64,000 nucleotides of DNA from Thiomonas sp. FB-6 (GTDB lineage: Bacteria > Pseudomonadota > Gammaproteobacteria > Burkholderiales > Burkholderiaceae_C), in NCBI RefSeq assembly GCF_000377645.1, contig NZ_KB898473.1:1-64000 (forward strand), read 5' to 3'. Below the pieces are notes generated by a model that worked only from the letters and a program-made list of their open reading frames with translations, was not told the DNA's origin and ran no database searches. Of the stretch, positions 1 through 64,000 are shown one piece after another (within the stretch, counting starts at the first letter, position 1; each line of letters starts with the position of its first letter). The position numbers were made by a program, and so were the translations under genes.

Positions 1-4567
<4,567 letters not shown>

Positions 4568-5908
4568 TCAGGCCTGGTGCGGCTCGCGCCGTAACCAGGC
4601 CACGAAGCGCTGTCCGTACACCGGCTGGCGCCACAGCAGCCACGCGGCCGCCACCAGGTTGAGCAGCGCGATGCTCAGCAACAGCACCGGCACCGCCACT
4701 CCGAAGGCCAGCAAGGCTGCGCAATAGCCGGTGCACACGATCATGTACAGCGCGTTGAGGATGTTGTTGGCCGCGATCACGCGGGCCCTATGGCTGGCCG
4801 GCGTGTGCTGCTGGATCAAGGCGTACAGCGGAACGCTGTAGACCCCGGCGCTGGCGGAAAGCCCGAACAGATCGGCCATCACCCGCCAATGCGAGGGCCG
4901 GGCGACGAAAGCCCCGACCCCCAGCAAGGGCCCGGCAGGCGCCATGGAGTGGGCGCTGAGGTACAGGTCCACGCCGAAGAGGCTCATGCCGATCGCCCCC
5001 AGCGGGACCAGGCCGGGCTCGATGCGCCCGCGCGCCAGCCATTCGCATGCCAGCGAGCCCAGGCCCACCCCCACCGAGAACACCACCAGCAACAGCGAGG
5101 CCACCTGCTCGTTGCCGCCGAGCACGTCTTTCGCGAACACCGGGAACTGGGTGAGGAACGCCACGCCGTAGAACCACATCCAGGAAATCGCCAGCAGAGC
5201 CTGCAGCAGCACCCGGTCGCGCGCGGCCAGCCGCAGATTGGCCAGGGTTTCGCGCAACGGATTCCAGCGCACCCGCAATTGCGGATCCAGTGCCGGCGTG
5301 GGGGGAATGCGCCGCGATGCCGCCCAACCCGCCAAGGCCACGAGCAGGCAGGCGCCACCGGCCAGCCACGGCCCCTGGCGCATGCTCATCAGCAGGCCAC
5401 CCACCAGATTGCCGAGCAGGATGGCCACGAAGGTGCCCATTTCGGTCATGCCGTTGCCGCCGGTCAGTTCGGCCGGGGACAAGTGCTGAGGCAGGTAGGC
5501 GTACTTCGCCGGACCGAACACGCTGGAGTGCATGCCCATGCCGAAGGCGCAGGCCAGCAAGGCCCCCAGGTTGCCGGTGGCGAAACCCCATAGCGCCAGC
5601 GCCATGATGCCGATCTCCAGCAGCTTGACTGCGCGCATCAGCCGGTCCTTCGGCCACTTGTCGGCCAGTTGCCCACTGGTGGCCGAGAACAGCACGAAGG
5701 GCAGGATGTACAACGCCGCGATCAGGTTGACCATCAGCCCCGGCGACAACGCGGCACTCGCCTGCGCGCGGTAGGTCACCAGCACCGTGAAGGCGAACTT
5801 GAACAGGTTGTCGTTCGCGGCGCCCCCGAACTGGGTCCAGAAAAAGGGCGCGAAGCGGCGTTGGCGCAGCAGCGCGAACTGGTTCGGAGCCGCGGTAGTT
5901 TGCGACAT
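4568..5908 (-). CDS. MFS transporter, LplT-like (lysophospholipid transporter family)
   Basis: 446 residues of polytopic inner-membrane protein with about 12 hydrophobic segments. The N-terminal NDNLFKFAFTVLVTY and VFGPAKYAYLPQHLSP blocks are typical of the LplT branch of the major facilitator superfamily, which flips lysophospholipids inward in E. coli. The start at 5908 (MSQTTAAPNQFALL) lies 2 bp after the stop of the upstream hydrolase gene (TGACCATG), so it reads as the last gene of the carrier-protein operon. LplT is often found alone or with acyltransferase or racemase genes. Its place here could mean it moves a lipidated or amphipathic product of the operon, or it may simply be co-transcribed. 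Substrate is inferred from the family only. Confidence 0.85.
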   Translation of the reverse strand: MSQTTAAPNQFALLRQRRFAPFFWTQFGGAANDNLFKFAFTVLVTYRAQASAALSPGLMVNLIAALYILPFVLFSATSGQLADKWPKDRLMRAVKLLEIGIMALALWGFATGNLGALLACAFGMGMHSSVFGPAKYAYLPQHLSPAELTGGNGMTEMGTFVAILLGNLVGGLLMSMRQGPWLAGGACLLVALAGWAASRRIPPTPALDPQLRVRWNPLRETLANLRLAARDRVLLQALLAISWMWFYGVAFLTQFPVFAKDVLGGNEQVASLLLVVFSVGVGLGSLACEWLARGRIEPGLVPLGAIGMSLFGVDLYLSAHSMAPAGPLLGVGAFVARPSHWRVMADLFGLSASAGVYSVPLYALIQQHTPASHRARVIAANNILNALYMIVCTGYCAALLAFGVAVPVLLLSIALLNLVAAAWLLWRQPVYGQRFVAWLRREPHQA

Positions 5909-5910
5909 GG

Positions 5911-7713
5911 TCAGCGCGTACGAAGGGTTTCCACGAAGGCCACGAAAGCCCGGAAAAGACGCTGCTTGGCGGCTTCGGTGGTGAAGGTGTGATCGCAATC
6001 GTCGAGCGTGAATACCTGGATCGCCGACGCACGCTGACCAGCCGCGACCTCGCGCGGCGACTCCTGCCGCAACAACAGGTAGCCGGGTTCGGCATGTCCG
6101 ACGAACAATCCGACCGCGACCTGCCCGGCCCGAAGCCGCCGCAGGCCCTGTCCGATCACATTGGGCTCCGCCAGTCCGAGGCGCCGCCCGATGTCCTGCA
6201 AGACCGCTCTCAGCACGGAGAGCGCGCGGCCCGTCAGCACCTTGAAGGCCGCGGCCAGGTCCACTTGCAGCGTGAGCACCTTTTTCCACTTGGCCCAGCT
6301 GCGCATGGACCGGCGATAGCGCAGGGCCTCCGCGGCTTCCAGTCCGATGCTCTTGCCCCCAAGCGGCCGACGCCCGATCACCAGGGGATTGATCATCGCG
6401 ACCGCCCGCAAGCCTCGCGCCCGCGGCTCGATGGCCCCCTGCAGGGCCCAGTAGGCCCCCGAACACAAGCCGGCCAGAACCAGGTCCCGGAATCCATGTC
6501 GATCCTGGATGTCGTCCAGCATATCCATGACGTCATGCAGGCAGGCGGCCGCGTAACAGTCATTCTCGTCGGGCACGCCGGCGACGATCCCGTCACCCAG
6601 CATGGACAGATCGACACGCACGCTGGGGACCCCCGCGCGGGCCAACTCGCGCGCCAGCCTTGCATAGAGGCGCCCGGGGCCCGTGTGATGCACCGCGCCG
6701 GCGTTGAGCAGCAGCACCAGCGGCGCGACAGCGTGATCCACGGCCGGCTCGCAAAGCACGCTCGGCAGACGACGTGCCGTGCCGAGCATCAGGCGCCGCT
6801 CCCGGTAAACCCCATTGCGCAGTTCGGTCGCGCCACCCGCAGGGCCCGGGCCAGGGAGAGCGCCGATTTGCGAATGTCCAGAGTCCGGCGGGACCCTGGC
6901 TTGTGCGGCCATCCAGTCACAGAGGTCGTCGACCGCCGCCCAGGGCACTTCGGCATCCTGCGGGCGATCGAACATGGCGGGGTAGCCGGCGAAGGCCAGG
7001 AGGTCGGGTTCGATCCCCATGTCGCGCAAGGATTCACGCAACTTCTCGTCCCGCGCCACGTCGTCGCGCTCGAACAGCAGAATCCGGCGCACGCCGCCTA
7101 GATCCCAGTCCTGCGTGCGCATCGCGGCGACCGCCTCGACAAAGGCAGGGTCAAGCAGATGACCGGCGACGCCGACCCGCGCGTCGTCGCCGGAATGCCT
7201 GGACCCCAGGGCTGCCACGGCACGCAGTTCGCGCGCGTAGGCTCGCCCGTTGGCCACCGGCGCCCACAAGGCGATCCACCGTGCGCCGGCCCGTGCGGCC
7301 GCCATGCCCGCGACGGCAGCACCGAAGCGCAGACCGATCAATCCCACATGCGAACAACCGAACTGCTCTCTCAGGAAGCTTGCCGCCCGTACGACTGCGC
7401 CAACCCAGTCGTCCAGCCGCGCATGGTCCGGATCCTCGCCCTCGGAATCACCGGCTCCCGGATAGTCGAAGCGCAGAACGACCATTCCACGCCGCGCCAA
7501 TCCGTCGGCAAGATGGAGCAGACAGCGGTGCGTGCATTCCTCCTCCGCGCCCAACGGAGCACAGATCACGACCCCAATGGCTCCACCGGTTCCATGCAAC
7601 CACCCCGCGCAGCGATGCGGCGCCTCCCCGAAAAGCACAGGTACGCGCGGCACGACGGCGACATCCCGCCGGGAGGCTTCGCTGGGCCTCGGGGCCAAGG
7701 CGGGCTCAGGCAT
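5911..7713 (-). CDS. Tandem (double) alpha/beta hydrolase: fused homologue of exosortase-A-associated hydrolases 2 and 1
   Basis: 600 residues holding two alpha/beta-hydrolase domains. The N-half (about 20-270) matches the hydrolase-2 type (compare the gene at 29020): FDYPGAGDSEGED and an elbow GLRFGAA at 127-133 in which Arg sits where the nucleophile Ser is expected. The C-half (about 300-600) matches the hydrolase-1 type (compare the gene at 28149): LNAGAVHHTGPGRLYARLAR, the elbow GLCSGA with Ser 418, and a late DDCDHTF that supplies Asp/His. The C-half therefore looks catalytically complete and the N-half does not. No signal peptide, so probably cytoplasmic. Its start overlaps the end of the GH2-like gene by 8 bp, indicating translational coupling. 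Substrate unknown; thioesterase or acyl hydrolase activity on carrier-bound intermediates is a guess. Confidence 0.85.
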   Translation of the reverse strand: MPEPALAPRPSEASRRDVAVVPRVPVLFGEAPHRCAGWLHGTGGAIGVVICAPLGAEEECTHRCLLHLADGLARRGMVVLRFDYPGAGDSEGEDPDHARLDDWVGAVVRAASFLREQFGCSHVGLIGLRFGAAVAGMAAARAGARWIALWAPVANGRAYARELRAVAALGSRHSGDDARVGVAGHLLDPAFVEAVAAMRTQDWDLGGVRRILLFERDDVARDEKLRESLRDMGIEPDLLAFAGYPAMFDRPQDAEVPWAAVDDLCDWMAAQARVPPDSGHSQIGALPGPGPAGGATELRNGVYRERRLMLGTARRLPSVLCEPAVDHAVAPLVLLLNAGAVHHTGPGRLYARLARELARAGVPSVRVDLSMLGDGIVAGVPDENDCYAAACLHDVMDMLDDIQDRHGFRDLVLAGLCSGAYWALQGAIEPRARGLRAVAMINPLVIGRRPLGGKSIGLEAAEALRYRRSMRSWAKWKKVLTLQVDLAAAFKVLTGRALSVLRAVLQDIGRRLGLAEPNVIGQGLRRLRAGQVAVGLFVGHAEPGYLLLRQESPREVAAGQRASAIQVFTLDDCDHTFTTEAAKQRLFRAFVAFVETLRTR

Positions 7714-10198
7714 CGCGCAACGTCACGGAGTGGCGCAGGTTCGCAGCGCTGCAGTGCACCCTTCCGCGGGGCGTACCGGCGCCGGCGCGCAGGCGCACGG
7801 TGCGCTCGATTCCCGGCGCAAGATGGAAGGCGTCGTCGTCGGGCTCATACCCGGGGGCGTCGATCTCCACGCCCAGCAGCAGTTCGTCGGACTGGAGGTG
7901 CAGGCAGCGATCGGCGCCATCGGCGACCATATGGAGCCGTGGCTCCATGGCGACAGGCTCCACGCGCATGCCCTGGGGGAAATGAAAGGCCTCGGACACG
8001 AGCACCCCGTCGCTGCCGATCAGGCGAGCGACCACCGCATCGTGGGACGGCGGGCCGAAGCGATAGGCATGGTTGATGTCGACGAAGTGCCCGAACAGCT
8101 CCGCCGTGCCCAGGCGCACGTACCCCGCGGACTCCACGCGCATCCTGTGCTCGGCACGGAGCGTGCGGATGCGCCCCGCCTGCCAGAGCTCCACGACCAG
8201 CGTGGCCTCGAGAACTTCCGGACGGTCGTTGAACACCAGGAAATCGCAGCCTTCGAGTCCGCGATCGTCGATCAGCAGCGCCCGCGGCGCGAGACAGCGC
8301 TTGAGCGCCCAATACGCCGGCTTGGGACGCGCGGCGGAGTCCAGCACCCCCCAGCCGGCGCCTTGCGCCAGGTCGCGCAGCCACCACACCAGGCCCCCCT
8401 GGCATCCTGAATCGGGAGCCCGCCACGCGGTGAACACCCGCGCCATGAGCTCGCCGCTGACCAGGCCCGACCAGCGCAGGTAGGCCTGCGGATCGACCAT
8501 GCGCATCTCGCGCGGGTCGGCGCGCACCAGTTCCGGGAAATAGTGGTCGCGAACGTCCTCGAAATCCCAGCCCGCGCCGGCGTCGCGGGGCACCCCCGCC
8601 TTCCAGCGGGGATCGTGCGCGCGCAGGGCGCCCAGCCCCGAGCGTTCCAGTGCCACCTGCGCCGGCACGTTGGACAGGCCCAGGCATTCCGCGGCCAGTC
8701 GCACCTTCGCCAGGCGCGCATCCGACAGGGGTCGCCGGTAGGCACCCACGCCGTAGTAGTGGCTGACCCCCGACGACACATGAAACGGCAGCGCACCGCC
8801 GGAGGGCGACGATCGCACCCAGGCACTGGCCGGAAGCATGTGCGCGTGCATGCGCTGCAGTTCCCGGGAATGGAAGGGGTGGCTCCAGGAGTCCCTCGGA
8901 AGGCCCATCATCGCCGCCTGCTGCTCGACCTCGCTGCCGCCACACACCACCGCCAGGCAGGCGTGCCGCTCCAGCCTTCGCAGGGTCTCGCCCACCTCCG
9001 CGCGCGCCTCCTCCGCGAAACCCGGATCGTCGAAGGGGTAGTCCATGTTCGCGAACAGCAGGTCCTGCCACACCAGGATGCCCATGCGATCGCAGGCGGC
9101 ATAGAACTCCTCGGACGCGTAGAGCCCGATTCCGACCACGCGCAGCATGTTCATGCCGGCCGCCACGACCCGCTCCAGGATGGTCTGCAGCGTGGCGGCG
9201 TCGGGATCGGGACGCCGCAAGTCGGCGGCTGTCCAGCAGGCGCCACGGACGAAAAGCGCGCGGCCATTGCAACGCACGGCCAGGGCGCCCTCGGGCTGAT
9301 CGAGCTCGAAGGCCTTGAAACCGAGGCGTCCACCGTCGAGCGTCACGGCTCCTCGCGGCCCTTGCAGTTCGAGCACGCAGTCGTACAGGGCAGGAACTCC
9401 ATGCGTGTGGGGCCACCAGGGATCGATTCCTTCCAGCTCGATGTCGTGAGGCTCGATCCCGTCGGCGCCCAGGTAGGCGCGATCGACGCTGCGCACGCAG
9501 GAGCCCACGCGCAGCACCACGCCCTCGCAGGCACCTCCCCCCAGCAGCGCCCAGCGGGCGCCTACGCGCAATACCGGGCGGCCGTCGCGCCAGCTCGGGG
9601 TGAGCTGCAGATCCTGCACGTCGATGGCGCGCAGGCCCTCCAGGTAGCAGGGGCGCCACGGCCCCACCATGTCGGAGCGAGGATTCCAGCTGGCGATGCG
9701 CCCCAGCAGGGTGGTGCGAAACCAGCGCAGGTTCTGCGCGTCCACCAGGGCGGTCTTCCAGCGTGGGCGCGGACGACGCGCGAGAAGCTCGGGCTCCAGC
9801 GCGGCGCACCGCAGGACCAGCTCGCGCGCACGGCCCGGCAGCGCAACCACGTGGCAGCGATGCATGTTGCGCGTTGCCGGCACGGCCGCGCCGTCGACCC
9901 AGATCTCCACCAGCGTGGCCAGGCCCTCGAAGCGCAGGCGCATGGCGTCGACGTCGTCCCAGGACGGCAACTCGCAACGGAACCACCAGTCGAAGGCGTC
10001 CAGGCCCTGTCCGGCCACCGTATCGCTGTCCAGCGCCGCGGCGACCGTGGTCGGCAGGCTGACCTCCTGCCAGCCCTGGGGCGGGAGATCGGCGGGCTCC
10101 CGGCAGGCGCCTGGCGCCGTGCGCAGCATGCACCACCCGGTGGCGAGCATCAGGCTCCGGTGCGCCTCGATATGGCGACTGGCCAGGGGCAGGCTCAT
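7706..10198 (-). CDS. Glycoside hydrolase family 2 (beta-mannosidase-like) protein, cytoplasmic
   Basis: 830 residues. The layout is that of GH2 beta-mannosidases: an N-terminal jelly-roll sugar-binding domain (about 10-190), an immunoglobulin-like domain (about 190-300), then a TIM barrel beginning at VRGACWTAADL (about 318). The barrel has NMLRVVGIGLYASEEFYAACD and ILVWQDLLFANMDYP. The acid/base motif, normally GNNE, reads GGSE (Glu 423), and AAECLGLSN (Glu 504) is the candidate nucleophile. Both glutamates may be present, but the surrounding residues are unusual. There is no signal peptide, so it would act inside the cell. A good Shine-Dalgarno (GAGGG, spacing 7) precedes ATG 10198. It could be a true glycosidase or a repurposed sugar-binding or transferase protein; its operon partners handle carrier-bound aminoacyl groups. 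Confidence 0.82.
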   Translation of the reverse strand: MSLPLASRHIEAHRSLMLATGWCMLRTAPGACREPADLPPQGWQEVSLPTTVAAALDSDTVAGQGLDAFDWWFRCELPSWDDVDAMRLRFEGLATLVEIWVDGAAVPATRNMHRCHVVALPGRARELVLRCAALEPELLARRPRPRWKTALVDAQNLRWFRTTLLGRIASWNPRSDMVGPWRPCYLEGLRAIDVQDLQLTPSWRDGRPVLRVGARWALLGGGACEGVVLRVGSCVRSVDRAYLGADGIEPHDIELEGIDPWWPHTHGVPALYDCVLELQGPRGAVTLDGGRLGFKAFELDQPEGALAVRCNGRALFVRGACWTAADLRRPDPDAATLQTILERVVAAGMNMLRVVGIGLYASEEFYAACDRMGILVWQDLLFANMDYPFDDPGFAEEARAEVGETLRRLERHACLAVVCGGSEVEQQAAMMGLPRDSWSHPFHSRELQRMHAHMLPASAWVRSSPSGGALPFHVSSGVSHYYGVGAYRRPLSDARLAKVRLAAECLGLSNVPAQVALERSGLGALRAHDPRWKAGVPRDAGAGWDFEDVRDHYFPELVRADPREMRMVDPQAYLRWSGLVSGELMARVFTAWRAPDSGCQGGLVWWLRDLAQGAGWGVLDSAARPKPAYWALKRCLAPRALLIDDRGLEGCDFLVFNDRPEVLEATLVVELWQAGRIRTLRAEHRMRVESAGYVRLGTAELFGHFVDINHAYRFGPPSHDAVVARLIGSDGVLVSEAFHFPQGMRVEPVAMEPRLHMVADGADRCLHLQSDELLLGVEIDAPGYEPDDDAFHLAPGIERTVRLRAGAGTPRGRVHCSAANLRHSVTLRDA

Positions 10199-10207
10199 CG
10201 GGCGCCC

Positions 10208-11176
10208 TCAGCCGTACCTTGCGCGCAGCGAGTCCATTGCAGCGCCCCAGCACTCGGCCATGCGGGCGATGACCTCGAGGCTCGGAGCGCGCTTGCGCGC
10301 CATGGCGCGCGCCAGCTGAAATTGAAAGGCCTTGCTGGACTCGGAGATTTCGCGCAAGGCCCGCGACGCGTCGTCCAGTCCGGGTACGCCCTGCCCACCC
10401 AGCCAGTCCAGGTAGCTGTGCGCCAGCTCGTAGCAGGCGCCGAACTGGCGCCAGGTCACGAACGCGTAGGTGTGGAAGGTCTCCATGTCGCCTTGCATCA
10501 GCCACGCGAGGTCGGCCTCGAAGCGAGGGCCGAAACTTTCGAAGGGGTTGCGATCGGGCAGTCGCCCCAGCTGGCGGCGCAGCAAGCCCAGCGAAGCCTC
10601 GCGCAGGTCCGGCCCGCGAAGCGGCTCGCGCCGCCGCTTGACGTACTCGATGTAGGGCGGAAGCATGCGCTCGTGCACCTGCTGCGTGGGCTGGAACACG
10701 GCGTCGAAGTCCTCGCCGCCCAGCTCGTGGTAGCCCTGGTTGTGGAAGTAGCCCATGCGCCGCGCATCGCGGTCCACCCGGTTCACCGCGACGGTGGACT
10801 TGACATGCGCCAGACGATAGGCCGTGCCCTGGGTGTCCGGCAGATAGAAGGAATCCATCTCCACGAGCACCGGCCGCCCCTGCCGAAGCTGCTCCTCCAC
10901 ATGCTCGAGCAGGGGGCGCCAGGGAGCCAGTTCCTCCACCTCCCACCCGTACAGCTGCTCCAGGTCGGCGTCGCGGAACTTGAAAAAGGTCCACTCGTCG
11001 CCTTCGAAATCGACACCCAGGGTGAAGGCCAGCGCGGCGCTGGGCTCGCAGCCCAGGCCGTGCAGCAGTTCGATGACCACGTCGGTGTAGCAGTTGGTCT
11101 CCGCCCAGATCCTGTCGGGACCGTGCAGGGCGTGGCGTCTGTAGGTGCCTGGATCCAGCGCAATGACCTGATGCAT
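10208..11176 (-). CDS. DUF1839 family protein, candidate aminoacyl transferase
   Basis: 322 residues, no signal peptide. The N-terminal half contains AETNCYTDVVIELLHG with Cys 29, then RPVLVEMDSFYLPDTQG (Asp 108) and YRLAHVKST (His 124), followed by MGYFHNQGYHEL. The order Cys ... PVLVxxDxFYLP ... H is also seen in the N-terminal domain of BtrH, the butirosin enzyme that moves an aminoacyl chain from an acyl carrier protein to an aminoglycoside. The likeness is my own observation by eye and not a database hit. The C-terminal half is helical and unrecognised. The gene lies 30 bp downstream of the amino acid:carrier protein ligase and 9 bp upstream of the GH2-like gene. Inference: it takes the aminoacyl group from the carrier protein encoded in the same operon. 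DUF1839 membership is fairly secure, the function is not. Confidence 0.8.
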   Translation of the reverse strand: MHQVIALDPGTYRRHALHGPDRIWAETNCYTDVVIELLHGLGCEPSAALAFTLGVDFEGDEWTFFKFRDADLEQLYGWEVEELAPWRPLLEHVEEQLRQGRPVLVEMDSFYLPDTQGTAYRLAHVKSTVAVNRVDRDARRMGYFHNQGYHELGGEDFDAVFQPTQQVHERMLPPYIEYVKRRREPLRGPDLREASLGLLRRQLGRLPDRNPFESFGPRFEADLAWLMQGDMETFHTYAFVTWRQFGACYELAHSYLDWLGGQGVPGLDDASRALREISESSKAFQFQLARAMARKRAPSLEVIARMAECWGAAMDSLRARYG

Positions 11177-11206
11177 GGGATGGATGGACGCGGGAAGGCT
11201 GCCGGC

Positions 11207-12145
11207 TCAGCTCAGGCCGAGGCGATCGCGCACGGCCTGCGGCCAGCACGCCGGATCGAGGCCGTGGGTCTTCAGCAGCGCCAGGGTGATGCGCTCGAGG
11301 CCGAAGCCGACGCAGGAGGTATGCGCTGCCTGCTCGTCCGGCCCGAGGATGTCGAAATGCCGGCCGAAATGATCCAGGTGGCAATTGCACGAAGTCACTG
11401 CGGTGGGGTGCTCCTCCGAACAGATCGGAACCACCAGCTCGTACTTCAGCGCCTGCTCGAGCTGCGTGGCCTTCATGACCTTGCCGCCTCGACCGAAGAA
11501 CGGGTCGTTGGCCAGCACGCTGGCCACCGGCAGACGCAGGGACTCGAGAAGCGCCACTCCGGTGCGAAGCCAGCGGTCGCGGTGCTCCAGCGCCTGCTCC
11601 GCCGTCCCCATGCGCACGAATTCCCGCTGGCGGAACATTTGCATGCGCGCCGGATCATCCGAAGGTTCGTGCCGGAACACGAAGGTCTCGAGATCCACCA
11701 CGCGACCCTGGTCCGGAAGTCGAGATCCGGACGCGGTCGGGTACAAGGGATAGCAGGCTGCCGGAACCAGCATCGACTCGCCGGCGCGCAAATGCCCCGC
11801 CCAGTCGTCACCCGCATCGAGCTCGGCCAGCATCCCGCGATGCTCACGCTCGTCGCCGAAAAAGCAGTGCACCGAGCCGAGCAGATCCGGGAAATTGGCA
11901 ATGTGATCCAGGCGTTGGTAGTGGGCCCGCGCGAACAGGGGCGGGAAGCGCATCACCTCGGCCTGCTGCCACGCGCCCTCGCGGCTCACCAGGTCCTCAA
12001 TGCCCTGCACGATGCGCTCGAACACGCCGCTGCGCCCGTACAGACCGCGTACACCCAGCGGGATCAGCAGGCCGGCGTGGACCAGGCGTTCCTGGAAGCC
12101 GCGTTGCGCATCGGCGAGAGCAAGCTGGGAATGGCCGTCAGGCAT
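11207..12145 (-). CDS. Amino acid--[acyl-carrier-protein] ligase (seryl-tRNA-synthetase-like, no tRNA-binding domain)
   Basis: 312 residues, a class II aminoacyl-tRNA-synthetase catalytic core without an anticodon or tRNA-binding arm. Motif 2 is visible as MFRQREFVRMGT and motif 3 as SCVGFGLERITLALL. Cys 131, Glu 175 and Cys 278 occur at the positions expected for the catalytic zinc site of the family. The TSCNCHLDHFG segment is typical. Characterised rhizobial members activate glycine or alanine and load it on the phosphopantetheine arm of a small carrier protein rather than on tRNA. The carrier protein gene two places upstream (13335) is the obvious partner. The start at 12145 overlaps the end of the dehydrogenase gene by 8 bp. 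Amino acid specificity cannot be read from the sequence. Confidence 0.92.
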   Translation of the reverse strand: MPDGHSQLALADAQRGFQERLVHAGLLIPLGVRGLYGRSGVFERIVQGIEDLVSREGAWQQAEVMRFPPLFARAHYQRLDHIANFPDLLGSVHCFFGDEREHRGMLAELDAGDDWAGHLRAGESMLVPAACYPLYPTASGSRLPDQGRVVDLETFVFRHEPSDDPARMQMFRQREFVRMGTAEQALEHRDRWLRTGVALLESLRLPVASVLANDPFFGRGGKVMKATQLEQALKYELVVPICSEEHPTAVTSCNCHLDHFGRHFDILGPDEQAAHTSCVGFGLERITLALLKTHGLDPACWPQAVRDRLGLS

Positions 12146-13322
12146 CTTTGTGCACGATCTGCATCGCCGCGTTCAAGCCGAGCAGGCGATCGTTGTTCAC
12201 CATGACCATCGTGCCGTAGGCGTCACGCAGGTGCCGGCCCAGGCTCACGTCCGAATCGTTGCGGTACGCGTTGATGCCGCCGATGATCATGGCGCGGCCC
12301 ACGAGGTCGACCAGCAGGGTCGATGTGTTCAGTTTCAGATTGTTGACCCGGATGTTGAAACCGAAGTTTCCGAAGGCGTCGATGGGAGCGCTGCCCATCA
12401 GGCCCTGGTATTCGTCGAGCAATTGCGCCAGGCCCGCGCGCATGGTCTGCAGCACCATGTCCGCCTCGGCAAGACGCGTGGCCGCGATGGGCACCGTGTC
12501 CGGAGTCTTGCGCGCCTGGGCTCGCACCACACTGCGCGCCCGGTTCATGGAGTCGATGCCGATGCCGATCCACAGCGCGGACCAGACGAGGTGAGCCACC
12601 GGATGCATGGTTCGCGCGTGGATCTCGGCGTAGGGCACCGGCAGGATCTGCTCGCGCGAACCTCGACCATGCACGGTGAAACCGGAACTGCAGGTCCCGC
12701 GGAATCCCAGCGTGTCCCAGCCGCAGATGGGCTCGAGCTCCATGTCTTCCTTGAACAGCAGGACCTGCACCTGATCCCCGGGCGCGCTGCCGGCCTCGCG
12801 GCGCGCGGTCAGCAACAGCACGTCGGCGGCGTCCATGTAGGAAATCACCGGCGCCTTCTTGGTCACGCTGAACCGGTCGCCCTGCAGTTCCACCGCGCAG
12901 ATGCTCGAACGCAGGTCGCCCCCGATGCCCACTTCCGTGGTGGCCGAGGCCAGCAGCCATTGGTGCTCGCACAGGCGCCGCGCGAATTCGGCGAAATAGC
13001 GCGAGCCCAGCGCGTGGTGGACGATGCACGCCACCTGGATCTGATGCATCGCGTACACCATCGCCGTCGCCGAGCAATACTGTCCGAGGATCTCGCACAC
13101 CTTGACGATCTGGGGCAGGTCCAGGCCCATGCCCCCATGCTCCCTCGGGACATAGGCGCCCAGCAGGCGCGCCTCGCGCAGGGCCTCGAAGGCCTCGGCC
13201 GGAAAACGCGCATCGCGGTCGACCGCGGCGGCATGCGGCGCCAGCGCCTCGCGGCCGATGCGATGGGTCAGCGCCTGGAAATCGAGAATCCCCGGCTGCT
13301 CACTGACGGCGTGTACGTACAT
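12138..13322 (-). CDS. Acyl-CoA dehydrogenase-like flavoprotein
   Basis: 394 residues with the full acyl-CoA dehydrogenase layout: helical N-domain (REHGGMGLDLPQIVKV), beta middle domain (ATTEVGIGGDLRSS) and a C-terminal helical bundle (IGGINAYRNDSDVSLGRHLRDAYG). At the place where most family members carry the catalytic Glu of an EGT motif, this protein reads VNND, so it either uses another base or has altered chemistry. It sits between the carrier protein and the amino acid:carrier protein ligase. Precedent: FkbI-like members oxidise carrier-bound substrates, for example seryl-ACP to aminomalonyl-ACP in zwittermicin synthesis. I infer an aminoacyl-carrier substrate. A Shine-Dalgarno (GGAG) precedes ATG 13322. 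First 12 bp downstream of the carrier protein gene. Confidence 0.88.
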   Translation of the reverse strand: MYVHAVSEQPGILDFQALTHRIGREALAPHAAAVDRDARFPAEAFEALREARLLGAYVPREHGGMGLDLPQIVKVCEILGQYCSATAMVYAMHQIQVACIVHHALGSRYFAEFARRLCEHQWLLASATTEVGIGGDLRSSICAVELQGDRFSVTKKAPVISYMDAADVLLLTARREAGSAPGDQVQVLLFKEDMELEPICGWDTLGFRGTCSSGFTVHGRGSREQILPVPYAEIHARTMHPVAHLVWSALWIGIGIDSMNRARSVVRAQARKTPDTVPIAATRLAEADMVLQTMRAGLAQLLDEYQGLMGSAPIDAFGNFGFNIRVNNLKLNTSTLLVDLVGRAMIIGGINAYRNDSDVSLGRHLRDAYGTMVMVNNDRLLGLNAAMQIVHKDA

Positions 13323-13334
13323 GGCGGCTCCCGC

Positions 13335-13577
13335 TTACGAGGCCTTGATCTCGTCGATGGATTCGGAGAGTGCTCGAATGCTTTCGAAGGTCTTGCGGCT
13401 CAACAGATGTTGCGGAAACTCGACATCGAAATGTTCCTCCAGCGCGAGCATCAGATTCACGGTGGTCAACGAAGTGAGACCGAGTTCATAAAGATTGGCG
13501 TCCGGCGTGATTTTTTCCGGATCACAGGACAAGCGCCCGTGCTGAAGCACGATTGTGCGAATCTGGTCGATGGACAT
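13335..13577 (-). CDS. Stand-alone acyl/aminoacyl carrier protein
   Basis: 80 residues. The motif ELGLTSLTTV holds the phosphopantetheine attachment Ser 36; the usual D-S-L is T-S-L here, a variant seen in aminoacyl carrier proteins. Four-helix carrier-protein length, acidic helix 2-3 region (ALEEHFDVEF). It is the first gene of the minus-strand operon that continues with the dehydrogenase, the amino acid:carrier protein ligase and DUF1839. A Sfp-type phosphopantetheinyl transferase is encoded about 1 kb away (14238). The upstream 99 bp is shared with the divergent thpR and contains TTGCAA and TAAGCT as weak promoter-like hexamers with a long 19-bp spacer. Confidence 0.93.
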   Translation of the reverse strand: MSIDQIRTIVLQHGRLSCDPEKITPDANLYELGLTSLTTVNLMLALEEHFDVEFPQHLLSRKTFESIRALSESIDEIKAS

Positions 13578-13676
13578 GGTGAATTGATGCTGAATGGCAG
13601 CTTAGCAGTCTAAACCCCCGGTTTTGCAAATTCAGCGCGCGCCCCCGGACTTGGGGGGGCCATCTACACTCGCCTC

Positions 13677-14222
13677 ATGTACGTCCCCGAGCCCGCATGG
13701 CGCCTGTTCTTCGCGCTGGACCCCTCGCCCGCGTTGCGCGAGCGCCTGGCCGCGCACTCCGGGCGCTGGGACTGGGACGCCCGCGCGCGCCCCACGGCCG
13801 CGCGCAGGCTGCACCTCACGCTGGTGTTCATGCCCCAGGTGGAGCCCGCCCGGGTGGGCGAACTGCTGCGGGTCGGCGCCGAGGCCGCCGCGGCGGGCCG
13901 GGGCTGCCAACTGCTGCTGGACCACGCCGAGGTCTGGCCGGCCGGCGGCATCGCGCATCTTTCGCCGTCGCGGATTCCCCCGGCGCTGCAGGCCCTGCAC
14001 GATGCGCTGCTGGCCGGCGCGCTGGCCGCGGGCATGCCGGCCGACAGCCGGGCCTGGCGCCCGCACCTCACGCTGGGTCGCAAGGCGCGGCCGGAGCAGG
14101 CGCCCGGGAGCTTCGAGCCCCTGGCCTGGCAGGTGCGCGGCTTCTCGCTCCAGCGCTCGCGCCTGGGAAGCGGGCGCTACGAGGTGCTGGCCCGCTGGCG
14201 CCTCGGGTCCGAGCCGGCCTGA
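13677..14222 (+). CDS. thpR: RNA 2',3'-cyclic phosphodiesterase (2H phosphoesterase)
   Basis: 181 residues with the two HxTx motifs that define the 2H phosphoesterase family: HLTLVF near residue 42 and HLTLGR near residue 123. Related LigT/ThpR enzymes open 2',3'-cyclic phosphate ends of RNA. ATG 13677 is chosen because the family's conserved WRLFFALDPSPALRERL begins a few residues later. A GC-rich hairpin (CCCCC / GGGGG around 13647-13664) lies directly upstream. Divergent from the carrier-protein operon and convergent with the phosphopantetheinyl transferase gene. Probably a housekeeping neighbour with no role in the operon. Confidence 0.9.
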   Translation: MYVPEPAWRLFFALDPSPALRERLAAHSGRWDWDARARPTAARRLHLTLVFMPQVEPARVGELLRVGAEAAAAGRGCQLLLDHAEVWPAGGIAHLSPSRIPPALQALHDALLAGALAAGMPADSRAWRPHLTLGRKARPEQAPGSFEPLAWQVRGFSLQRSRLGSGRYEVLARWRLGSEPA

Positions 14223-14237
14223 AGGCCCGGGCGGGCC

Positions 14238-14990
14238 TCAGCGCGCCAGCACGCCGGCGCCGTCGAGCTCGAAGCGCATGACCCGTCCGATGCCGCCGGC
14301 CACGGCCAGTGCGGCGCGGAAACCGGCCGGCACGCCCAGCGACACCAGCTCGAGTTCGCGCGCACCGATGCGCAGGCGCATCGGCTGCGGCTCCAGCCCG
14401 GCGTGCAGCTTGCGAGGCTCCAGGTTCAAGCCCAGGCCCACCGCTTTCAGGCAGGCCTCCTTGCGCGTCCAGCAGGTCACGAAGGGCTCGGCCTGCGCCC
14501 CGTCGGCCAGTGCGGCAAGCTGCTCCAGTTCGCGTGGGTCCAGCACGGCCGCGGCCAGGTCCGGGCCCGGCAGGTCCGGGCGCACGGCCTCGACGTCCAC
14601 CCCCAGCTCGGCGGCCGTGCCCAGCGCCAGCAAGGCGAGCTCCTTGCTGTGGCTGAGGTTGAAATGCAGCCCGGCACGGGGCCCGACCAGGCGCGGCTTG
14701 CCCTGCGGCTCCTGAACGAACGCCGCCCGGGCCGGCTCGCAGCCCAGATAGGCACCGAGGATCGCCCGCAGTGCCACGTGCGCCCGCACGTAGCGCCTGG
14801 CGTCGTCGGAGTGCACGAAACGGCGCGCTCGCTCCAGCTCGGCTTCGTCCAGGCACTGCGAGGACGCTGCCGCAGGGGCTTGCAGATCGATGCACCAGAC
14901 GTGCACGTCGCCACCCTGCGGCCAGGCCTGCGGCGGCAAGGCCTCCAGGCAGGCGGAGGAATCGTCGCGTTCGGCGCGAATCACCGGCAT
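14238..14990 (-). CDS. 4'-phosphopantetheinyl transferase, Sfp type
   Basis: 250 residues, the two-lobed Sfp/EntD-type length. Visible motifs are FNLSHSKELALLA, the magnesium-binding LGVDVEAV and WTRKEACLKAVGLGL. It transfers the phosphopantetheine arm of CoA to carrier-protein serines. Given the NRPS at the left edge and the stand-alone carrier protein 0.7 kb away, it is the natural activator of both. The frame is open further upstream, but ATG 14990 (MPVIRAERDD) precedes the first family-like sequence. The gene runs opposite to thpR and in the same direction as the WHy-domain gene 34 bp upstream. Confidence 0.93.
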   Translation of the reverse strand: MPVIRAERDDSSACLEALPPQAWPQGGDVHVWCIDLQAPAAASSQCLDEAELERARRFVHSDDARRYVRAHVALRAILGAYLGCEPARAAFVQEPQGKPRLVGPRAGLHFNLSHSKELALLALGTAAELGVDVEAVRPDLPGPDLAAAVLDPRELEQLAALADGAQAEPFVTCWTRKEACLKAVGLGLNLEPRKLHAGLEPQPMRLRIGARELELVSLGVPAGFRAALAVAGGIGRVMRFELDGAGVLAR

Positions 14991-15024
14991 CGTGGGCTCC
15001 CGGGCGTGGGTTCGCGGCGCGCCG

Positions 15025-15552
15025 TCAACGCAGGCGCAAGGCCACTTCGCCCTGTTCGTGGAAGGGAACGCGCAGCAGGGTATGGCCCAGCTCCGCATCG
15101 CCGTCGAGCTGGTAGTGGACGAGGCCGTCGGGCGGCAACGCCGCCAGCACCTGCAGCAGCGCCGCCCCGTCCACGTCCACGCGCACGGGCACCTCGGCCA
15201 TGCCATGGGGCGGCAGGTCCAGGTCGCCGGTGCTGTGGCCCTGCGCGGTGGCGGTGCCGTTGAAACTGCAGTGGAAGCGGATGTCGTCCAGCGACAGCTT
15301 CCACCCGCCCGGGTTGCGCACCTGCAGCACCAGATCGATGCGGGCCTGGTTGCCACGCAGTTCGATGCCGCGCACGGCCGCGATGCGCAGGCGGGGCCCC
15401 AAGGCCTGAGCGGCTGGCGCGGACGATGCCGCGGAAGCCGCCAGCTCGGGCGCGGACGCGGGCCCGGAGGCCGCGGCGCGTGCCGAGGGAGGGAGGGCCA
15501 GCGCCCCCAGGGTCAAGGCCAGCGCCCACGGGCGCGCGTCAATCCTGTGCAT
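15025..15552 (-). CDS. WHy/LEA14-like exported protein
   Basis: 175 residues. The N-terminus ([19 protein letters not shown]) looks like a Sec signal peptide with an Ala-X-Ala site. An Ala/Ser-rich linker follows, then one LEA14/WHy-type beta-sandwich: [28 protein letters not shown] and [12 protein letters not shown]. These domains are found in small periplasmic or lipid-anchored stress proteins of Proteobacteria; exact role unknown. Its first codons overlap the last 14 bp of apt, so the two are probably co-transcribed. Confidence 0.75.
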
Positions 15553-16087
15553 CGAAGCGAAGCAATGTGAACAGTTCCAGGCCGGCCTCGCGCAGCGCCG
15601 CGGAGCCCCCGAGCTCGGGCAGGTCGACGATCGCCGCGCCCTCGACCACGCTGGCGCCCAGGCGCTGCAGCAGCCGGTGCGCGGCGAGCATGGTGCCGCC
15701 GGTGGCGATGAGATCGTCGATCAGCAGCACACGCTGCCCGGCGCGCAGGGCGTCGCTGTGCACCTCCACGGTGGCGCTGCCGTACTCCAGCGCGTAGCTC
15801 TCCGAAAGGGTCTCGAAGGGCAGCTTACCCTTCTTGCGCACCGGCACGAAGCCCACGCCGAGCTCGAAGGCCACGACCGAACCGATGATGAAGCCGCGTG
15901 CGTCGATGCCGGCAACCACGTCGGGGCGCCTGGCCGGGTCCATGTAGCGCCAGACGAACTGGTCGACCAGCACACGCATGGCGCGCGCATCCAGCAGCAG
16001 CGGGGTGATGTCGCGGAATCGCACGCCCGGCTGGGGCCAGTCGGCGACGGTGCGGATGCGCGAGCGCAGGTAGGCCTCGATATCCAT
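15539..16087 (-). CDS. apt: Adenine phosphoribosyltransferase
   Basis: 182 residues, normal length. Converts adenine and PRPP to AMP in purine salvage. Conserved N-terminal [14 protein letters not shown] and the PRPP-binding motif [13 protein letters not shown] are complete. It overlaps the exported WHy-domain gene by 14 bp and lies 32 bp downstream of the BPSS1780-type membrane protein gene, all on the minus strand. Confidence 0.96.
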
Positions 16088-16119
16088 GGGCTGAGGAAGG
16101 AAAGGTGGAGAGGCGCGAG

Positions 16120-16947
16120 TCAGGCTTCGGGGTCCCGCGGCGCGGCAGGCGCGCCGGCGCCGAACACGTCATCGTAGGACGCGTAGGAGGCGCCGGAGAT
16201 CATGGGCATGAGCACCAGCCAGCCCAGGCCCAGGGGAATGGTGGCGGCAATGCCCAGCGGAATCAGCAGCAGCGTGAACACCACCACGGCCCCGAGGTTG
16301 GCGAAAGCCGCGCGAGCCGACGTGCGTATCGCCTGCCAGGCCCCCAGCCCTCCCAGCGCGACCAGGGTGCCGACGAACCAGAATGCGACACTGCAGGCCA
16401 TCAAGGCCAACACCATCAGCAGCCCGCCCAGGATTCCGGCACCCAGGCCCATGCCCATGCCGTGCATGAAGGCATCGGGAGAAACTTCCATCATGTGCCC
16501 GAAGGATTCCATGCGGGTCAGCCCGATCCCGAACAGCAGCAGGAGCAGCAGGCTCAGCACCAGCATCACCGCCAGGATCAGCAACATCACCAGCAGCGAG
16601 GCGAGCAGCAGGGAACCCAGGCGCGGCCACCAGCGGCGAGAGGATTCGCCCAGCGCACCCTCGTTGTCGGCCTCGACGGCCAGGCCCTCGGGCGTGATGC
16701 TTCGCGCGCGCGCCCAGCGCCGGCCCAGCACCGAGGCGAACACGGCCCCCAGCGTGAACAGGGGCATGCTCAGCCATTGCGCCAGCAGACCGCCCCTGGG
16801 CCCCGCCTTGTGCAGGATCACGGTCAGGATGATCAGCGCCACGCTCAGGCCCACCCAGGCCCAGGGCGCGCGCAGGAAGCTGCGCCAGCCTTGCGCCCAC
16901 CAGGTGGCGCCGTGAGAAGCGGGGACGCGGCGGAAGGAGAGGTCCAT
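16120..16947 (-). CDS. BPSS1780-type integral membrane protein
   Basis: 275 residues with about six hydrophobic segments. It begins with the amphipathic [17 protein letters not shown] block that marks this betaproteobacterial family of unknown function. ATG 16947 was preferred to an upstream in-frame start because the family N-terminus starts exactly there. A Lys/Arg-poor, Leu-rich core ([14 protein letters not shown]) lies in the middle. The upstream 206 bp is divergent with the polysaccharide deacetylase gene. Function unknown. Confidence 0.75.
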
Positions 16948-17153
16948 GTTCGCTTGATCGTTCGGAGAAAGGGTCGCGTCGGCACGGTCGGATGCTTCGC
17001 CATGCCGGCCGCAGCGCACTCGCCCGGATTATTGAGCCTGCCGCTTGCCACCATGGACCCCCGGGAAATGGGTGATGCGCCCAAAGCCTTGGATTGCTCT
17101 AATCCCTGTCGGCACGCTACGCTCGGCGTCAGCCGGCCGGCGAGCCTCCTTTC

Positions 17154-18086
17154 ATGACGCGTACCTACAAGAACACTCTGCACCGCGTGGCGCTGAACAG
17201 CGGCGTCTCCCGCTGGCTCGCCCGCCGCATCGAGGCCCCACGGATTATCACCCTGCACGGGGTTGGCGACGCCGGCTTTCCGTTGCAGGAATTCGTTCGC
17301 CTCATGGAATGGATGCGCGGCAATTTCCGCATATGTGCACTTTCGGATCTGATCGACGACATTCTGTCCCGCCGCCGTTCCGGCCCGGGCAGGGTTGCCA
17401 TCACCTTCGACGACGGACTGCGCAACCAGGTCCGGGATGCGTATCCGGTGCTGCGCTCGCTGGGACTTTGCGCAACCGTGTTCGTCTGCCCCGGCCTCGT
17501 GGAACGCGGCCAGTGGCTCTGGAACCATGAGGCCCGTGCACGGCTTCGTCGCCTGAGCCCGGAGCAACTCCGGGATTTCGCCGACTCGATGTCGGCGCCG
17601 CGCAGCGACGTGGAACCCCTGGTCGAATGGATGAAGTCTCTTCGACGGGATCGGCGCGCCACCGTCGAGCAGGCACTGCGCGACCGAACGCCGAGTTTCC
17701 AGGCCAGCGCGCAGGAACACGACAGTTTCGACATCGTGTCCTGGGAAGAACTCGCGTCGCTGGACCCGGCCGTCATGGCGGTGGGCTCGCACACGCTCGA
17801 CCATCCGATCCTGACGACCCTGGACGACGCCGAAGTCGTCCGTGAACTGGGGCAGAGCCGCAAGCTGCTCGAACAACGCCTGCAGCGCAGCGTGGATACC
17901 TTCTGCTATCCGAACGGCGCCTTCGATGCCCGGGTACGCGAGCTCACATCCAGGCATTACCGTGCCGCGCTATCCAGCGAGGACGGGGTGGTTCGCGAAG
18001 ACGAGGATCCCTTTGCCATTCATCGCATTCCCGCCTCCCCCGACCTTCACCTGACCGCCTGGCGCATGCACCGCCCCGACGCCTGA
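17154..18086 (+). CDS. Polysaccharide deacetylase (NodB-type)
   Basis: 310 residues. NodB fold with the metal-binding VAITFDDGLRNQV and GSHTLDHP motifs intact, then the CYPNGAF motif. No obvious signal peptide; a basic N-terminus (MTRTYKNTLHRVALNSG) suggests a cytoplasmic or membrane-associated enzyme. It probably removes N-acetyl groups from amino-sugar units of the exopolysaccharide. It faces the end of the minus-strand polysaccharide operon (convergent with the flippase gene), so it has its own promoter in the 206-bp region upstream, where I see no clear consensus boxes. Confidence 0.88.
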   Translation: MTRTYKNTLHRVALNSGVSRWLARRIEAPRIITLHGVGDAGFPLQEFVRLMEWMRGNFRICALSDLIDDILSRRRSGPGRVAITFDDGLRNQVRDAYPVLRSLGLCATVFVCPGLVERGQWLWNHEARARLRRLSPEQLRDFADSMSAPRSDVEPLVEWMKSLRRDRRATVEQALRDRTPSFQASAQEHDSFDIVSWEELASLDPAVMAVGSHTLDHPILTTLDDAEVVRELGQSRKLLEQRLQRSVDTFCYPNGAFDARVRELTSRHYRAALSSEDGVVREDEDPFAIHRIPASPDLHLTAWRMHRPDA

Positions 18087-18108
18087 TCCCGGGGCCGATG
18101 CGCCGCCT

Positions 18109-19635
18109 TCAAGCTCCGCGCAGGCGCTCGAGGGCCTTGCGCGCCAGGCCGCGCGTACGGGCATCCACCAGCAGGAGCAGTCCGCCGTAGAGCAGCGCGC
18201 CACCGACGATCCGCAGCCCGATGCGTTCGAGCGAGTTGACGGGGTCGATACGACTCGTCACGGCGTACATCGCGCCCGACATGAGCGCGAACTTGAGCAG
18301 GTCGGACCACGGTACGCGCAGGGATACGGTTCCCCTGCCGAAGAATCCGGTGAGCACCGTGTAGACCGTCAAGCTGCACAGCGTGGCCAGCGCGGCCCCC
18401 TCGATGCCGATGCGCCGGGTGAGAACCGCGGTAAGCACCAGGTTCACCGCGGAAGCGGTGAACACCGAGTACATGACGACCCGTGTGAGCTTGTTGATGT
18501 AGATTCCGGCGCTGAAAATCGGGGTCCCGCCGGCGACCAGCATTCCGCTGACGATATAGACGAACAGCGAGGTACTGACGGCATATCGATCCGACGCCAG
18601 CAGTCGCAGCAGATCCGGCGCCACGACCGCCATGCCGGCCACGATCGGGAAGGCCAGCATCAGGTAGTAGTGCAGCGCATGCTGGAGAAACTCCTCCGTC
18701 CTGGCGCGCCCCTGAGCCTCCCACATGCGCAGATACATAGGTACGACCGCCTGTGCGAAGGCGCCGGTCAGCACGCCCTGGAGATAGTCGCAGAAATTGT
18801 AGGCGGCGGAATATGAACCCAGGGGCCCGGGACCGAGTTCGAAATTGATGATGTAGCGCCCCCCCATGCTCAGCAGGAGTCCGGACAGTTCACTGGCCAG
18901 CAAGGGCAGCCCGAAACCCAGCATGGCGAGAAACAGCGGGCGTGAGAACCTGGAGGGGGAGAAGGCGTCGCGCCGGGCGTAATAGGCGATCAGCAGTCCG
19001 GTGGCGACGGCTTCGCTCACCAGGGTGGCGAGGAAGAACCCCCACAGGTTGCGCGCCACCGTGAACAGCACGCCGACGACGAAAGCCAGGCCCAGGTATT
19101 TGCGGATAACGGCATAGAAGCTGTACAAGCCGCTCTTCTGTTCGGCGCGCAGGAGATTCAGCATCGCACTGTCGAGCACCCGCACCAGGATCAGGGGCGA
19201 GACCGCGGCGATCAGGTACTGGATGCCTCCGTGCCCCCACCAGCGCGCCGGCATGACGGCGAACACCAGGGCGCTCAGGGCACTGGCGACCATGCCGACC
19301 CCGAGCATGCCGAACAGCACGGTCGAGAAGAACCCTACACGGTCTCCACCCCGCTTGCCTCCCTCGATTTCCGCGTAGAAACGCACGACCGACTGCTGCA
19401 GGCCGAGTTTGCCGACCCCGACCAGAAAGCCCAGCGTGACGTTGACCAGCCCCAGCATGCCGTATTCCGCGACCGTGAAGGTACGCGTGAAGATCGGAAA
19501 GGAGACCATGCTGGCCAGCGTGATCAGCAAGGTGCCCGCAGAATAGTTGGAGGTATGACGAAGCAGTCGCCATAGGCCGCCCACGTGGGAGGCCTTGTGC
19601 GCCGGCACGCCCTGCGGCGCTTCCGGGGACGTCAT
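18109..19635 (-). CDS. Oligosaccharide flippase, Wzx type
   Basis: 508 residues and about 14 hydrophobic segments, typical of the MATE/MOP polysaccharide flippase group. The conserved N-terminal SNYSAGTLLITLASMVSFPIF region is present. It would move undecaprenyl-linked repeat units across the inner membrane. ATG 19635 overlaps the TGA of the upstream glycosyltransferase by 4 bp (ATGA). It is the last gene of the long minus-strand polysaccharide operon. With a Wzy-like polymerase/ligase and a Wzc-type system it supports a Wzx/Wzy-dependent pathway. Confidence 0.9.
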   Translation of the reverse strand: MTSPEAPQGVPAHKASHVGGLWRLLRHTSNYSAGTLLITLASMVSFPIFTRTFTVAEYGMLGLVNVTLGFLVGVGKLGLQQSVVRFYAEIEGGKRGGDRVGFFSTVLFGMLGVGMVASALSALVFAVMPARWWGHGGIQYLIAAVSPLILVRVLDSAMLNLLRAEQKSGLYSFYAVIRKYLGLAFVVGVLFTVARNLWGFFLATLVSEAVATGLLIAYYARRDAFSPSRFSRPLFLAMLGFGLPLLASELSGLLLSMGGRYIINFELGPGPLGSYSAAYNFCDYLQGVLTGAFAQAVVPMYLRMWEAQGRARTEEFLQHALHYYLMLAFPIVAGMAVVAPDLLRLLASDRYAVSTSLFVYIVSGMLVAGGTPIFSAGIYINKLTRVVMYSVFTASAVNLVLTAVLTRRIGIEGAALATLCSLTVYTVLTGFFGRGTVSLRVPWSDLLKFALMSGAMYAVTSRIDPVNSLERIGLRIVGGALLYGGLLLLVDARTRGLARKALERLRGA

Positions 19636-20789
19636 GACGAGCGCCCCTGGTACACCCCGACCAGCAGCGCGAGCACTCGATCGGGGGCGAAGCCCTGCTC
19701 GACCGACAGCCGCGCGTGGCGCCCGAGTCGCGCCCGAAGCTCGGGCTCGTCGAGCAGTTTCTGGATCGCGGCGCCAAGCGCGGCAACGTCCTCGGCGTCC
19801 ACCAGGAGGCCGGAATGTTCGTGCTCGATCACGTCCTCGTGCCCGCTGATGCGCGTGGCGACGACGGGCAGTTGCGCCGCCATCGCCTCCAGCACCGCAT
19901 TGGGCAGGCCCTCCTGGCGCGAGGCCTGGACGTAGATGACCGCCTCTCGGAGCAGGGGCGCGACATCCGCCAGCATGCCGGGGAAGTCGACGGAATCGGA
20001 AACACCGAGACGTACGGCCAGTTCGCGCAGTGCCGCGTGTTCGGGGCCGTCTCCCGCCAGGACGAGGCGAGCGTGGCCACGGCGCGGCAGCAGGCTCCAG
20101 GCCCGCAGCAGGATGTCCAGGCCCTTGACGGCGACATGCCGGCCCGCGAACACCACCTTGGGGGGCTCGCGGACTTCGGAACGGTTGCCGACAAAGCGCC
20201 CGCAATCGACGGCATTGGGAATGCGATGCAGCCGCCCCGGAGGGTAGCCGGCCTCGCGCAGCATGGTCAGGGTGTGATGGCTGATGCACTGGAAGGCGTC
20301 CAGCCTGCGGGCGCCCGCGTTGAGCAGCCGATGCTTGATCTTGTTGCGCAGTCCCGGGTCGAGCAGCCCGCCGTCGAATTCCGCCGCCCCGGAGACCTTG
20401 ACCACGACCGGCACGCGCAGCCAGGGCTTCAACCATCCGATGGCGGCCGCCAGGTTGTGCATCATGTGGACATGGATGGCGTCGAAGCGGGTTCGATGCC
20501 CGTACAGCCACGCCGCCACACGGAAGTTCAGCCAGAGAGCCCCGAGCCCCTTGACTCGCGGATACCCCAGGCGGCGTACCTCGATGCCGTCGACCTCCTC
20601 GCGTGCCAGTTGGCGTCGATCGAGGCGCGGCGCGAGGATACGCACGGAATGTCCCGCCGCCACGAACTCCCGCGCCAGCAGCCGCGCCTGCATCTCGGCG
20701 CCGCCGGTCGCCGGATAGCGACCGTCGATCACGAAAAGCAGGCGCAGGCAAGACTCTGGAGACTTCGGACGAGGATCGGCGGCAGCCAT
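19632..20789 (-). CDS. Glycosyltransferase, family 4 (GT-B)
   Basis: 385 residues, complete GT-B fold. N-terminal DGRYPATGGAEMQARLL, mid-protein IPNAVDCGRF, and the donor-binding region ASRQEGLPNAVLEAMAAQLP with the EX7E-type glutamates are visible. It adds one sugar to the growing lipid-linked repeat unit. ATG 20789 is the first start before conserved sequence, but there is no clear Shine-Dalgarno; a TTG start further upstream is possible. It ends in an ATGA overlap with the flippase gene. An 79-bp space separates it from the DUF218 gene. Donor sugar unknown. Confidence 0.88.
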   Translation of the reverse strand: MAAADPRPKSPESCLRLLFVIDGRYPATGGAEMQARLLAREFVAAGHSVRILAPRLDRRQLAREEVDGIEVRRLGYPRVKGLGALWLNFRVAAWLYGHRTRFDAIHVHMMHNLAAAIGWLKPWLRVPVVVKVSGAAEFDGGLLDPGLRNKIKHRLLNAGARRLDAFQCISHHTLTMLREAGYPPGRLHRIPNAVDCGRFVGNRSEVREPPKVVFAGRHVAVKGLDILLRAWSLLPRRGHARLVLAGDGPEHAALRELAVRLGVSDSVDFPGMLADVAPLLREAVIYVQASRQEGLPNAVLEAMAAQLPVVATRISGHEDVIEHEHSGLLVDAEDVAALGAAIQKLLDEPELRARLGRHARLSVEQGFAPDRVLALLVGVYQGRSS

Positions 20790-20868
20790 GCGAAAAGGAG
20801 GACCAGCGAACGGGTCAACTGCGCAGCCTAGCTTTCGGTGCGGGCTGCGGCCATCCCTTGATCGGGTG

Positions 20869-21618
20869 TCAGCGGAGCAAGACCCACCGATAATAGACAG
20901 ATCCGAAGTACTCGTGGAGCGCGAACTCCATCTTTCGCAGTGCGCCCCGGCTCGGGATGAGCATGTCCCAGGACCCGTCGTCCACGGCCTGGAAGTCCTG
21001 CGGCAGCGCGCATACACCGAGCCCCGCACGGTGGAAGCTGAATACCGCTCGGGGCATGTGGTAGGCCGACGTGACGAGATAGATGGGCCGGCGGCCTGCG
21101 CCGCGCAGCATGCGGGCCACCGCGCGAGCACTGCCCCAGGTAGTCCTGGATTCACGCTCGACCAGGATGCGGGTGGCCGGGAAGCCCAGGCGTCGTGCCA
21201 GTTGCGCCATGAGGTCGGCTTCGCGTTCGGTGGATCCGTTGCCGCCGGAGATCAGCAACTCGCTCCCGGGCACCGCCTTCGCGACACGAACCCCGGCGAT
21301 CAACCGGCGCAGGCTTTCGCCGCTCAGCGAGCCGACGGCGGCCGGGTCCGCGACATCCACATGCAGCCCCCCCGCGAGGACGACCACCATCGCGCCGTCA
21401 GGCGGCGGGCCGCAGGAGGCGGCGAGTCGTCGCGCCTGGCTTTCCAGCCCGCGCAGCGCGAGGTTCGCGGCCCAGGGAGATCCCACGACCCAGTACAGCA
21501 GGAGCACGGCCCAGCAAGCCAGGCGCAGGCGCCTGGACGTTCGTGACGTCAGGCTCCCGAGCGCCAGGCCAAGCAGCGCCCATCCGATCCACGAAAAGGG
21601 GGAGGCCAGGAAGTCCAC
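20869..21618 (-). CDS. DUF218/YdcF-ElyC-like membrane protein
   Basis: About 249 residues. Two N-terminal membrane segments are followed by the DUF218 domain: VVVLAGGLHVDV, ISGGNGSTEREADLMAQLA, ESRTTWGSARAVA and YLVTSAYHMPRAV. Relatives such as ElyC and SanA act in envelope or peptidoglycan-precursor metabolism, and DUF218 genes recur in exopolysaccharide loci. The start is uncertain: GTG 21618 (VDFLASPFSW) sits 14 bp after the stop of the upstream glycosyltransferase and leads directly into the first membrane segment, while an ATG at 21681 would overlap that gene by 50 bp. Confidence 0.75.
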   Translation of the reverse strand: MDFLASPFSWIGWALLGLALGSLTSRTSRRLRLACWAVLLLYWVVGSPWAANLALRGLESQARRLAASCGPPPDGAMVVVLAGGLHVDVADPAAVGSLSGESLRRLIAGVRVAKAVPGSELLISGGNGSTEREADLMAQLARRLGFPATRILVERESRTTWGSARAVARMLRGAGRRPIYLVTSAYHMPRAVFSFHRAGLGVCALPQDFQAVDDGSWDMLIPSRGALRKMEFALHEYFGSVYYRWVLLR

Positions 21619-21631
21619 GCGAAAGGCCGGC

Positions 21632-22771
21632 TCAGTGCGCGGCCCCCGATGCCCATCGCAGATACACGCCCTCGTCGCCATCCACCCACGATTGCCGGGA
21701 AAACAGGCGCCTCGCCCTTTCGTGGCCGGCGGCTCCCATCACCGCGCGCACCTGCGGCTGCGCCATGTGCAGCATCTTGTCGCGCAGATCGCCGACGTTG
21801 GCGGCCTCGAAGAGCAATCCGGTCACGCCCTCTTCCACGACCTCGGGACAACCTCCGATGCGCGGCGCGATGACCGGTCGGGATGCCGACATGGCCTCGC
21901 GCGCCGAAAGCGGGAAGGACTCCCGCGTGGACGCGAGCACGAACACATCCAGAAGCGCCAGGTGCGAGGCGATATCGCGCTGCATGCCGGTGAAGATCAC
22001 CTCTCGGCTCAGGCCCAGCGAATCCACCTGCTCGCGCACCTGGGGCAACAACGGGCCGTCGCCGATGACCACGAGCCGCGCGTCCGGCTGCTGCTGCACC
22101 ACGTCGGCGAAGGCATCGACCAGGTAGTGGTGCCCCTTCTCCTCCGAAAGGCGCGCGACGATGCCGTAGACCAGATGGCGCCCCGGCAACAATCCATAGC
22201 GCGACGCCAATTCCGCGGCCTGGGAGGGACGCGCCAGGCGCTCGATGTCGATGCCGCTGTGGATCACGGCGCTGCGCGAATCCGCCAGTCCATGGGCCAG
22301 CAGGCGGTTGCGCTCGTAGTGGGATTCGAAAATCACGAAATCCGCGCAGCGGCGCAGGATGAGAGCCGCACGCTGGAAATTGCGCGGATTGTGGATATTG
22401 TGGATGGTGGTGACGATGGGCACGCGCTTGCCCGTGGACGCCACCCGGTAGCCGGTCGGAACCAGGCGCAGCGCCGCGTAGGCCACCATGGACGAACGGA
22501 CCGACTGCGGCGCGACCAGATCGATCTTGTGCTCGCGCACCAGTCGACGCAGGCGGGCAGCGGCGACGGCCAGCTTGCGCGGGTCCCGGAAGTGAAAGTC
22601 GATGTCGATGAATCGCGCGCCGCGGGCCTGGAGCTCGGGCAGCAGCACACCCTGCGTCGTGGCCACCCACACGGTATGCCCGCGTGCGCAAAGGTCCTCG
22701 CTCAGAATCAGCAGGTCGGACTGGACACCCCCGATCCCGAAGGGTTCGGTCATCAGATACAGAAGGTTCAT
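21632..22771 (-). CDS. Glycosyltransferase, family 4
   Basis: 379 residues. GT-B glycosyltransferase: N-terminal EPFGIGGVQSDLLILSEDL, VTTIHNIHNP, then the donor domain with YGIVARLSEEKGHHYLVDAF, VIGDGPLLPQV and ASTRESFPLSAREAMSA. Cytoplasmic face of the inner membrane. The start overlaps the stop of the upstream gene reading order (ATGA, 22768-22771 shared with the deacetylase). Part of the long operon and likely adds one residue of the repeat unit. Donor and linkage are not readable. Confidence 0.88.
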   Translation of the reverse strand: MNLLYLMTEPFGIGGVQSDLLILSEDLCARGHTVWVATTQGVLLPELQARGARFIDIDFHFRDPRKLAVAAARLRRLVREHKIDLVAPQSVRSSMVAYAALRLVPTGYRVASTGKRVPIVTTIHNIHNPRNFQRAALILRRCADFVIFESHYERNRLLAHGLADSRSAVIHSGIDIERLARPSQAAELASRYGLLPGRHLVYGIVARLSEEKGHHYLVDAFADVVQQQPDARLVVIGDGPLLPQVREQVDSLGLSREVIFTGMQRDIASHLALLDVFVLASTRESFPLSAREAMSASRPVIAPRIGGCPEVVEEGVTGLLFEAANVGDLRDKMLHMAQPQVRAVMGAAGHERARRLFSRQSWVDGDEGVYLRWASGAAH

Positions 22772-23622
22772 GGCTTGGACAAGGTCCTGGAACGGGCGGC
22801 CGCGCGCGCGAACCGCCGCTGCCTGCGCACGTGCAGCAGGCCGTGCAGCGCATCGAAGGCGCCGGACAGTTTCAATGCGAAGGCACGATCGTCGTCACGA
22901 TCCGTGATTTCGGTGCGGCGAAGTCGCCAGAAGTCGGCTCCGGGTCGATTCCGCCCCGGCGCGACACTGACGGCGGCTTCGTAGCCCGCTTCCCGCACCA
23001 GGGCGACTTCGCGCGAGCCCAGGTCTCCACTGGGATAGCAGAAGTAGCGCACCGGCCTTCCAAGCTCGCGTTCGATCTGCAGGCGACTGTCGAGAATCTC
23101 CTGGCGCGCGCGCGCCTCCGGGACCGTCTGCAGGTAGGGATGGCTGACGGTATGCGAACCGATCTCCAGGCCCGGGACGTCCGCTAGCGCCCGGACCTGG
23201 TTCCAGTCCAGGTGCACTCGCAGGCCATTCGCGCCTTGTTCGCCCTCGGCGTAGCGTGGGTGGACCGCGCTTTGATCGCAGAACCGGGTGGTCACGAATA
23301 CCGTGGCGGGGATGGAATACCGTTGCAGGATCGGCGCGGCCACCTCCAGGTTGTCAAGATAGCCATCGTCGAAGGTCACGGCCACCATGGGCTCGCGCAG
23401 CCTGCCGTCGCGCAGGGCCTGAAGACCCTCGCCGAGGCTGACGACGCGATGGCGGGCGGCCAGGATGCTCATCTGCGCCTCGAATCGCCGCGGCGACACG
23501 ATCAGCTGGTCGAACTCCCGGGTCTGCGCCACGCGGTGGTACATCAGGATCCTCAGGCCCGGCCAGCATCGATCCGCCAGGACCGAGAAGGGGCGCGCCA
23601 CGGAAGCCAGGAGTATGCGCAT
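22768..23622 (-). CDS. Polysaccharide deacetylase (NodB-type)
   Basis: 284 residues. LRILMYHRVAQ, the catalytic VAVTFDDGYLDN, the metal ligands in IGSHTVSHP and YFCYPSGD form a complete NodB active site. ATG 23622 is chosen since MRILLASVARPFSVLA precedes the domain and lies 13 bp beyond the upstream stop; a longer open frame extends upstream but overlaps the glycosyltransferase. The stop overlaps the next gene by ATGA. Three such deacetylase genes lie in this locus, suggesting a partly de-N-acetylated, cationic or zwitterionic polymer. Confidence 0.87.
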   Translation of the reverse strand: MRILLASVARPFSVLADRCWPGLRILMYHRVAQTREFDQLIVSPRRFEAQMSILAARHRVVSLGEGLQALRDGRLREPMVAVTFDDGYLDNLEVAAPILQRYSIPATVFVTTRFCDQSAVHPRYAEGEQGANGLRVHLDWNQVRALADVPGLEIGSHTVSHPYLQTVPEARARQEILDSRLQIERELGRPVRYFCYPSGDLGSREVALVREAGYEAAVSVAPGRNRPGADFWRLRRTEITDRDDDRAFALKLSGAFDALHGLLHVRRQRRFARAAARSRTLSKP

Positions 23623-23635
23623 CGGGGAAGGCCCC

Positions 23636-24781
23636 TCAGGCACCGCGAGCCATGGACGCCAGGCCCAGCGCGCTTGCATGCAACGCGTTGTACGCACCCG
23701 CGGTGCGCGTGATGTCGAATCGCTCGACCGCCTCGGCGCGCGCGCGCCGGCCGTATTCCTCGCGCACGGCCGGCTGCGCGAGCAGCCGCTGGATTCCATT
23801 GCGCAGGGCCACCGGATCCTCCGCGTCGATCAACGCGCCGTTCTCGCCGTCGCGCACCACGCCCGGAATGCTGCCCACGCGGGAACACAGCACGGCCTTG
23901 CGGCTGGCCATGGCCTCCAGCAGGGCGATGGGCAGCCCTTCCCAGCGCGAAGGCATGAGGAACAGATCCAGCGCGGCCACCAGGCGGGGCACGTCGGTGC
24001 GCATTCCGGTGAAGATCACGCAAGCGTCCAGTCCGAGCGACGCGCTGAGCCCGCGGAGCTCGCCGTCGAGTTCGCCCGTACCGATGACCAGACACGCCAG
24101 GCGCTCGCGTTCGGCCGCGGACATGCCCGCCAGGGCGTGCAACAGGACGTCATGCCCCTTCTGTCGGTGAAGGCGCCCCACCACTCCGATCAGCGAGCGC
24201 CCCGCGGCAACGCCGAACTCCTGCCGGACTCCGTCGCCGTCGACACCCCCGAAGCGCAGCAGATCGATGCCGTTGGGAATCGACACCACGCGCGCTCGCG
24301 GCAGGCCGCTTTCCACCAGGGACTGTGCGATCTCGTCGCCACACCCGACCACCGCGGTGCTCCACCGCGCCAGGCCCTGATGGAGCACCCTGCGCAGCAG
24401 CCCGCGCCCCGGGCCGACGATGTTGTGAACGGTGGAAAAGACTGCCGGCACCCCTGCGAGCCGCGCCGCAAGGCGCCCGTAGCTATCGGCAAGAAACAGA
24501 TGCGTGTGAACCACGCCGGGCCTCTCCCGCCGAAGCCACCGGATCAAGCCCCCCAGAAGGTAGGGATCGATACGCGCGCGGTGGCCGAAAACCACCACCG
24601 GAACCCCGAGTTTCTCGAATTCCGGCTGCAGCGGTCCGCCGCGTACCAGGCATAGAACCACATAGCGCATGCGAGGATCGCGGTGGCGCATCAGATCCAG
24701 CAACAGCATCTCCGCGCCGTCGCGGGGCAATTCGTCGATCATGTGGACCACGAGCGGTCGGGCGTCCAGGGGTGTCGTCAT
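23636..24781 (-). CDS. Glycosyltransferase, family 4
   Basis: 381 residues. GT-B: VVHMIDELPRDGAEMLLLDL at the N-terminus, HTHLFLADSYGRLAARL, SIPNGIDLLRF, GVVGRLHRQKGHDVLL and PSRWEGLPIALLEAMAS in the donor half. It overlaps the upstream Wzy/ligase-like gene by 4 bp (24778-24781). Similar proteins occur in XrtA-type exopolysaccharide operons. Sugar specificity unknown. Confidence 0.88.
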   Translation of the reverse strand: MTTPLDARPLVVHMIDELPRDGAEMLLLDLMRHRDPRMRYVVLCLVRGGPLQPEFEKLGVPVVVFGHRARIDPYLLGGLIRWLRRERPGVVHTHLFLADSYGRLAARLAGVPAVFSTVHNIVGPGRGLLRRVLHQGLARWSTAVVGCGDEIAQSLVESGLPRARVVSIPNGIDLLRFGGVDGDGVRQEFGVAAGRSLIGVVGRLHRQKGHDVLLHALAGMSAAERERLACLVIGTGELDGELRGLSASLGLDACVIFTGMRTDVPRLVAALDLFLMPSRWEGLPIALLEAMASRKAVLCSRVGSIPGVVRDGENGALIDAEDPVALRNGIQRLLAQPAVREEYGRRARAEAVERFDITRTAGAYNALHASALGLASMARGA

Positions 24782-26229
24782 GCGCCTGTCGTTCCGATCC
24801 GTGCATCGGCCGGCTGCAGACGCGCCAGCGCGGCGAGAAGCACCCAGAAAAAACCGTCAACCGCGGTGTCGATGACGTGGGTGCCGAACATGTTCACCCC
24901 GACCAGACCCGCCACCATGGTCACGATGCCAAGGCCGATGATCCGGTCCACGTCGCAGGCGTCGCGCCGCGCGTACAGACGCCACCCCCGGGCAAGCGCG
25001 AGCACGAGCAGCAGCAGGAACGCCGCGAGATTGGGCAGGCCCATGTTGGAGGCGGCGTAGAGGAACATGTTCTGGTTGTCCGTGGCCCCACCGGTGACCC
25101 CGTCGTCGTAGCCGGACACGTGGCTGGGCACCAGTCTGGAGAACTGGTCGAAGCCTTCGCCAAGCAGGGGGTGATCCAGGCTCATGTCGATGGCGGCCTG
25201 CCAGAGGATGAGCCGCGAATCGGCGCTCTTGTCGATCTGCGCGCCCGGAACCCGGTCCTGGTAGGTCTGTTCGACCCGGTCCTTCATGGAATTCGGAACC
25301 AGCGAGGGCACGAACAGGTAGACGCCCGCGACCACGGCCAGGACCAGCAGGAAAAAGCGCCGGCTCTTGACGAAGGCCACGGCGAGGCCTTCCAGCGCGA
25401 AGGCGAGGTAGGCCCCCCTTGAAAAGGCCGCCAGCAGGACCTTCAGCCCCACCAGCACGACCGGCGCGATGCGCAGGGATTTCCAGCGCGGAAAGTAATA
25501 GGCGCCCCAGGCGAGGAAGGGCGCGAGGGAGTAGACCATCAGCGCCGCGAAATCGTTCGGCTGACCCAGCGGCCCCAGAAGGCGGGACTTCTCGATGCTC
25601 GCGTAGCCGCGCGTGCCCCACCATTCCTGGATCCCGTACAGGAACACGATTCCCGCCGAGAACATGATGTAGACGATGACACGGCGTGCCATGTCGCGGT
25701 CGCGGATCATGTTGACGAACAAGTAGAAGATGAGGAATTGGTCCAGGAAGCCGCGAAAGGGCTCCATGTAGTTCCAGATGAAAGGCTGCAATCCGATCGC
25801 CGCGATCGCCGGCAGCACGGAGGCCGCCGAGAGGGCCAGCCACACGCCCACGATCCGGGTGAAGGGATACGCTCGGAACAGGGGCTGGCGCATGCGCACG
25901 GCCTGGCCGATCCACACGGCGGCCATTCCGACTTCCAGCAGGTTGGTCCCGTTCAGCCCCGGTGCCAGTCGAGCGGCATAGAGCCGGCTCAGCGGAAGGT
26001 ACATGATCGCCAGCGCCAGCAGGGCATCGGGGCCCCGGCGCAAGGTGCCGAGCACCACCAGCCCGAGCACGACGACGAAGCCGTACAGGCCGATGGAGCC
26101 GAGTCGAAGATGCAAGCCATAGATCGCCACCGCGAACAGGGCCGGCAGCATCAGGACGCGGATCGTCGAGCGCAGTTGCGCGCCGGCCCAGTCCGGACCG
26201 GCAGGCGTCTTCTCGACGCGCGGGCGCAT
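24778..26229 (-). CDS. O-antigen ligase / polymerase (Wzy-WaaL family) membrane protein
   Basis: About 483 residues with 10-12 hydrophobic segments and a large periplasmic loop. The loop holds ADSRLILWQAAIDMSLDHPLLGEGFDQF, the signature region of the O-antigen ligase/Wzy family. It would polymerise repeat units or ligate them to an acceptor in the periplasm. In most loci of this kind an exosortase lies near; here this gene is the only large polytopic enzyme of the class. Start uncertain: ATG 26229 lies 4 bp after the upstream stop with AGG just before it, and ATG 26253 would overlap that gene. Not an exosortase: the short eight-helix body and its Cys/Arg/His active-site pattern are absent. 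Confidence 0.85.
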   Translation of the reverse strand: MRPRVEKTPAGPDWAGAQLRSTIRVLMLPALFAVAIYGLHLRLGSIGLYGFVVVLGLVVLGTLRRGPDALLALAIMYLPLSRLYAARLAPGLNGTNLLEVGMAAVWIGQAVRMRQPLFRAYPFTRIVGVWLALSAASVLPAIAAIGLQPFIWNYMEPFRGFLDQFLIFYLFVNMIRDRDMARRVIVYIMFSAGIVFLYGIQEWWGTRGYASIEKSRLLGPLGQPNDFAALMVYSLAPFLAWGAYYFPRWKSLRIAPVVLVGLKVLLAAFSRGAYLAFALEGLAVAFVKSRRFFLLVLAVVAGVYLFVPSLVPNSMKDRVEQTYQDRVPGAQIDKSADSRLILWQAAIDMSLDHPLLGEGFDQFSRLVPSHVSGYDDGVTGGATDNQNMFLYAASNMGLPNLAAFLLLLVLALARGWRLYARRDACDVDRIIGLGIVTMVAGLVGVNMFGTHVIDTAVDGFFWVLLAALARLQPADARIGTTGA

Positions 26230-26233
26230 GCCT

Positions 26234-27019
26234 TCAGGCGCGAAGTCTGGCATAGAGCCGGTGGTATCGATCGTGGCCGAGCATTCCGCGCGCCATGGCC
26301 TTGCCCGCTTCGACAAGGCGAGCCCTCATCAGAAGGCTCCGATCGCCTCGGGCGTGGGCGAGGAATTTCGGGAGATCCATCTCGGGACGAATGGCCATTC
26401 GAGGGATCACCCCCATGGGCACGGCCCGCGAGGCCGCCAGCACGCCAGGGCGGGATCCGTGAAGCACCTCGAAGCCCGCGGCACGGGCCGCGCTCACCGC
26501 CCTCGGGTCATGACGGCCGCCGGGGAAGGACATCTGGCGCGGAGCCTGACCGAGATGCTGGCGCAGCAAGTCGCGGGATTGGCGCAGTTCGGCGTCGAGT
26601 TGCGCCGGATCCAGTCCGGCCAGGAATCGATGATCGTGGCCGTGGGCGCCCACGCACATGCCGCTGGCGGCGAGTTCCCGGACCTGCTCCCAAGTGCAAT
26701 ATCCCGGACGCTGGCCGACGAAACCGGTGGTGATGAAAAAGCAGGCCGGCATGGCCCTGGAACGCAGCGCCGGAAGCGCAAGTTCCGCGTTGCTTGCGTG
26801 CCCGTCGTCAAAACTGATCACCAGGCCCGGCTGGATGCTCCCGCCCGCTTGCAGCTGCCGGGCGTCGCGCACCGGAATGTCCGCCCGCTGGATTGCGTCG
26901 AGTTGCGCCTCGAACTGCTGCAATCGCAGGGTGTAGGGCCGGTCCTCGGGCGCGATGTTCTGCAGGTCCTGTGTGTCGCGCACCAGGCCGTGGTACATCA
27001 GGACGACAAGGTGGTTCAT
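26234..27019 (-). CDS. Polysaccharide deacetylase (NodB-type)
   Basis: 261 residues. LVVLMYHGLV, LVISFDDGHASN (catalytic Asp pair), VGAHGHDHRFL (metal His residues) and MSFPGGRHD are complete. It begins at ATG 27019, four bases overlapping the GT2 stop (ATGA), which fixes the start. No signal peptide visible. It is the second of three deacetylases in the locus. Sequence differs clearly from the other two, so each may act on a different residue or step. Confidence 0.88.
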   Translation of the reverse strand: MNHLVVLMYHGLVRDTQDLQNIAPEDRPYTLRLQQFEAQLDAIQRADIPVRDARQLQAGGSIQPGLVISFDDGHASNAELALPALRSRAMPACFFITTGFVGQRPGYCTWEQVRELAASGMCVGAHGHDHRFLAGLDPAQLDAELRQSRDLLRQHLGQAPRQMSFPGGRHDPRAVSAARAAGFEVLHGSRPGVLAASRAVPMGVIPRMAIRPEMDLPKFLAHARGDRSLLMRARLVEAGKAMARGMLGHDRYHRLYARLRA

Positions 27020-28152
27020 GCGGTCTTCTCCCATCGAGGGTCGATTCTCCCTCGCAGGAACGTCGCCAGGCCCCACACCGCCGCCAGGTTCAACTCACAG
27101 AACACGTGCGCAAGGCTGACCAGGCGACTGCGCCGCGCCGCGGGCCAGCCATGGCCGATCGCCGCCAGCCCGTAAAAGACGGCTTGCAGCGCGCAGGCCA
27201 CGCGGTAGACCGGGCCCTGGGCCAGCAGGCTGGCAGCAAGCGCGGCCAGCAGCGCGTACGGAACCAGCAGCCGGAACACCTTGTGGGACATGAACTGGAA
27301 CCAGACCGGGTTGGACAGGGGCGAGAACAGCCAGGGGCTGTCGGCGAAGCTCTGGAAATTCCCGCTCAAGGTTCGAATCTTCCGGCGTCGCTCGCCGGCG
27401 GCGTCTTCCTGCACGACATCCCACGCCACGGCCCGAGGCTCCAGGATGGCACGCTTCCCACGCCGGACGACCTGCATGGGGTTGTCGAAATCGTCCAGGA
27501 TCGCCCCTTCGCGCAACGCGCGCCAGTCGACTGTGCGCATGGCGTAGAGGGCTCCCGTGGCGCCGACGGTCGAGTGCAGGCGGCTTTCCGCCTTGCGGAT
27601 CCACTTCTCGTAGCGCCAGTACAGCCCCACGTTCTGGCCGGTCCGGGTGCGACTCGGGCGGTGGCTCAGTTCACCGCTGACGACTCCGATGCGCGGGTCC
27701 GCCAGATCGCGAGCCAGCCAGCGCAGCGCATCAGGGTCCAGATCCTGACGCACATCGCAGAACACCACCACGGGGGTGCTCACCTGTTGCAACGCGACGT
27801 TCAGCGCGTGGGCCTTGCCGCGTCGCAGCGGCAAAGCCACCATGCGTACGTCGGAGCGCCGCGCAAGGATGGTCTCGGTCTCATCGGTCGAGCCGTCCGA
27901 GACCACCATCACCTGGACACGATCGAGGGGGTAATGCAGTTCCCGCAGATTGTCCAGCTTGGCCGGCAATCGACCAGCTTCGTTGTAGGCGGACATCACG
28001 ATGGTCGCCGCCGGCAGATCCGCGTCGCCCAGAGCGGGAGGCTCAGGCGCCTTGCGCATGGCCGCGAGGGCCGCCATCACGAGCGGATAGCCCGCGTAGG
28101 TATACACGACGAAGGCCGCGCAGGCCCAGAACACCACGTCCGCCGCGCTCAT
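27016..28152 (-). CDS. Glycosyltransferase family 2, membrane-anchored
   Basis: 378 residues. One N-terminal membrane segment (FWACAAFVVYTYAGYPLVMA), then a GT-A domain with VMSAYNEAGRLPAKL, VVSDGSTDETE, FCDVRQDLDPDAL, and late membrane segments near the C-terminus. This layout fits a processive or lipid-linked-substrate GT2 enzyme. The start (28152) and stop (27016) both overlap neighbours by ATGA. It follows directly after the hydrolase pair. Confidence 0.9.
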   Translation of the reverse strand: MSAADVVFWACAAFVVYTYAGYPLVMAALAAMRKAPEPPALGDADLPAATIVMSAYNEAGRLPAKLDNLRELHYPLDRVQVMVVSDGSTDETETILARRSDVRMVALPLRRGKAHALNVALQQVSTPVVVFCDVRQDLDPDALRWLARDLADPRIGVVSGELSHRPSRTRTGQNVGLYWRYEKWIRKAESRLHSTVGATGALYAMRTVDWRALREGAILDDFDNPMQVVRRGKRAILEPRAVAWDVVQEDAAGERRRKIRTLSGNFQSFADSPWLFSPLSNPVWFQFMSHKVFRLLVPYALLAALAASLLAQGPVYRVACALQAVFYGLAAIGHGWPAARRSRLVSLAHVFCELNLAAVWGLATFLRGRIDPRWEKTA

Positions 28153-29027
28153 GGCCGAACGCTCCGCGCCGACACCGGCCCAGGCTCATCGATCGTGCCA
28201 CGCGGCGCCTGTGCCACGATCTCGCGCACGGCGTCCACGAACATGCGCTGCGCCGCCAGCGATGTCACGACGTGGTCGACCGCTTCCAGGAAGCGAAAGC
28301 GCAATCCCGAGAGTCCTGTCGATCGAAAGGCTCGCTGCGCCTGGTCGGGATGGTTGACCTCGCTGTAGTCCGAGCCGGCATGCATGATCACGACGTCCAC
28401 GCCCCGCGACACGAGCCCCGACAGCGCAGGCGCCAGGGATCGCGGCGTCGGCGCGCCGGGTTCGATGCCGACGTCGGCGCGATCGGATGCATGCAACCGC
28501 GCTGTCAGGCGAGCGCCCGTTCGTCGCAGCAACCTGAGCAGCGTATCGATGCGCATGGCGCGCGCGCGAAGCAGCAGGCTGCGCCATGCCGCGCCAGAGC
28601 TTCGTACCTGAATACCGTCGTAAAGCATGATCTGCACTACCCGCGGATCCGCAAGGGCGCAGTTCACGGCGGGCAAGACCCCCGAGCAGAATCCGAGAAT
28701 GGAGAAGCGACGCGCGCCGCCACCGGATGCAAGCGCATCGATGGCCGTGCGCAGATCGGCCACCACCTGCTGCCCGTAGTCAAGCTCTCCCGTCGCCGAG
28801 GCGCTGTCGCCCAGCCCGTGCAGGTCGAGGCGGATGGACGGCACACCCAGCGCGGCAAGGGCTCGCGCCAGCTTGACGTGAATCCGATGCGGACCGACCC
28901 GATGAACCACGCCGGCGTTGAACAGCACGAGGCCCAGGCCTTCCATGCCGGGAGTTCCACGCGCCTGCCCATCCACGCACAGCGTGGCGACCAGCCCGTC
29001 GCCGAGAAGCATCGTGGTCTCACGCAC
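28149..29027 (-). CDS. Alpha/beta hydrolase, exosortase-A-system-associated hydrolase 1 type
   Basis: 292 residues from a GTG start. FNAGVVHRVGPHRIHVKLAR, the oxyanion-region LDLHGLGDS, the nucleophile elbow GFCSGV and the late AVDHVVTS supply a full Ser-Asp-His set. GTG 29027 is favoured over ATG 29012 because GGGGAG lies 7 bases before it and the family usually begins this way (MRETTMLL...). It overlaps the hydrolase-2 gene by 8 bp. It is the stand-alone counterpart of the C-half of the double hydrolase at 5911-7713. The true substrate in XrtA-type loci is not known to me. Confidence 0.85.
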   Translation of the reverse strand: MRETTMLLGDGLVATLCVDGQARGTPGMEGLGLVLFNAGVVHRVGPHRIHVKLARALAALGVPSIRLDLHGLGDSASATGELDYGQQVVADLRTAIDALASGGGARRFSILGFCSGVLPAVNCALADPRVVQIMLYDGIQVRSSGAAWRSLLLRARAMRIDTLLRLLRRTGARLTARLHASDRADVGIEPGAPTPRSLAPALSGLVSRGVDVVIMHAGSDYSEVNHPDQAQRAFRSTGLSGLRFRFLEAVDHVVTSLAAQRMFVDAVREIVAQAPRGTIDEPGPVSARSVRP

Positions 29028-29844
29028 GGGGCGACTCCCCGGCCATGAATCGCAGGATGCTCTGCACCGAGGACATGGGTACCAGCGCGGTGTTGAGAGC
29101 GCTGTTGGTCGCCCAATCGATGGCGTCGTCGACTCGCACGATCTCCAGGCGCCCACCCTCCCGGCCTCGCGCCCAGTTCGCGCACAACTGTTCGTCCGGC
29201 GAAAGCAGCAGGGTCGCGAGGTCCGTGCTCCACCATCGCGCATCCGCGCGAAGCCGCTCGGCGAGTTGCATGCACAGCGCTTCGCCAAGCTCGAAGCCCA
29301 GCGCTTCGCGGCCATCTCGCGAGGGCTGCAGCAGCTTGCGCAAGGCGGCGCTGGCACGCCAGCGAGCTCCGTAGATCTGCGTCAGCGCGCGCGCGTGGGC
29401 CGTTCGCAGATCGCGCAGGTAGGCGGCTCCGTCGACAACCGGGTCGATCAACACGAGACGGACGTTGCCGCGCGGCTGCTGGCGCGCGGCGAGGGCGGCG
29501 ATGCCGGCACCGAGACGCAGGCCCACGAAGCTCACGTCGCGGACTCCAGCCCGGTCACGCAGCAAGCTGGCTGCGGCGACGGTGTCGAGCACGGCACCAT
29601 CCAGATCGAAGTCCCCATCCTCGCCCGCGGAATCGCCCGTGCCGTGGTAGTCGAACTGCAAGACCTCCACTCCGGTCGCCGCCAGGCGTTGCCCCAGAAT
29701 CCGATAGAGGCGGTGAGCCCTGATCGCCTCCTGCCCAAAGGGATTGCACAGCACGACCGCTCGCGCCGCAGCGCCCGTGGGGCGGGCCGGCAGATGCAGC
29801 GCGAACATCTCGCGGCTGCCACGGGTGAACCGGACGGGCGTCAT
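29020..29844 (-). CDS. Alpha/beta hydrolase-like, exosortase-A-system-associated hydrolase 2 type
   Basis: About 274 residues. VLCNPFGQEAIRAHRLYRIL, QFDYHGTGDSAGED and the elbow GLRLGAG are typical of this group. As in the N-half of the double hydrolase at 5911, Arg occupies the place of the nucleophilic Ser, so it may be a non-catalytic partner of hydrolase 1. ATG 29844 (MTPVRFTRGS) fits the family N-terminus; a GTG at 29874, three bases after the kinase stop, is the alternative. Overlaps the hydrolase-1 gene by 8 bp. Confidence 0.82.
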   Translation of the reverse strand: MTPVRFTRGSREMFALHLPARPTGAAARAVVLCNPFGQEAIRAHRLYRILGQRLAATGVEVLQFDYHGTGDSAGEDGDFDLDGAVLDTVAAASLLRDRAGVRDVSFVGLRLGAGIAALAARQQPRGNVRLVLIDPVVDGAAYLRDLRTAHARALTQIYGARWRASAALRKLLQPSRDGREALGFELGEALCMQLAERLRADARWWSTDLATLLLSPDEQLCANWARGREGGRLEIVRVDDAIDWATNSALNTALVPMSSVQSILRFMAGESPRA

Positions 29845-29877
29845 GGTCGTTGACGCGGAGTCTGAGCGCGCCACGAC

Positions 29878-30771
29878 CTAGTAGGCGTAATAGCCGTAGG
29901 GTGAAGACGCGGCCGCGCCGCGCGCCCGGTTGAGCAAGGTCAGGACCAACGGACAGTCCTCGAGCAGATGCAAGGCGTGCTGAACCGAGCCGCGAGGGGT
30001 CCCGGATGCCTGGACCACGAGCACGACCTGCCCCATCTGCGGCGCAAGCGTGCGCGCCTCGGCCGCATGCAGCAGCGGCGGCGCATCGAACACCACGATG
30101 CGCTGTTCGGCATGGGCCGCGAGTCGCGCCAGCAGTGAGCCCATGGCCTGGCTGCCGAAAATCTCCGTGGCCAACTGGTGTTGCGAACCGGCTGGGAGGT
30201 AGCTCAGCTTGTCGACGTTGGTCGCCAGTTCCACGTCGGCGAGGTCCAGGTTCGCGTCGAGCAACAGATCGATCAGGCCCGCCCGTCCCCGCGGGATGCC
30301 CAGCCTTTCGGCCAGGGCCATGCGAGTCGGATCCGCGTCCACCAGCAGCACGCTGTGGTTCAGCTCCAGCGCCATGCTGATCGCGAGGTTCACCGATGTG
30401 AAGGTCTTGCCTTCACCGGGAAGGCTGCTCGTGATCATGATCAGGTTGCCGCGCTCCACGGCCTCCCGCCCCTTGCTCCCGACCGCATTGGCCAGCAAGG
30501 GCCGCTTGATGGCGCGATATTCGTCCAGGAGTCGGGAGCGTGCGGCGCCCGGAACGAGATAGCCCCTGGCAGACAGCGCCTTGAGATCGATGTCCACATG
30601 CCCCTTGGGGGCCGCAAGCGCGGGCCCCGCGACGGCGAGCTCCTGCAGGGAGCCCGCCAAGGCCGCCGGTTGCTCCGTTCCGGGTCGGTCCGCGCCCTCG
30701 GTCCAGGGCAGCTCGACTCCGCTGCGCCGAAGCTCCTCCAACCGCTTGCTAGCTTGTTCGATGATGCCCAC
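29878..30771 (-). CDS. Tyrosine autokinase of the XrtA-type exopolysaccharide system (BY-kinase)
   Basis: 297 residues. N-terminal GIIEQASKRLEELRRSGVE is the usual start of this kinase group. The ATP site has Walker A SSLPGEGKTFTS and Walker A' VLLVDADPTR. The C-terminus SPYGYYAY is the tyrosine cluster that becomes phosphorylated. It works with the chain-length protein encoded just upstream to control polymer length and export. The start is GTG 30771: a GAGGA Shine-Dalgarno lies 7 bases before it, overlapping the upstream TGA. The ATG-initiated longer frame would overlap the chain-length gene by 80 bp and is rejected. Confidence 0.92.
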   Translation of the reverse strand: MGIIEQASKRLEELRRSGVELPWTEGADRPGTEQPAALAGSLQELAVAGPALAAPKGHVDIDLKALSARGYLVPGAARSRLLDEYRAIKRPLLANAVGSKGREAVERGNLIMITSSLPGEGKTFTSVNLAISMALELNHSVLLVDADPTRMALAERLGIPRGRAGLIDLLLDANLDLADVELATNVDKLSYLPAGSQHQLATEIFGSQAMGSLLARLAAHAEQRIVVFDAPPLLHAAEARTLAPQMGQVVLVVQASGTPRGSVQHALHLLEDCPLVLTLLNRARGAAASSPYGYYAY

Positions 30772-30779
30772 GATCGTCC

Positions 30780-32333
30780 TCAGTGGATCCAATGCAACAT
30801 GCTGGCCAAGGTCCAGGCGACAAAGATCAGCACGAGGACTGCGCTGGAAACCATGAACCATCCCAGCTGCCAGCGTTCACGCACGACCGTCTCGGGGGTC
30901 AGCACCCAGGAGACCGTGCCCAGTACCGCGCGCTGCGTGGTCTCGCGCAACTGTCGAGCGGTGCGGTAGGTCGGAAACACGATGACCATCGCATAGCTGG
31001 CCAGCGCCCCGAGGCCCACGGCGAGCACCAGCACCAGCGCGATCAGGAAGGTTCGGCGAGGAAACAGCGCCTGGGGTGCCAGGCGCGGCGGGTCGACGAC
31101 CCGGAATTCCTCGCCGCGGCGGCTCAGGTCCTGGTTGCGCGACAGCGTGGCCGCTTCCCTGCGCTGCACCAGCTTCTGATAGTTGTCATCGAGCAGGCTG
31201 CGCTCGCGCAGCAACTGCGCGTATTGCTCGTCGAGCCCACCGCTGGCCGACTGCTGGCGGCTGAGGCTCTGCATCTGGGACCGCAGGTCTGCCAGCTGCG
31301 ATTGCAGCGCCGCGACGTTCGCGTCGGACTGCGCGAGGCTGACCTTGAGTTGCTGGTATACGGGGTTGTTGGCCTGGACAGGCTGCGCGGACGGCGCGGT
31401 CGCACCCACCCCCGATTCGGCTTCGCGCTGCCTTTGCGCCTGCAGCCGGGCCAGCTCCGCGCGCGCCGTCACGACGTCGGGATAGGCATCGGTGTAGCGC
31501 TGCAGGAGATCGTCCAGGCGCCGGCGCTGTGCCGCGATTCGCACATCCAGGTCGGAGCTGCCCGGCTCGGCCGCGGGCCCTGCGACGCTGCGCGGCGAGG
31601 TGGCGGGAACGTTGGCCAGTTGCGCCTGAAGCGCAGCGCGCGCGCTGACGGCCGCCGCCAGCTGTCCCTGCACCAGCATCTGCTGGCTTTGCAGCTGCTG
31701 CTGGCTCGCGGCCAGGCCCGCCGCGCCCTGGCTCGCGACCTGGGGGTGCTGTGCGCGAAAGCTCGCCAGCTTCGCATCCGCGTCGGCGAGCTTGGATCGA
31801 TAGAGGGCGATCTGGCTGTCGATGAACTGCAGCGCCTGCGTGGAATCCTGCCGGTTTCCAGTCAGGCCCGACTGGACGAACAGGTTCAGCAGCGTGCGCA
31901 CCACGCCCAGGGTCTGCTGGGGATCCGTGCCTACGTAGGAGACCGCATAGATGTTGTCCCGGCCGTTGATCTTCAGGCCGATGGTTTGGGTCAGGCGCTG
32001 GATCAGGAGTTCACGCTTGAAATCCGAGGAGCCCGGAGCCAGCAGGTGGTTGCGGTCGATCACCGCCTCGACGTTCTTCCGCGACAACAGCGTGCGCGCC
32101 AGCATGGCGGCCTGCTGCCCGACGTCGGGCTGCACCGCCAGGCCCTCCAGCAAGGGCCGCAGCGTGGTCTGCGTGTCCACATAGACCGTCGCGCTGGCCA
32201 GGTAGCGCTCCTTGTAGTGCAGCACGCCCAGCGCACCGAGCACGGCAACGCCCCAGGCCACGGCAAGGCCCCACCAGCGCCTTTCCCACATCGCCGGAAA
32301 CAGGTTGAACAGAGGGGCCAGTATGTCGTCCAT
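30780..32333 (-). CDS. Polysaccharide chain-length determinant protein (Wzz/Wzc N-terminal type, XrtA group)
   Basis: 517 residues. An N-terminal membrane segment follows MDDILAPLFNLFPAMWERRWW. The YVDTQTTLRPLL motif and a long Gln/Ala/Leu-rich coiled-coil region (about 180-400) extend into the periplasm. Two C-terminal membrane segments follow (around RTFLIALVLVLAVGLGALAS and near the end). Unlike enterobacterial Wzc it lacks its own kinase domain; the kinase is the next gene, 8 bp downstream. Role: polymer length control and coupling to the outer-membrane channel. Confidence 0.92.
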   Translation of the reverse strand: MDDILAPLFNLFPAMWERRWWGLAVAWGVAVLGALGVLHYKERYLASATVYVDTQTTLRPLLEGLAVQPDVGQQAAMLARTLLSRKNVEAVIDRNHLLAPGSSDFKRELLIQRLTQTIGLKINGRDNIYAVSYVGTDPQQTLGVVRTLLNLFVQSGLTGNRQDSTQALQFIDSQIALYRSKLADADAKLASFRAQHPQVASQGAAGLAASQQQLQSQQMLVQGQLAAAVSARAALQAQLANVPATSPRSVAGPAAEPGSSDLDVRIAAQRRRLDDLLQRYTDAYPDVVTARAELARLQAQRQREAESGVGATAPSAQPVQANNPVYQQLKVSLAQSDANVAALQSQLADLRSQMQSLSRQQSASGGLDEQYAQLLRERSLLDDNYQKLVQRREAATLSRNQDLSRRGEEFRVVDPPRLAPQALFPRRTFLIALVLVLAVGLGALASYAMVIVFPTYRTARQLRETTQRAVLGTVSWVLTPETVVRERWQLGWFMVSSAVLVLIFVAWTLASMLHWIH

Positions 32334-32436
32334 GATTGTCCAGGCGCGTCAGCGCCCATTATTCCTGAAGCAATAGGTCGTGAACAGTTCCATGCATCGG
32401 CATGTCCCGGGCAGATGTTCCCCGGCGCCCGCGCAT

Positions 32437-34464
32437 TCAGGCCCCGTCCAGGTAGCTGCGATAGCTGTCGTCCTGGCGCGACAGCAGCCAGTCCGACACC
32501 CTGGCCGCGATGCGCTCGGCGGCGTGCCCATCCCACAATTCCGGCACCCCGGCGCGTCGCCCCCCGGAACTGATCAGATCGACCAGTTCACGCGCAATCG
32601 TCCCCGCATCGGGCCCAACCAGACGATTCGTACCCACGAGAAGCGAGGCATGGCGCTCGGTGTTCGGCCCGATGGTCAAGCAGGAAAGCCCCAGCGCCGT
32701 CGCCTGGTCCTGGAGCCAGCCGCAATCGGTCAACAGACAGCGTGCGTGGCGCATCAAGCCCAGCAACTCGGCGTAGTGTCGCACCTCCAGGGTCTGCACC
32801 CCGCAAGCCGCCGCATCGGCCTGCAAGGCCTGCCGCAACGCCGCGTCCGCGGCCTTCATCGGCCACAGGGTCGACAGACGCCAGCCCAGAGTGCGCAATT
32901 CGCGGTCCAGCGCCAGTACGGCCCCGCGTGCCGGATCATTCGAGGCCCGGTCCAGCCAGACCAGAACGAAGCCCGCCGGATCGCTGAGCAGGGACATCGG
33001 AAGCCCCTCGCGCTGAAGCGTGCGTTCCGCGGCGACGCTGCGCGCGAGCCCCAGACGCGTGACGTCCGCCGCGAGCGCCCCCACCATCGCCAGCGAGCCC
33101 TCGGGAACGCCCGCGGCGCACAGACGATCCATCGCCACGCGTTCCCCGGTTAACAACAGAGCGGAAAGGCTGTCGCTCGCGGCCCGCCCCAACTCGCGGG
33201 GATCGTCGAGATCGCCGTTGCGCAACCCCGCATCCACGCGCACCACCGGGACTCGCGCCTGGGAGGCCAGAACGGCGCATGCCGCATCGATCGGCCCATC
33301 TCCCGCGACTATGACGGCCCCCGGCGCATCGCCTTCGAGTCGACGTGCCAGGGCCAGCGACGCCTCGGCCATGGATCCAGCCACCGAGGACGCGGTCAAT
33401 TCGACGGTTTCGCCTTGCACCTCCACGCCCAGATCCCGCAGATCGCGCTGGGCTTGCTGCTCATCCCGAACCGCATGATGGCCCAGGAAACGCAGCATGC
33501 GCGCCTCGGGCAGGTCTTCCCGACGGGCAAACGCGTCCATCAGGGCGCCACAGGCCAGCACCCCCCAGTCCGAGGCCGCGATGCACAGCAACGATGTTCC
33601 TTGCGCGGCGGACACACCCGCCGCGGCAGGCGCGTCGGAAGCGGAGCTTCCGTCCATCTCGGCCCGCAATTCGGAATGCACCTGCCGCACCCTCGGGGCG
33701 TCGATGGTGTCGACGGCGTCCAGGAATACCGAGAGCAGCAGACGATTGCACAGGGTGTTGATACGCCGCGGAACACCGCCGCTCGCCAGATGAACGGCTT
33801 CCAGCGCCGCGTCGCTGAAGGACGGGACACCCTGCCAGCCCACCTTGCCCAGACGATGCCGCACGTAGGAGGCGGTTTCCTCCGCGCTCATGGGACCCAG
33901 GTGGTAGCTCGCGATGACGCGCTGGCGCAATTGCTCCATCTGCGGGGAGCGCAAGAGCTTGCGCAATTCAGGCTGCCCCACGAGAAAGCTCTGCAGCAGC
34001 GCCTGGTTCCCGAATTGAAAATTCGACAGCATGCGCAGCTCCTCGATCGCCGTGGCGTCGAGATTCTGGGCTTCGTCGATGATGAGTAGGGCGCGGCGAT
34101 TCGAGGTCGCCAGACGCGCGAGATAGGCCTCCAGCGTGACCAGCAGGCGCGGCTTGCTCAGGCCCTCGCTGTTGATGCCGAAAGCCTGGGCCACGGCCGC
34201 GAGCAGATCTTCCGCGCCCAGCTGGGTACTGACCAGTTGGGCAGCGACGATCTTGTCCGGATCGAGCTCCGCCAGCAGCGCGCGAAGCAGGGTGGTCTTT
34301 CCGGCCCCGATCTCCCCGGTGACCACGACGAAACCCTCCGCCTGGAAGGCCCCGAAGCGAAGGTATTGATACGCTGCCGAATGCCCCTTGCTCTCGAAAT
34401 AGAAACTCGGATCGGGGTTGACCTGAAAAGGCGGCGCGCTGAAGCCGAAAGCTTTTTCGTACAT
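32437..34464 (-). CDS. AAA ATPase (XrtA-associated, ExeA-like) fused to a degenerate UDP-GlcNAc 2-epimerase domain
   Basis: 675 residues in one uninterrupted frame. The N-part (1 to about 265) is the XrtA-associated ATPase: MYEKAFGFSAPPFQVNPDPS, Walker A GEIGAGKTT at about 50-58, Walker B LLIIDEAQNL near 130. After a short Ala/Ser linker the C-part (about 285-675) aligns by eye with non-hydrolysing UDP-GlcNAc 2-epimerases (WecB): VRVDAGLRNGD, ELGRAASDSLSALLLTGE, TDCGWLQDQATALG and GTNRLVG. Of the catalytic residues, the Glu of VEAGLR is Asp here and the His of the usual HRRE segment is missing (LVWLDRASN), so epimerase activity is doubtful. In related loci the ATPase and wecB are, to my knowledge, separate genes. 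Start fixed by the family N-terminus at ATG 34464. Confidence 0.85.
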   Translation of the reverse strand: MYEKAFGFSAPPFQVNPDPSFYFESKGHSAAYQYLRFGAFQAEGFVVVTGEIGAGKTTLLRALLAELDPDKIVAAQLVSTQLGAEDLLAAVAQAFGINSEGLSKPRLLVTLEAYLARLATSNRRALLIIDEAQNLDATAIEELRMLSNFQFGNQALLQSFLVGQPELRKLLRSPQMEQLRQRVIASYHLGPMSAEETASYVRHRLGKVGWQGVPSFSDAALEAVHLASGGVPRRINTLCNRLLLSVFLDAVDTIDAPRVRQVHSELRAEMDGSSASDAPAAAGVSAAQGTSLLCIAASDWGVLACGALMDAFARREDLPEARMLRFLGHHAVRDEQQAQRDLRDLGVEVQGETVELTASSVAGSMAEASLALARRLEGDAPGAVIVAGDGPIDAACAVLASQARVPVVRVDAGLRNGDLDDPRELGRAASDSLSALLLTGERVAMDRLCAAGVPEGSLAMVGALAADVTRLGLARSVAAERTLQREGLPMSLLSDPAGFVLVWLDRASNDPARGAVLALDRELRTLGWRLSTLWPMKAADAALRQALQADAAACGVQTLEVRHYAELLGLMRHARCLLTDCGWLQDQATALGLSCLTIGPNTERHASLLVGTNRLVGPDAGTIARELVDLISSGGRRAGVPELWDGHAAERIAARVSDWLLSRQDDSYRSYLDGA

Positions 34465-34513
34465 GAACGACCCGTGGCGCCGGGCGGATTCCGTCGGAAC
34501 TCCGCTGCGCCGG

Positions 34514-36130
34514 TTAGAAGCGGTGCACGAAGCCGGCGAACAGCGCCGACTCGTTGCCGTTACCGACGACACTCGACGTGAGGAACTGCCTCCTCAGGCC
34601 GACCAGTGCAATCGTGCGAGGGGACAGCCGGTGGTCCCATTGAGCGATCCACGCCGTCTGGTGCGCGCTGCGCCCTGCATTGAAGCCGAAGCCGCTGTCG
34701 TTTTCCCGCTGAAAGGTCAGGTTCAGCGTGTCCAGCGGAGTCAAGCGATGGCCGTAGTTGAAGGCGGCACCGACCTGACGGTTGTCGTTGGACTGGGCCG
34801 ACAGCAGCGCGAGAACCTGCTGCCCCGGAAGATAGAGGTCTTCGGTCCGGTTGCGGTAGACCGACAGCGCGAAGCTGTCGCGCTGTCGCAGCAAAAGCCC
34901 GGTCGCGACCAGGCTGTTCTGCAAACTCGACGACGAGGTGAAGAAATTGCCCGAGGCCGCCAGCCCCGGCGGCAGCCCGGCGTCGCCGAGCAGCGCCTGC
35001 ACCATCTGGGCGCGCTGAAGCGGGTTGGGGTACTGGCTGCCGAGCAGGCCGTCGAGCAACTGGGTGACGTTGCCAACCCCGCTACTCGAATTTCCCACGG
35101 GCGCGAGGTTGCTCGCGATGTCCCGCAACCACTGCAGGTTGAAGCGCGCAACCTCGGTTCCGCCATGGGCCTGAAGGTTCCAGCCGGTGCCGAAGAATCG
35201 GTGCTCGACCGTGGCCTCCAGGCCGTTTCCGGGCTGGGGACGCCATTGAACGCGCGCCCCATAGATCGAGGCATTGTCCTCGGCGCCGAAATCCTGCACC
35301 CGCTCCCTGCCGCCGATGACCCCGACGACCAGGCCTTGCGTCAGCGCATACTCGGGAATCACGCGGGCGGTGGTATCCCGCAACCAGGCGTACGGCTGGT
35401 CGGTGTAGGTGGTGTAGGTCTGGCGCGCGGCCAGGACGTAGCCCCAGTCGACCGGGCTTTGGGCCAGGCTGATCGTCTGATCCAGGTATCGCCCCCCGAC
35501 GATGCCGGAATTGCCCCCCGTGTTGTTGACCTGGGTCCACGTGTCGTCGCTACGCGCCTGCAGACGCAGGCTCGGCGTCAGGAGTCGGTCGACATAGGGG
35601 CTGACGCGCCATTGCGTGCTCGTGTACGTGCTGCCCTGGAGCGCCCCCGCCTGCCCGACGTAGGGACTGATGGACACGCGTTGCGCGTTCATCGACGCGT
35701 CGAAGTACAGGAATTGGTCGGAGAGGATGGAATGCAGGTTCGCGCTGCCGCTGGGCGACACGGTGTCGGCCTGCGTTCCGCCGACGTAGTACCGCGCGTC
35801 GGCACCCAGGTCGGCATTGACCTGCCAGCGCGCATGATCGGAGATCAGGAACACGCGCGGCACGAATTCCAGGGTCTGATCCGAGCGCGGGGCTGCGCCT
35901 GTGCCGAAGTTCGAGTTGCTCGTGGCCGTGCCCAGCACGGCGATCGAGGGCACGACGTAGGTGTCGGGCAAGGCGGCGGGGGCTGCCGCGGACAAGGCCG
36001 AGGAATCCGCTTGCGCAGGCAGGGGCACGCGAGGAATCACCTGGGCGTGCACACCGCCCGCGGCCAGGCCGGTCGACGCCGCGACCGCAGCCAATGCGAC
36101 CATGCGGCTCGGATGTCGTTGCAATTTCAT
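34514..36130 (-). CDS. Outer-membrane beta-barrel protein of the XrtA-type exopolysaccharide system
   Basis: 538 residues. Signal peptide MVALAAVAASTGLAAGGVHA, then a Ser/Ala-rich linker and alternating amphipathic strands to the end. The last residues, ALFAGFVHRF, end in Phe as outer-membrane barrels do. The DQTLEFVPRVFLISDHARWQ and PGLAASGNFFTSSSS regions suit the PEP-CTERM-system-associated barrel family, which replaces or supplements the outer-membrane part of the export machine. It lies between the Wza-like lipoprotein and the ATPase, the order seen in XrtA-type loci. Confidence 0.85.
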   Translation of the reverse strand: MKLQRHPSRMVALAAVAASTGLAAGGVHAQVIPRVPLPAQADSSALSAAAPAALPDTYVVPSIAVLGTATSNSNFGTGAAPRSDQTLEFVPRVFLISDHARWQVNADLGADARYYVGGTQADTVSPSGSANLHSILSDQFLYFDASMNAQRVSISPYVGQAGALQGSTYTSTQWRVSPYVDRLLTPSLRLQARSDDTWTQVNNTGGNSGIVGGRYLDQTISLAQSPVDWGYVLAARQTYTTYTDQPYAWLRDTTARVIPEYALTQGLVVGVIGGRERVQDFGAEDNASIYGARVQWRPQPGNGLEATVEHRFFGTGWNLQAHGGTEVARFNLQWLRDIASNLAPVGNSSSGVGNVTQLLDGLLGSQYPNPLQRAQMVQALLGDAGLPPGLAASGNFFTSSSSLQNSLVATGLLLRQRDSFALSVYRNRTEDLYLPGQQVLALLSAQSNDNRQVGAAFNYGHRLTPLDTLNLTFQRENDSGFGFNAGRSAHQTAWIAQWDHRLSPRTIALVGLRRQFLTSSVVGNGNESALFAGFVHRF

Positions 36131-36194
36131 GAAGCGCTCCCCAGATCGAGGCGCGACACGCCGCGCCGACGACCGATCAGCATAGTCGGACGAA

Positions 36195-36818
36195 TCAGAA
36201 CCACCCCTGCGGGATCACGATGGTGTCGCCGGGCAACAGAGGCACGTTGTCCCCCATCTTGCCGCCACGCAACAGATCGTCCAGATGCAAGCTGTAGGAC
36301 TTGCCGGCGCGGATGAGCACCGCGGCGTTTCCATTGGCGTAAGGCGTCAAGCCTCCGGCGGCAATCATCGCGTCGAGTACCGTCATTTTGTCGCGGTACG
36401 GAATGCTCTGCGGCTTGGTGGCCGCCCCGACGATGGAAACCTGTTGCCCGAGCGCCCCGTGGAAATCGCTCACCACAACCGTGACCACGGGATCGCGCAC
36501 GTATTTGGACATGCTCTCGCGGATCGCCGAGGCGAGTTGGTCGGAGGTCAGACCGGCCGCCTGAACGCCCTGAACCAGCGGAGCGGAAATTCGCCCGTCC
36601 GGCCGTACCGTCACGGTCGAGGACAGATCCGGGTTCTGCCACACCCCGATGTGCAGGGTGTCACCCGGGCCGATGACGTAGTGGTAATCCGACATCGACA
36701 CCTGTGCCGGAGCTGGCGGAAAGTTGTTCGTGGCGCAGGCGCCGAGCGTCAGCGCGAGCGCGCAGGCGCACCAGGCTGCAAACCGGCCGGGGTTCCAGAC
36801 AGAACGAATCGAGTTCAT
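36195..36818 (-). CDS. Polysaccharide export lipoprotein, Wza-like
   Basis: 207 residues. Lipoprotein signal peptide ending in LTLGAC, then the poly_export domain (YHYVIGPGDTLHIGVWQNPDLS, TVRPDGRISAPLVQGVQAAG) and one SLBB domain (VSIVGAATKPQSIPYRD). It forms the periplasmic/outer-membrane export channel. It is shorter than E. coli Wza and lacks the C-terminal amphipathic helix, the norm for this group. ATG 36818 is favoured; ATG 36827 is three codons longer. First gene of the minus-strand operon. Confidence 0.9.
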   Translation of the reverse strand: MNSIRSVWNPGRFAAWCACALALTLGACATNNFPPAPAQVSMSDYHYVIGPGDTLHIGVWQNPDLSSTVTVRPDGRISAPLVQGVQAAGLTSDQLASAIRESMSKYVRDPVVTVVVSDFHGALGQQVSIVGAATKPQSIPYRDKMTVLDAMIAAGGLTPYANGNAAVLIRAGKSYSLHLDDLLRGGKMGDNVPLLPGDTIVIPQGWF

Positions 36819-37161
36819 CGCAGCCATTTCCGTGAAGGAATTCACACTCGCCGGCCTTTTCCGGAAACTCGGACGGTGACGGCGCAAGAATACGGCGCGA
36901 ACATGACGCCGAGTACGGTGCATCGCAGTCTATTTCAGGTGCCTCGATCAAAATCTCCCCATATCGAGGGGATGACCGGATCCGGGGCACGTGCAAACAT
37001 ACTGCACTATTGAAAGTTTGCCGACCGCGGCCTTGCGCGCGCATTGGCGATCAGGCCGGAAAACGGCGGCGGAGGTCTCGGCTCCATGTTTTCGAGCGAG
37101 ACCGCGGAGTACCCGGCGACGTTGGAGCCGGGCACGCCGCGCAACGGGAAATCCATTCATC
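36819..37161. promoter_or_regulatory. Divergent intergenic region controlling the two polysaccharide transcription units
   Basis: 343 bp without a supportable gene, between the Wza-like gene (minus) and the initiating transferase gene (plus). It is noticeably more AT-rich around 36890-37020 than its surroundings. Two dyads are visible: CCTCGAT (36942-36948) with ATCGAGG (36963-36969), and GCAAAC (36993-36998) with GTTTGC (37016-37021). I see no convincing sigma-70 pair and no spaced GG/GC sigma-54 element. The last 60 bases before ATG 37162 are GC-rich and open in several frames but show no coding signal. Confidence 0.5.
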
Positions 37162-38571
37162 ATGATCCGGGTCTTCGACCACTACGTGCCCACGCGCACG
37201 GTGCTGGAGCTGAGCGTGGACTTCATGCTCCTGCTTCTGGCCGCCATCGCCTCGGGCGTGACTCTGGCCGCCTTTTCCGGCGCACCGGTGCACCCGGGCG
37301 ACCTGGTCGCTTCGCTGCTTCCCGAGGCCCTGTCCTTCTCGCTGGTCATGCTGGTGCTGTTCGCCGCCTTCGGCGCCTACCAGCGCGACCGCGTGGGCTC
37401 GCTGCGTGCGATGCTGCTGTGCATGCTGCTGGCCACCTTCGTCAGCGTGGGGCCGCTGTTCTTCCTGGTGTTGCAACTCACCGACACCGAGCGTCATCCC
37501 CTGCATTTCCTCGGCCTGGCCTATGTGTACCAATTCCTCGCCCTGGTGCTGATCCGCCGCCCACTGATGAGCGCGCACAGGCGCGGCCTGTGGAACCGCA
37601 AGGTGCTGGTCATCGGCTGCGGCGCCGAAGCGCAGTCCGTGGCCGCGGACATCGAGCAACGCGGCGGCGGCGCCTACGACCTGGTGGGCTTCTATCCGTC
37701 GCGCGACGACGACGCCCCGGCGCCGGGCCTGTCGGCCCCGGTGCTCGACACGGCGCGGACGCTGGCCGCGCTGGCCGGGGAACACGACATCGACGACATC
37801 GTGGTCGCGGTGCGCGAGCAGCGCGGCGGCGTGCTGCCGCTGCGCCATCTGCTGGAATGCCGCACCCTGGGCATCGCCGTGCATTCGCTGGCCGCATTCA
37901 GCGAGCGCCTCAAGGGCGAGGTGCCGCTGGACAGTCTGAAGGCCAGCTGGCTGATCTACGGCAACGGCTTCGCGCAGGGTTGGCTGCGCACGACGATCAA
38001 ACGCCTGTTCGACGTGGTGGTCGCGCTGACGCTGCTCGCGCTGACCTGGTGGATCATGCTGCTGGCCGCGCTGGCCATTTTCATCGAGGACGGCGCCCCG
38101 GTGCTGTTTCGTCAGGAGCGCGTGGGGCGCTCGGGCAAGACCTTCCACGTGCTCAAGTTCCGCAGCATGCGCACCGACGCCGAGAAGGACGGGGTGGCGC
38201 GCTGGGCGCAGGCCAACGATTCGCGCGTGACCCGGGTCGGGCGCTTCGTGCGCAAGACCCGCATCGACGAACTGCCGCAGCTGTTCAACGTGCTGCGCGG
38301 CGAGATGAGCCTGGTCGGCCCGCGCCCCGAACGCCCGAGTTTCGTCGAGCAACTGACCGAGCAGATTCCCTTCTACGCCATCCGCCACAGCGTCAAGCCG
38401 GGGCTCACCGGCTGGGCGCAGGTACGCTTTTCCTACGGCGCCTCGCTGGCCGACGCGCGGCGCAAGCTGCAGTTCGACCTGTACTACGTGAAGAACCACT
38501 CCCTCGTGCTGGACGCGCAGATCCTGCTGGAGACGGTTCGCGTGGTCGTGTTCGGCGAAGGCGCGCGCTGA
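37162..38571 (+). CDS. Undecaprenyl-phosphate sugar-1-phosphate transferase, XrtA-system EpsB type
   Basis: 469 residues. Four or five N-terminal membrane segments, a Rossmann-like region (VLVIGCGAEAQSVAADIE), then the polyprenyl glycosylphosphotransferase domain: KRLFDVVVAL, VLFRQERVGRSGKTF, LKFRSMRTDAEKDG and DELPQLFNVLRGEMSLVGPRPERP. It starts the repeat unit by loading the first sugar phosphate on the lipid carrier. ATG 37162 (MIRVFDHYVPTRTVLEL) is the typical family start; upstream open frame is not conserved-looking. First gene of the plus-strand unit with tviB and tviC. Confidence 0.92.
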   Translation: MIRVFDHYVPTRTVLELSVDFMLLLLAAIASGVTLAAFSGAPVHPGDLVASLLPEALSFSLVMLVLFAAFGAYQRDRVGSLRAMLLCMLLATFVSVGPLFFLVLQLTDTERHPLHFLGLAYVYQFLALVLIRRPLMSAHRRGLWNRKVLVIGCGAEAQSVAADIEQRGGGAYDLVGFYPSRDDDAPAPGLSAPVLDTARTLAALAGEHDIDDIVVAVREQRGGVLPLRHLLECRTLGIAVHSLAAFSERLKGEVPLDSLKASWLIYGNGFAQGWLRTTIKRLFDVVVALTLLALTWWIMLLAALAIFIEDGAPVLFRQERVGRSGKTFHVLKFRSMRTDAEKDGVARWAQANDSRVTRVGRFVRKTRIDELPQLFNVLRGEMSLVGPRPERPSFVEQLTEQIPFYAIRHSVKPGLTGWAQVRFSYGASLADARRKLQFDLYYVKNHSLVLDAQILLETVRVVVFGEGAR

Positions 38572-38642
38572 AGCCCGCTTGCGGCGCGCGCCCGGGTGCG
38601 GGCGCCGCGCCTTGTCCCCCAACCCTACTTGAATGGTGATCT

Positions 38643-39923
<1,281 letters not shown>

Positions 39924-39933
39924 GGAGCGGAGC

Positions 39934-41001
<1,068 letters not shown>

Positions 41002-41013
41002 ACCCGACGTGGC

Positions 41014-42501
41014 TCAGCTGCGGTACTGGGCCAGTTCGATCACGTAGGTGTCCACCGCGGCGGACGGATCGATCACCGGATGCGCAGGGTCGGCGCAACC
41101 CCAGTCACTCTGCACCAGGATGCGCGTCCCCAATGGGCTGATCGTGACGTTGGGCTGCGCCCAGTAGTTGCTTTGCCGAGCGTCGCTCCAGGCCCCGGTG
41201 CTGCGGTGGTGCGCGACGCGGATCACCTCCTTGGTGTCCACGTTGGCCACGAAGACTTCCTGGTCGAGCAGCGTGGCGGGGCGCTGCACCGGCCGCGCCT
41301 GCCCGGTGCCGAAGGGAGAACCCACGGTGGCCCCGGCGATCCAGGACCGGTTCCTGTAGGCCGTGCAACTGGTGAAGGAGCCGCTTCGTGGGTAGCCGAA
41401 ACCGTTGGAACGACCGACGAGGGTGGAGACGGCACCTGTTTCCAGGTCGGCCACGATCATGTTCCCGACCACGGCCGTGTCGAATTGCACGCCAACCAGG
41501 AGATCGTGGCCCGCCGCGTCTTGCGCACTGTCGATGTGTTCGGCGGAGCTGAAAGGCAACTTGCGCAGCACCCGGCCCGACCTGTCGAACACCCAGGTCT
41601 GGTAACTGGCGTCGTCGCCAAAGCCCGAATTGCTCCAGAACCAGCCCGTGCCCGACAACCTCGGGGCCGGCACGTTGGTACGCTGCTGTGCCTGATCGAT
41701 GCCCTGGTAGCGGATGATCGACCCGGATTTCGCATCGAAGCCGAAGCAGTTCAAGGCCAGGTAGCCTCGGATGTTCGGAATGCCACCGGCCCCCAGACCC
41801 CACAGCGTGTTGTCCGAACCATTGGCGAAGGGATACCCCGCGCGCACGGGGCCGCGCGAGGGCCAGCCCAGGCGCCGCAGGTCCGGGATGAAGTCATGCA
41901 CGACCTTGCGATCGCCGCTCTCGACGTCCGCGACCGTGAGTTCGCTGTGCGCGCTCGACCCCAGCTCGTAATTGCTGATGTAGAACAGGCTCCGGGGATC
42001 ACTCTGTGACCACCAGAACTGCTCGATGTCCGAAGGGTTGATGTCCAGGAAACGCAGGAAGCGGTAGCTGCGCCCGTCGAACAAGGCCCAGCCCTGGCGA
42101 CCACCGCGGCGCGCTCCGGTGACGTACAGGATGAATCGCGACTCGTCGCAGTTCCAGGCCTGGGTACTCGGATAGGCCGGCATGGCGACCATGGCGCCGA
42201 AGTCCGCCTGCGCATCGGTGACGCGGACCATGCGGGTGCCGAAATCGGGGTCGCTGAAGGGACGCAGCTTGGGCTGCCTGGGCAGCGGCGAGTAGCGCAC
42301 CGGCGCCGTGCCGCGCAAGCCCGGTGCCGATGGGCTCGCGGCCACCGGCTGGCTCCAGGCATTGGACGCCAGCATCGCGGTGAGCTCGTCGCGCACCCGG
42401 CCGCAGCCGGCGAGCGCCAGCGTGCCCGGCAGCATCACGGCGCCGGCGCGGAGCAGGGTGCGTCGGCAGGCATCCGGCCGCTGGGGGTGAAGTCGCTTCA
42501 T
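41014..42501 (-). CDS. Beta-propeller lipoprotein, paralogue of the next upstream gene
   Basis: 495 residues. Signal with twin-Arg-like start (DACRRTLLRAG) and lipobox LALAGC. The mature part is made of repeated blade-like segments: DPDFGTRMVRVTD, MPAYPSTQAWNCDESRFILYV, NPSDIEQFWWS, then HHRSTGAWSD and YWAQPNVTISPLGTRILVQSDW near the end. It shares long stretches with the protein at 42527, so the pair is a tandem duplication. Blade motifs distantly recall the seven-bladed oligogalacturonate lyases, but key His residues are not all in place. Substrate unknown; position beside tviB/tviC suggests a link to the acidic polymer. Confidence 0.75.
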   Translation of the reverse strand: MKRLHPQRPDACRRTLLRAGAVMLPGTLALAGCGRVRDELTAMLASNAWSQPVAASPSAPGLRGTAPVRYSPLPRQPKLRPFSDPDFGTRMVRVTDAQADFGAMVAMPAYPSTQAWNCDESRFILYVTGARRGGRQGWALFDGRSYRFLRFLDINPSDIEQFWWSQSDPRSLFYISNYELGSSAHSELTVADVESGDRKVVHDFIPDLRRLGWPSRGPVRAGYPFANGSDNTLWGLGAGGIPNIRGYLALNCFGFDAKSGSIIRYQGIDQAQQRTNVPAPRLSGTGWFWSNSGFGDDASYQTWVFDRSGRVLRKLPFSSAEHIDSAQDAAGHDLLVGVQFDTAVVGNMIVADLETGAVSTLVGRSNGFGYPRSGSFTSCTAYRNRSWIAGATVGSPFGTGQARPVQRPATLLDQEVFVANVDTKEVIRVAHHRSTGAWSDARQSNYWAQPNVTISPLGTRILVQSDWGCADPAHPVIDPSAAVDTYVIELAQYRS

Positions 42502-42526
42502 GCGCCGCCCTCCCTGTCGCTACACC

Positions 42527-44065
42527 TCAGCCCGTGTAGGACGGCAGCTCGATCACGTAGGTGTCGACCACCAGGCTGGTGTTGTTCACCACGGGGTTGG
42601 ACGGATCGCCCGCACCCCAGTCGCTTTGCACCAGGATGCGCGTGCCGCTGGGGCTGATGGTCACGTTCGGTTGCGCCCAGTACGTGGAAGTGGTCGCGTT
42701 GCTCCACGCGCCGGTGCTGCGGTGATGGGCCACGCGGTACACGGCGTTGGTGTTGATGTTCGCGATGAACACCTCCTGGTCCAGCAGGGTCGTGGGGTTG
42801 CTGGTCGGGCCGCTGTTGTTCGTTCCGTAGGGCGAGCCCACCGCCGAGCCCACCGCCCAGGCCTGGTTCAGGTAGGCGGTGGAGCCGACGAAGGATTCCC
42901 CGCGGGTGTAGCCGTAGCCGTTGGCCACCCCGATGATGGTCGAGACGGTCCCGGTCTCGAGGTTCGCCATGATCATGTTGCCGACCGTGGGGGTATCGAA
43001 TTGCACCCCCAGCAACACATCCTGTCCCGCGGCGTTCAGGCTCGTGTCGATATGTTCGTTCGAGCTGAAACTCAATTGCCGCAGGAAATTGCCCCCGCCA
43101 TCGAGCACCCAGGTCTGGTAGTTCGCCGAGGACGCGAAATTGGTATCGTTCCAGAACCACCCGTTGCCGCTGAGCCTGGGCGCCGGGATCATGGTCCGCT
43201 GCTCGGCCAGCGGAATGCTCGCGTAGCGGATCACGTTTCCGGTGAGCATGTCGAAACCGAAGCAATTCCCGGCAAGGTAGCCGTTGATATTGGGAATGCC
43301 TCCGGCCATCAGGCCCCAGATGCGGTTGTCGGCCCCGGCCACTCCGTAGTAGCCGCCGTTGGCGAAGGGATAGCCCGCCCGCACCGGACCCGTGGTCGGC
43401 CAGCCTTGGCTCCGCAGGTAGGGCATGAAGTCATGCACGACGGTGTGCACCCCGCTCGACACGTTGTACGAGGTGAGCTGCGCGTAGGTCGTACCGCTGA
43501 GGGAGAAATTGTCGATGTAATACAGAATGTCCGGATCGGTGCGCGACCACCAGAATTGCTCGATATCCGACGGGTTGATGGGCAGGAACTGGATGAACCC
43601 GTAGGTCTTGCCGTCGAACATCGCCCAGCCCTGCGTATCCCCGCTGTTGAACGGCGTGGTGGTCACGTACAGGATGAGCCGGGTCTCGTTGCAGTTCCAC
43701 GCCTGGGTCGACGGGTACGCCGGCATCGCCACGTTGGCGGCGGCGCCGCCGTTGTTGGTGGGCCCGTTCGCGATATCGGTGATGCGGATCATCGTCGTGC
43801 CGAAGTCCGGATCCCGGACCTTTTGCAGCAGGGTGGGCTTGGTCATCGCCGTGTACGGTACCGGGGAGGTTCCGTAATCATGCAGGCCCGCGCTCAGGTC
43901 GACCCCGCTCGGCGGCGGGACGGCCGTGGTGCTGGTGATGCCGGAACTGCCGCCGCTGCTGCCGCTGCTGCCTCCGCCACCGCCTCCGCCGCAGGCGCTG
44001 AGGGAACCCAGGGCGGGCAGGGTCAGGAGGCTTTGCTGAAGGAAGCGTCTACGATTCGGATTCAT
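42527..44065 (-). CDS. Beta-propeller lipoprotein with Gly/Ser linker, paralogue of the gene at 41014
   Basis: 512 residues from ATG 44065 (MNPNRRRFLQQSLLTLPALG). Twin-Arg-like RRRFLQQS, lipobox LSAC, then a low-complexity stretch of Gly and Ser (about 22 residues). The propeller part matches its neighbour: DPDFGTTMIRITD, MPAYPSTQAWNCNETRLILYV, NPSDIEQFWWSRTDPD, GYPFANG, HHRSTGAWSNA and YWAQPNVTISPSGTRILVQSDWG. The longer open frame upstream of 44065 is not conserved-looking. 25 bp separate it from the paralogue downstream, so they are likely co-expressed. A TATAGT hexamer on this strand (44251-44256) is a possible -10 element. Confidence 0.77.
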   Translation of the reverse strand: MNPNRRRFLQQSLLTLPALGSLSACGGGGGGGSSGSSGGSSGITSTTAVPPPSGVDLSAGLHDYGTSPVPYTAMTKPTLLQKVRDPDFGTTMIRITDIANGPTNNGGAAANVAMPAYPSTQAWNCNETRLILYVTTTPFNSGDTQGWAMFDGKTYGFIQFLPINPSDIEQFWWSRTDPDILYYIDNFSLSGTTYAQLTSYNVSSGVHTVVHDFMPYLRSQGWPTTGPVRAGYPFANGGYYGVAGADNRIWGLMAGGIPNINGYLAGNCFGFDMLTGNVIRYASIPLAEQRTMIPAPRLSGNGWFWNDTNFASSANYQTWVLDGGGNFLRQLSFSSNEHIDTSLNAAGQDVLLGVQFDTPTVGNMIMANLETGTVSTIIGVANGYGYTRGESFVGSTAYLNQAWAVGSAVGSPYGTNNSGPTSNPTTLLDQEVFIANINTNAVYRVAHHRSTGAWSNATTSTYWAQPNVTISPSGTRILVQSDWGAGDPSNPVVNNTSLVVDTYVIELPSYTG

Positions 44066-44276
44066 GGGGCGTGGTTCCCGGAAAAGGCCTTGGCGCCTGC
44101 GGTCGAGACAGGCGCGCGGATCCCCCATGTGCATCGCATGCGATATTGCCGCATCGACCGGCGCCATGGACGACCCTGCGCTGTTTGGCGGAGCCGGAGG
44201 CTATCCGCGAAGCTGCCCGGGGGCGCCGGCTGGCGCATCTTATCCGGAGCACTATAACAAAGCGTGACGATGGAGT

Positions 44277-44300
44277 GGCCCGTGAATGCGGGCCCTTTTT
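44277..44300 (+). terminator. Hairpin plus T-tract, oriented on the plus strand
   Basis: GGCCCG (44277-44282), a six-base loop TGAATG, CGGGCC (44289-44294), then C and five T. This is a rho-independent terminator form for plus-strand transcription. All neighbouring genes here are on the minus strand, and read in that direction the hairpin lacks a T-tract. It may stop antisense read-through coming from the tviC side. Confidence 0.45.
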
Positions 44301-44309
44301 CGCGGCGGA

Positions 44310-45449
44310 TCAGAGTTCGGGTCGATTTTCCGGCTGCGGCTGCTTGCGGAGATTGAAGGCCCACGAGCCCAGCACACCCGAGTGCAGCAGGACATCCTTC
44401 GCGGGGACTTCCCAGTAACGGTAGATCAGCAGGGAAGCCAGGATCATCAGCAACGTCAGCGCGGGGGTGATGATCCACGCGGTCCAGGCCGCATCCGGGC
44501 CCAGGGGGCCCCGCAGGCTTGCGAGAATCGCCACACCCAGGGTCTGGTGCAGCAGGTACAGGCTGTAGCTGGCCATGCCCACCGCGGCCACCGGTCGCAG
44601 CGAAAGCCACGAAAGCCACCGGGCTCGCGACAGCATGAGCAGGAAAAGGGCGTAACAGAGCACCAGCGCTGCGAGCGCGACGACCAGGTCGGCCACGGGC
44701 TGACGGCTCAGCATCGCCCACTCGCCCAGCGCGGCCTCGGCCACGAGCAGCCAGCCACGCCAGTCGCGGTGGTCTTCATGCAGCGCATAAAAGCCGACCC
44801 CCGCCACGAACCAGGGCATGTAGTCCAGCGCAAAGATGAATTCCACGGCCCACACATGGGGCAGATGCGCCAGAGTCATGCCCTGCACCGCGGCTACCAG
44901 GGCCGCGAACGCCGCGGCGACCGACAGGAAGAAGCGCTTCGAGCCCGCCGCGAAATACAGCAGGCCGATCCAGAAATAGAACTTGACCTCCACGTACAGC
45001 GACCAGTACGAGCCATCCATGGAATGGACATCGCGCCCGAGAAGGTGGGACCAGAGGAATGGGTCCGTGAAGGTCAGGCTGGGCAGGAAATCGCGCCAGT
45101 TCACCCGTGTGGCCTGCTGTGGCAACAGGGAGACCACCACGAAGGTGGCCAGCGAACACAGCAGCATGGTCGGAAACAGCCGCGCGAAGCGCTTGCGGGC
45201 GAAATCTCCCGGGCTGCGGGATCGGAACAGCGTCATGCTGATCACGAATCCGGAGATGATGAAAAACAGGTTCACCCCGAGATAGCCGTACCTGAACACC
45301 CCCCATGTCGCGCCAAGGGCCCCATAGGGATACAAGGAAACCGGCGACTCCGGCGGAGCCCAGCGCGTGAAGTAGTGAAACCCGATCACCAGCAGGATCG
45401 CCAGCGCGCGAAAGCCGTCCAGCGTGCGCAAGCGATCGTGGCTGCCCAT
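44310..45449 (-). CDS. O-acyltransferase, acyltransferase-3 (OafA) family
   Basis: 379 residues and about ten membrane segments. RLRTLDGFRALAILLVIGFHYF at the N-terminus holds the conserved Arg and His, FFIISGFVISMTLF and FARKRFARLFPTM follow. These enzymes move acetyl or other acyl groups from cytoplasmic donors to surface sugars. Next to the exopolysaccharide genes it probably O-acetylates the polymer. No SGNH domain is fused. 30 bp downstream of the gene at 45480 on the same strand. Confidence 0.9.
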   Translation of the reverse strand: MGSHDRLRTLDGFRALAILLVIGFHYFTRWAPPESPVSLYPYGALGATWGVFRYGYLGVNLFFIISGFVISMTLFRSRSPGDFARKRFARLFPTMLLCSLATFVVVSLLPQQATRVNWRDFLPSLTFTDPFLWSHLLGRDVHSMDGSYWSLYVEVKFYFWIGLLYFAAGSKRFFLSVAAAFAALVAAVQGMTLAHLPHVWAVEFIFALDYMPWFVAGVGFYALHEDHRDWRGWLLVAEAALGEWAMLSRQPVADLVVALAALVLCYALFLLMLSRARWLSWLSLRPVAAVGMASYSLYLLHQTLGVAILASLRGPLGPDAAWTAWIITPALTLLMILASLLIYRYWEVPAKDVLLHSGVLGSWAFNLRKQPQPENRPEL

Positions 45450-45479
45450 GGTCTTGCCCGGACGGGTCTTCCGTATGGA

Positions 45480-46457
45480 TCAGGGAGCCTTGATCTCGTT
45501 CACCGAGCCGTCGTTGCCATCGGTGAAGTAGAGGTTGGTTCCGTCGGTCGCCAGGAAAAACGGCTGGTTGGGCGCGACGCTGATCGTCTTGACCAAAGCG
45601 CCGGTCGTCGCATCCACCTTGCTGATGGACTGGCCCTGATAATTCGCGACAAACAGATAGGAACCGATCTGCACGACCCCCATGGGCTCGTTGAAGCCGG
45701 TGGCGGCCGTCGCATAGCTTCCCGTCTGCAGCGTGCCCGCGCTGATGCTCAGGCTACCCAGCGCGTTGTTCAGCGTGTCGGTCACGTACAGCTTCGATCC
45801 CGCGGGAGCGAGATAGACATCCCAAGGCAAGAGCACACTGGTTCCCGGCCTATAGTTTGCCGTCACAGCCCCCCCTGAAACCGGGACCTGCAGCACAGCC
45901 CCGCCACCGTGGCTGGCGACATACAGCGAAAGGCCGTCCGACGACAGCGACAGGCCGGTCGGGTTGTTCAACGCGGCCAGCGCCAGGGTAGTGGTCACGC
46001 CGTTGCTCAGGTCGACCGCGGAAATCGTGCCGGCCGAGAAGTTCGCGATGTAAAGCGTGCTCGACGTCCCGTCAACGGCAATGCCGGTGGGCGACGACAA
46101 CGTGTACGAAGGGCCTCCCGGCGAAGTCACCAGCGCCAGCGTGTGCTCAGGGTAGTTCGCCTGGTCCAGCGCGATCTCGATCACCGAGTTGCTGTTGGCA
46201 TCCGCGACGTACAGGGTCTTGCCGTCGGCGGATACGGCAAGGCCTTGCGGATACTTGAAGCCCGTGGCGCTCAACGAGGATGTCGACGGCGCGATGGTCC
46301 CGCTGGGTACGACCGGTGTCACCGTCGCGGTGGACCCTGTCGTCGTTGTCGTCGTGGTCGTCGTGGTCGACGAACTCCCGCCGCTGCCCCCTCCTCCGCA
46401 CGCGGCCAACATGCAACCCAGGCTCGCGATGAGCAACCATGCGACCGTGCGATTCAT
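45480..46457 (-). CDS. NHL/YncE-type beta-propeller lipoprotein
   Basis: 325 residues. Signal and lipobox CMLAAC, followed by Gly/Ser and a run of ten Thr, an unstructured tether. The mature part has repeated propeller blades: GFKYPQGLAVSADGKTLYVA, LSSPTGIAVDGTSSTLYIA, NNPTGLSLSSDGLSLYVA, EPMGVVQIGSYLFVAN and QPFFLATDGTNLYFTDGNDG. Likely an outer-membrane-tethered binding protein. Function not known. It is not obviously related to the two propellers at 41-44 kb. Confidence 0.8.
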   Translation of the reverse strand: MNRTVAWLLIASLGCMLAACGGGGSGGSSSTTTTTTTTTTGSTATVTPVVPSGTIAPSTSSLSATGFKYPQGLAVSADGKTLYVADANSNSVIEIALDQANYPEHTLALVTSPGGPSYTLSSPTGIAVDGTSSTLYIANFSAGTISAVDLSNGVTTTLALAALNNPTGLSLSSDGLSLYVASHGGGAVLQVPVSGGAVTANYRPGTSVLLPWDVYLAPAGSKLYVTDTLNNALGSLSISAGTLQTGSYATAATGFNEPMGVVQIGSYLFVANYQGQSISKVDATTGALVKTISVAPNQPFFLATDGTNLYFTDGNDGSVNEIKAP

Positions 46458-46584
46458 TGCCTACCCCCGCCCATTGACTTGAATATGACCGTACATCTTG
46501 CGAATGCACTGCATTTTGCACGAGTCGGCCTCGATTGCGCCAAAAATTCCGACAAGTGTCCCCGCAGTCCCGCGAAGATGACCG

Positions 46585-47514
46585 TCAGGCCGCCGCCCGC
46601 CGCGCCAGGTAGATCCCCCCCAGCGCCACCAGCCCGCCCGCCATCTGCAGCGGGCCCATCGCCTGGCCCAGGATGATCCACGCGTACACCGCGGCCGCGG
46701 CCGGCTGCATCAGCAGGCCCACCGAGGCCAGCCCGGGGTGCAGGTGCTTGATGGCATGCGCCACCACCACCTGCCCGCCGATCTGCACCACCAGCGCCAG
46801 GCCGATCAGCCACAGCCAGCCGATGGGCGCCGTGGGCAGCATGTGCCCCTGCAGCAGCGCGAAGGGCAGAAGGGCCAGGGTCGCTCCGGAGCTCACCCAG
46901 GCCATCAGCGGCAGGGTGCGCAGGCGCTGCCGAGCCTGCTGCACGCCCAGCTGGTAGGCCGCGTAGAACAGCGCCGAGCTCAGGCCGCAGATGTCACCCA
47001 GCAGCGCCGTGCCGTGGTTCAGGTGGGCGCCGATCATCAGCATGGCCCCGGCCAGGGCCACGCCCATGCCGAGCAGGAAGGATCCGCTGGGGGCGATACC
47101 GGTCATCGCCCACAAGGCCACCGCGATCACCACCGGCGCCAGGTTGGACTCCAGCGTGGCGTTGGCCACCGTGGTCCAGAAGAGACCCAGGTGGTACAGG
47201 ATCAGGTCGCCCGCGAACATGGCGGCGGCCAGCGCGATCAGCGCCGAGCGCGACCAGCCGTGGAACCACATGGGCACGACCGGGGCGGGCTGTTCCAGCG
47301 CAGGTTCGAGTTCGGCCTCGGGCGGCGGCGACACCACACTGCGCGAGGCACGCACATGCTGGGCCGCGGCCCAGCCCACGAGCACGACGGAGGCCAGGGC
47401 CATGCGCCAGAAGGCGCTGCCGAAAGGACCCACGCCCACGTCGCCCGCCAGGCGCACCAGCACGCCGCCCAGGCCCATCATCGCACCGCCGAAAAGCAGG
47501 ATCAGGAATTCCAT
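46585..47514 (-). CDS. EamA-family (DMT) transporter
   Basis: 309 residues with ten hydrophobic segments in two EamA repeats (GGAMMGLGGVLVRLAG and the second half starting near ALLGDICGLSSALFYAAYQLG). Conserved GPLQMAGGLVALGGIYLARR at the end. Metabolite exporter of unknown substrate. Separated by 127 bp from the propeller gene downstream, without a recognisable terminator. Confidence 0.87.
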   Translation of the reverse strand: MEFLILLFGGAMMGLGGVLVRLAGDVGVGPFGSAFWRMALASVVLVGWAAAQHVRASRSVVSPPPEAELEPALEQPAPVVPMWFHGWSRSALIALAAAMFAGDLILYHLGLFWTTVANATLESNLAPVVIAVALWAMTGIAPSGSFLLGMGVALAGAMLMIGAHLNHGTALLGDICGLSSALFYAAYQLGVQQARQRLRTLPLMAWVSSGATLALLPFALLQGHMLPTAPIGWLWLIGLALVVQIGGQVVVAHAIKHLHPGLASVGLLMQPAAAAVYAWIILGQAMGPLQMAGGLVALGGIYLARRAAA

Positions 47515-47586
47515 CCCGCCATTGTTGCCGAGACGCGCGGCCTTTGCCGCTGCCGGCCCGCGGCCTGCGCGCGGTTGGGAGCCGCC

Positions 47587-48756
47587 TCAGAAAAGGCTGG
47601 GCTGCAGCAAGGCGCGCGGCGCCACGAACTGCGTGCTGTCCAGCGCCTGCACCCGCTGCGCCAGGCCGGCGCGGCGCGCCGCGCGCGCCACGCGCTGGCT
47701 CAGCAGTTGCGCCCAGGGGCCCTGGCCGCGAAAGCGCTGGCCGAAGGTGGCGGCGTAGTCGCGCGGAGCCCGCGTCTCGTCGCCCTCGCGCAGCGAGGCG
47801 TCGATGCCGTGCAGGTCCTGCACCCGCGCCATGACCCGCGCTGCGCGCTCCGGGAAATGGGTCTGCAGCCAATGCCGGAACAGCGGCGCCACCTCCCAGG
47901 GCAGGCGCAGCACGATGTGGAACACGGCCTGCGCGCCGGCGTCGGCCGCCGCCTGCACGATGGCCTCGATGTCCCCGTCGTTCACGAAGGGAATGACCGG
48001 CGCGATGCCTACGGTCACCGGCACGCCCGCCTCGGCGAGCCGGCGCACCGCCTGCAGACGGCGCTGCGGCGAGGCCGCGCGCGGCTCCAGGATGCGCGCC
48101 AGGGCGGGGTCCAGAGTCGTGATGCTCAGCGCGGCGTGCGCTCGGCGCGCCGCGGCGGCTTCGGCCAGCAGGTCGATGTCGCGCTCGATGCCGGCCGACT
48201 TGGTGATCACGGTGTAGGGATGGCGGGTGCGAGCGAACAGCTCCAGGATGCCGCGGGTGATGCGCAGCTGGCGCTCCACCGGCTGGTAGGCGTCGGTGAC
48301 GCTGCCCACGGCGATCGGGCTGGGGCGGTAGCCGCGAGCGCCGAATTCGCGCTCCAGCACCTCCACCGCATTGCGCTTGGCGACCAGCCGGGTCTCGAAG
48401 TCCAGCCCGGGCGACAGGTCGAGGTAGGCGTGGGTGGGGCGCGCGTAGCAGTAGATGCAGCCGTGCTCGCAGCCGCGGTAGGGATTGACCGCGAGCTCGA
48501 AGGGAATGTCGGGCGAGTCGTTGCGGCTGAGCATCTGGCGCACCTGCTGCTCGCGCACCTCGGTGGGCGGCGCCGCGGGGGTGTCAACGGTATCGGGCGC
48601 CTCGGCGGCGGCTTCGTCCCAGCCGTCGGATTCGGCATCGCGCCCGCGCGCCTCGAAGCGGTGCGCGATGGCCACCGTGGTGCCGCGCCCCTTGGCGGCC
48701 TGCGCCGGTGCATCGGGAAGCCCGCTGACGGGCACGATTGGGATGGAGCGGCGCAC
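47587..48756 (-). CDS. PA0069-family radical SAM protein
   Basis: 389 residues. The iron-sulfur motif CEHGCIYCYARPTHAYL (CxxxCxxC) lies near residue 95 and is followed by the TIM-barrel SAM domain (VITKSAGIERDIDLL, ALSITTLDPALARILEPR). N-terminal AKGRGTTVAIAHRFE is the family's hallmark. Related to spore photoproduct lyase-like enzymes, but no substrate is established. Single gene between transporters. Confidence 0.9.
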   Translation of the reverse strand: MRRSIPIVPVSGLPDAPAQAAKGRGTTVAIAHRFEARGRDAESDGWDEAAAEAPDTVDTPAAPPTEVREQQVRQMLSRNDSPDIPFELAVNPYRGCEHGCIYCYARPTHAYLDLSPGLDFETRLVAKRNAVEVLEREFGARGYRPSPIAVGSVTDAYQPVERQLRITRGILELFARTRHPYTVITKSAGIERDIDLLAEAAAARRAHAALSITTLDPALARILEPRAASPQRRLQAVRRLAEAGVPVTVGIAPVIPFVNDGDIEAIVQAAADAGAQAVFHIVLRLPWEVAPLFRHWLQTHFPERAARVMARVQDLHGIDASLREGDETRAPRDYAATFGQRFRGQGPWAQLLSQRVARAARRAGLAQRVQALDSTQFVAPRALLQPSLF

Positions 48757-48805
48757 CGAGAACCTCCTGCGCGGAACTGTATGAATCTACAGTATACGCG
48801 CTGGC

Positions 48806-50800
48806 TCAAGCCCCTCCCAGCAACACATCCTCTGCCAGCGCCAGCTGGGGTTGCGAGCCGGACAGCACCACGGCGTCGCCTTCGCCGAGCACCAGCTCGG
48901 CGTCGGGCGCGAGCACGCGGCCGTCGGCGCGGCGCACCTGCAGGACCAGCGCGCCGTGCAGTTCGAGCTGCTGCAGCACCTGGCCCACGGCGCGCGCGCC
49001 GGCGGGCAGCGTGACCGTGCGCAGGCGCGGCTGTTCGGCCTGCTCCAGGCTGCCCGCGGGGTCGTCGAAACCGTGGAAAAAGTCGCGCAGCAGGCCGTAG
49101 CGCTCGGCGCGCGCGTCGCGCAGGCGCGCCACCACCCGCGGCAGCGGCACGCCCACCATGGCCAGGGTCTGCGAGGCCAGCATCAGCGAGCCCTCCAGTA
49201 CCTCGGGCACCACCTCGGCGGCGCCGGCGGCGCGCAGCTCGTCCAGGCTGGCGTCGTCGTGGGTGCGCACCAGCACCGGCACGCGCGGCGCGTGGCGGTG
49301 CACCAGGTCGAGCACGCGCAGCGCGGAGCGCTTGTCGACGTAGCTGATGACCACGCAGCTGGCGCGCGCCAGACCCGCCGCTTGCAGGCTGTGCAGCCGG
49401 GTGGCGTCGCCGTAGACCACGTTGCGCCCGCCGGCGGCGCTGCGCGCCACGCGCTCGGGGTCCAGGTCCAGCGCCACGTAGACCACGCCTTCGTCCTGCA
49501 GCAGGCGCGCCAGGTTCTGGCCGCTGCGCCCGAAGCCGCAGATCAGCACGTGGTTCTGGGTGCGGATGGTCTTGCGCGCGATGTCGGTGAGCTGCAGCGA
49601 AGCGCGCATCCACTCGCTGGCCACCAGCTTGAGCACCAGCGCGTCGATGTGCTGGGCCAGGAAGGGAGCTGCCAGCATGGACAGCACCAGCGCGGCCAGC
49701 AGCGGGCTGAGCAGTTCCGGCGGCAGCAGCCGGTAGGCGGCCGCCAGGTTGAGCAGCACGATGCCGAACTCGCCGGCCGGGCCCAGCCACAGCGCGGTGC
49801 GCAGCGCCACGCCCGGCGGCGTGCCGCGCAGCATCTCGATGCCGGCCACCAGCAGCACCTTGAGCACCAGCACGCCCAGCGCCACGGCCAGCACCAGCCA
49901 CCAGCTGTGCAGCACGTAGCGCCAGTCGAGCATCATGCCGATGGTGATGAAGAACAGGCCCAGCAGCACGTCGCGGAAGGGCCGGATATCGGCCTCCACC
50001 TGATGGCGGAACTCGGTCTCGGCGATCAGCATGCCGGCCAGGAAGGCGCCCAGGGTCAGTGACAGGCCGGCCAGCTCGGTGAGCCAGGCCAGGCCCAGCG
50101 TGATGAGCAGCATGTTGAGCATGAACAGCTCGTCGGAGCGCCGGCGCACCACCAGGCGCAGCCAGGGGCGCAGCAGGCGCCCGCCGGCGAACAGGATCAC
50201 CGCCAGCACCACCACGGCCTTCAGCGCGGCCAGGGCCAGCGTGCCGCCCAGCGAGGCGCCCGGCGTGGCCAGCGCGGGAATCAGCACCAGCAGCGGCACC
50301 ACCGCCAGGTCCTGGAACAGCAGCACGCCGAGGATGTGCCGGCCGTGCTCGCTCTCCATCTCCAGGCGGTCGGACAGCAGCTTCATGACGATGGCCGTGG
50401 AGGACATGGCCAGGATGCCGCCGGCGGCCACGCCGAAGGCCACCGGCCGCGCCCAGGCCGCAGGGGCCAACCAGCCGGCGAGCAGGCTGACACCCAGCAC
50501 CGCCAGCATGACGGCCCCCACCTGCGCGGCGCCCAGCCCGAACACCAGCTTGCGCATGGCGCGGATCTTGGCCAGGCTGAACTCCAGGCCGATGGAGAAC
50601 ATCAGGAACACCACGCCGAATTCGGCCAGGTGCTCGGCGGTGGAAGGGTCCTGCGACAGCGCGATGCCCAGCGCGTTGGGCCCGATCAACGCGCCCGCGG
50701 CCAGGTAGCCGAGCATGGCCGGCAGTTGCAGCAGGCGAAACACCACCACGCCGGCGACCGCGGCGACCAGCAGCAGGAGGGTGACTTGGAGACCGTGCAT
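48806..50800 (-). CDS. Kef-type monovalent cation:proton antiporter (CPA2) with RCK domains
   Basis: 664 residues. Twelve-helix CPA2 transporter (FLMFSIGLEFSLAKIRAM, FFITIGMMLDW) followed by a TrkA-N/RCK nucleotide-binding domain (HVLICGFGRSGQNLARLL) and a TrkA-C domain (RTVTLPAGARAVGQVLQQL). Likely potassium efflux in exchange for protons. ATG 50800 (MHGLQVTLLLLVAAVAG) leads straight into the first helix; an ATG 20 codons upstream is unlikely. Confidence 0.9.
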   Translation of the reverse strand: MHGLQVTLLLLVAAVAGVVVFRLLQLPAMLGYLAAGALIGPNALGIALSQDPSTAEHLAEFGVVFLMFSIGLEFSLAKIRAMRKLVFGLGAAQVGAVMLAVLGVSLLAGWLAPAAWARPVAFGVAAGGILAMSSTAIVMKLLSDRLEMESEHGRHILGVLLFQDLAVVPLLVLIPALATPGASLGGTLALAALKAVVVLAVILFAGGRLLRPWLRLVVRRRSDELFMLNMLLITLGLAWLTELAGLSLTLGAFLAGMLIAETEFRHQVEADIRPFRDVLLGLFFITIGMMLDWRYVLHSWWLVLAVALGVLVLKVLLVAGIEMLRGTPPGVALRTALWLGPAGEFGIVLLNLAAAYRLLPPELLSPLLAALVLSMLAAPFLAQHIDALVLKLVASEWMRASLQLTDIARKTIRTQNHVLICGFGRSGQNLARLLQDEGVVYVALDLDPERVARSAAGGRNVVYGDATRLHSLQAAGLARASCVVISYVDKRSALRVLDLVHRHAPRVPVLVRTHDDASLDELRAAGAAEVVPEVLEGSLMLASQTLAMVGVPLPRVVARLRDARAERYGLLRDFFHGFDDPAGSLEQAEQPRLRTVTLPAGARAVGQVLQQLELHGALVLQVRRADGRVLAPDAELVLGEGDAVVLSGSQPQLALAEDVLLGGA

Positions 50801-50878
50801 GCGCGTAGCGGAGGAAGGCGCTCCGCCCGCTTCGGGCAGCAGAGCCGCCCGACACAGCATAAGCGAAGGGGCCGGCGC

Positions 50879-52114
50879 TCAGGGGCGCGCCGCGTCTATT
50901 CCACCGAAAAAGCCCCGGTATGCCAGCAGGTAGGCACCCTGGAACACGCCGGCGACGACGAAGGGCGCGATCAGCCAACCCCGCGCCAGCATCAGCCCGG
51001 ACAGCGCCGGGCCGATGGCGCGAGGCACCATCACCGACACGTTGTTCACGGTGGCGGCCAGGCCGCGCCGGCGCTCGTCGGTCAGCCCCACCACCAGGGC
51101 CTGGCGCACGCCGATGGTGCCGCGGTTGAAGGCCGAGCGCACGGCCCAGGCCACCGCGGCCAGCCCGAACCAGGGGCTCAGCGGGGTCAGCAGCAGCAGC
51201 GCCAGCCCCACCGCGCGCATATACACCACGGTGTCCACCAGGCCGAAGCGCCTGGACATGTGGCGCGCCAGTTGCGCGCCCAGCGCCGCGCACACGAAAC
51301 CGCCGGCCAGCGCCGGGCCGATGCTGGCCGGGCCGTGGCCGAAGCGCAGCGCGTACCAGTAGGCCATCCACGGCGCCACCATGCCGATGCCCAGGCCGTT
51401 GAAGCCGTTGGCCACCGCCAGGCGCAGCAGCATGCGGTTCTGCTCGCGGCGCGCCGGCTGCGCCGCCGCTTCGTCGTCGCTCGCCGGATCCCGCGGAGCT
51501 GCATGCGGGTGGTGCTCGGGCGCCTTCCAGACCAGCCACATGCCGATCATCGAACCCAGCAGCGGCAGCACGAACAAGGGGCGGAAGGCCAGCGCTCCCG
51601 GCAGTTCGCGCTGCCACAGCGCGGGCAGCGCCGCCAGCAGCGCGCCCACGGCCATGCCCCAGAAACCCAGCGCGGCGTTCAGGCTGAACACCCGCGGGCG
51701 GTCGGACGGCGCCAGGTCCTGCGCCAGCCATGCCTGTTCCAGCGGACCGAAAGGACCCGCGGCGCCGTTGGCACCGCGCCCGAAGCCACCCAGCAGCGCA
51801 CCCAGGCCCAGCACCCAGGGCTGGGTGCTGCACAGCGCGAGCAGGGCGCTGAGCAGGGCCACGCATTCGTAGGCCAGCAGGAAGTGGCGGCGCCCGAAGC
51901 GGTCGCTGGCGGGGCCCACCAGCAGCGTGAGCAGCACGGCGACGAACAAGGCGGCGGACAGCACGGCGCCGATGCTGGCGGCTCCCCAGCCCAGCGCGTG
52001 CAGGTACAGCGTGAACCCCACCACCAGCGCGCCCTGCCCCACGGCGCGCGCGAAACGCGCGCCCATCAGCAGCGGCACCGCACGCGGCAGGCCGCCGCTG
52101 CCGACGGCGCTCAT
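50879..52114 (-). CDS. MFS transporter
   Basis: 411 residues, twelve hydrophobic segments in two sets of six divided by a charged loop (PHAAPRDPASDDEAAAQ). LLVGPASDRFGRRHFLLAYE is the MFS loop 2-3 motif. Drug or metabolite efflux type; substrate not readable. 40 bp downstream of the TlpA gene on the same strand. Confidence 0.87.
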   Translation of the reverse strand: MSAVGSGGLPRAVPLLMGARFARAVGQGALVVGFTLYLHALGWGAASIGAVLSAALFVAVLLTLLVGPASDRFGRRHFLLAYECVALLSALLALCSTQPWVLGLGALLGGFGRGANGAAGPFGPLEQAWLAQDLAPSDRPRVFSLNAALGFWGMAVGALLAALPALWQRELPGALAFRPLFVLPLLGSMIGMWLVWKAPEHHPHAAPRDPASDDEAAAQPARREQNRMLLRLAVANGFNGLGIGMVAPWMAYWYALRFGHGPASIGPALAGGFVCAALGAQLARHMSRRFGLVDTVVYMRAVGLALLLLTPLSPWFGLAAVAWAVRSAFNRGTIGVRQALVVGLTDERRRGLAATVNNVSVMVPRAIGPALSGLMLARGWLIAPFVVAGVFQGAYLLAYRGFFGGIDAARP

Positions 52115-52154
52115 CGAACGGTCCTTGCCGGCATGCCCGAGACCCCGCAGCGGG

Positions 52155-52745
52155 TCATCCCCGGCCGGACACCCGCACCGGTCCGGCGGCCACGGGCCGC
52201 GCCATGTACTGGCGCAGCTGGGCGATCATGCTGGGCTGGTCCCAGTCCTGCGGGCCGAGGGTGCGGGCGATCTCCCGGCCCTGCTTGTCGATCAGGATGG
52301 TGGTGGGCGTGCCCAGGATGTTCAAGCCGTCGAGCACCTTGGTCGTCGGGTCGACGTACACGGGCAGGTGGTCGATGAAATTGTCCTGGTAGAAGCTCTG
52401 CACCGCGAACACCCCGCCCTTGTCCACCGACAGGGGAAGCACCGCGAAATCCTTGCCGCCCAGCACTTCCTGCAGCTTGTTCAGCGTGGGCATTTCCTTC
52501 ACGCAGGGCGGGCACCAGGTGGCCCACACGTTGAGCAGCACCACCTTGCCGCGGAAGGCCGCCAGGCTGGTGGGCTTGCCCTGGGCGTTCAGGAAGGACA
52601 GCGCCGGCAGCGGGCGCGGCTGCGGATAGGGGGTGAAGCGAAAGCCGTTGGCGGACTGCGCCGCCGAGGCGCCGCCGGCGGCGCCCAGGGACAGGGCCAG
52701 CGCCGCGACGAACTGCCTGCGCCGGCTGGAAAAACTGCTGGACAT
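52155..52745 (-). CDS. TlpA-family thiol:disulfide protein, periplasmic
   Basis: 196 residues. Twin-Arg-like RRRQFVAALALSLGAAGGASAA signal, then an AhpC/TSA-thioredoxin fold with WATWCPPCVKEMPTL (redox-active CPPC) and a cis-Pro in LGTPTTILID. Reduces disulfides in the periplasm, often for cytochrome c or other maturation pathways. No specific partner gene is beside it. Confidence 0.9.
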   Translation of the reverse strand: MSSSFSSRRRQFVAALALSLGAAGGASAAQSANGFRFTPYPQPRPLPALSFLNAQGKPTSLAAFRGKVVLLNVWATWCPPCVKEMPTLNKLQEVLGGKDFAVLPLSVDKGGVFAVQSFYQDNFIDHLPVYVDPTTKVLDGLNILGTPTTILIDKQGREIARTLGPQDWDQPSMIAQLRQYMARPVAAGPVRVSGRG

Positions 52746-52868
52746 GCGCGATCTCCCGCGAAGGAATTCCGGCGCGCGGACCCGGGAGCGGGCCCGGTCG
52801 CGCCGGTGGCAGGCTAGTTTATTAGCCTTTGCGAATATGCGCCCGCCCCTGCCCGCGGCAGGGGCGCA

Positions 52869-55418
52869 TCAAGGCTTGGGCGCGCCCAGCGAGGGCAGCA
52901 CCACGTAGGGCGCGTTGCCGGCGGCACCGGGGTGCGCGGGGGCGGGCGCCGGAGCCGGCGCGGCCGGAGGCGGCGCCGGGTGCCCGAACAGGCCGCCGAG
53001 GAAGCCGCCGGAGGACGGCGCCGGCGCCCCGCCCGCCGGATCCAGCGGCGGGTATTGCTGCAGGAAGTAGCCCTGCACGGCGTTGGGCACCGCGAAACTG
53101 CCCACGGAGGCAAAGCCGGTGGCCGGGTTCACCGGCACCTGCACCACGTCCGGCGGAGCCGCCCAGGGCTGGTCCGGGTCGGCCGCGGCGGCCGCGCGCA
53201 TGTAGGACATCCAGATGGGCAGCGACACGGACGCGCCCTGCTGGCCCCGGCCCAGGCTGCGCGGGGTGTTGTAGCCCACCCAGGCCACGGCCACGCGGTC
53301 GTGGTCGAAGCCGTCGAACCAGGCGTCGCGGAAGTCGGAGGTGGTGCCGGTCTTGCCGGCCAGGTCCGAGCGGCCCAGCGCGCGCGCCGCGGCGCCGGTA
53401 CCGCTGGCGATGACCTGCTGCATCATGCGCGTGAGCAGGAAGGCGTTGCCGGGGCTGATGATGCGCGGTGAATCGGCGTCGCCCAGCGTCACCTTGGGTT
53501 CCTGGTAGATCACCGCGCCGTGGGCGTCGACGATCTTCTGGATCAGGCGCGGCTGCACCAGGTAGCCGCCGTTGGCGAACACCGAGTAGGCGCGCGCCAT
53601 CTGCAGGGGCGTGAAGCTGCCGGCGCCCAGCACCATGGTCGGGTAAGGCGGGATCTGGTCCAGCGGAAGCCCGAACTGCGAGGCGTGGAAGCGCGCGTAG
53701 GGCACGCCCACCGCCAGCACCACGCGCACCGCGGCGATATTGTCCGAGCGGGCCAGCGCCTCGGCCGCCGGCATCGGGCCGATGGATTCCTTCTCGTAGT
53801 TGTGGGGCTGCCACAGGGGCTGGTTGGGCCCGGGGTTGATGGAGATCGGCGAGTCGTCGATGATGGTCGTCGGCGCCAGGCCCTCGGCCACGGCGGCCGA
53901 GTAGATGAAGGGCTTGAAGCTCGACCCCGGCTGGCGATAGGCCTGGTTCACGTGGTCGAACTTGTCGTGGGTGAAGTCGAAGCCGCCCACCCAGGCCTGC
54001 ACCGCGCCGGTCTGCGGCTGCATGGACACCAGCGCCGACTGCGCCAGCGGGATCTGCGACACCTGCGGCCCCTGCGGGGTCTGCAGCAAGCGCAGCAACG
54101 AGCCGGGCTCGATGCGTTTGGCCTGGGGCGCGCGCGGCTCCAGCCCGGGGCGGCAGAAGGCCAGTGCGGCGCCGCTGAGGTTCTGCACCGAGCCGTCGCG
54201 CCGCAGCACCTCGATTCCGCGCGGCGAGACCTGCAGCACCACCGCCGGCGCCAGCCCACCCACGTCGTGCGTGCGCTTGAGCGCCTTGGCGGCCGCGTCG
54301 CGGGCGCCGTCGGGCGGCAGCGTCACGCGGCCTTCCGGCCCGCGCCAGCCCATGCGGTGGTCGTAGGCCGACAGGCCGGTGCGCAGCGCCGCGTTGGCCG
54401 CCGTCTGGTCCTTGTCCACCAGCGTGGTGGTGACCTTGTAGCCGTCGGTGTAGGCCGCTTCGCCGAAGCGCGCGACCATGATCTGGCGCACCAGTTCGGC
54501 CGCGTAGTCGGCGTCCACGCTGTAGTGCAGCGCGCCCTGGCCGGACACCACCTCCAGCGGCGCGGCCAGCGCCTGCTCGTACTGCTCGCGGGTGATGTCG
54601 TGCAGGGCCAGCATGCGGCCCAGCACGTAATGCTGGCGCCACACGGCCAGCTTCAGGTTGCTCTGCGGGTTGTAGGCAGAGGGCGCCTGCGGCAGCCCGG
54701 CCAGCACGGCCATCTGCGCCAGGCTGAGCTGTTGCAGCGGCTTGCCGTAGTACACCTGCGCGGCGGCGGCGAAGCCGTAGGCGCGCTGGCCCAGGTACAC
54801 CTGGTTGATGTAGCGGTCGAGGATCTGGTCCTTGCTGAGGCTGTTCTCGATCTTGTAGGCCAGCAGGGTCTCGACCAGCTTGCGCAGCGGGGTCTTCTCC
54901 GGCGAGAGGTAGAAGTCCCGCGCCACCTGCATGGTGATGGTGGAAGCACCCTGCACCGCGCCGCCGGCGCCGAAGTCGGCCAGCGCGGCGCGCACCACGC
55001 CGGCGAAGTCGATCGCGCCGTGTTCGAAGAAGCGGGCATCCTCGGCGGCGAGCACCGCCTGCTTGAGCTGCAGCGGCACCTGCTTGTAGTCGATCACCGC
55101 GCGGCGCTGCACGCCGAACTCGCCGATCAGCGTGCCGTTGGCGCTGTACACGCGCAGCGGCAGGTCGGGCCGGTAGTTGGTGACCTCGCTCAGGTCGGGC
55201 AGGCGCGGCCACAGCAGGATCACCGCCAGGCCCAGGTACAGCGTGCCGGCCACGCCGAGCAGCACCAGGCCGAGCAGCAGCAACTGCCAGCGCGCCCTGC
55301 CCCTCGGCGGCGCCGAGCGGCGGCCGCCAGAGCCGGAGGATTTCTTGCGCGGCGGGGGTGCGCGCCGGGAAGCGCCGTCCCGCGCCGCCCGATCCGCGTC
55401 GAAAGTGGGTTCCGTCAT
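52869..55418 (-). CDS. mrcA: Penicillin-binding protein 1A, bifunctional transglycosylase/transpeptidase
   Basis: 849 residues. Cytoplasmic basic N-terminus and one membrane helix (near 42-70), then the GT51 glycosyltransferase (AAEDARFFEHGAIDFAGVVR, GASTITMQVARDFYL, KDQILDRYINQVYLGQRAYG). An OB-like insert follows, then the transpeptidase with QPGSSFKPF (active Ser and Lys), RSDNIAAVR and KTGTTSDF. The C-terminus is a Pro/Ala-rich tail. ATG 55418 is chosen over an ATG 12 codons upstream. Polymerises and cross-links peptidoglycan. Confidence 0.95.
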   Translation of the reverse strand: MTEPTFDADRAARDGASRRAPPPRKKSSGSGGRRSAPPRGRARWQLLLLGLVLLGVAGTLYLGLAVILLWPRLPDLSEVTNYRPDLPLRVYSANGTLIGEFGVQRRAVIDYKQVPLQLKQAVLAAEDARFFEHGAIDFAGVVRAALADFGAGGAVQGASTITMQVARDFYLSPEKTPLRKLVETLLAYKIENSLSKDQILDRYINQVYLGQRAYGFAAAAQVYYGKPLQQLSLAQMAVLAGLPQAPSAYNPQSNLKLAVWRQHYVLGRMLALHDITREQYEQALAAPLEVVSGQGALHYSVDADYAAELVRQIMVARFGEAAYTDGYKVTTTLVDKDQTAANAALRTGLSAYDHRMGWRGPEGRVTLPPDGARDAAAKALKRTHDVGGLAPAVVLQVSPRGIEVLRRDGSVQNLSGAALAFCRPGLEPRAPQAKRIEPGSLLRLLQTPQGPQVSQIPLAQSALVSMQPQTGAVQAWVGGFDFTHDKFDHVNQAYRQPGSSFKPFIYSAAVAEGLAPTTIIDDSPISINPGPNQPLWQPHNYEKESIGPMPAAEALARSDNIAAVRVVLAVGVPYARFHASQFGLPLDQIPPYPTMVLGAGSFTPLQMARAYSVFANGGYLVQPRLIQKIVDAHGAVIYQEPKVTLGDADSPRIISPGNAFLLTRMMQQVIASGTGAAARALGRSDLAGKTGTTSDFRDAWFDGFDHDRVAVAWVGYNTPRSLGRGQQGASVSLPIWMSYMRAAAAADPDQPWAAPPDVVQVPVNPATGFASVGSFAVPNAVQGYFLQQYPPLDPAGGAPAPSSGGFLGGLFGHPAPPPAAPAPAPAPAHPGAAGNAPYVVLPSLGAPKP

Positions 55419-55541
55419 GACAGCGGCGGATGATAGCCGCCAGCGTCCGGGCACCGGTCGACTACGTGGTCGCGGCCTTGCGCCGCGCCCGCACCGGCCG
55501 CCCGCGCGCGGCGCCCCGGCGCCGGGGCGCGAGCGCCCCGA

Positions 55542-56063
55542 TCAGCGCGACTGGTAATAACCGGGAGGCGGGGGCGGCGGGTTGCCGGCGGGCGGAGGCG
55601 GCGCGTAGGACGGCGCCGGCTCGTAGCGCGGGGCACGGTAGCCGGGCACCTGCGCGCCCTTGGTGTACATGCACTGCTCGTAGGCGTGGTTGTAGGCCTG
55701 CTGCGCGGTCATCTGCTGGCCGCTATAGCTGCCGGCGCCGCCGGCCGAGCCGGCCAGCAGGCCGACGCCCGCGCCCACCGCGGCGCCGTTGTGGTTGCCG
55801 CCGATCAGCGCGCCGGCCGCGGCGCCCAGCAGGGCACCGGCCGCGCCCGAGACCACGCCCGACTGGGTGGCGCTGCTCTGGTAGGCGGCCGACTGCTGCT
55901 GCGCGAAGGAGCGGCAGGTGGCGTCGATGGACTGGAACTGCTCCAGGGGCATGCCGGGGGCCGGCATCACGTTCACGGTCGGGCCCATCGGGGCGCTGGC
56001 GCAGCCGCCGAGCAGCCAGGCCGAGCCCAGCATCGCGGGCAGGAGGAGTTTGCGCAGTTTCAT
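55542..56063 (-). CDS. Glycine-zipper lipoprotein
   Basis: 173 residues. Lipobox LLGGCAS, a Gly-zipper core (SGAAGALLGAAAGALIGGNH and VGLLAGSAGGAGS), two Cys outside it, and a Pro/Tyr-rich end (PPPPPPGYYQSR). Probably an outer-membrane or periplasmic protein of unknown role. 4 bp downstream of the next small exported gene, so the two form one unit. Confidence 0.8.
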   Translation of the reverse strand: MKLRKLLLPAMLGSAWLLGGCASAPMGPTVNVMPAPGMPLEQFQSIDATCRSFAQQQSAAYQSSATQSGVVSGAAGALLGAAAGALIGGNHNGAAVGAGVGLLAGSAGGAGSYSGQQMTAQQAYNHAYEQCMYTKGAQVPGYRAPRYEPAPSYAPPPPAGNPPPPPPGYYQSR

Positions 56064-56067
56064 GGTC

Positions 56068-56487
56068 TCAATGGTTCGTAGGCGCCTGAGCGGGACGCGC
56101 CGGCACCGGTGTCCATCCCCCCGGACAATCCGGCACGCTGGGATAGTAGCCCGCCGGGTTGCGGCAGTAATACCAGAAGGACTCCGGCGGAGGGCCCAGC
56201 GGCCGCGGAGCCTCGTAGACCACGGGCGGCTGGTAGGCGGGCACCACCACCGTCGGCGGCGCGTAGTAGTACGAGGGCGTGGGCCACCAGCCCGGCCCGT
56301 AGTAGCCGTAACCGGGGCCCCAATAGCCGGGGCCCCAGTAGCCGGGCACGCCGATGCCGATGCCCACCGACCAGTGCACGTGCGCCGAGGCCGGCGCAGC
56401 CGCGCCTAGCGCGAGGGCCGCCCCCAGCGCCGCCAGCGCGGCGAGGCGCCGCGCACCGCGCCGCGGGGCTCGCTTGTCAGGATTCAT
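56068..56487 (-). CDS. Small exported Gly/Pro/Tyr-rich protein
   Basis: 139 residues. Signal peptide ALGAALALGAAAPASA, followed by a short tandem repeat of GYWGPG (three copies, the DNA repeat is seen near 56315-56345), a Pro-rich stretch and the C-terminal pattern FWYYCRNPAGYYPSVPDCPGGW. This Tyr/Trp/Cys end occurs in many small proteobacterial envelope proteins of unknown function. Directly upstream of the glycine-zipper lipoprotein. Confidence 0.75.
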   Translation of the reverse strand: MNPDKRAPRRGARRLAALAALGAALALGAAAPASAHVHWSVGIGIGVPGYWGPGYWGPGYGYYGPGWWPTPSYYYAPPTVVVPAYQPPVVYEAPRPLGPPPESFWYYCRNPAGYYPSVPDCPGGWTPVPARPAQAPTNH

Positions 56488-56558
56488 GGTTCACTCCAGC
56501 AGGAGCGTTTATAACGCGGCGACCCGCGATTCTGCCGACAGCCGCCGTGAGCCCGGCG

Positions 56559-57113
56559 TCAACGTCCCCGGTCGTCCCCGCGGTCCGGCCCGCGACCGTG
56601 GTCGGGGCCGGGGCCGCGTCCGTGATCCCCCCGGTCCGGGCCGCGGCCGTGGTCGAAGCCAGGTCCGCCGGGGCCGCGCTGCGGCCCGGGATGGAATTCC
56701 CGCCAGTCGCGGCGGTCGTGGTAGTCGTGGGCCATGCGCTGGTAGCGCCCCCAGTCCGGGTCGCGGAAGCGCCGCAGCGCCCCCGGAGGCGCGCCGGGAC
56801 GCCACGGGCCGCCGTAACCGGGGCCGGTGTACCAGCCGCCACGGTAGCGGTAGTAGTACACGCCGCCGAGGTAGAAGATCGGCTGCTGCAGGCCGAGGGC
56901 GACGTAGGCGCCGATTTCCGGCATCCACACCATGGCCTGGGGCATCACGGTGACCGGCGGGGGAGCGTAGACCGGAGCGGGCGCGTACACCGGGGGCTGA
57001 TTGCCCACGGTGATGGAAAAACTCACCGGCGGGCCGTCGGCCCGGGCCGGTGCAGCGGCGAGGCTGCCCAGCGCCACGGCCAGCGCGGCGGGAATCAGAT
57101 GGTTGGTTTTCAT
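56559..57113 (-). CDS. Small exported protein with Gly-Arg-Asp-rich tail
   Basis: 184 residues from ATG 57113. Signal peptide HLIPAALAVALGSLAAAPARA, a Pro/Tyr segment (VYAPAPVYAPPPVTV), a Tyr-rich middle (GGVYYYRYRGGWY), and a low-complexity tail with repeats of DRGDHGRGPGPDHGRG. An ATG 24 codons upstream lies before a non-signal sequence and is not used. Envelope location is inferred; function unknown. Confidence 0.72.
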   Translation of the reverse strand: MKTNHLIPAALAVALGSLAAAPARADGPPVSFSITVGNQPPVYAPAPVYAPPPVTVMPQAMVWMPEIGAYVALGLQQPIFYLGGVYYYRYRGGWYTGPGYGGPWRPGAPPGALRRFRDPDWGRYQRMAHDYHDRRDWREFHPGPQRGPGGPGFDHGRGPDRGDHGRGPGPDHGRGPDRGDDRGR

Positions 57114-57218
57114 GGCGGCGACTCCTTGGGAGACATCGTGGGGCGCGGAGGGCGTGGGATGCGAGCCCGGCGCAGTCGGCAACAACTGTTGCGTTTGCCG
57201 GCTTGCGCGCCCCCGGCT

Positions 57219-57236
57219 TGTGGCGGATTATCCACA
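57219..57236. promoter_or_regulatory. Dyad TGTGG-N8-CCACA containing a perfect DnaA box
   Basis: In the 259-bp divergent gap between the small exported gene and the propeller gene. TGTGG at 57219-57223 and CCACA at 57232-57236 are inverted. The nine bases TTATCCACA (57228-57236) equal the DnaA-box consensus. A second small dyad, GCAAC-AACT-GTTGC, lies near 57179-57192. Could be an operator or a single DnaA site; a lone box can occur by chance. Confidence 0.3.
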
Positions 57237-57372
57237 GTACCATTGCTGGTTTATTGCCGCATCGCGCGGCGCACAAGCCTATGCTGTCAACGGCCTTCCC
57301 GGGCGCCGCGTTGACACAGGGCACCCCTGCCACGCGGCTTCCGCGCGCGCGCCGCCCTCTTCCCGCTCCTTC

Positions 57373-58413
57373 ATGCGTCGTCAATTCCTGCGTCAAGCCG
57401 CCTCGCTGGCGCTGACCCCCCTGTTCGGGCGCGCCGCGCTGGCCGCCGGCGACGATCCCAACCGGGTCGTGGTGCTCGACTCGGCCGACGCCAGCATCAC
57501 CCTGATCGACCAGGGCACGCGACGCGTGCTGCAGACCTTTGCCGCCGGCAAGGAGCCGCACCACCTGATGGTCACGCCCGACAACAGCCAGTTGATCGTG
57601 GCCGACGCCATCAGCGGCAACCTGTTGTTCCTGAACCCGGTCAGCGGCCAGCCCGAGGGCTGGCTCGGGGGCGTCGAGGATCCCTACCAGATCGGTTTCT
57701 CGCCGGACCGCAACTGGTTCGTCGCGAACTGCCTGCGCCTGAACCGCGTCGACATGTACCGCTACGGCGGCGGCCGTTCGCTGCAACTGGTCAAGCGCCT
57801 GCCGCTGGAAGCCGTGCCCAGCCACATGGCCTTCACCGCCGACAGCCAGATCGTGTTCATCAGCCTGCAGCAGACCGGCGAGGTGGCCGCGATCCACCTG
57901 CCCACGCAGAGCCTGCTGTGGACCATGAAGGTGGGTGACACCCCCGCCGGCGTGTGGCTGACCCCGCGCGACGCCGTGCTGCTGGTGGCGCTGACCGGCT
58001 CCAACGCGGTCGTGGCGGTGGACTGGCGGCGGCGCCAGGCGCTGGCGCGCATGGTCACCGGCGACGCCGCCCACAATTTCCGCTCCTGCGCCGACGGGCG
58101 CCACGTGTTCGTGAGCAACCGCATCTCCGACACCATCAGCATCCTGGACATGCAGGCGCTGCGCAAGGTGGGCGACATCACCGGCCTGCGCCCCGGGCCG
58201 GACGACATGGAACTGTCGGCCGACCGCCGCTGGCTGTGGAGCACCTTCCGCTTCGACCGCACGGTGGGGGTCATCGACCTGCAAAGCCTCAAGCTGGCCG
58301 ACGTGATCGGCGTGGGCAAGTCGCCGCACGGCATCTACTTCCGCGACCGCGCGCCCTTCTACGACAACCTGCCGCCGCTGTCGCCACCGGTGCGCGCGCC
58401 GGTGGCCGCCTGA
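57373..58413 (+). CDS. YVTN/cytochrome-D1-like beta-propeller protein, exported
   Basis: 346 residues from ATG 57373. Twin-Arg-like MRRQFLRQAASLALTPLF signal, then a YVTN-type propeller: VLDSADASITLIDQGT, GKEPHHLMVTPDNSQLIVAD, NRVDMYRYGGG, VKVGDTPAGVWL and SNRISDTISILDMQA. No heme-binding motif, so a cytochrome role is unlikely. It lies 19 bp upstream of the sterol-desaturase-family gene and is probably co-transcribed. Confidence 0.85.
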   Translation: MRRQFLRQAASLALTPLFGRAALAAGDDPNRVVVLDSADASITLIDQGTRRVLQTFAAGKEPHHLMVTPDNSQLIVADAISGNLLFLNPVSGQPEGWLGGVEDPYQIGFSPDRNWFVANCLRLNRVDMYRYGGGRSLQLVKRLPLEAVPSHMAFTADSQIVFISLQQTGEVAAIHLPTQSLLWTMKVGDTPAGVWLTPRDAVLLVALTGSNAVVAVDWRRRQALARMVTGDAAHNFRSCADGRHVFVSNRISDTISILDMQALRKVGDITGLRPGPDDMELSADRRWLWSTFRFDRTVGVIDLQSLKLADVIGVGKSPHGIYFRDRAPFYDNLPPLSPPVRAPVAA

Positions 58414-58432
58414 GCGCGCCCGCGAAGCCGCC

Positions 58433-59482
58433 ATGCATGCCCTCGCCGCCCTTCAAGCCGCCGCCTCGCATCTGTTCGGCCAGGCCACCGGCAGCGCGCA
58501 GACCTGGCTGTTCGTGACCCTCGTGCAGCCCCTGCTGTGGCACCTGCACATGATGGGCCTGGAGGACATGGCCTACGACAGCCTGCTGTGGGTGGTCTAC
58601 GGCGCGCTGCAACTACTGCTGGTGTACGCGGTGCTGCGGCCGCTGGAATGGCTGGCGCCGCTGGAGCGCTGGGAGAGCCGCCGCGGCATCGGCACCGACG
58701 TGATCTACACCCTGTTCAACCGCCTGGGCCTGCTGCCGCTGCTGTTGTTCCTCACGCTGCAGCCGTGGTTCGACCTGGCGCTGGCCTGGCTGCACCTGCA
58801 CGGCGTGGACAACCTGAACCTGGACGCGCTGTGGCCCGGCATGTCCCTGCACCCGCTGGTGGGCTTCCTGATCTATCTGGTGGCGCTGGACTTCGCCGGC
58901 TACTGGTACCACCGCTGGCAGCACCAGATCGGCTGGTGGTGGGAACTGCACGCCGTGCACCACAGCCAGCGCAAGGTCTCGCTGTGGGCCGACGACCGCA
59001 ACCACTTCCTGGACGACGCGCTGCAGGCCGCGTTCTTCGCCGCGCTGGCGCTGTTCATCGGCGTGCCTCCGGCCCAGTTCGTGGCGCTGACCCTGGTGGG
59101 CGGCGCGCTGCAGAGCGTGCAGCACGCGAACATGCGTTTCGACTTCGGGCGCATCGGCGAGCGCCTGCTGGTGGGCCCGCGCTTTCACCGCCTGCATCAC
59201 GCGGTGGGTTTCGGCCACGAACTCGGCCACGGCAACCGCGCGCGCCTGTACGGCTGCAATTTCGGCGTGCTGCTGCCGTGGTGGGACGTGCTGTTCGGCT
59301 CGGCCGATTTCAGCACCCGGCTGCAGCCCACCGGGGTGCGCGCCCAGCTGCCCGCGCCCGAGGGCGCGGGCGAGAACTACGGCGAAGGCCTGTGGGCCCA
59401 GCAGGGCCTGGCCTTCGTGCGCATCGGCCGGCGCGCCGCCGCCGCGCTGCGCGGCCGGACGCGGGTCCAGCCGGGCGTCTGA
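58433..59482 (+). CDS. Sterol desaturase/fatty acid hydroxylase family membrane protein
   Basis: 349 residues with four or more membrane helices. The di-iron His clusters are complete: YHRWQHQ, LHAVHHSQ and FHRLHHAVG, with a further HANMRF. Such enzymes hydroxylate or desaturate lipid substrates in the inner membrane. Substrate unknown. Follows the propeller gene by 19 bp. Confidence 0.9.
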   Translation: MHALAALQAAASHLFGQATGSAQTWLFVTLVQPLLWHLHMMGLEDMAYDSLLWVVYGALQLLLVYAVLRPLEWLAPLERWESRRGIGTDVIYTLFNRLGLLPLLLFLTLQPWFDLALAWLHLHGVDNLNLDALWPGMSLHPLVGFLIYLVALDFAGYWYHRWQHQIGWWWELHAVHHSQRKVSLWADDRNHFLDDALQAAFFAALALFIGVPPAQFVALTLVGGALQSVQHANMRFDFGRIGERLLVGPRFHRLHHAVGFGHELGHGNRARLYGCNFGVLLPWWDVLFGSADFSTRLQPTGVRAQLPAPEGAGENYGEGLWAQQGLAFVRIGRRAAAALRGRTRVQPGV

Positions 59483-59639
59483 GACGCAGGGGCGACTCCG
59501 CGGCGGGCGCCTGCACGCCCCCACGCCCCTGCGCGCCGCGAGGTCCAGCGCCTGCGCCGCGCCGCGCGGCGTCCTACACTGAGGGGCCCGGCGGGCATGC
59601 GGCCCGCGTTACCCCTTGCAACAACGCCCGCCCCAGACC

Positions 59640-60251
59640 ATGTCGAGTCCCGAGAAGCCTTTGGAGCCGGTCACCGAACAGCAGGCCGAGGAGGCCATCC
59701 GCACACTGCTGCGCTGGGCCGGCGACGACCCCGAGCGCGAAGGCCTGCGGGACACGCCGCGGCGCGTGGCGCGCGCCTGGCACGAATGGTGCGGCGGCTA
59801 CGCGCAGGACCCCACGGCCTACCTGGCGCGCACCTTCGAGGAAGTCGCCGGCTACGACGAGATCATCGTGCTGCGCGACATCGACTTCGAAAGCCACTGC
59901 GAGCACCACATGGCGCCGATCATCGGGCGCGTGCACGTGGGCTACCTGCCGCGCAACCGCGTGGTGGGCATCAGCAAGCTGGCGCGCGTGGTCGACGCCT
60001 ACGCCCGGCGCCTGCAGGTGCAGGAAAAGCTCACCGCGCAGATCGCCCAGTGCATCCAGGAAACCCTGCAGCCCCACGGAGTGGGGGTCATCGTCGAGGC
60101 CTCGCACGAATGCATGACCACGCGCGGCGTGCACAAGCGCGGCGTCAGCATGGTCACCAGCACCCTGCTGGGTAGCTTCCGCAGCGACCCCAGCACGCGC
60201 CAGGAATTCATGCGCCTGGTGCGCGGCGCCGGCTCCGGCGGCCCGCGCTGA
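59640..60251 (+). CDS. folE: GTP cyclohydrolase I
   Basis: 203 residues. Converts GTP to dihydroneopterin triphosphate, first step of folate synthesis. Zinc and catalytic signature [22 protein letters not shown] and [15 protein letters not shown] are intact. ATG 59640 ([10 protein letters not shown]) is used; the frame is open from a TTG 24 bp earlier. Convergent with metW, which begins its stop 22 bp downstream. Confidence 0.95.
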
Positions 60252-60273
60252 AGCAGCCGCGCGCCGGCGCGCC

Positions 60274-60852
60274 TCAGCCCGCGCTGAACACGAACATCGC
60301 CTCCGAGGCGAGCAGGTTGGGCAGCGTGTGCACCTCGCGCCCGGCCTGGATGCCCAGGGCCTGGCGCACGCGCAGGCCGCACTTGGCGGCCAGCACCGCG
60401 AAGTCGGCGTAGGTGGTCACGCGCAGGTTCGGCGTGTCGTACCACTCGTAGGGCAGTTCCTCGGTCACCGGCAGGCGCCCCGAGGCCACGCGCAGGCGGA
60501 TGCGCCAGTGCGCGAAATTGGCGAAGGTGGCGATGCCCTGGCGCCCCACCCGCGAGGACTCGCGCAGCGCGCGCTCGGTGTTGCGCAGGTTGGGCAGCGA
60601 GTCGATCATCAGCACCACGTCGAAGCTGTCGTCGGCGAACATCGCCAGGCCCTGCTCGAGGTCGAGCTGCAGCACGTCGACGCCGCGCCGGGCGCAGGCC
60701 ACCACCTTGTCGGGGTCGATCTCCACCCCCTGTACCGAGCAGCCGCGCTGGTCGCGCAGATGCGCCAGCAGCGCGCCGTTGCCGCAGCCCAGGTCGAGTA
60801 CCCGGCTGCCCTGCGGCACGCGCGCCGCGATGATGTCGAAACGCGGGTTCAT
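60274..60852 (-). CDS. metW: MetW, methionine biosynthesis methyltransferase-like protein
   Basis: 192 residues. SAM-binding fold with [15 protein letters not shown] and the MetW-typical [12 protein letters not shown] end. In proteobacteria it is encoded with metX and is needed for MetX succinyltransferase activity in several species. Overlaps metX by 4 bp (60849-60852, ATGA). Confidence 0.94.
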
Positions 60853-62006
60853 GCCTGAGGCTCCTGCGCCAGGCCCAGTTGCTCGGCGATGCGCCCGAAA
60901 TAGGCGCGCACCACGTCGTGGTAATGCGGCTCGTCCATCAGGAAGGCGTCGTGCCCGTGCGGGGACTCGATCTCCGCGTAGCTGACCTCGCGCCGGTTGG
61001 CCAGCAGCGCGCGCACGATCTCGCGCGAGCGCTCGGGCGAGAAGCGCCAGTCGGTGGTGAAACTGGTGAGCAGGAAACGCGCGCGCGCCGGCGCCAGCGC
61101 CGCCGCGAGGTTGCCGTCGTGCTCGCCGGCGGGGTCGAAGTAGTCCAGTGCGCGCGTGAGCAGCAGGTAGGTGTTGGCGTCGAAGTAGCCGCTGAACTTC
61201 TCGCCCTGGTGGCGCAGGTAGCTCTCGATCTGGAAATCCACGTCGAAGCCGTAGTTCAGCGCCCCGGAACGCAGGCTGCGCCCGAACTTGCGCGCCATGG
61301 CGTCGTCGCTGAGGTAGGTGATGTGGCCGATCATGCGCGCCACGCTCAGGCCCTGGCGCGGCACCACGCCGTGGGCGTAGTAGTCGCCGCCGTGGAATTC
61401 GGGGTCGGTGATGATGGCGCGGCGCGCCACTTCGTTGAAGGCGATGTTCTGCGCCGACAGGCTGGGCGCGGTGGCGCTGGCCACGCAATGGGCCACGCGC
61501 TCGGGATGGCGCACCGCCCAGGCCAGCGCCTGCATGCCGCCCAGGCTGCCGCCCATCACCGCGGCCAGGCGCTGGATGCCCAGGCGGTCGAGCACCCGCG
61601 CCTGCGCGTCCACCCAGTCCTCCACCGTGACCACCGGGAAGCGGCTGCCCCAGGGCTTGCCGGTGGACTCGTCGAGGCTCATCGGGCCGGTCGAGCCGAA
61701 GCACGAGCCCAGGTTGTTCACGCCGATGACGAAGAAGCGCCGCGTGTCCACCGGACGCCCGGGGCCCACCATGTTGTCCCACCAGCCGCGGGTCTTCTCG
61801 TCGCCGCCGTAGCGCCCGGCCACGTGGTGGCTGGCGTTGAGCGCATGGCACACCAGCACTGCGTTGCTGCGCGCGGCGTCCAGCCTGCCGTAGGTCTCGA
61901 CCATGAGGTCGTAGGGGGGCATCACCGCGCCGCTCTTGAGCGGTAGCGGGGTGTCGAAGTGCATGCGCTCGGGCTGCGGCTCGGGCGCTTCCGGGATCGG
62001 GACCAT
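60849..62006 (-). CDS. metX: Homoserine O-acyltransferase
   Basis: 385 residues. Alpha/beta hydrolase fold: [17 protein letters not shown], the nucleophile elbow [11 protein letters not shown], and the C-terminal [10 protein letters not shown] with Asp/His. Activates homoserine with an acyl group from CoA for methionine synthesis; pairing with metW suggests succinyl-CoA, but acetyl versus succinyl cannot be settled by eye. ATG 62006 ([11 protein letters not shown]) is the first start before the conserved domain; the frame is open far upstream, but antisense to the LOG gene. Confidence 0.94.
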
Positions 62007-62075
62007 GGGTGCGGGTGGATGGCGGGAGCGCTCCCCGCCGCGACGGCCAGTATAGGGTTCGCGTACAGTCTGGGC

Positions 62076-62963
62076 ATGTCCAGGAAACCCAAGAGCTCGC
62101 TGCACGCGCGCAACTTTCCCAGCGCGCGCGAGGAAGCCGCCGCGCACCCGCTGCCTTCGCGCTACTCCGGCCCCGAGAGCAGCTACCGGCTGGCCTTCAC
62201 CGATACCGCCTTCCTGCTGCAGGAGGACCTGCGCCCGGTGCGCATGCAGCTCGAGCTGCTCAAACCCGAGATGGTGCAGCGCGAACGCGGCATCGACGCC
62301 ACCGTGGTGGTGTTCGGCAGCGCGCGCATCAAGGCCCCGGAACAGGCGCAGCAGCTGCTCGAACAGGCGCAGGCCGGCGGCGACGCGCAGGAGATCGCGC
62401 GCGCCCGGCAGGCGCTCAAGCTGTCGCGCCACTACGGGGAGGCGCGGCGCTTCGCCGAACTCGTGACCCGCGCCAGCCACGAACTGGCGCAGCCCCTGGC
62501 GGTGGTCACCGGCGGCGGGCCCGGCATCATGGAGGCGGGCAACCGCGGCGCGCTCGACGCCGGCGGCCCCAGCGTGGGGCTCAACATCGTGCTGCCCCAC
62601 GAGGAGGAACCCAACCCCTACATCACGCCGGAGTTGTGCTTCCGCTTCCACTATTTCGCGATGCGCAAGATGCACTTTCTCATGCGCGCGGTCGCGCTGG
62701 TGTGCTTCCCCGGGGGATTCGGCACCCTGGACGAGCTGTTCGAGGTGCTCACGCTGACCCAGACCCGCAAGGTGCACAAGCGCCCCATCCTGCTGTTCGA
62801 CCGCGAGTTCTGGACCTCCCTGATCGATTTCGACCACCTGGTGCGCACCGGCATGATCAGCCCCCACGACCTGCAGCTGTTCCACTACGTGGAAACGGCC
62901 GAGCAGGCCTGGGAACTCCTGCAGCGCGAGCTCGGCATCGACGCCGACGCGGGCGCGGTCTGA
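62076..62963 (+). CDS. LOG family protein (nucleotide 5'-monophosphate phosphoribohydrolase-like)
   Basis: 295 residues, longer than minimal [34 protein letters not shown] and the hallmark [16 protein letters not shown] are complete. LOG enzymes cleave ribose-5-phosphate from nucleoside monophosphates. ATG 62076 follows a 70-bp divergent spacer with metX. 25 bp upstream of exbD. Confidence 0.9.
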
Positions 62964-62988
62964 TCGCTGCCGCGGGGGCATTCGCGCG

Positions 62989-64000
<1,012 letters not shown>

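Follow-up and report, generated by a model that had tools for sequence, protein, structure and literature searches.

A transferable six-gene cassette of Thiomonas built on an amino acid:[carrier protein] ligase and its predicted aminoacyl-to-sugar chemistry

Which genes at this locus form a unit with the amino acid:[carrier protein] ligase, and what might such a unit make? The window, that is, the whole stretch of 64,000 nucleotides of Thiomonas sp. FB-6 DNA that was analyzed, contains seven adjoining genes, all of which are on the minus strand, as the preliminary description had reported. These encode an 80-aa carrier protein (13335..13577; NF005480, 97.7 bits, cut-off 72), an acyl-CoA-dehydrogenase-fold (ACAD-like) flavoprotein (12138..13322; PF02771), a class II aminoacyl-tRNA-synthetase (aaRS)-like amino acid:[carrier protein] ligase (11207..12145; NF005479, 430.6 bits, cut-off 357), the papain-fold protein DUF1839 (10208..11176; PF08893, 408.4 bits, cut-off 22.5), a beta-mannosidase-like glycosidase of the GH2 type (7706..10198; PF22666, 33.5 bits, cut-off 27), a double alpha/beta-hydrolase (5911..7713), and an LplT-like MFS transporter (4568..5908). 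The reported spacing of at most 30 bp with two 8-bp overlaps is also confirmed: the gaps are 12, 30, 9, and 2 bp, and by the open reading frame coordinates the overlaps are at the flavoprotein/ligase and GH2/double hydrolase junctions.

The further claim that all seven genes are one functional unit did not hold. In two genomes of the same genus (G002 and G013), the site is empty. Homology on the left stops at window position 5887 and restarts on the right at 13664, the transporter gene adjoins the next chromosomal gene, and the absent stretch, 5888..13663, comprises exactly the other six genes. A third same-genus genome, G005, carries the same six genes within its exopolysaccharide cluster. 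The cassette is a transferable module of six genes, with limits set by empty sites, and the transporter is part of the chromosomal backbone.

A neighborhood survey had been suggested as a check on whether the gene set recurs, and for a five-gene core it does. Of the 85 loci of the cassette class that were surveyed, 75 have the carrier, flavoprotein, ligase, DUF1839, and GH2 genes in this order, a recurrence that is beyond chance; DUF1839 is present in 82/85 and GH2 in 76/85. Among 398 phylum-wide genomes, DUF1839 is beside the ligase in all 16 genomes that bear it, and it likewise adjoins the ligase in 6/6 order-level genomes that have DUF1839. Viewed from the ligase, 16 of the 28 phylum-wide genomes with a match above the cut-off have an adjoining DUF1839 gene (16/44 if weak matches are included). 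Therefore, the concern that such ligases almost never neighbor DUF1839 can be set aside, though a large ligase class without DUF1839 exists, accounting for 12 of the 28 above-cut-off genomes. Eight Bradyrhizobium-type or similar loci of this kind encode an ACAD and the ligase, with a weak carrier match on the opposite strand in 6 of them, and no DUF1839, GH2, or hydrolase gene was found there. These Bll0957-type ligases resemble that of the cassette in passing the family cut-off, in having the same conserved Cys/Glu/Cys, and in having a carrier gene nearby, whereas the cassette adds DUF1839, GH2, and the hydrolase. Since their loci are without DUF1839 and GH2, their specificity need not hold for the cassette.

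The first three proteins are predicted to load and oxidize an amino acid. The phosphopantetheine serine of the carrier, Ser36 within GLTSL, is present in 54/54 aligned non-redundant sequences. Among PDB entries, the ligase is nearest to 4h2w (Bll0957, which has been studied biochemically; E 6e-69) and 3mey. In the alignment of ligases, C131, E175, C278, R158, and E160 are kept in 50/50 sequences and R285 in 49/50; we take C131, E175, and C278 to be the metal-binding set and R158, E160, and R285 to be class II motif residues. From its family, the ligase probably loads an amino acid onto the carrier. The model of the flavoprotein (mean pLDDT 89) retrieved the TdsC monooxygenase first (E 1.8e-18) and butyryl-CoA dehydrogenase second (E 1.9e-17) with Foldseek, too narrow a margin for the fold to decide between a dehydrogenase and a group D flavin monooxygenase (DszC, TdsC). 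In acyl-CoA dehydrogenases proper, the catalytic Glu lies near a C-terminal RD...YEGT motif. A search of the aligned flavoproteins for this residue gave no conserved Glu past E286; D367 and D378 are conserved in the C-terminal region, where the window has LRD...NNDR, and H93, H103, and H244 are invariant in 51/51. The flavoprotein is predicted to oxidize, probably, the aminoacyl group bound to the carrier.

For DUF1839, the model (pLDDT 93) points to an acyl transferase that probably forms an amide. In a Foldseek search of the PDB, the first 19 places went only to CcbD, CtaG, and AziU2-U3 complex chains, with E values from 3e-7 to 1.5e-4 and TM-scores of about 0.5-0.6; the next match had an E of 0.05. 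The fold is shared over most of the DUF1839 length with CcbD/LmbD, CtaG, and AziU3/U2, and DUF1839 also has a conserved Cys and His and a stand-alone carrier in its operon. C29 and H145, T or S at 128, and E106 and D108 are each found in 56/56 sequences. A C-(T/S)-H triad has been proposed for DUF1839 (PMC10318531), in contrast to the Cys-His-Glu triad of CcbD. Linking DUF1839 to CcbD by sequence was tried and dropped, as a profile hmmsearch of the PDB up to E 10 gave no match to CcbD, CtaG, or AziU2-U3; a BtrH_N match of 19.8 bits is weak and below the cut-off. CcbD couples a carrier-bound amino acid to a thiooctose amine through a Cys acyl-enzyme (PMC12945683), CtaG is proposed to move an acyl group between two carriers, the second of which bears the accepting amine (PMC6772006), and AziU3/U2 is an aziridine synthase (PMC12559475). 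Because AziU3/U2 is the best fold match, the fold alone is no proof of amide formation; a transfer step is inferred from the fold, the conserved residues, and the strict linkage together.

The GH2 protein matches structures 5n6u (E 4e-31) and 2je8 (E 2e-27). E423 and E504, presumably the acid/base and nucleophile glutamates of a putative catalytic pair, are kept in 48/48 sequences, E423 being within the 2je8 alignment and E504 assigned by eye. No signal peptide was seen when the sequence was judged by eye. The double hydrolase consists of a TIGR03101-like half (69.7 bits, cut-off 202.75) followed by a TIGR03100-like half (76.2 bits, cut-off 168.45). At the nucleophile position, the N half has Arg in 50/50 and the C half has Cys in 49/49 sequences, window included. 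Hydrolases 1 and 2 of exosortase A (XrtA) systems are the same paired hydrolase-fold proteins, hydrolase 1 having Cys in 29 of the 30 top-scoring TIGR03100 loci and hydrolase 2 having Arg in the 2 examined; the cassette pair differs in being fused in one protein and in falling under both family cut-offs. Two exosortase-type loci give a mixed picture: at L212, an AMP-forming ligase and a PLP decarboxylase are encoded close to the hydrolase pair, and at L213 neither a ligase nor a decarboxylase was found among six proteins scanned.

The pathway that we favor, with a confidence slightly above even, is one in which a carrier-bound aminoacyl unit is oxidized and then joined through an amide to a sugar that belongs to an exopolysaccharide or a related glycoconjugate. 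The ligase would adenylate a small amino acid and load it onto the carrier phosphopantetheine, an activity known for the family. The flavoprotein would then oxidize the carrier-bound aminoacyl group, hydroxylation being the likeliest reaction, and Cys29 of DUF1839 would take the acyl group and pass it to the amine of an amino sugar in the manner of CcbD. In the cytoplasm, GH2 may free the intermediate or the acceptor of a beta-linked sugar, and the fused Cys/Arg hydrolase-fold pair may serve a second acyl transfer or release. The acceptor would probably be a precursor of exopolysaccharide or related glycoconjugate. The preliminary description had proposed an aminoacyl unit on the carrier, perhaps oxidized, then given to a sugar-containing acceptor, trimmed, and exported. 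The first three parts are retained, with support from the DUF1839 fold, the preserved GH2 catalytic pair, and the recurring neighborhood; export is not retained.

The butirosin side chain is likewise activated, modified on a carrier, and transferred to an amino sugar (BtrJ, BtrI, BtrO). As predicted here, the cassette pathway resembles that one (BtrJ, BtrI, BtrO, BtrH) in activation, on-carrier modification, and papain-fold transfer to an amino sugar, but differs in its ligase class and its flavoprotein and is without a decarboxylase; from the CcbD/LmbD pathway it differs in activation through an aaRS-like ligase. To call it an undescribed system was too strong, since a note in proofs of Iyer et al. 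(2010) already described the neighborhood for Atu2574, with a conserved uncharacterized protein assigned as the ligase, a redox enzyme modifying the aminoacyl group, and an amino sugar of the cell surface predicted as the partner in the amide bond (PMC2922099). The kind of genes and the predicted chemistry are the same as in the cassette; the fold evidence, the limits of the module, and the hydrolase residues are absent from that note. A literature search, confined mostly to papers outside subscription, found neither a functional study of the cassette nor a paper naming BCAM1343 to BCAM1348, and a single paper that mentions DUF1839. A more specific version is tentative and less likely than not: a lincosamide-synthetase-like pathway powered by an aaRS-like ligase could covalently decorate exopolysaccharide amines with oxidized aminoacyl groups. 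Such decoration would be a charged matrix modification of a new kind, acquired with a six-gene cassette that in Burkholderia apparently lies between the c-di-GMP regulators of a biofilm polysaccharide. If the pathway is true, the amino acid:[carrier protein] ligase family would gain a concrete pathway and DUF1839 a function, aaRS-derived chemistry would enter envelope or biofilm glycans, and the product could be found as a cassette-dependent aminoacyl-sugar, provided that isolation is without alkali.

From its gene content, the proposed source of the acceptor in this genome is an exopolysaccharide cluster at 17154..41001, which encodes Wzx, a weak Wzy-like protein, Wzz, a Tyr kinase, glycosyltransferases, Bac_transf, a UDP-sugar dehydrogenase, and three polysaccharide deacetylases that could expose amines. 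It also contains a second Cys/Arg hydrolase pair (28149..29874, minus strand; TIGR03100/TIGR03101-like, below cut-off) with the motifs GFCSG and GLRLG. Polysaccharide genes are near 37/74 cassette loci, compared to 0/13 control stretches. This excess argues against the possibility that the same chemistry yields a small diffusible glycoconjugate (a lincosamide- or butirosin-like signal, an osmolyte, or an antibiotic) instead of a decorated exopolysaccharide, as do the suitability of GH2 and exosortase-type hydrolases for envelope glycans and the lack of any recurring dedicated exporter among the genes tested at cassette loci. On the other hand, the tested kinds of polysaccharide gene were not found in the examined stretch at 37/74 loci, and CcbD, CtaG, and AziU3/U2 all come from small-molecule pathways. 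A Rhizobium gallicum copy of the cassette on a plasmid near nif genes and an ACC-deaminase gene, and a Priestia plasmid variant with the carrier/ACAD/ligase trio and ATP-grasp, alanine permease, and racemase genes but no DUF1839, also suit a diffusible product. We regard such a product as possible but somewhat unlikely.

Less probable still, and unlikely in our judgment, is that the flavoprotein makes an unusual unit (dehydro, keto, or aminomalonyl-like), that DUF1839, like AziU3/U2, catalyzes a non-amide reaction, and that the sugar genes are incidental. The aziridine-forming best fold match is consistent with this, as are the DUF1839-free Priestia trio and Bradyrhizobium-type sets, the latter made up of an ACAD, the ligase and, in most cases, a carrier. 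In Streptomyces, a distant ligase also fits, being found together with a carrier, an ACAD, a 3-hydroxyacyl dehydrogenase, and an acyltransferase domain, a set that aminomalonyl-ACP cassettes resemble. However, the near-constant presence of DUF1839 and GH2 in the cassette class speaks against it, and two of the three DUF1839 fold matches are amide-forming.

That the transporter is the last gene of a seven-gene unit and exports the product is very improbable: it starts on the same strand 2 bp past the hydrolase stop and also follows the other six genes at L018 and L019, which are from two close relatives, but it is beside tgt in 7 same-genus genomes (two of them only 84-86% complete) in which no above-cut-off ligase or DUF1839 was found, it lies about 12 kb from the cassette in G005 with the site beside it empty, and an LplT-like gene occurs in 3/85 cassette loci and was not found in the examined stretches of the other 82. 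It was accordingly rejected as the cassette exporter. In family searches, the protein scored above the MFS_1 cut-off of Pfam; its matches to LplT and to the N-terminal part of PRK06814 fell short of theirs.

At one Burkholderia cassette, CRP-like and VpsR-domain genes adjoin it. Sigma-54 control, suggested by these neighbors, was dropped because a -24/-12 scan was unconvincing: upstream of the carrier, at least 9/11 matches were obtained at 7/80 loci, compared to 2.85% of random stretches, with 8/11 upstream of the Burkholderia CRP-like gene and 7/11 in the window. In Burkholderia cenocepacia, the cassette seems to adjoin the genes for the Bep polysaccharide. The published Bep polysaccharide has no amino sugar and no aminoacyl group, which counts against the favored pathway, although the measurements were made in NaOD, where esters would be lost (PMC7084887). 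Likewise, bep is the only cluster mentioned in the abstract of a screen for wrinkly colonies (PMC3584217). In Tsukamurella, a polysaccharide cluster encloses a carrier, a ligase, and a double hydrolase.

All seven open reading frames of the window operon, lying on the minus strand with gaps of at most 30 bp and two overlaps of 8 bp, were borne out. Their products belong to the carrier protein, ACAD-fold flavoprotein, amino acid:carrier ligase, DUF1839, GH2, double hydrolase, and LplT-like MFS families. In the double hydrolase, relatives of exosortase A system hydrolases 2 and 1 are fused, and it falls under the cut-offs of both families. A contig scan with an alignment of nine ligases matched at least 592 stretches, 533 of which encode a relative; the best 80 of these and five plasmid loci make up a sample of 85 loci, skewed to close ligases, with many loci from Burkholderia, Azospirillum, and Methylobacterium. 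It also takes in records titled Planctomycetes, Verrucomicrobia, Acidobacteria, Gemmatimonadetes, and Acidimicrobiales. ACAD was found in 83 of the 85 loci, the carrier in 82, DUF1839 in 82, GH2 in 76, and the N and C halves of the hydrolase in 49 and 47. The preliminary description had proposed a seven-gene set; the five-gene core (carrier to GH2) recurs in order in 75 loci, but the LplT-like gene is found in 3. Among the ten loci without the ordered core, five are contig-end cases: the contig ends at, or no more than about 0.8 kb from, the last cassette gene in L026, L038, L079, and L083, and starts within the ACAD gene in L086. Two (L066, L072) are without GH2 despite ample remaining sequence, and three are different, with L022 having the carrier, ligase, and double hydrolase only, L040 adjoining condensation-domain and FkbM methyltransferase genes, and L051 adjoining an ABC transporter gene.

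Two further samples were picked independently of ligase similarity. In the order sample (250 genomes), the ligase was found in 10 genomes (7 above the cut-off) and DUF1839 in 6, adjacent to the ligase in each. In the phylum sample (398 genomes), the ligase was found in 44 (28 above the cut-off) and DUF1839 in 16, each of which has a DUF1839 gene no more than about 130 bp from the ligase as calculated from coordinates; the adjoining ligase of genome G463 has an in-frame stop. The cassette arrangement is real, widespread, and strongly conserved. Second DUF1839 genes that do not directly adjoin the ligase were also seen (L010 17752-18639; G182:C159; G581:C2:2215276-2216190). DUF1839 is absent from 12 of the 28 above-cut-off phylum genomes and from all 16 below-cut-off ones. 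Eight of the 12 were examined (L199-L206): ACAD adjoins the ligase in all eight, a weak carrier match lies on the opposite strand in six, and no match to DUF1839, GH2, or the hydrolase was found in the eight. The biochemically studied ligase Bll0957 appears to fall into this simpler class without DUF1839. For a Bradyrhizobium phaR mutant, a value of 3.0-fold is listed for the bll0957 protein as well as for the bll0958 (acd) protein (PMC10888616).

The limits of the module can be seen within the genus, where 4 of 25 genomes have a ligase above the cut-off and 10 of 16 genomes searched contain a close copy of LplT. LplT (4568-5908) adjoins tgt in the window, as it does in seven genomes in which neither DUF1839 nor a ligase above the cut-off was found. 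Among these seven, G014 gives a weak ligase match, and completeness is 86% for G003 and 84% for G004. The window tgt frame (3053-4567) carries about 130 extra N-terminal residues ahead of the TGT domain, and its true start is probably near 3450. In G002 and G013, LplT is directly followed by what we take to be a ThpR-like gene. Against these two empty sites, left homology stops at window position 5887 and right homology restarts at 13664; the empty sites have 92 and 104 bp between these two points, so that 7,776 bp holding exactly the six cassette genes are absent. The six genes occupy an identical position in G019; in G005 the LplT-ThpR site is empty and they lie instead within a polysaccharide cluster, with genes for a Tyr kinase and Wzz close by. 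In G017, only the carrier, ligase, and double hydrolase are present, adjoining tgt. No mobility gene was seen for the six-gene module. That the six genes are gained or missing as a unit speaks for their working together and against membership of the LplT-like transporter.

Residue conservation was counted in aligned non-redundant sequences, window included. Ligase C131, E175, and C278 (50/50), carrier Ser36 (54/54), and GH2 E423 and E504 (48/48) are invariant, as are C29 and H145 of DUF1839, which has Thr or Ser at position 128 (56/56). A 2023 survey groups DUF1839 with papain-like enzymes whose triad is C-(T/S)-H and proposes a role in glycan processing that depends on acyl-CoA (PMC10318531). 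An AlphaFold2 model of DUF1839 built from 48 sequences (pLDDT 93) matched solely AziU2-U3 complex, CtaG, and CcbD chains at PDB ranks 1-19, with TM-scores of about 0.5-0.6 and most alignments spanning the model length; the next match had an E-value of 0.05. A sequence search with DUF1839 did not recover these three proteins. CcbD takes carrier-bound proline onto its Cys before attack by the amine of a thio-amino sugar (PMC12945683), and CtaG, termed a peptidyl transferase, would shift the acyl group of one carrier onto an amine borne by a second carrier (PMC6772006). The top match, AziU3/U2, is functionally an aziridine synthase (PMC12559475), and the modelled fold therefore points to carrier-linked small-molecule chemistry, with amide formation in two of the three relatives. 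Aminoacyl transfer from carrier to amine is considered likely, if slightly less so because AziU3/U2 makes aziridines.

Much of this scheme was anticipated in a note in proofs by Iyer et al. 2010 (PMC2922099), which linked the ligase to genes for a carrier, a redox enzyme, the conserved uncharacterised protein Atu2574, a glycosidase, and liposaccharides. Atu2574, by description and position presumably a DUF1839 protein, was predicted to amide-link the amino acid to a cell-surface amino sugar, and monooxygenation was named as the probable way in which the redox enzyme modifies the aminoacyl group (PMC2922099). The model of the flavoprotein (pLDDT 89) is nearest to TdsC monooxygenase, with dehydrogenases close behind, and the alignment contained no conserved Glu at the classical C-terminal base position; hydroxylation is a guess. 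In the literature examined, no account was found of the DUF1839 fold relation, the pairing of Cys and Arg hydrolases, the extent of the six-gene module, the exporter exclusion, the DUF1839-less ligase class, the polysaccharide counts, or the berA-berB position.

At the nucleophile position of the double hydrolase, the N half has Arg (50/50) and the C half Cys (49/49), window included. With eight rows set aside as antisense or not aligning, the same Cys was found in 29 of the best-scoring 30 TIGR03100 loci, the remaining one being unaligned. The Arg was found in both exosortase-type hydrolase 2 proteins examined. In one of these two loci, L212, a TIGR03098 AMP-forming ligase and a TIGR03099 PLP decarboxylase lie a few kb from the hydrolase pair; neither was found among the six proteins scanned at the other, L213.

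A second Cys/Arg pair lies within the exopolysaccharide cluster of the window (17154-41001), which encodes Wzx, a weak Wzy-like protein, Wzz, a Tyr kinase slightly under the XrtA-type cut-off, GT4 and GT2 glycosyltransferases, three polysaccharide deacetylases, an initiating sugar transferase, and a UDP-sugar dehydrogenase. An AAA-ATPase fused to a UDP-GlcNAc 2-epimerase-like domain is also encoded there (32437-34572). With the cluster proteins as queries, at least one polysaccharide gene was found at 37 of 74 loci with the cassette, versus none of 13 control stretches; the 74 comprise L141-L146 and those 68 of the 85 that reach 16 kb. These loci are interdependent (many Burkholderia; same-genus kin L018 and L020; L141 and L142 from one genome; L144 and L145 apparently duplicating L023 and L024) and the controls are contig starts from six cassette-bearing genomes (two of them only about 5 kb), so the comparison is taken as support and not as a significance test. 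In Burkholderia cenocepacia (L008 9376-17864), the core is flanked by genes for a CRP-like protein and for a sigma-54 activator with a VpsR domain, and glycosyltransferases come next. Published numbering places berA at BCAM1349 and berB at BCAM1342 (PMC9684580); from gene order and this numbering, the core probably lies in the berA-berB gap beside the bep cluster, the two regulators being assigned by synteny and domains. The Bep repeat as published in PMC7084887 is without amino sugar and the abstract of the colony screen in PMC3584217 reports only bep genes, which counts against Bep as acceptor. Chances are somewhat better than even that the acceptor is polysaccharide-related.

Several other settings were observed. 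Contigs titled Klebsiella pneumoniae MAG (L028, L037), perhaps mislabelled, carry the cassette with polysaccharide genes. A Tsukamurella plasmid (L162 5740-16463) has the carrier, ligase, and double hydrolase in a polysaccharide cluster that also includes a gene of the YdcF family; ACAD, DUF1839, and GH2 were unmatched in this stretch. On a Rhizobium gallicum plasmid (L009 1517-17458), the cassette, without hydrolase, is bordered by nif/fdxB genes on one side and by an ACC-deaminase gene on the other. A Priestia aryabhattai plasmid (L161 7127-15686) combines carrier, ACAD, and ligase with holo-ACP synthase, ATP-grasp, alanine permease, and alanine racemase genes, DUF1839 being absent, which looks like a different product from the same trio. 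A Streptomyces plasmid (L166 4287-9108) joins a distant ligase to carrier, ACAD, 3-hydroxyacyl dehydrogenase, and acyltransferase genes, a cluster that resembles aminomalonyl-carrier supply. In Phyllobacterium (L164 13409-15208), the double hydrolase lies on the opposite strand directly after the core, by plasmid repABC.
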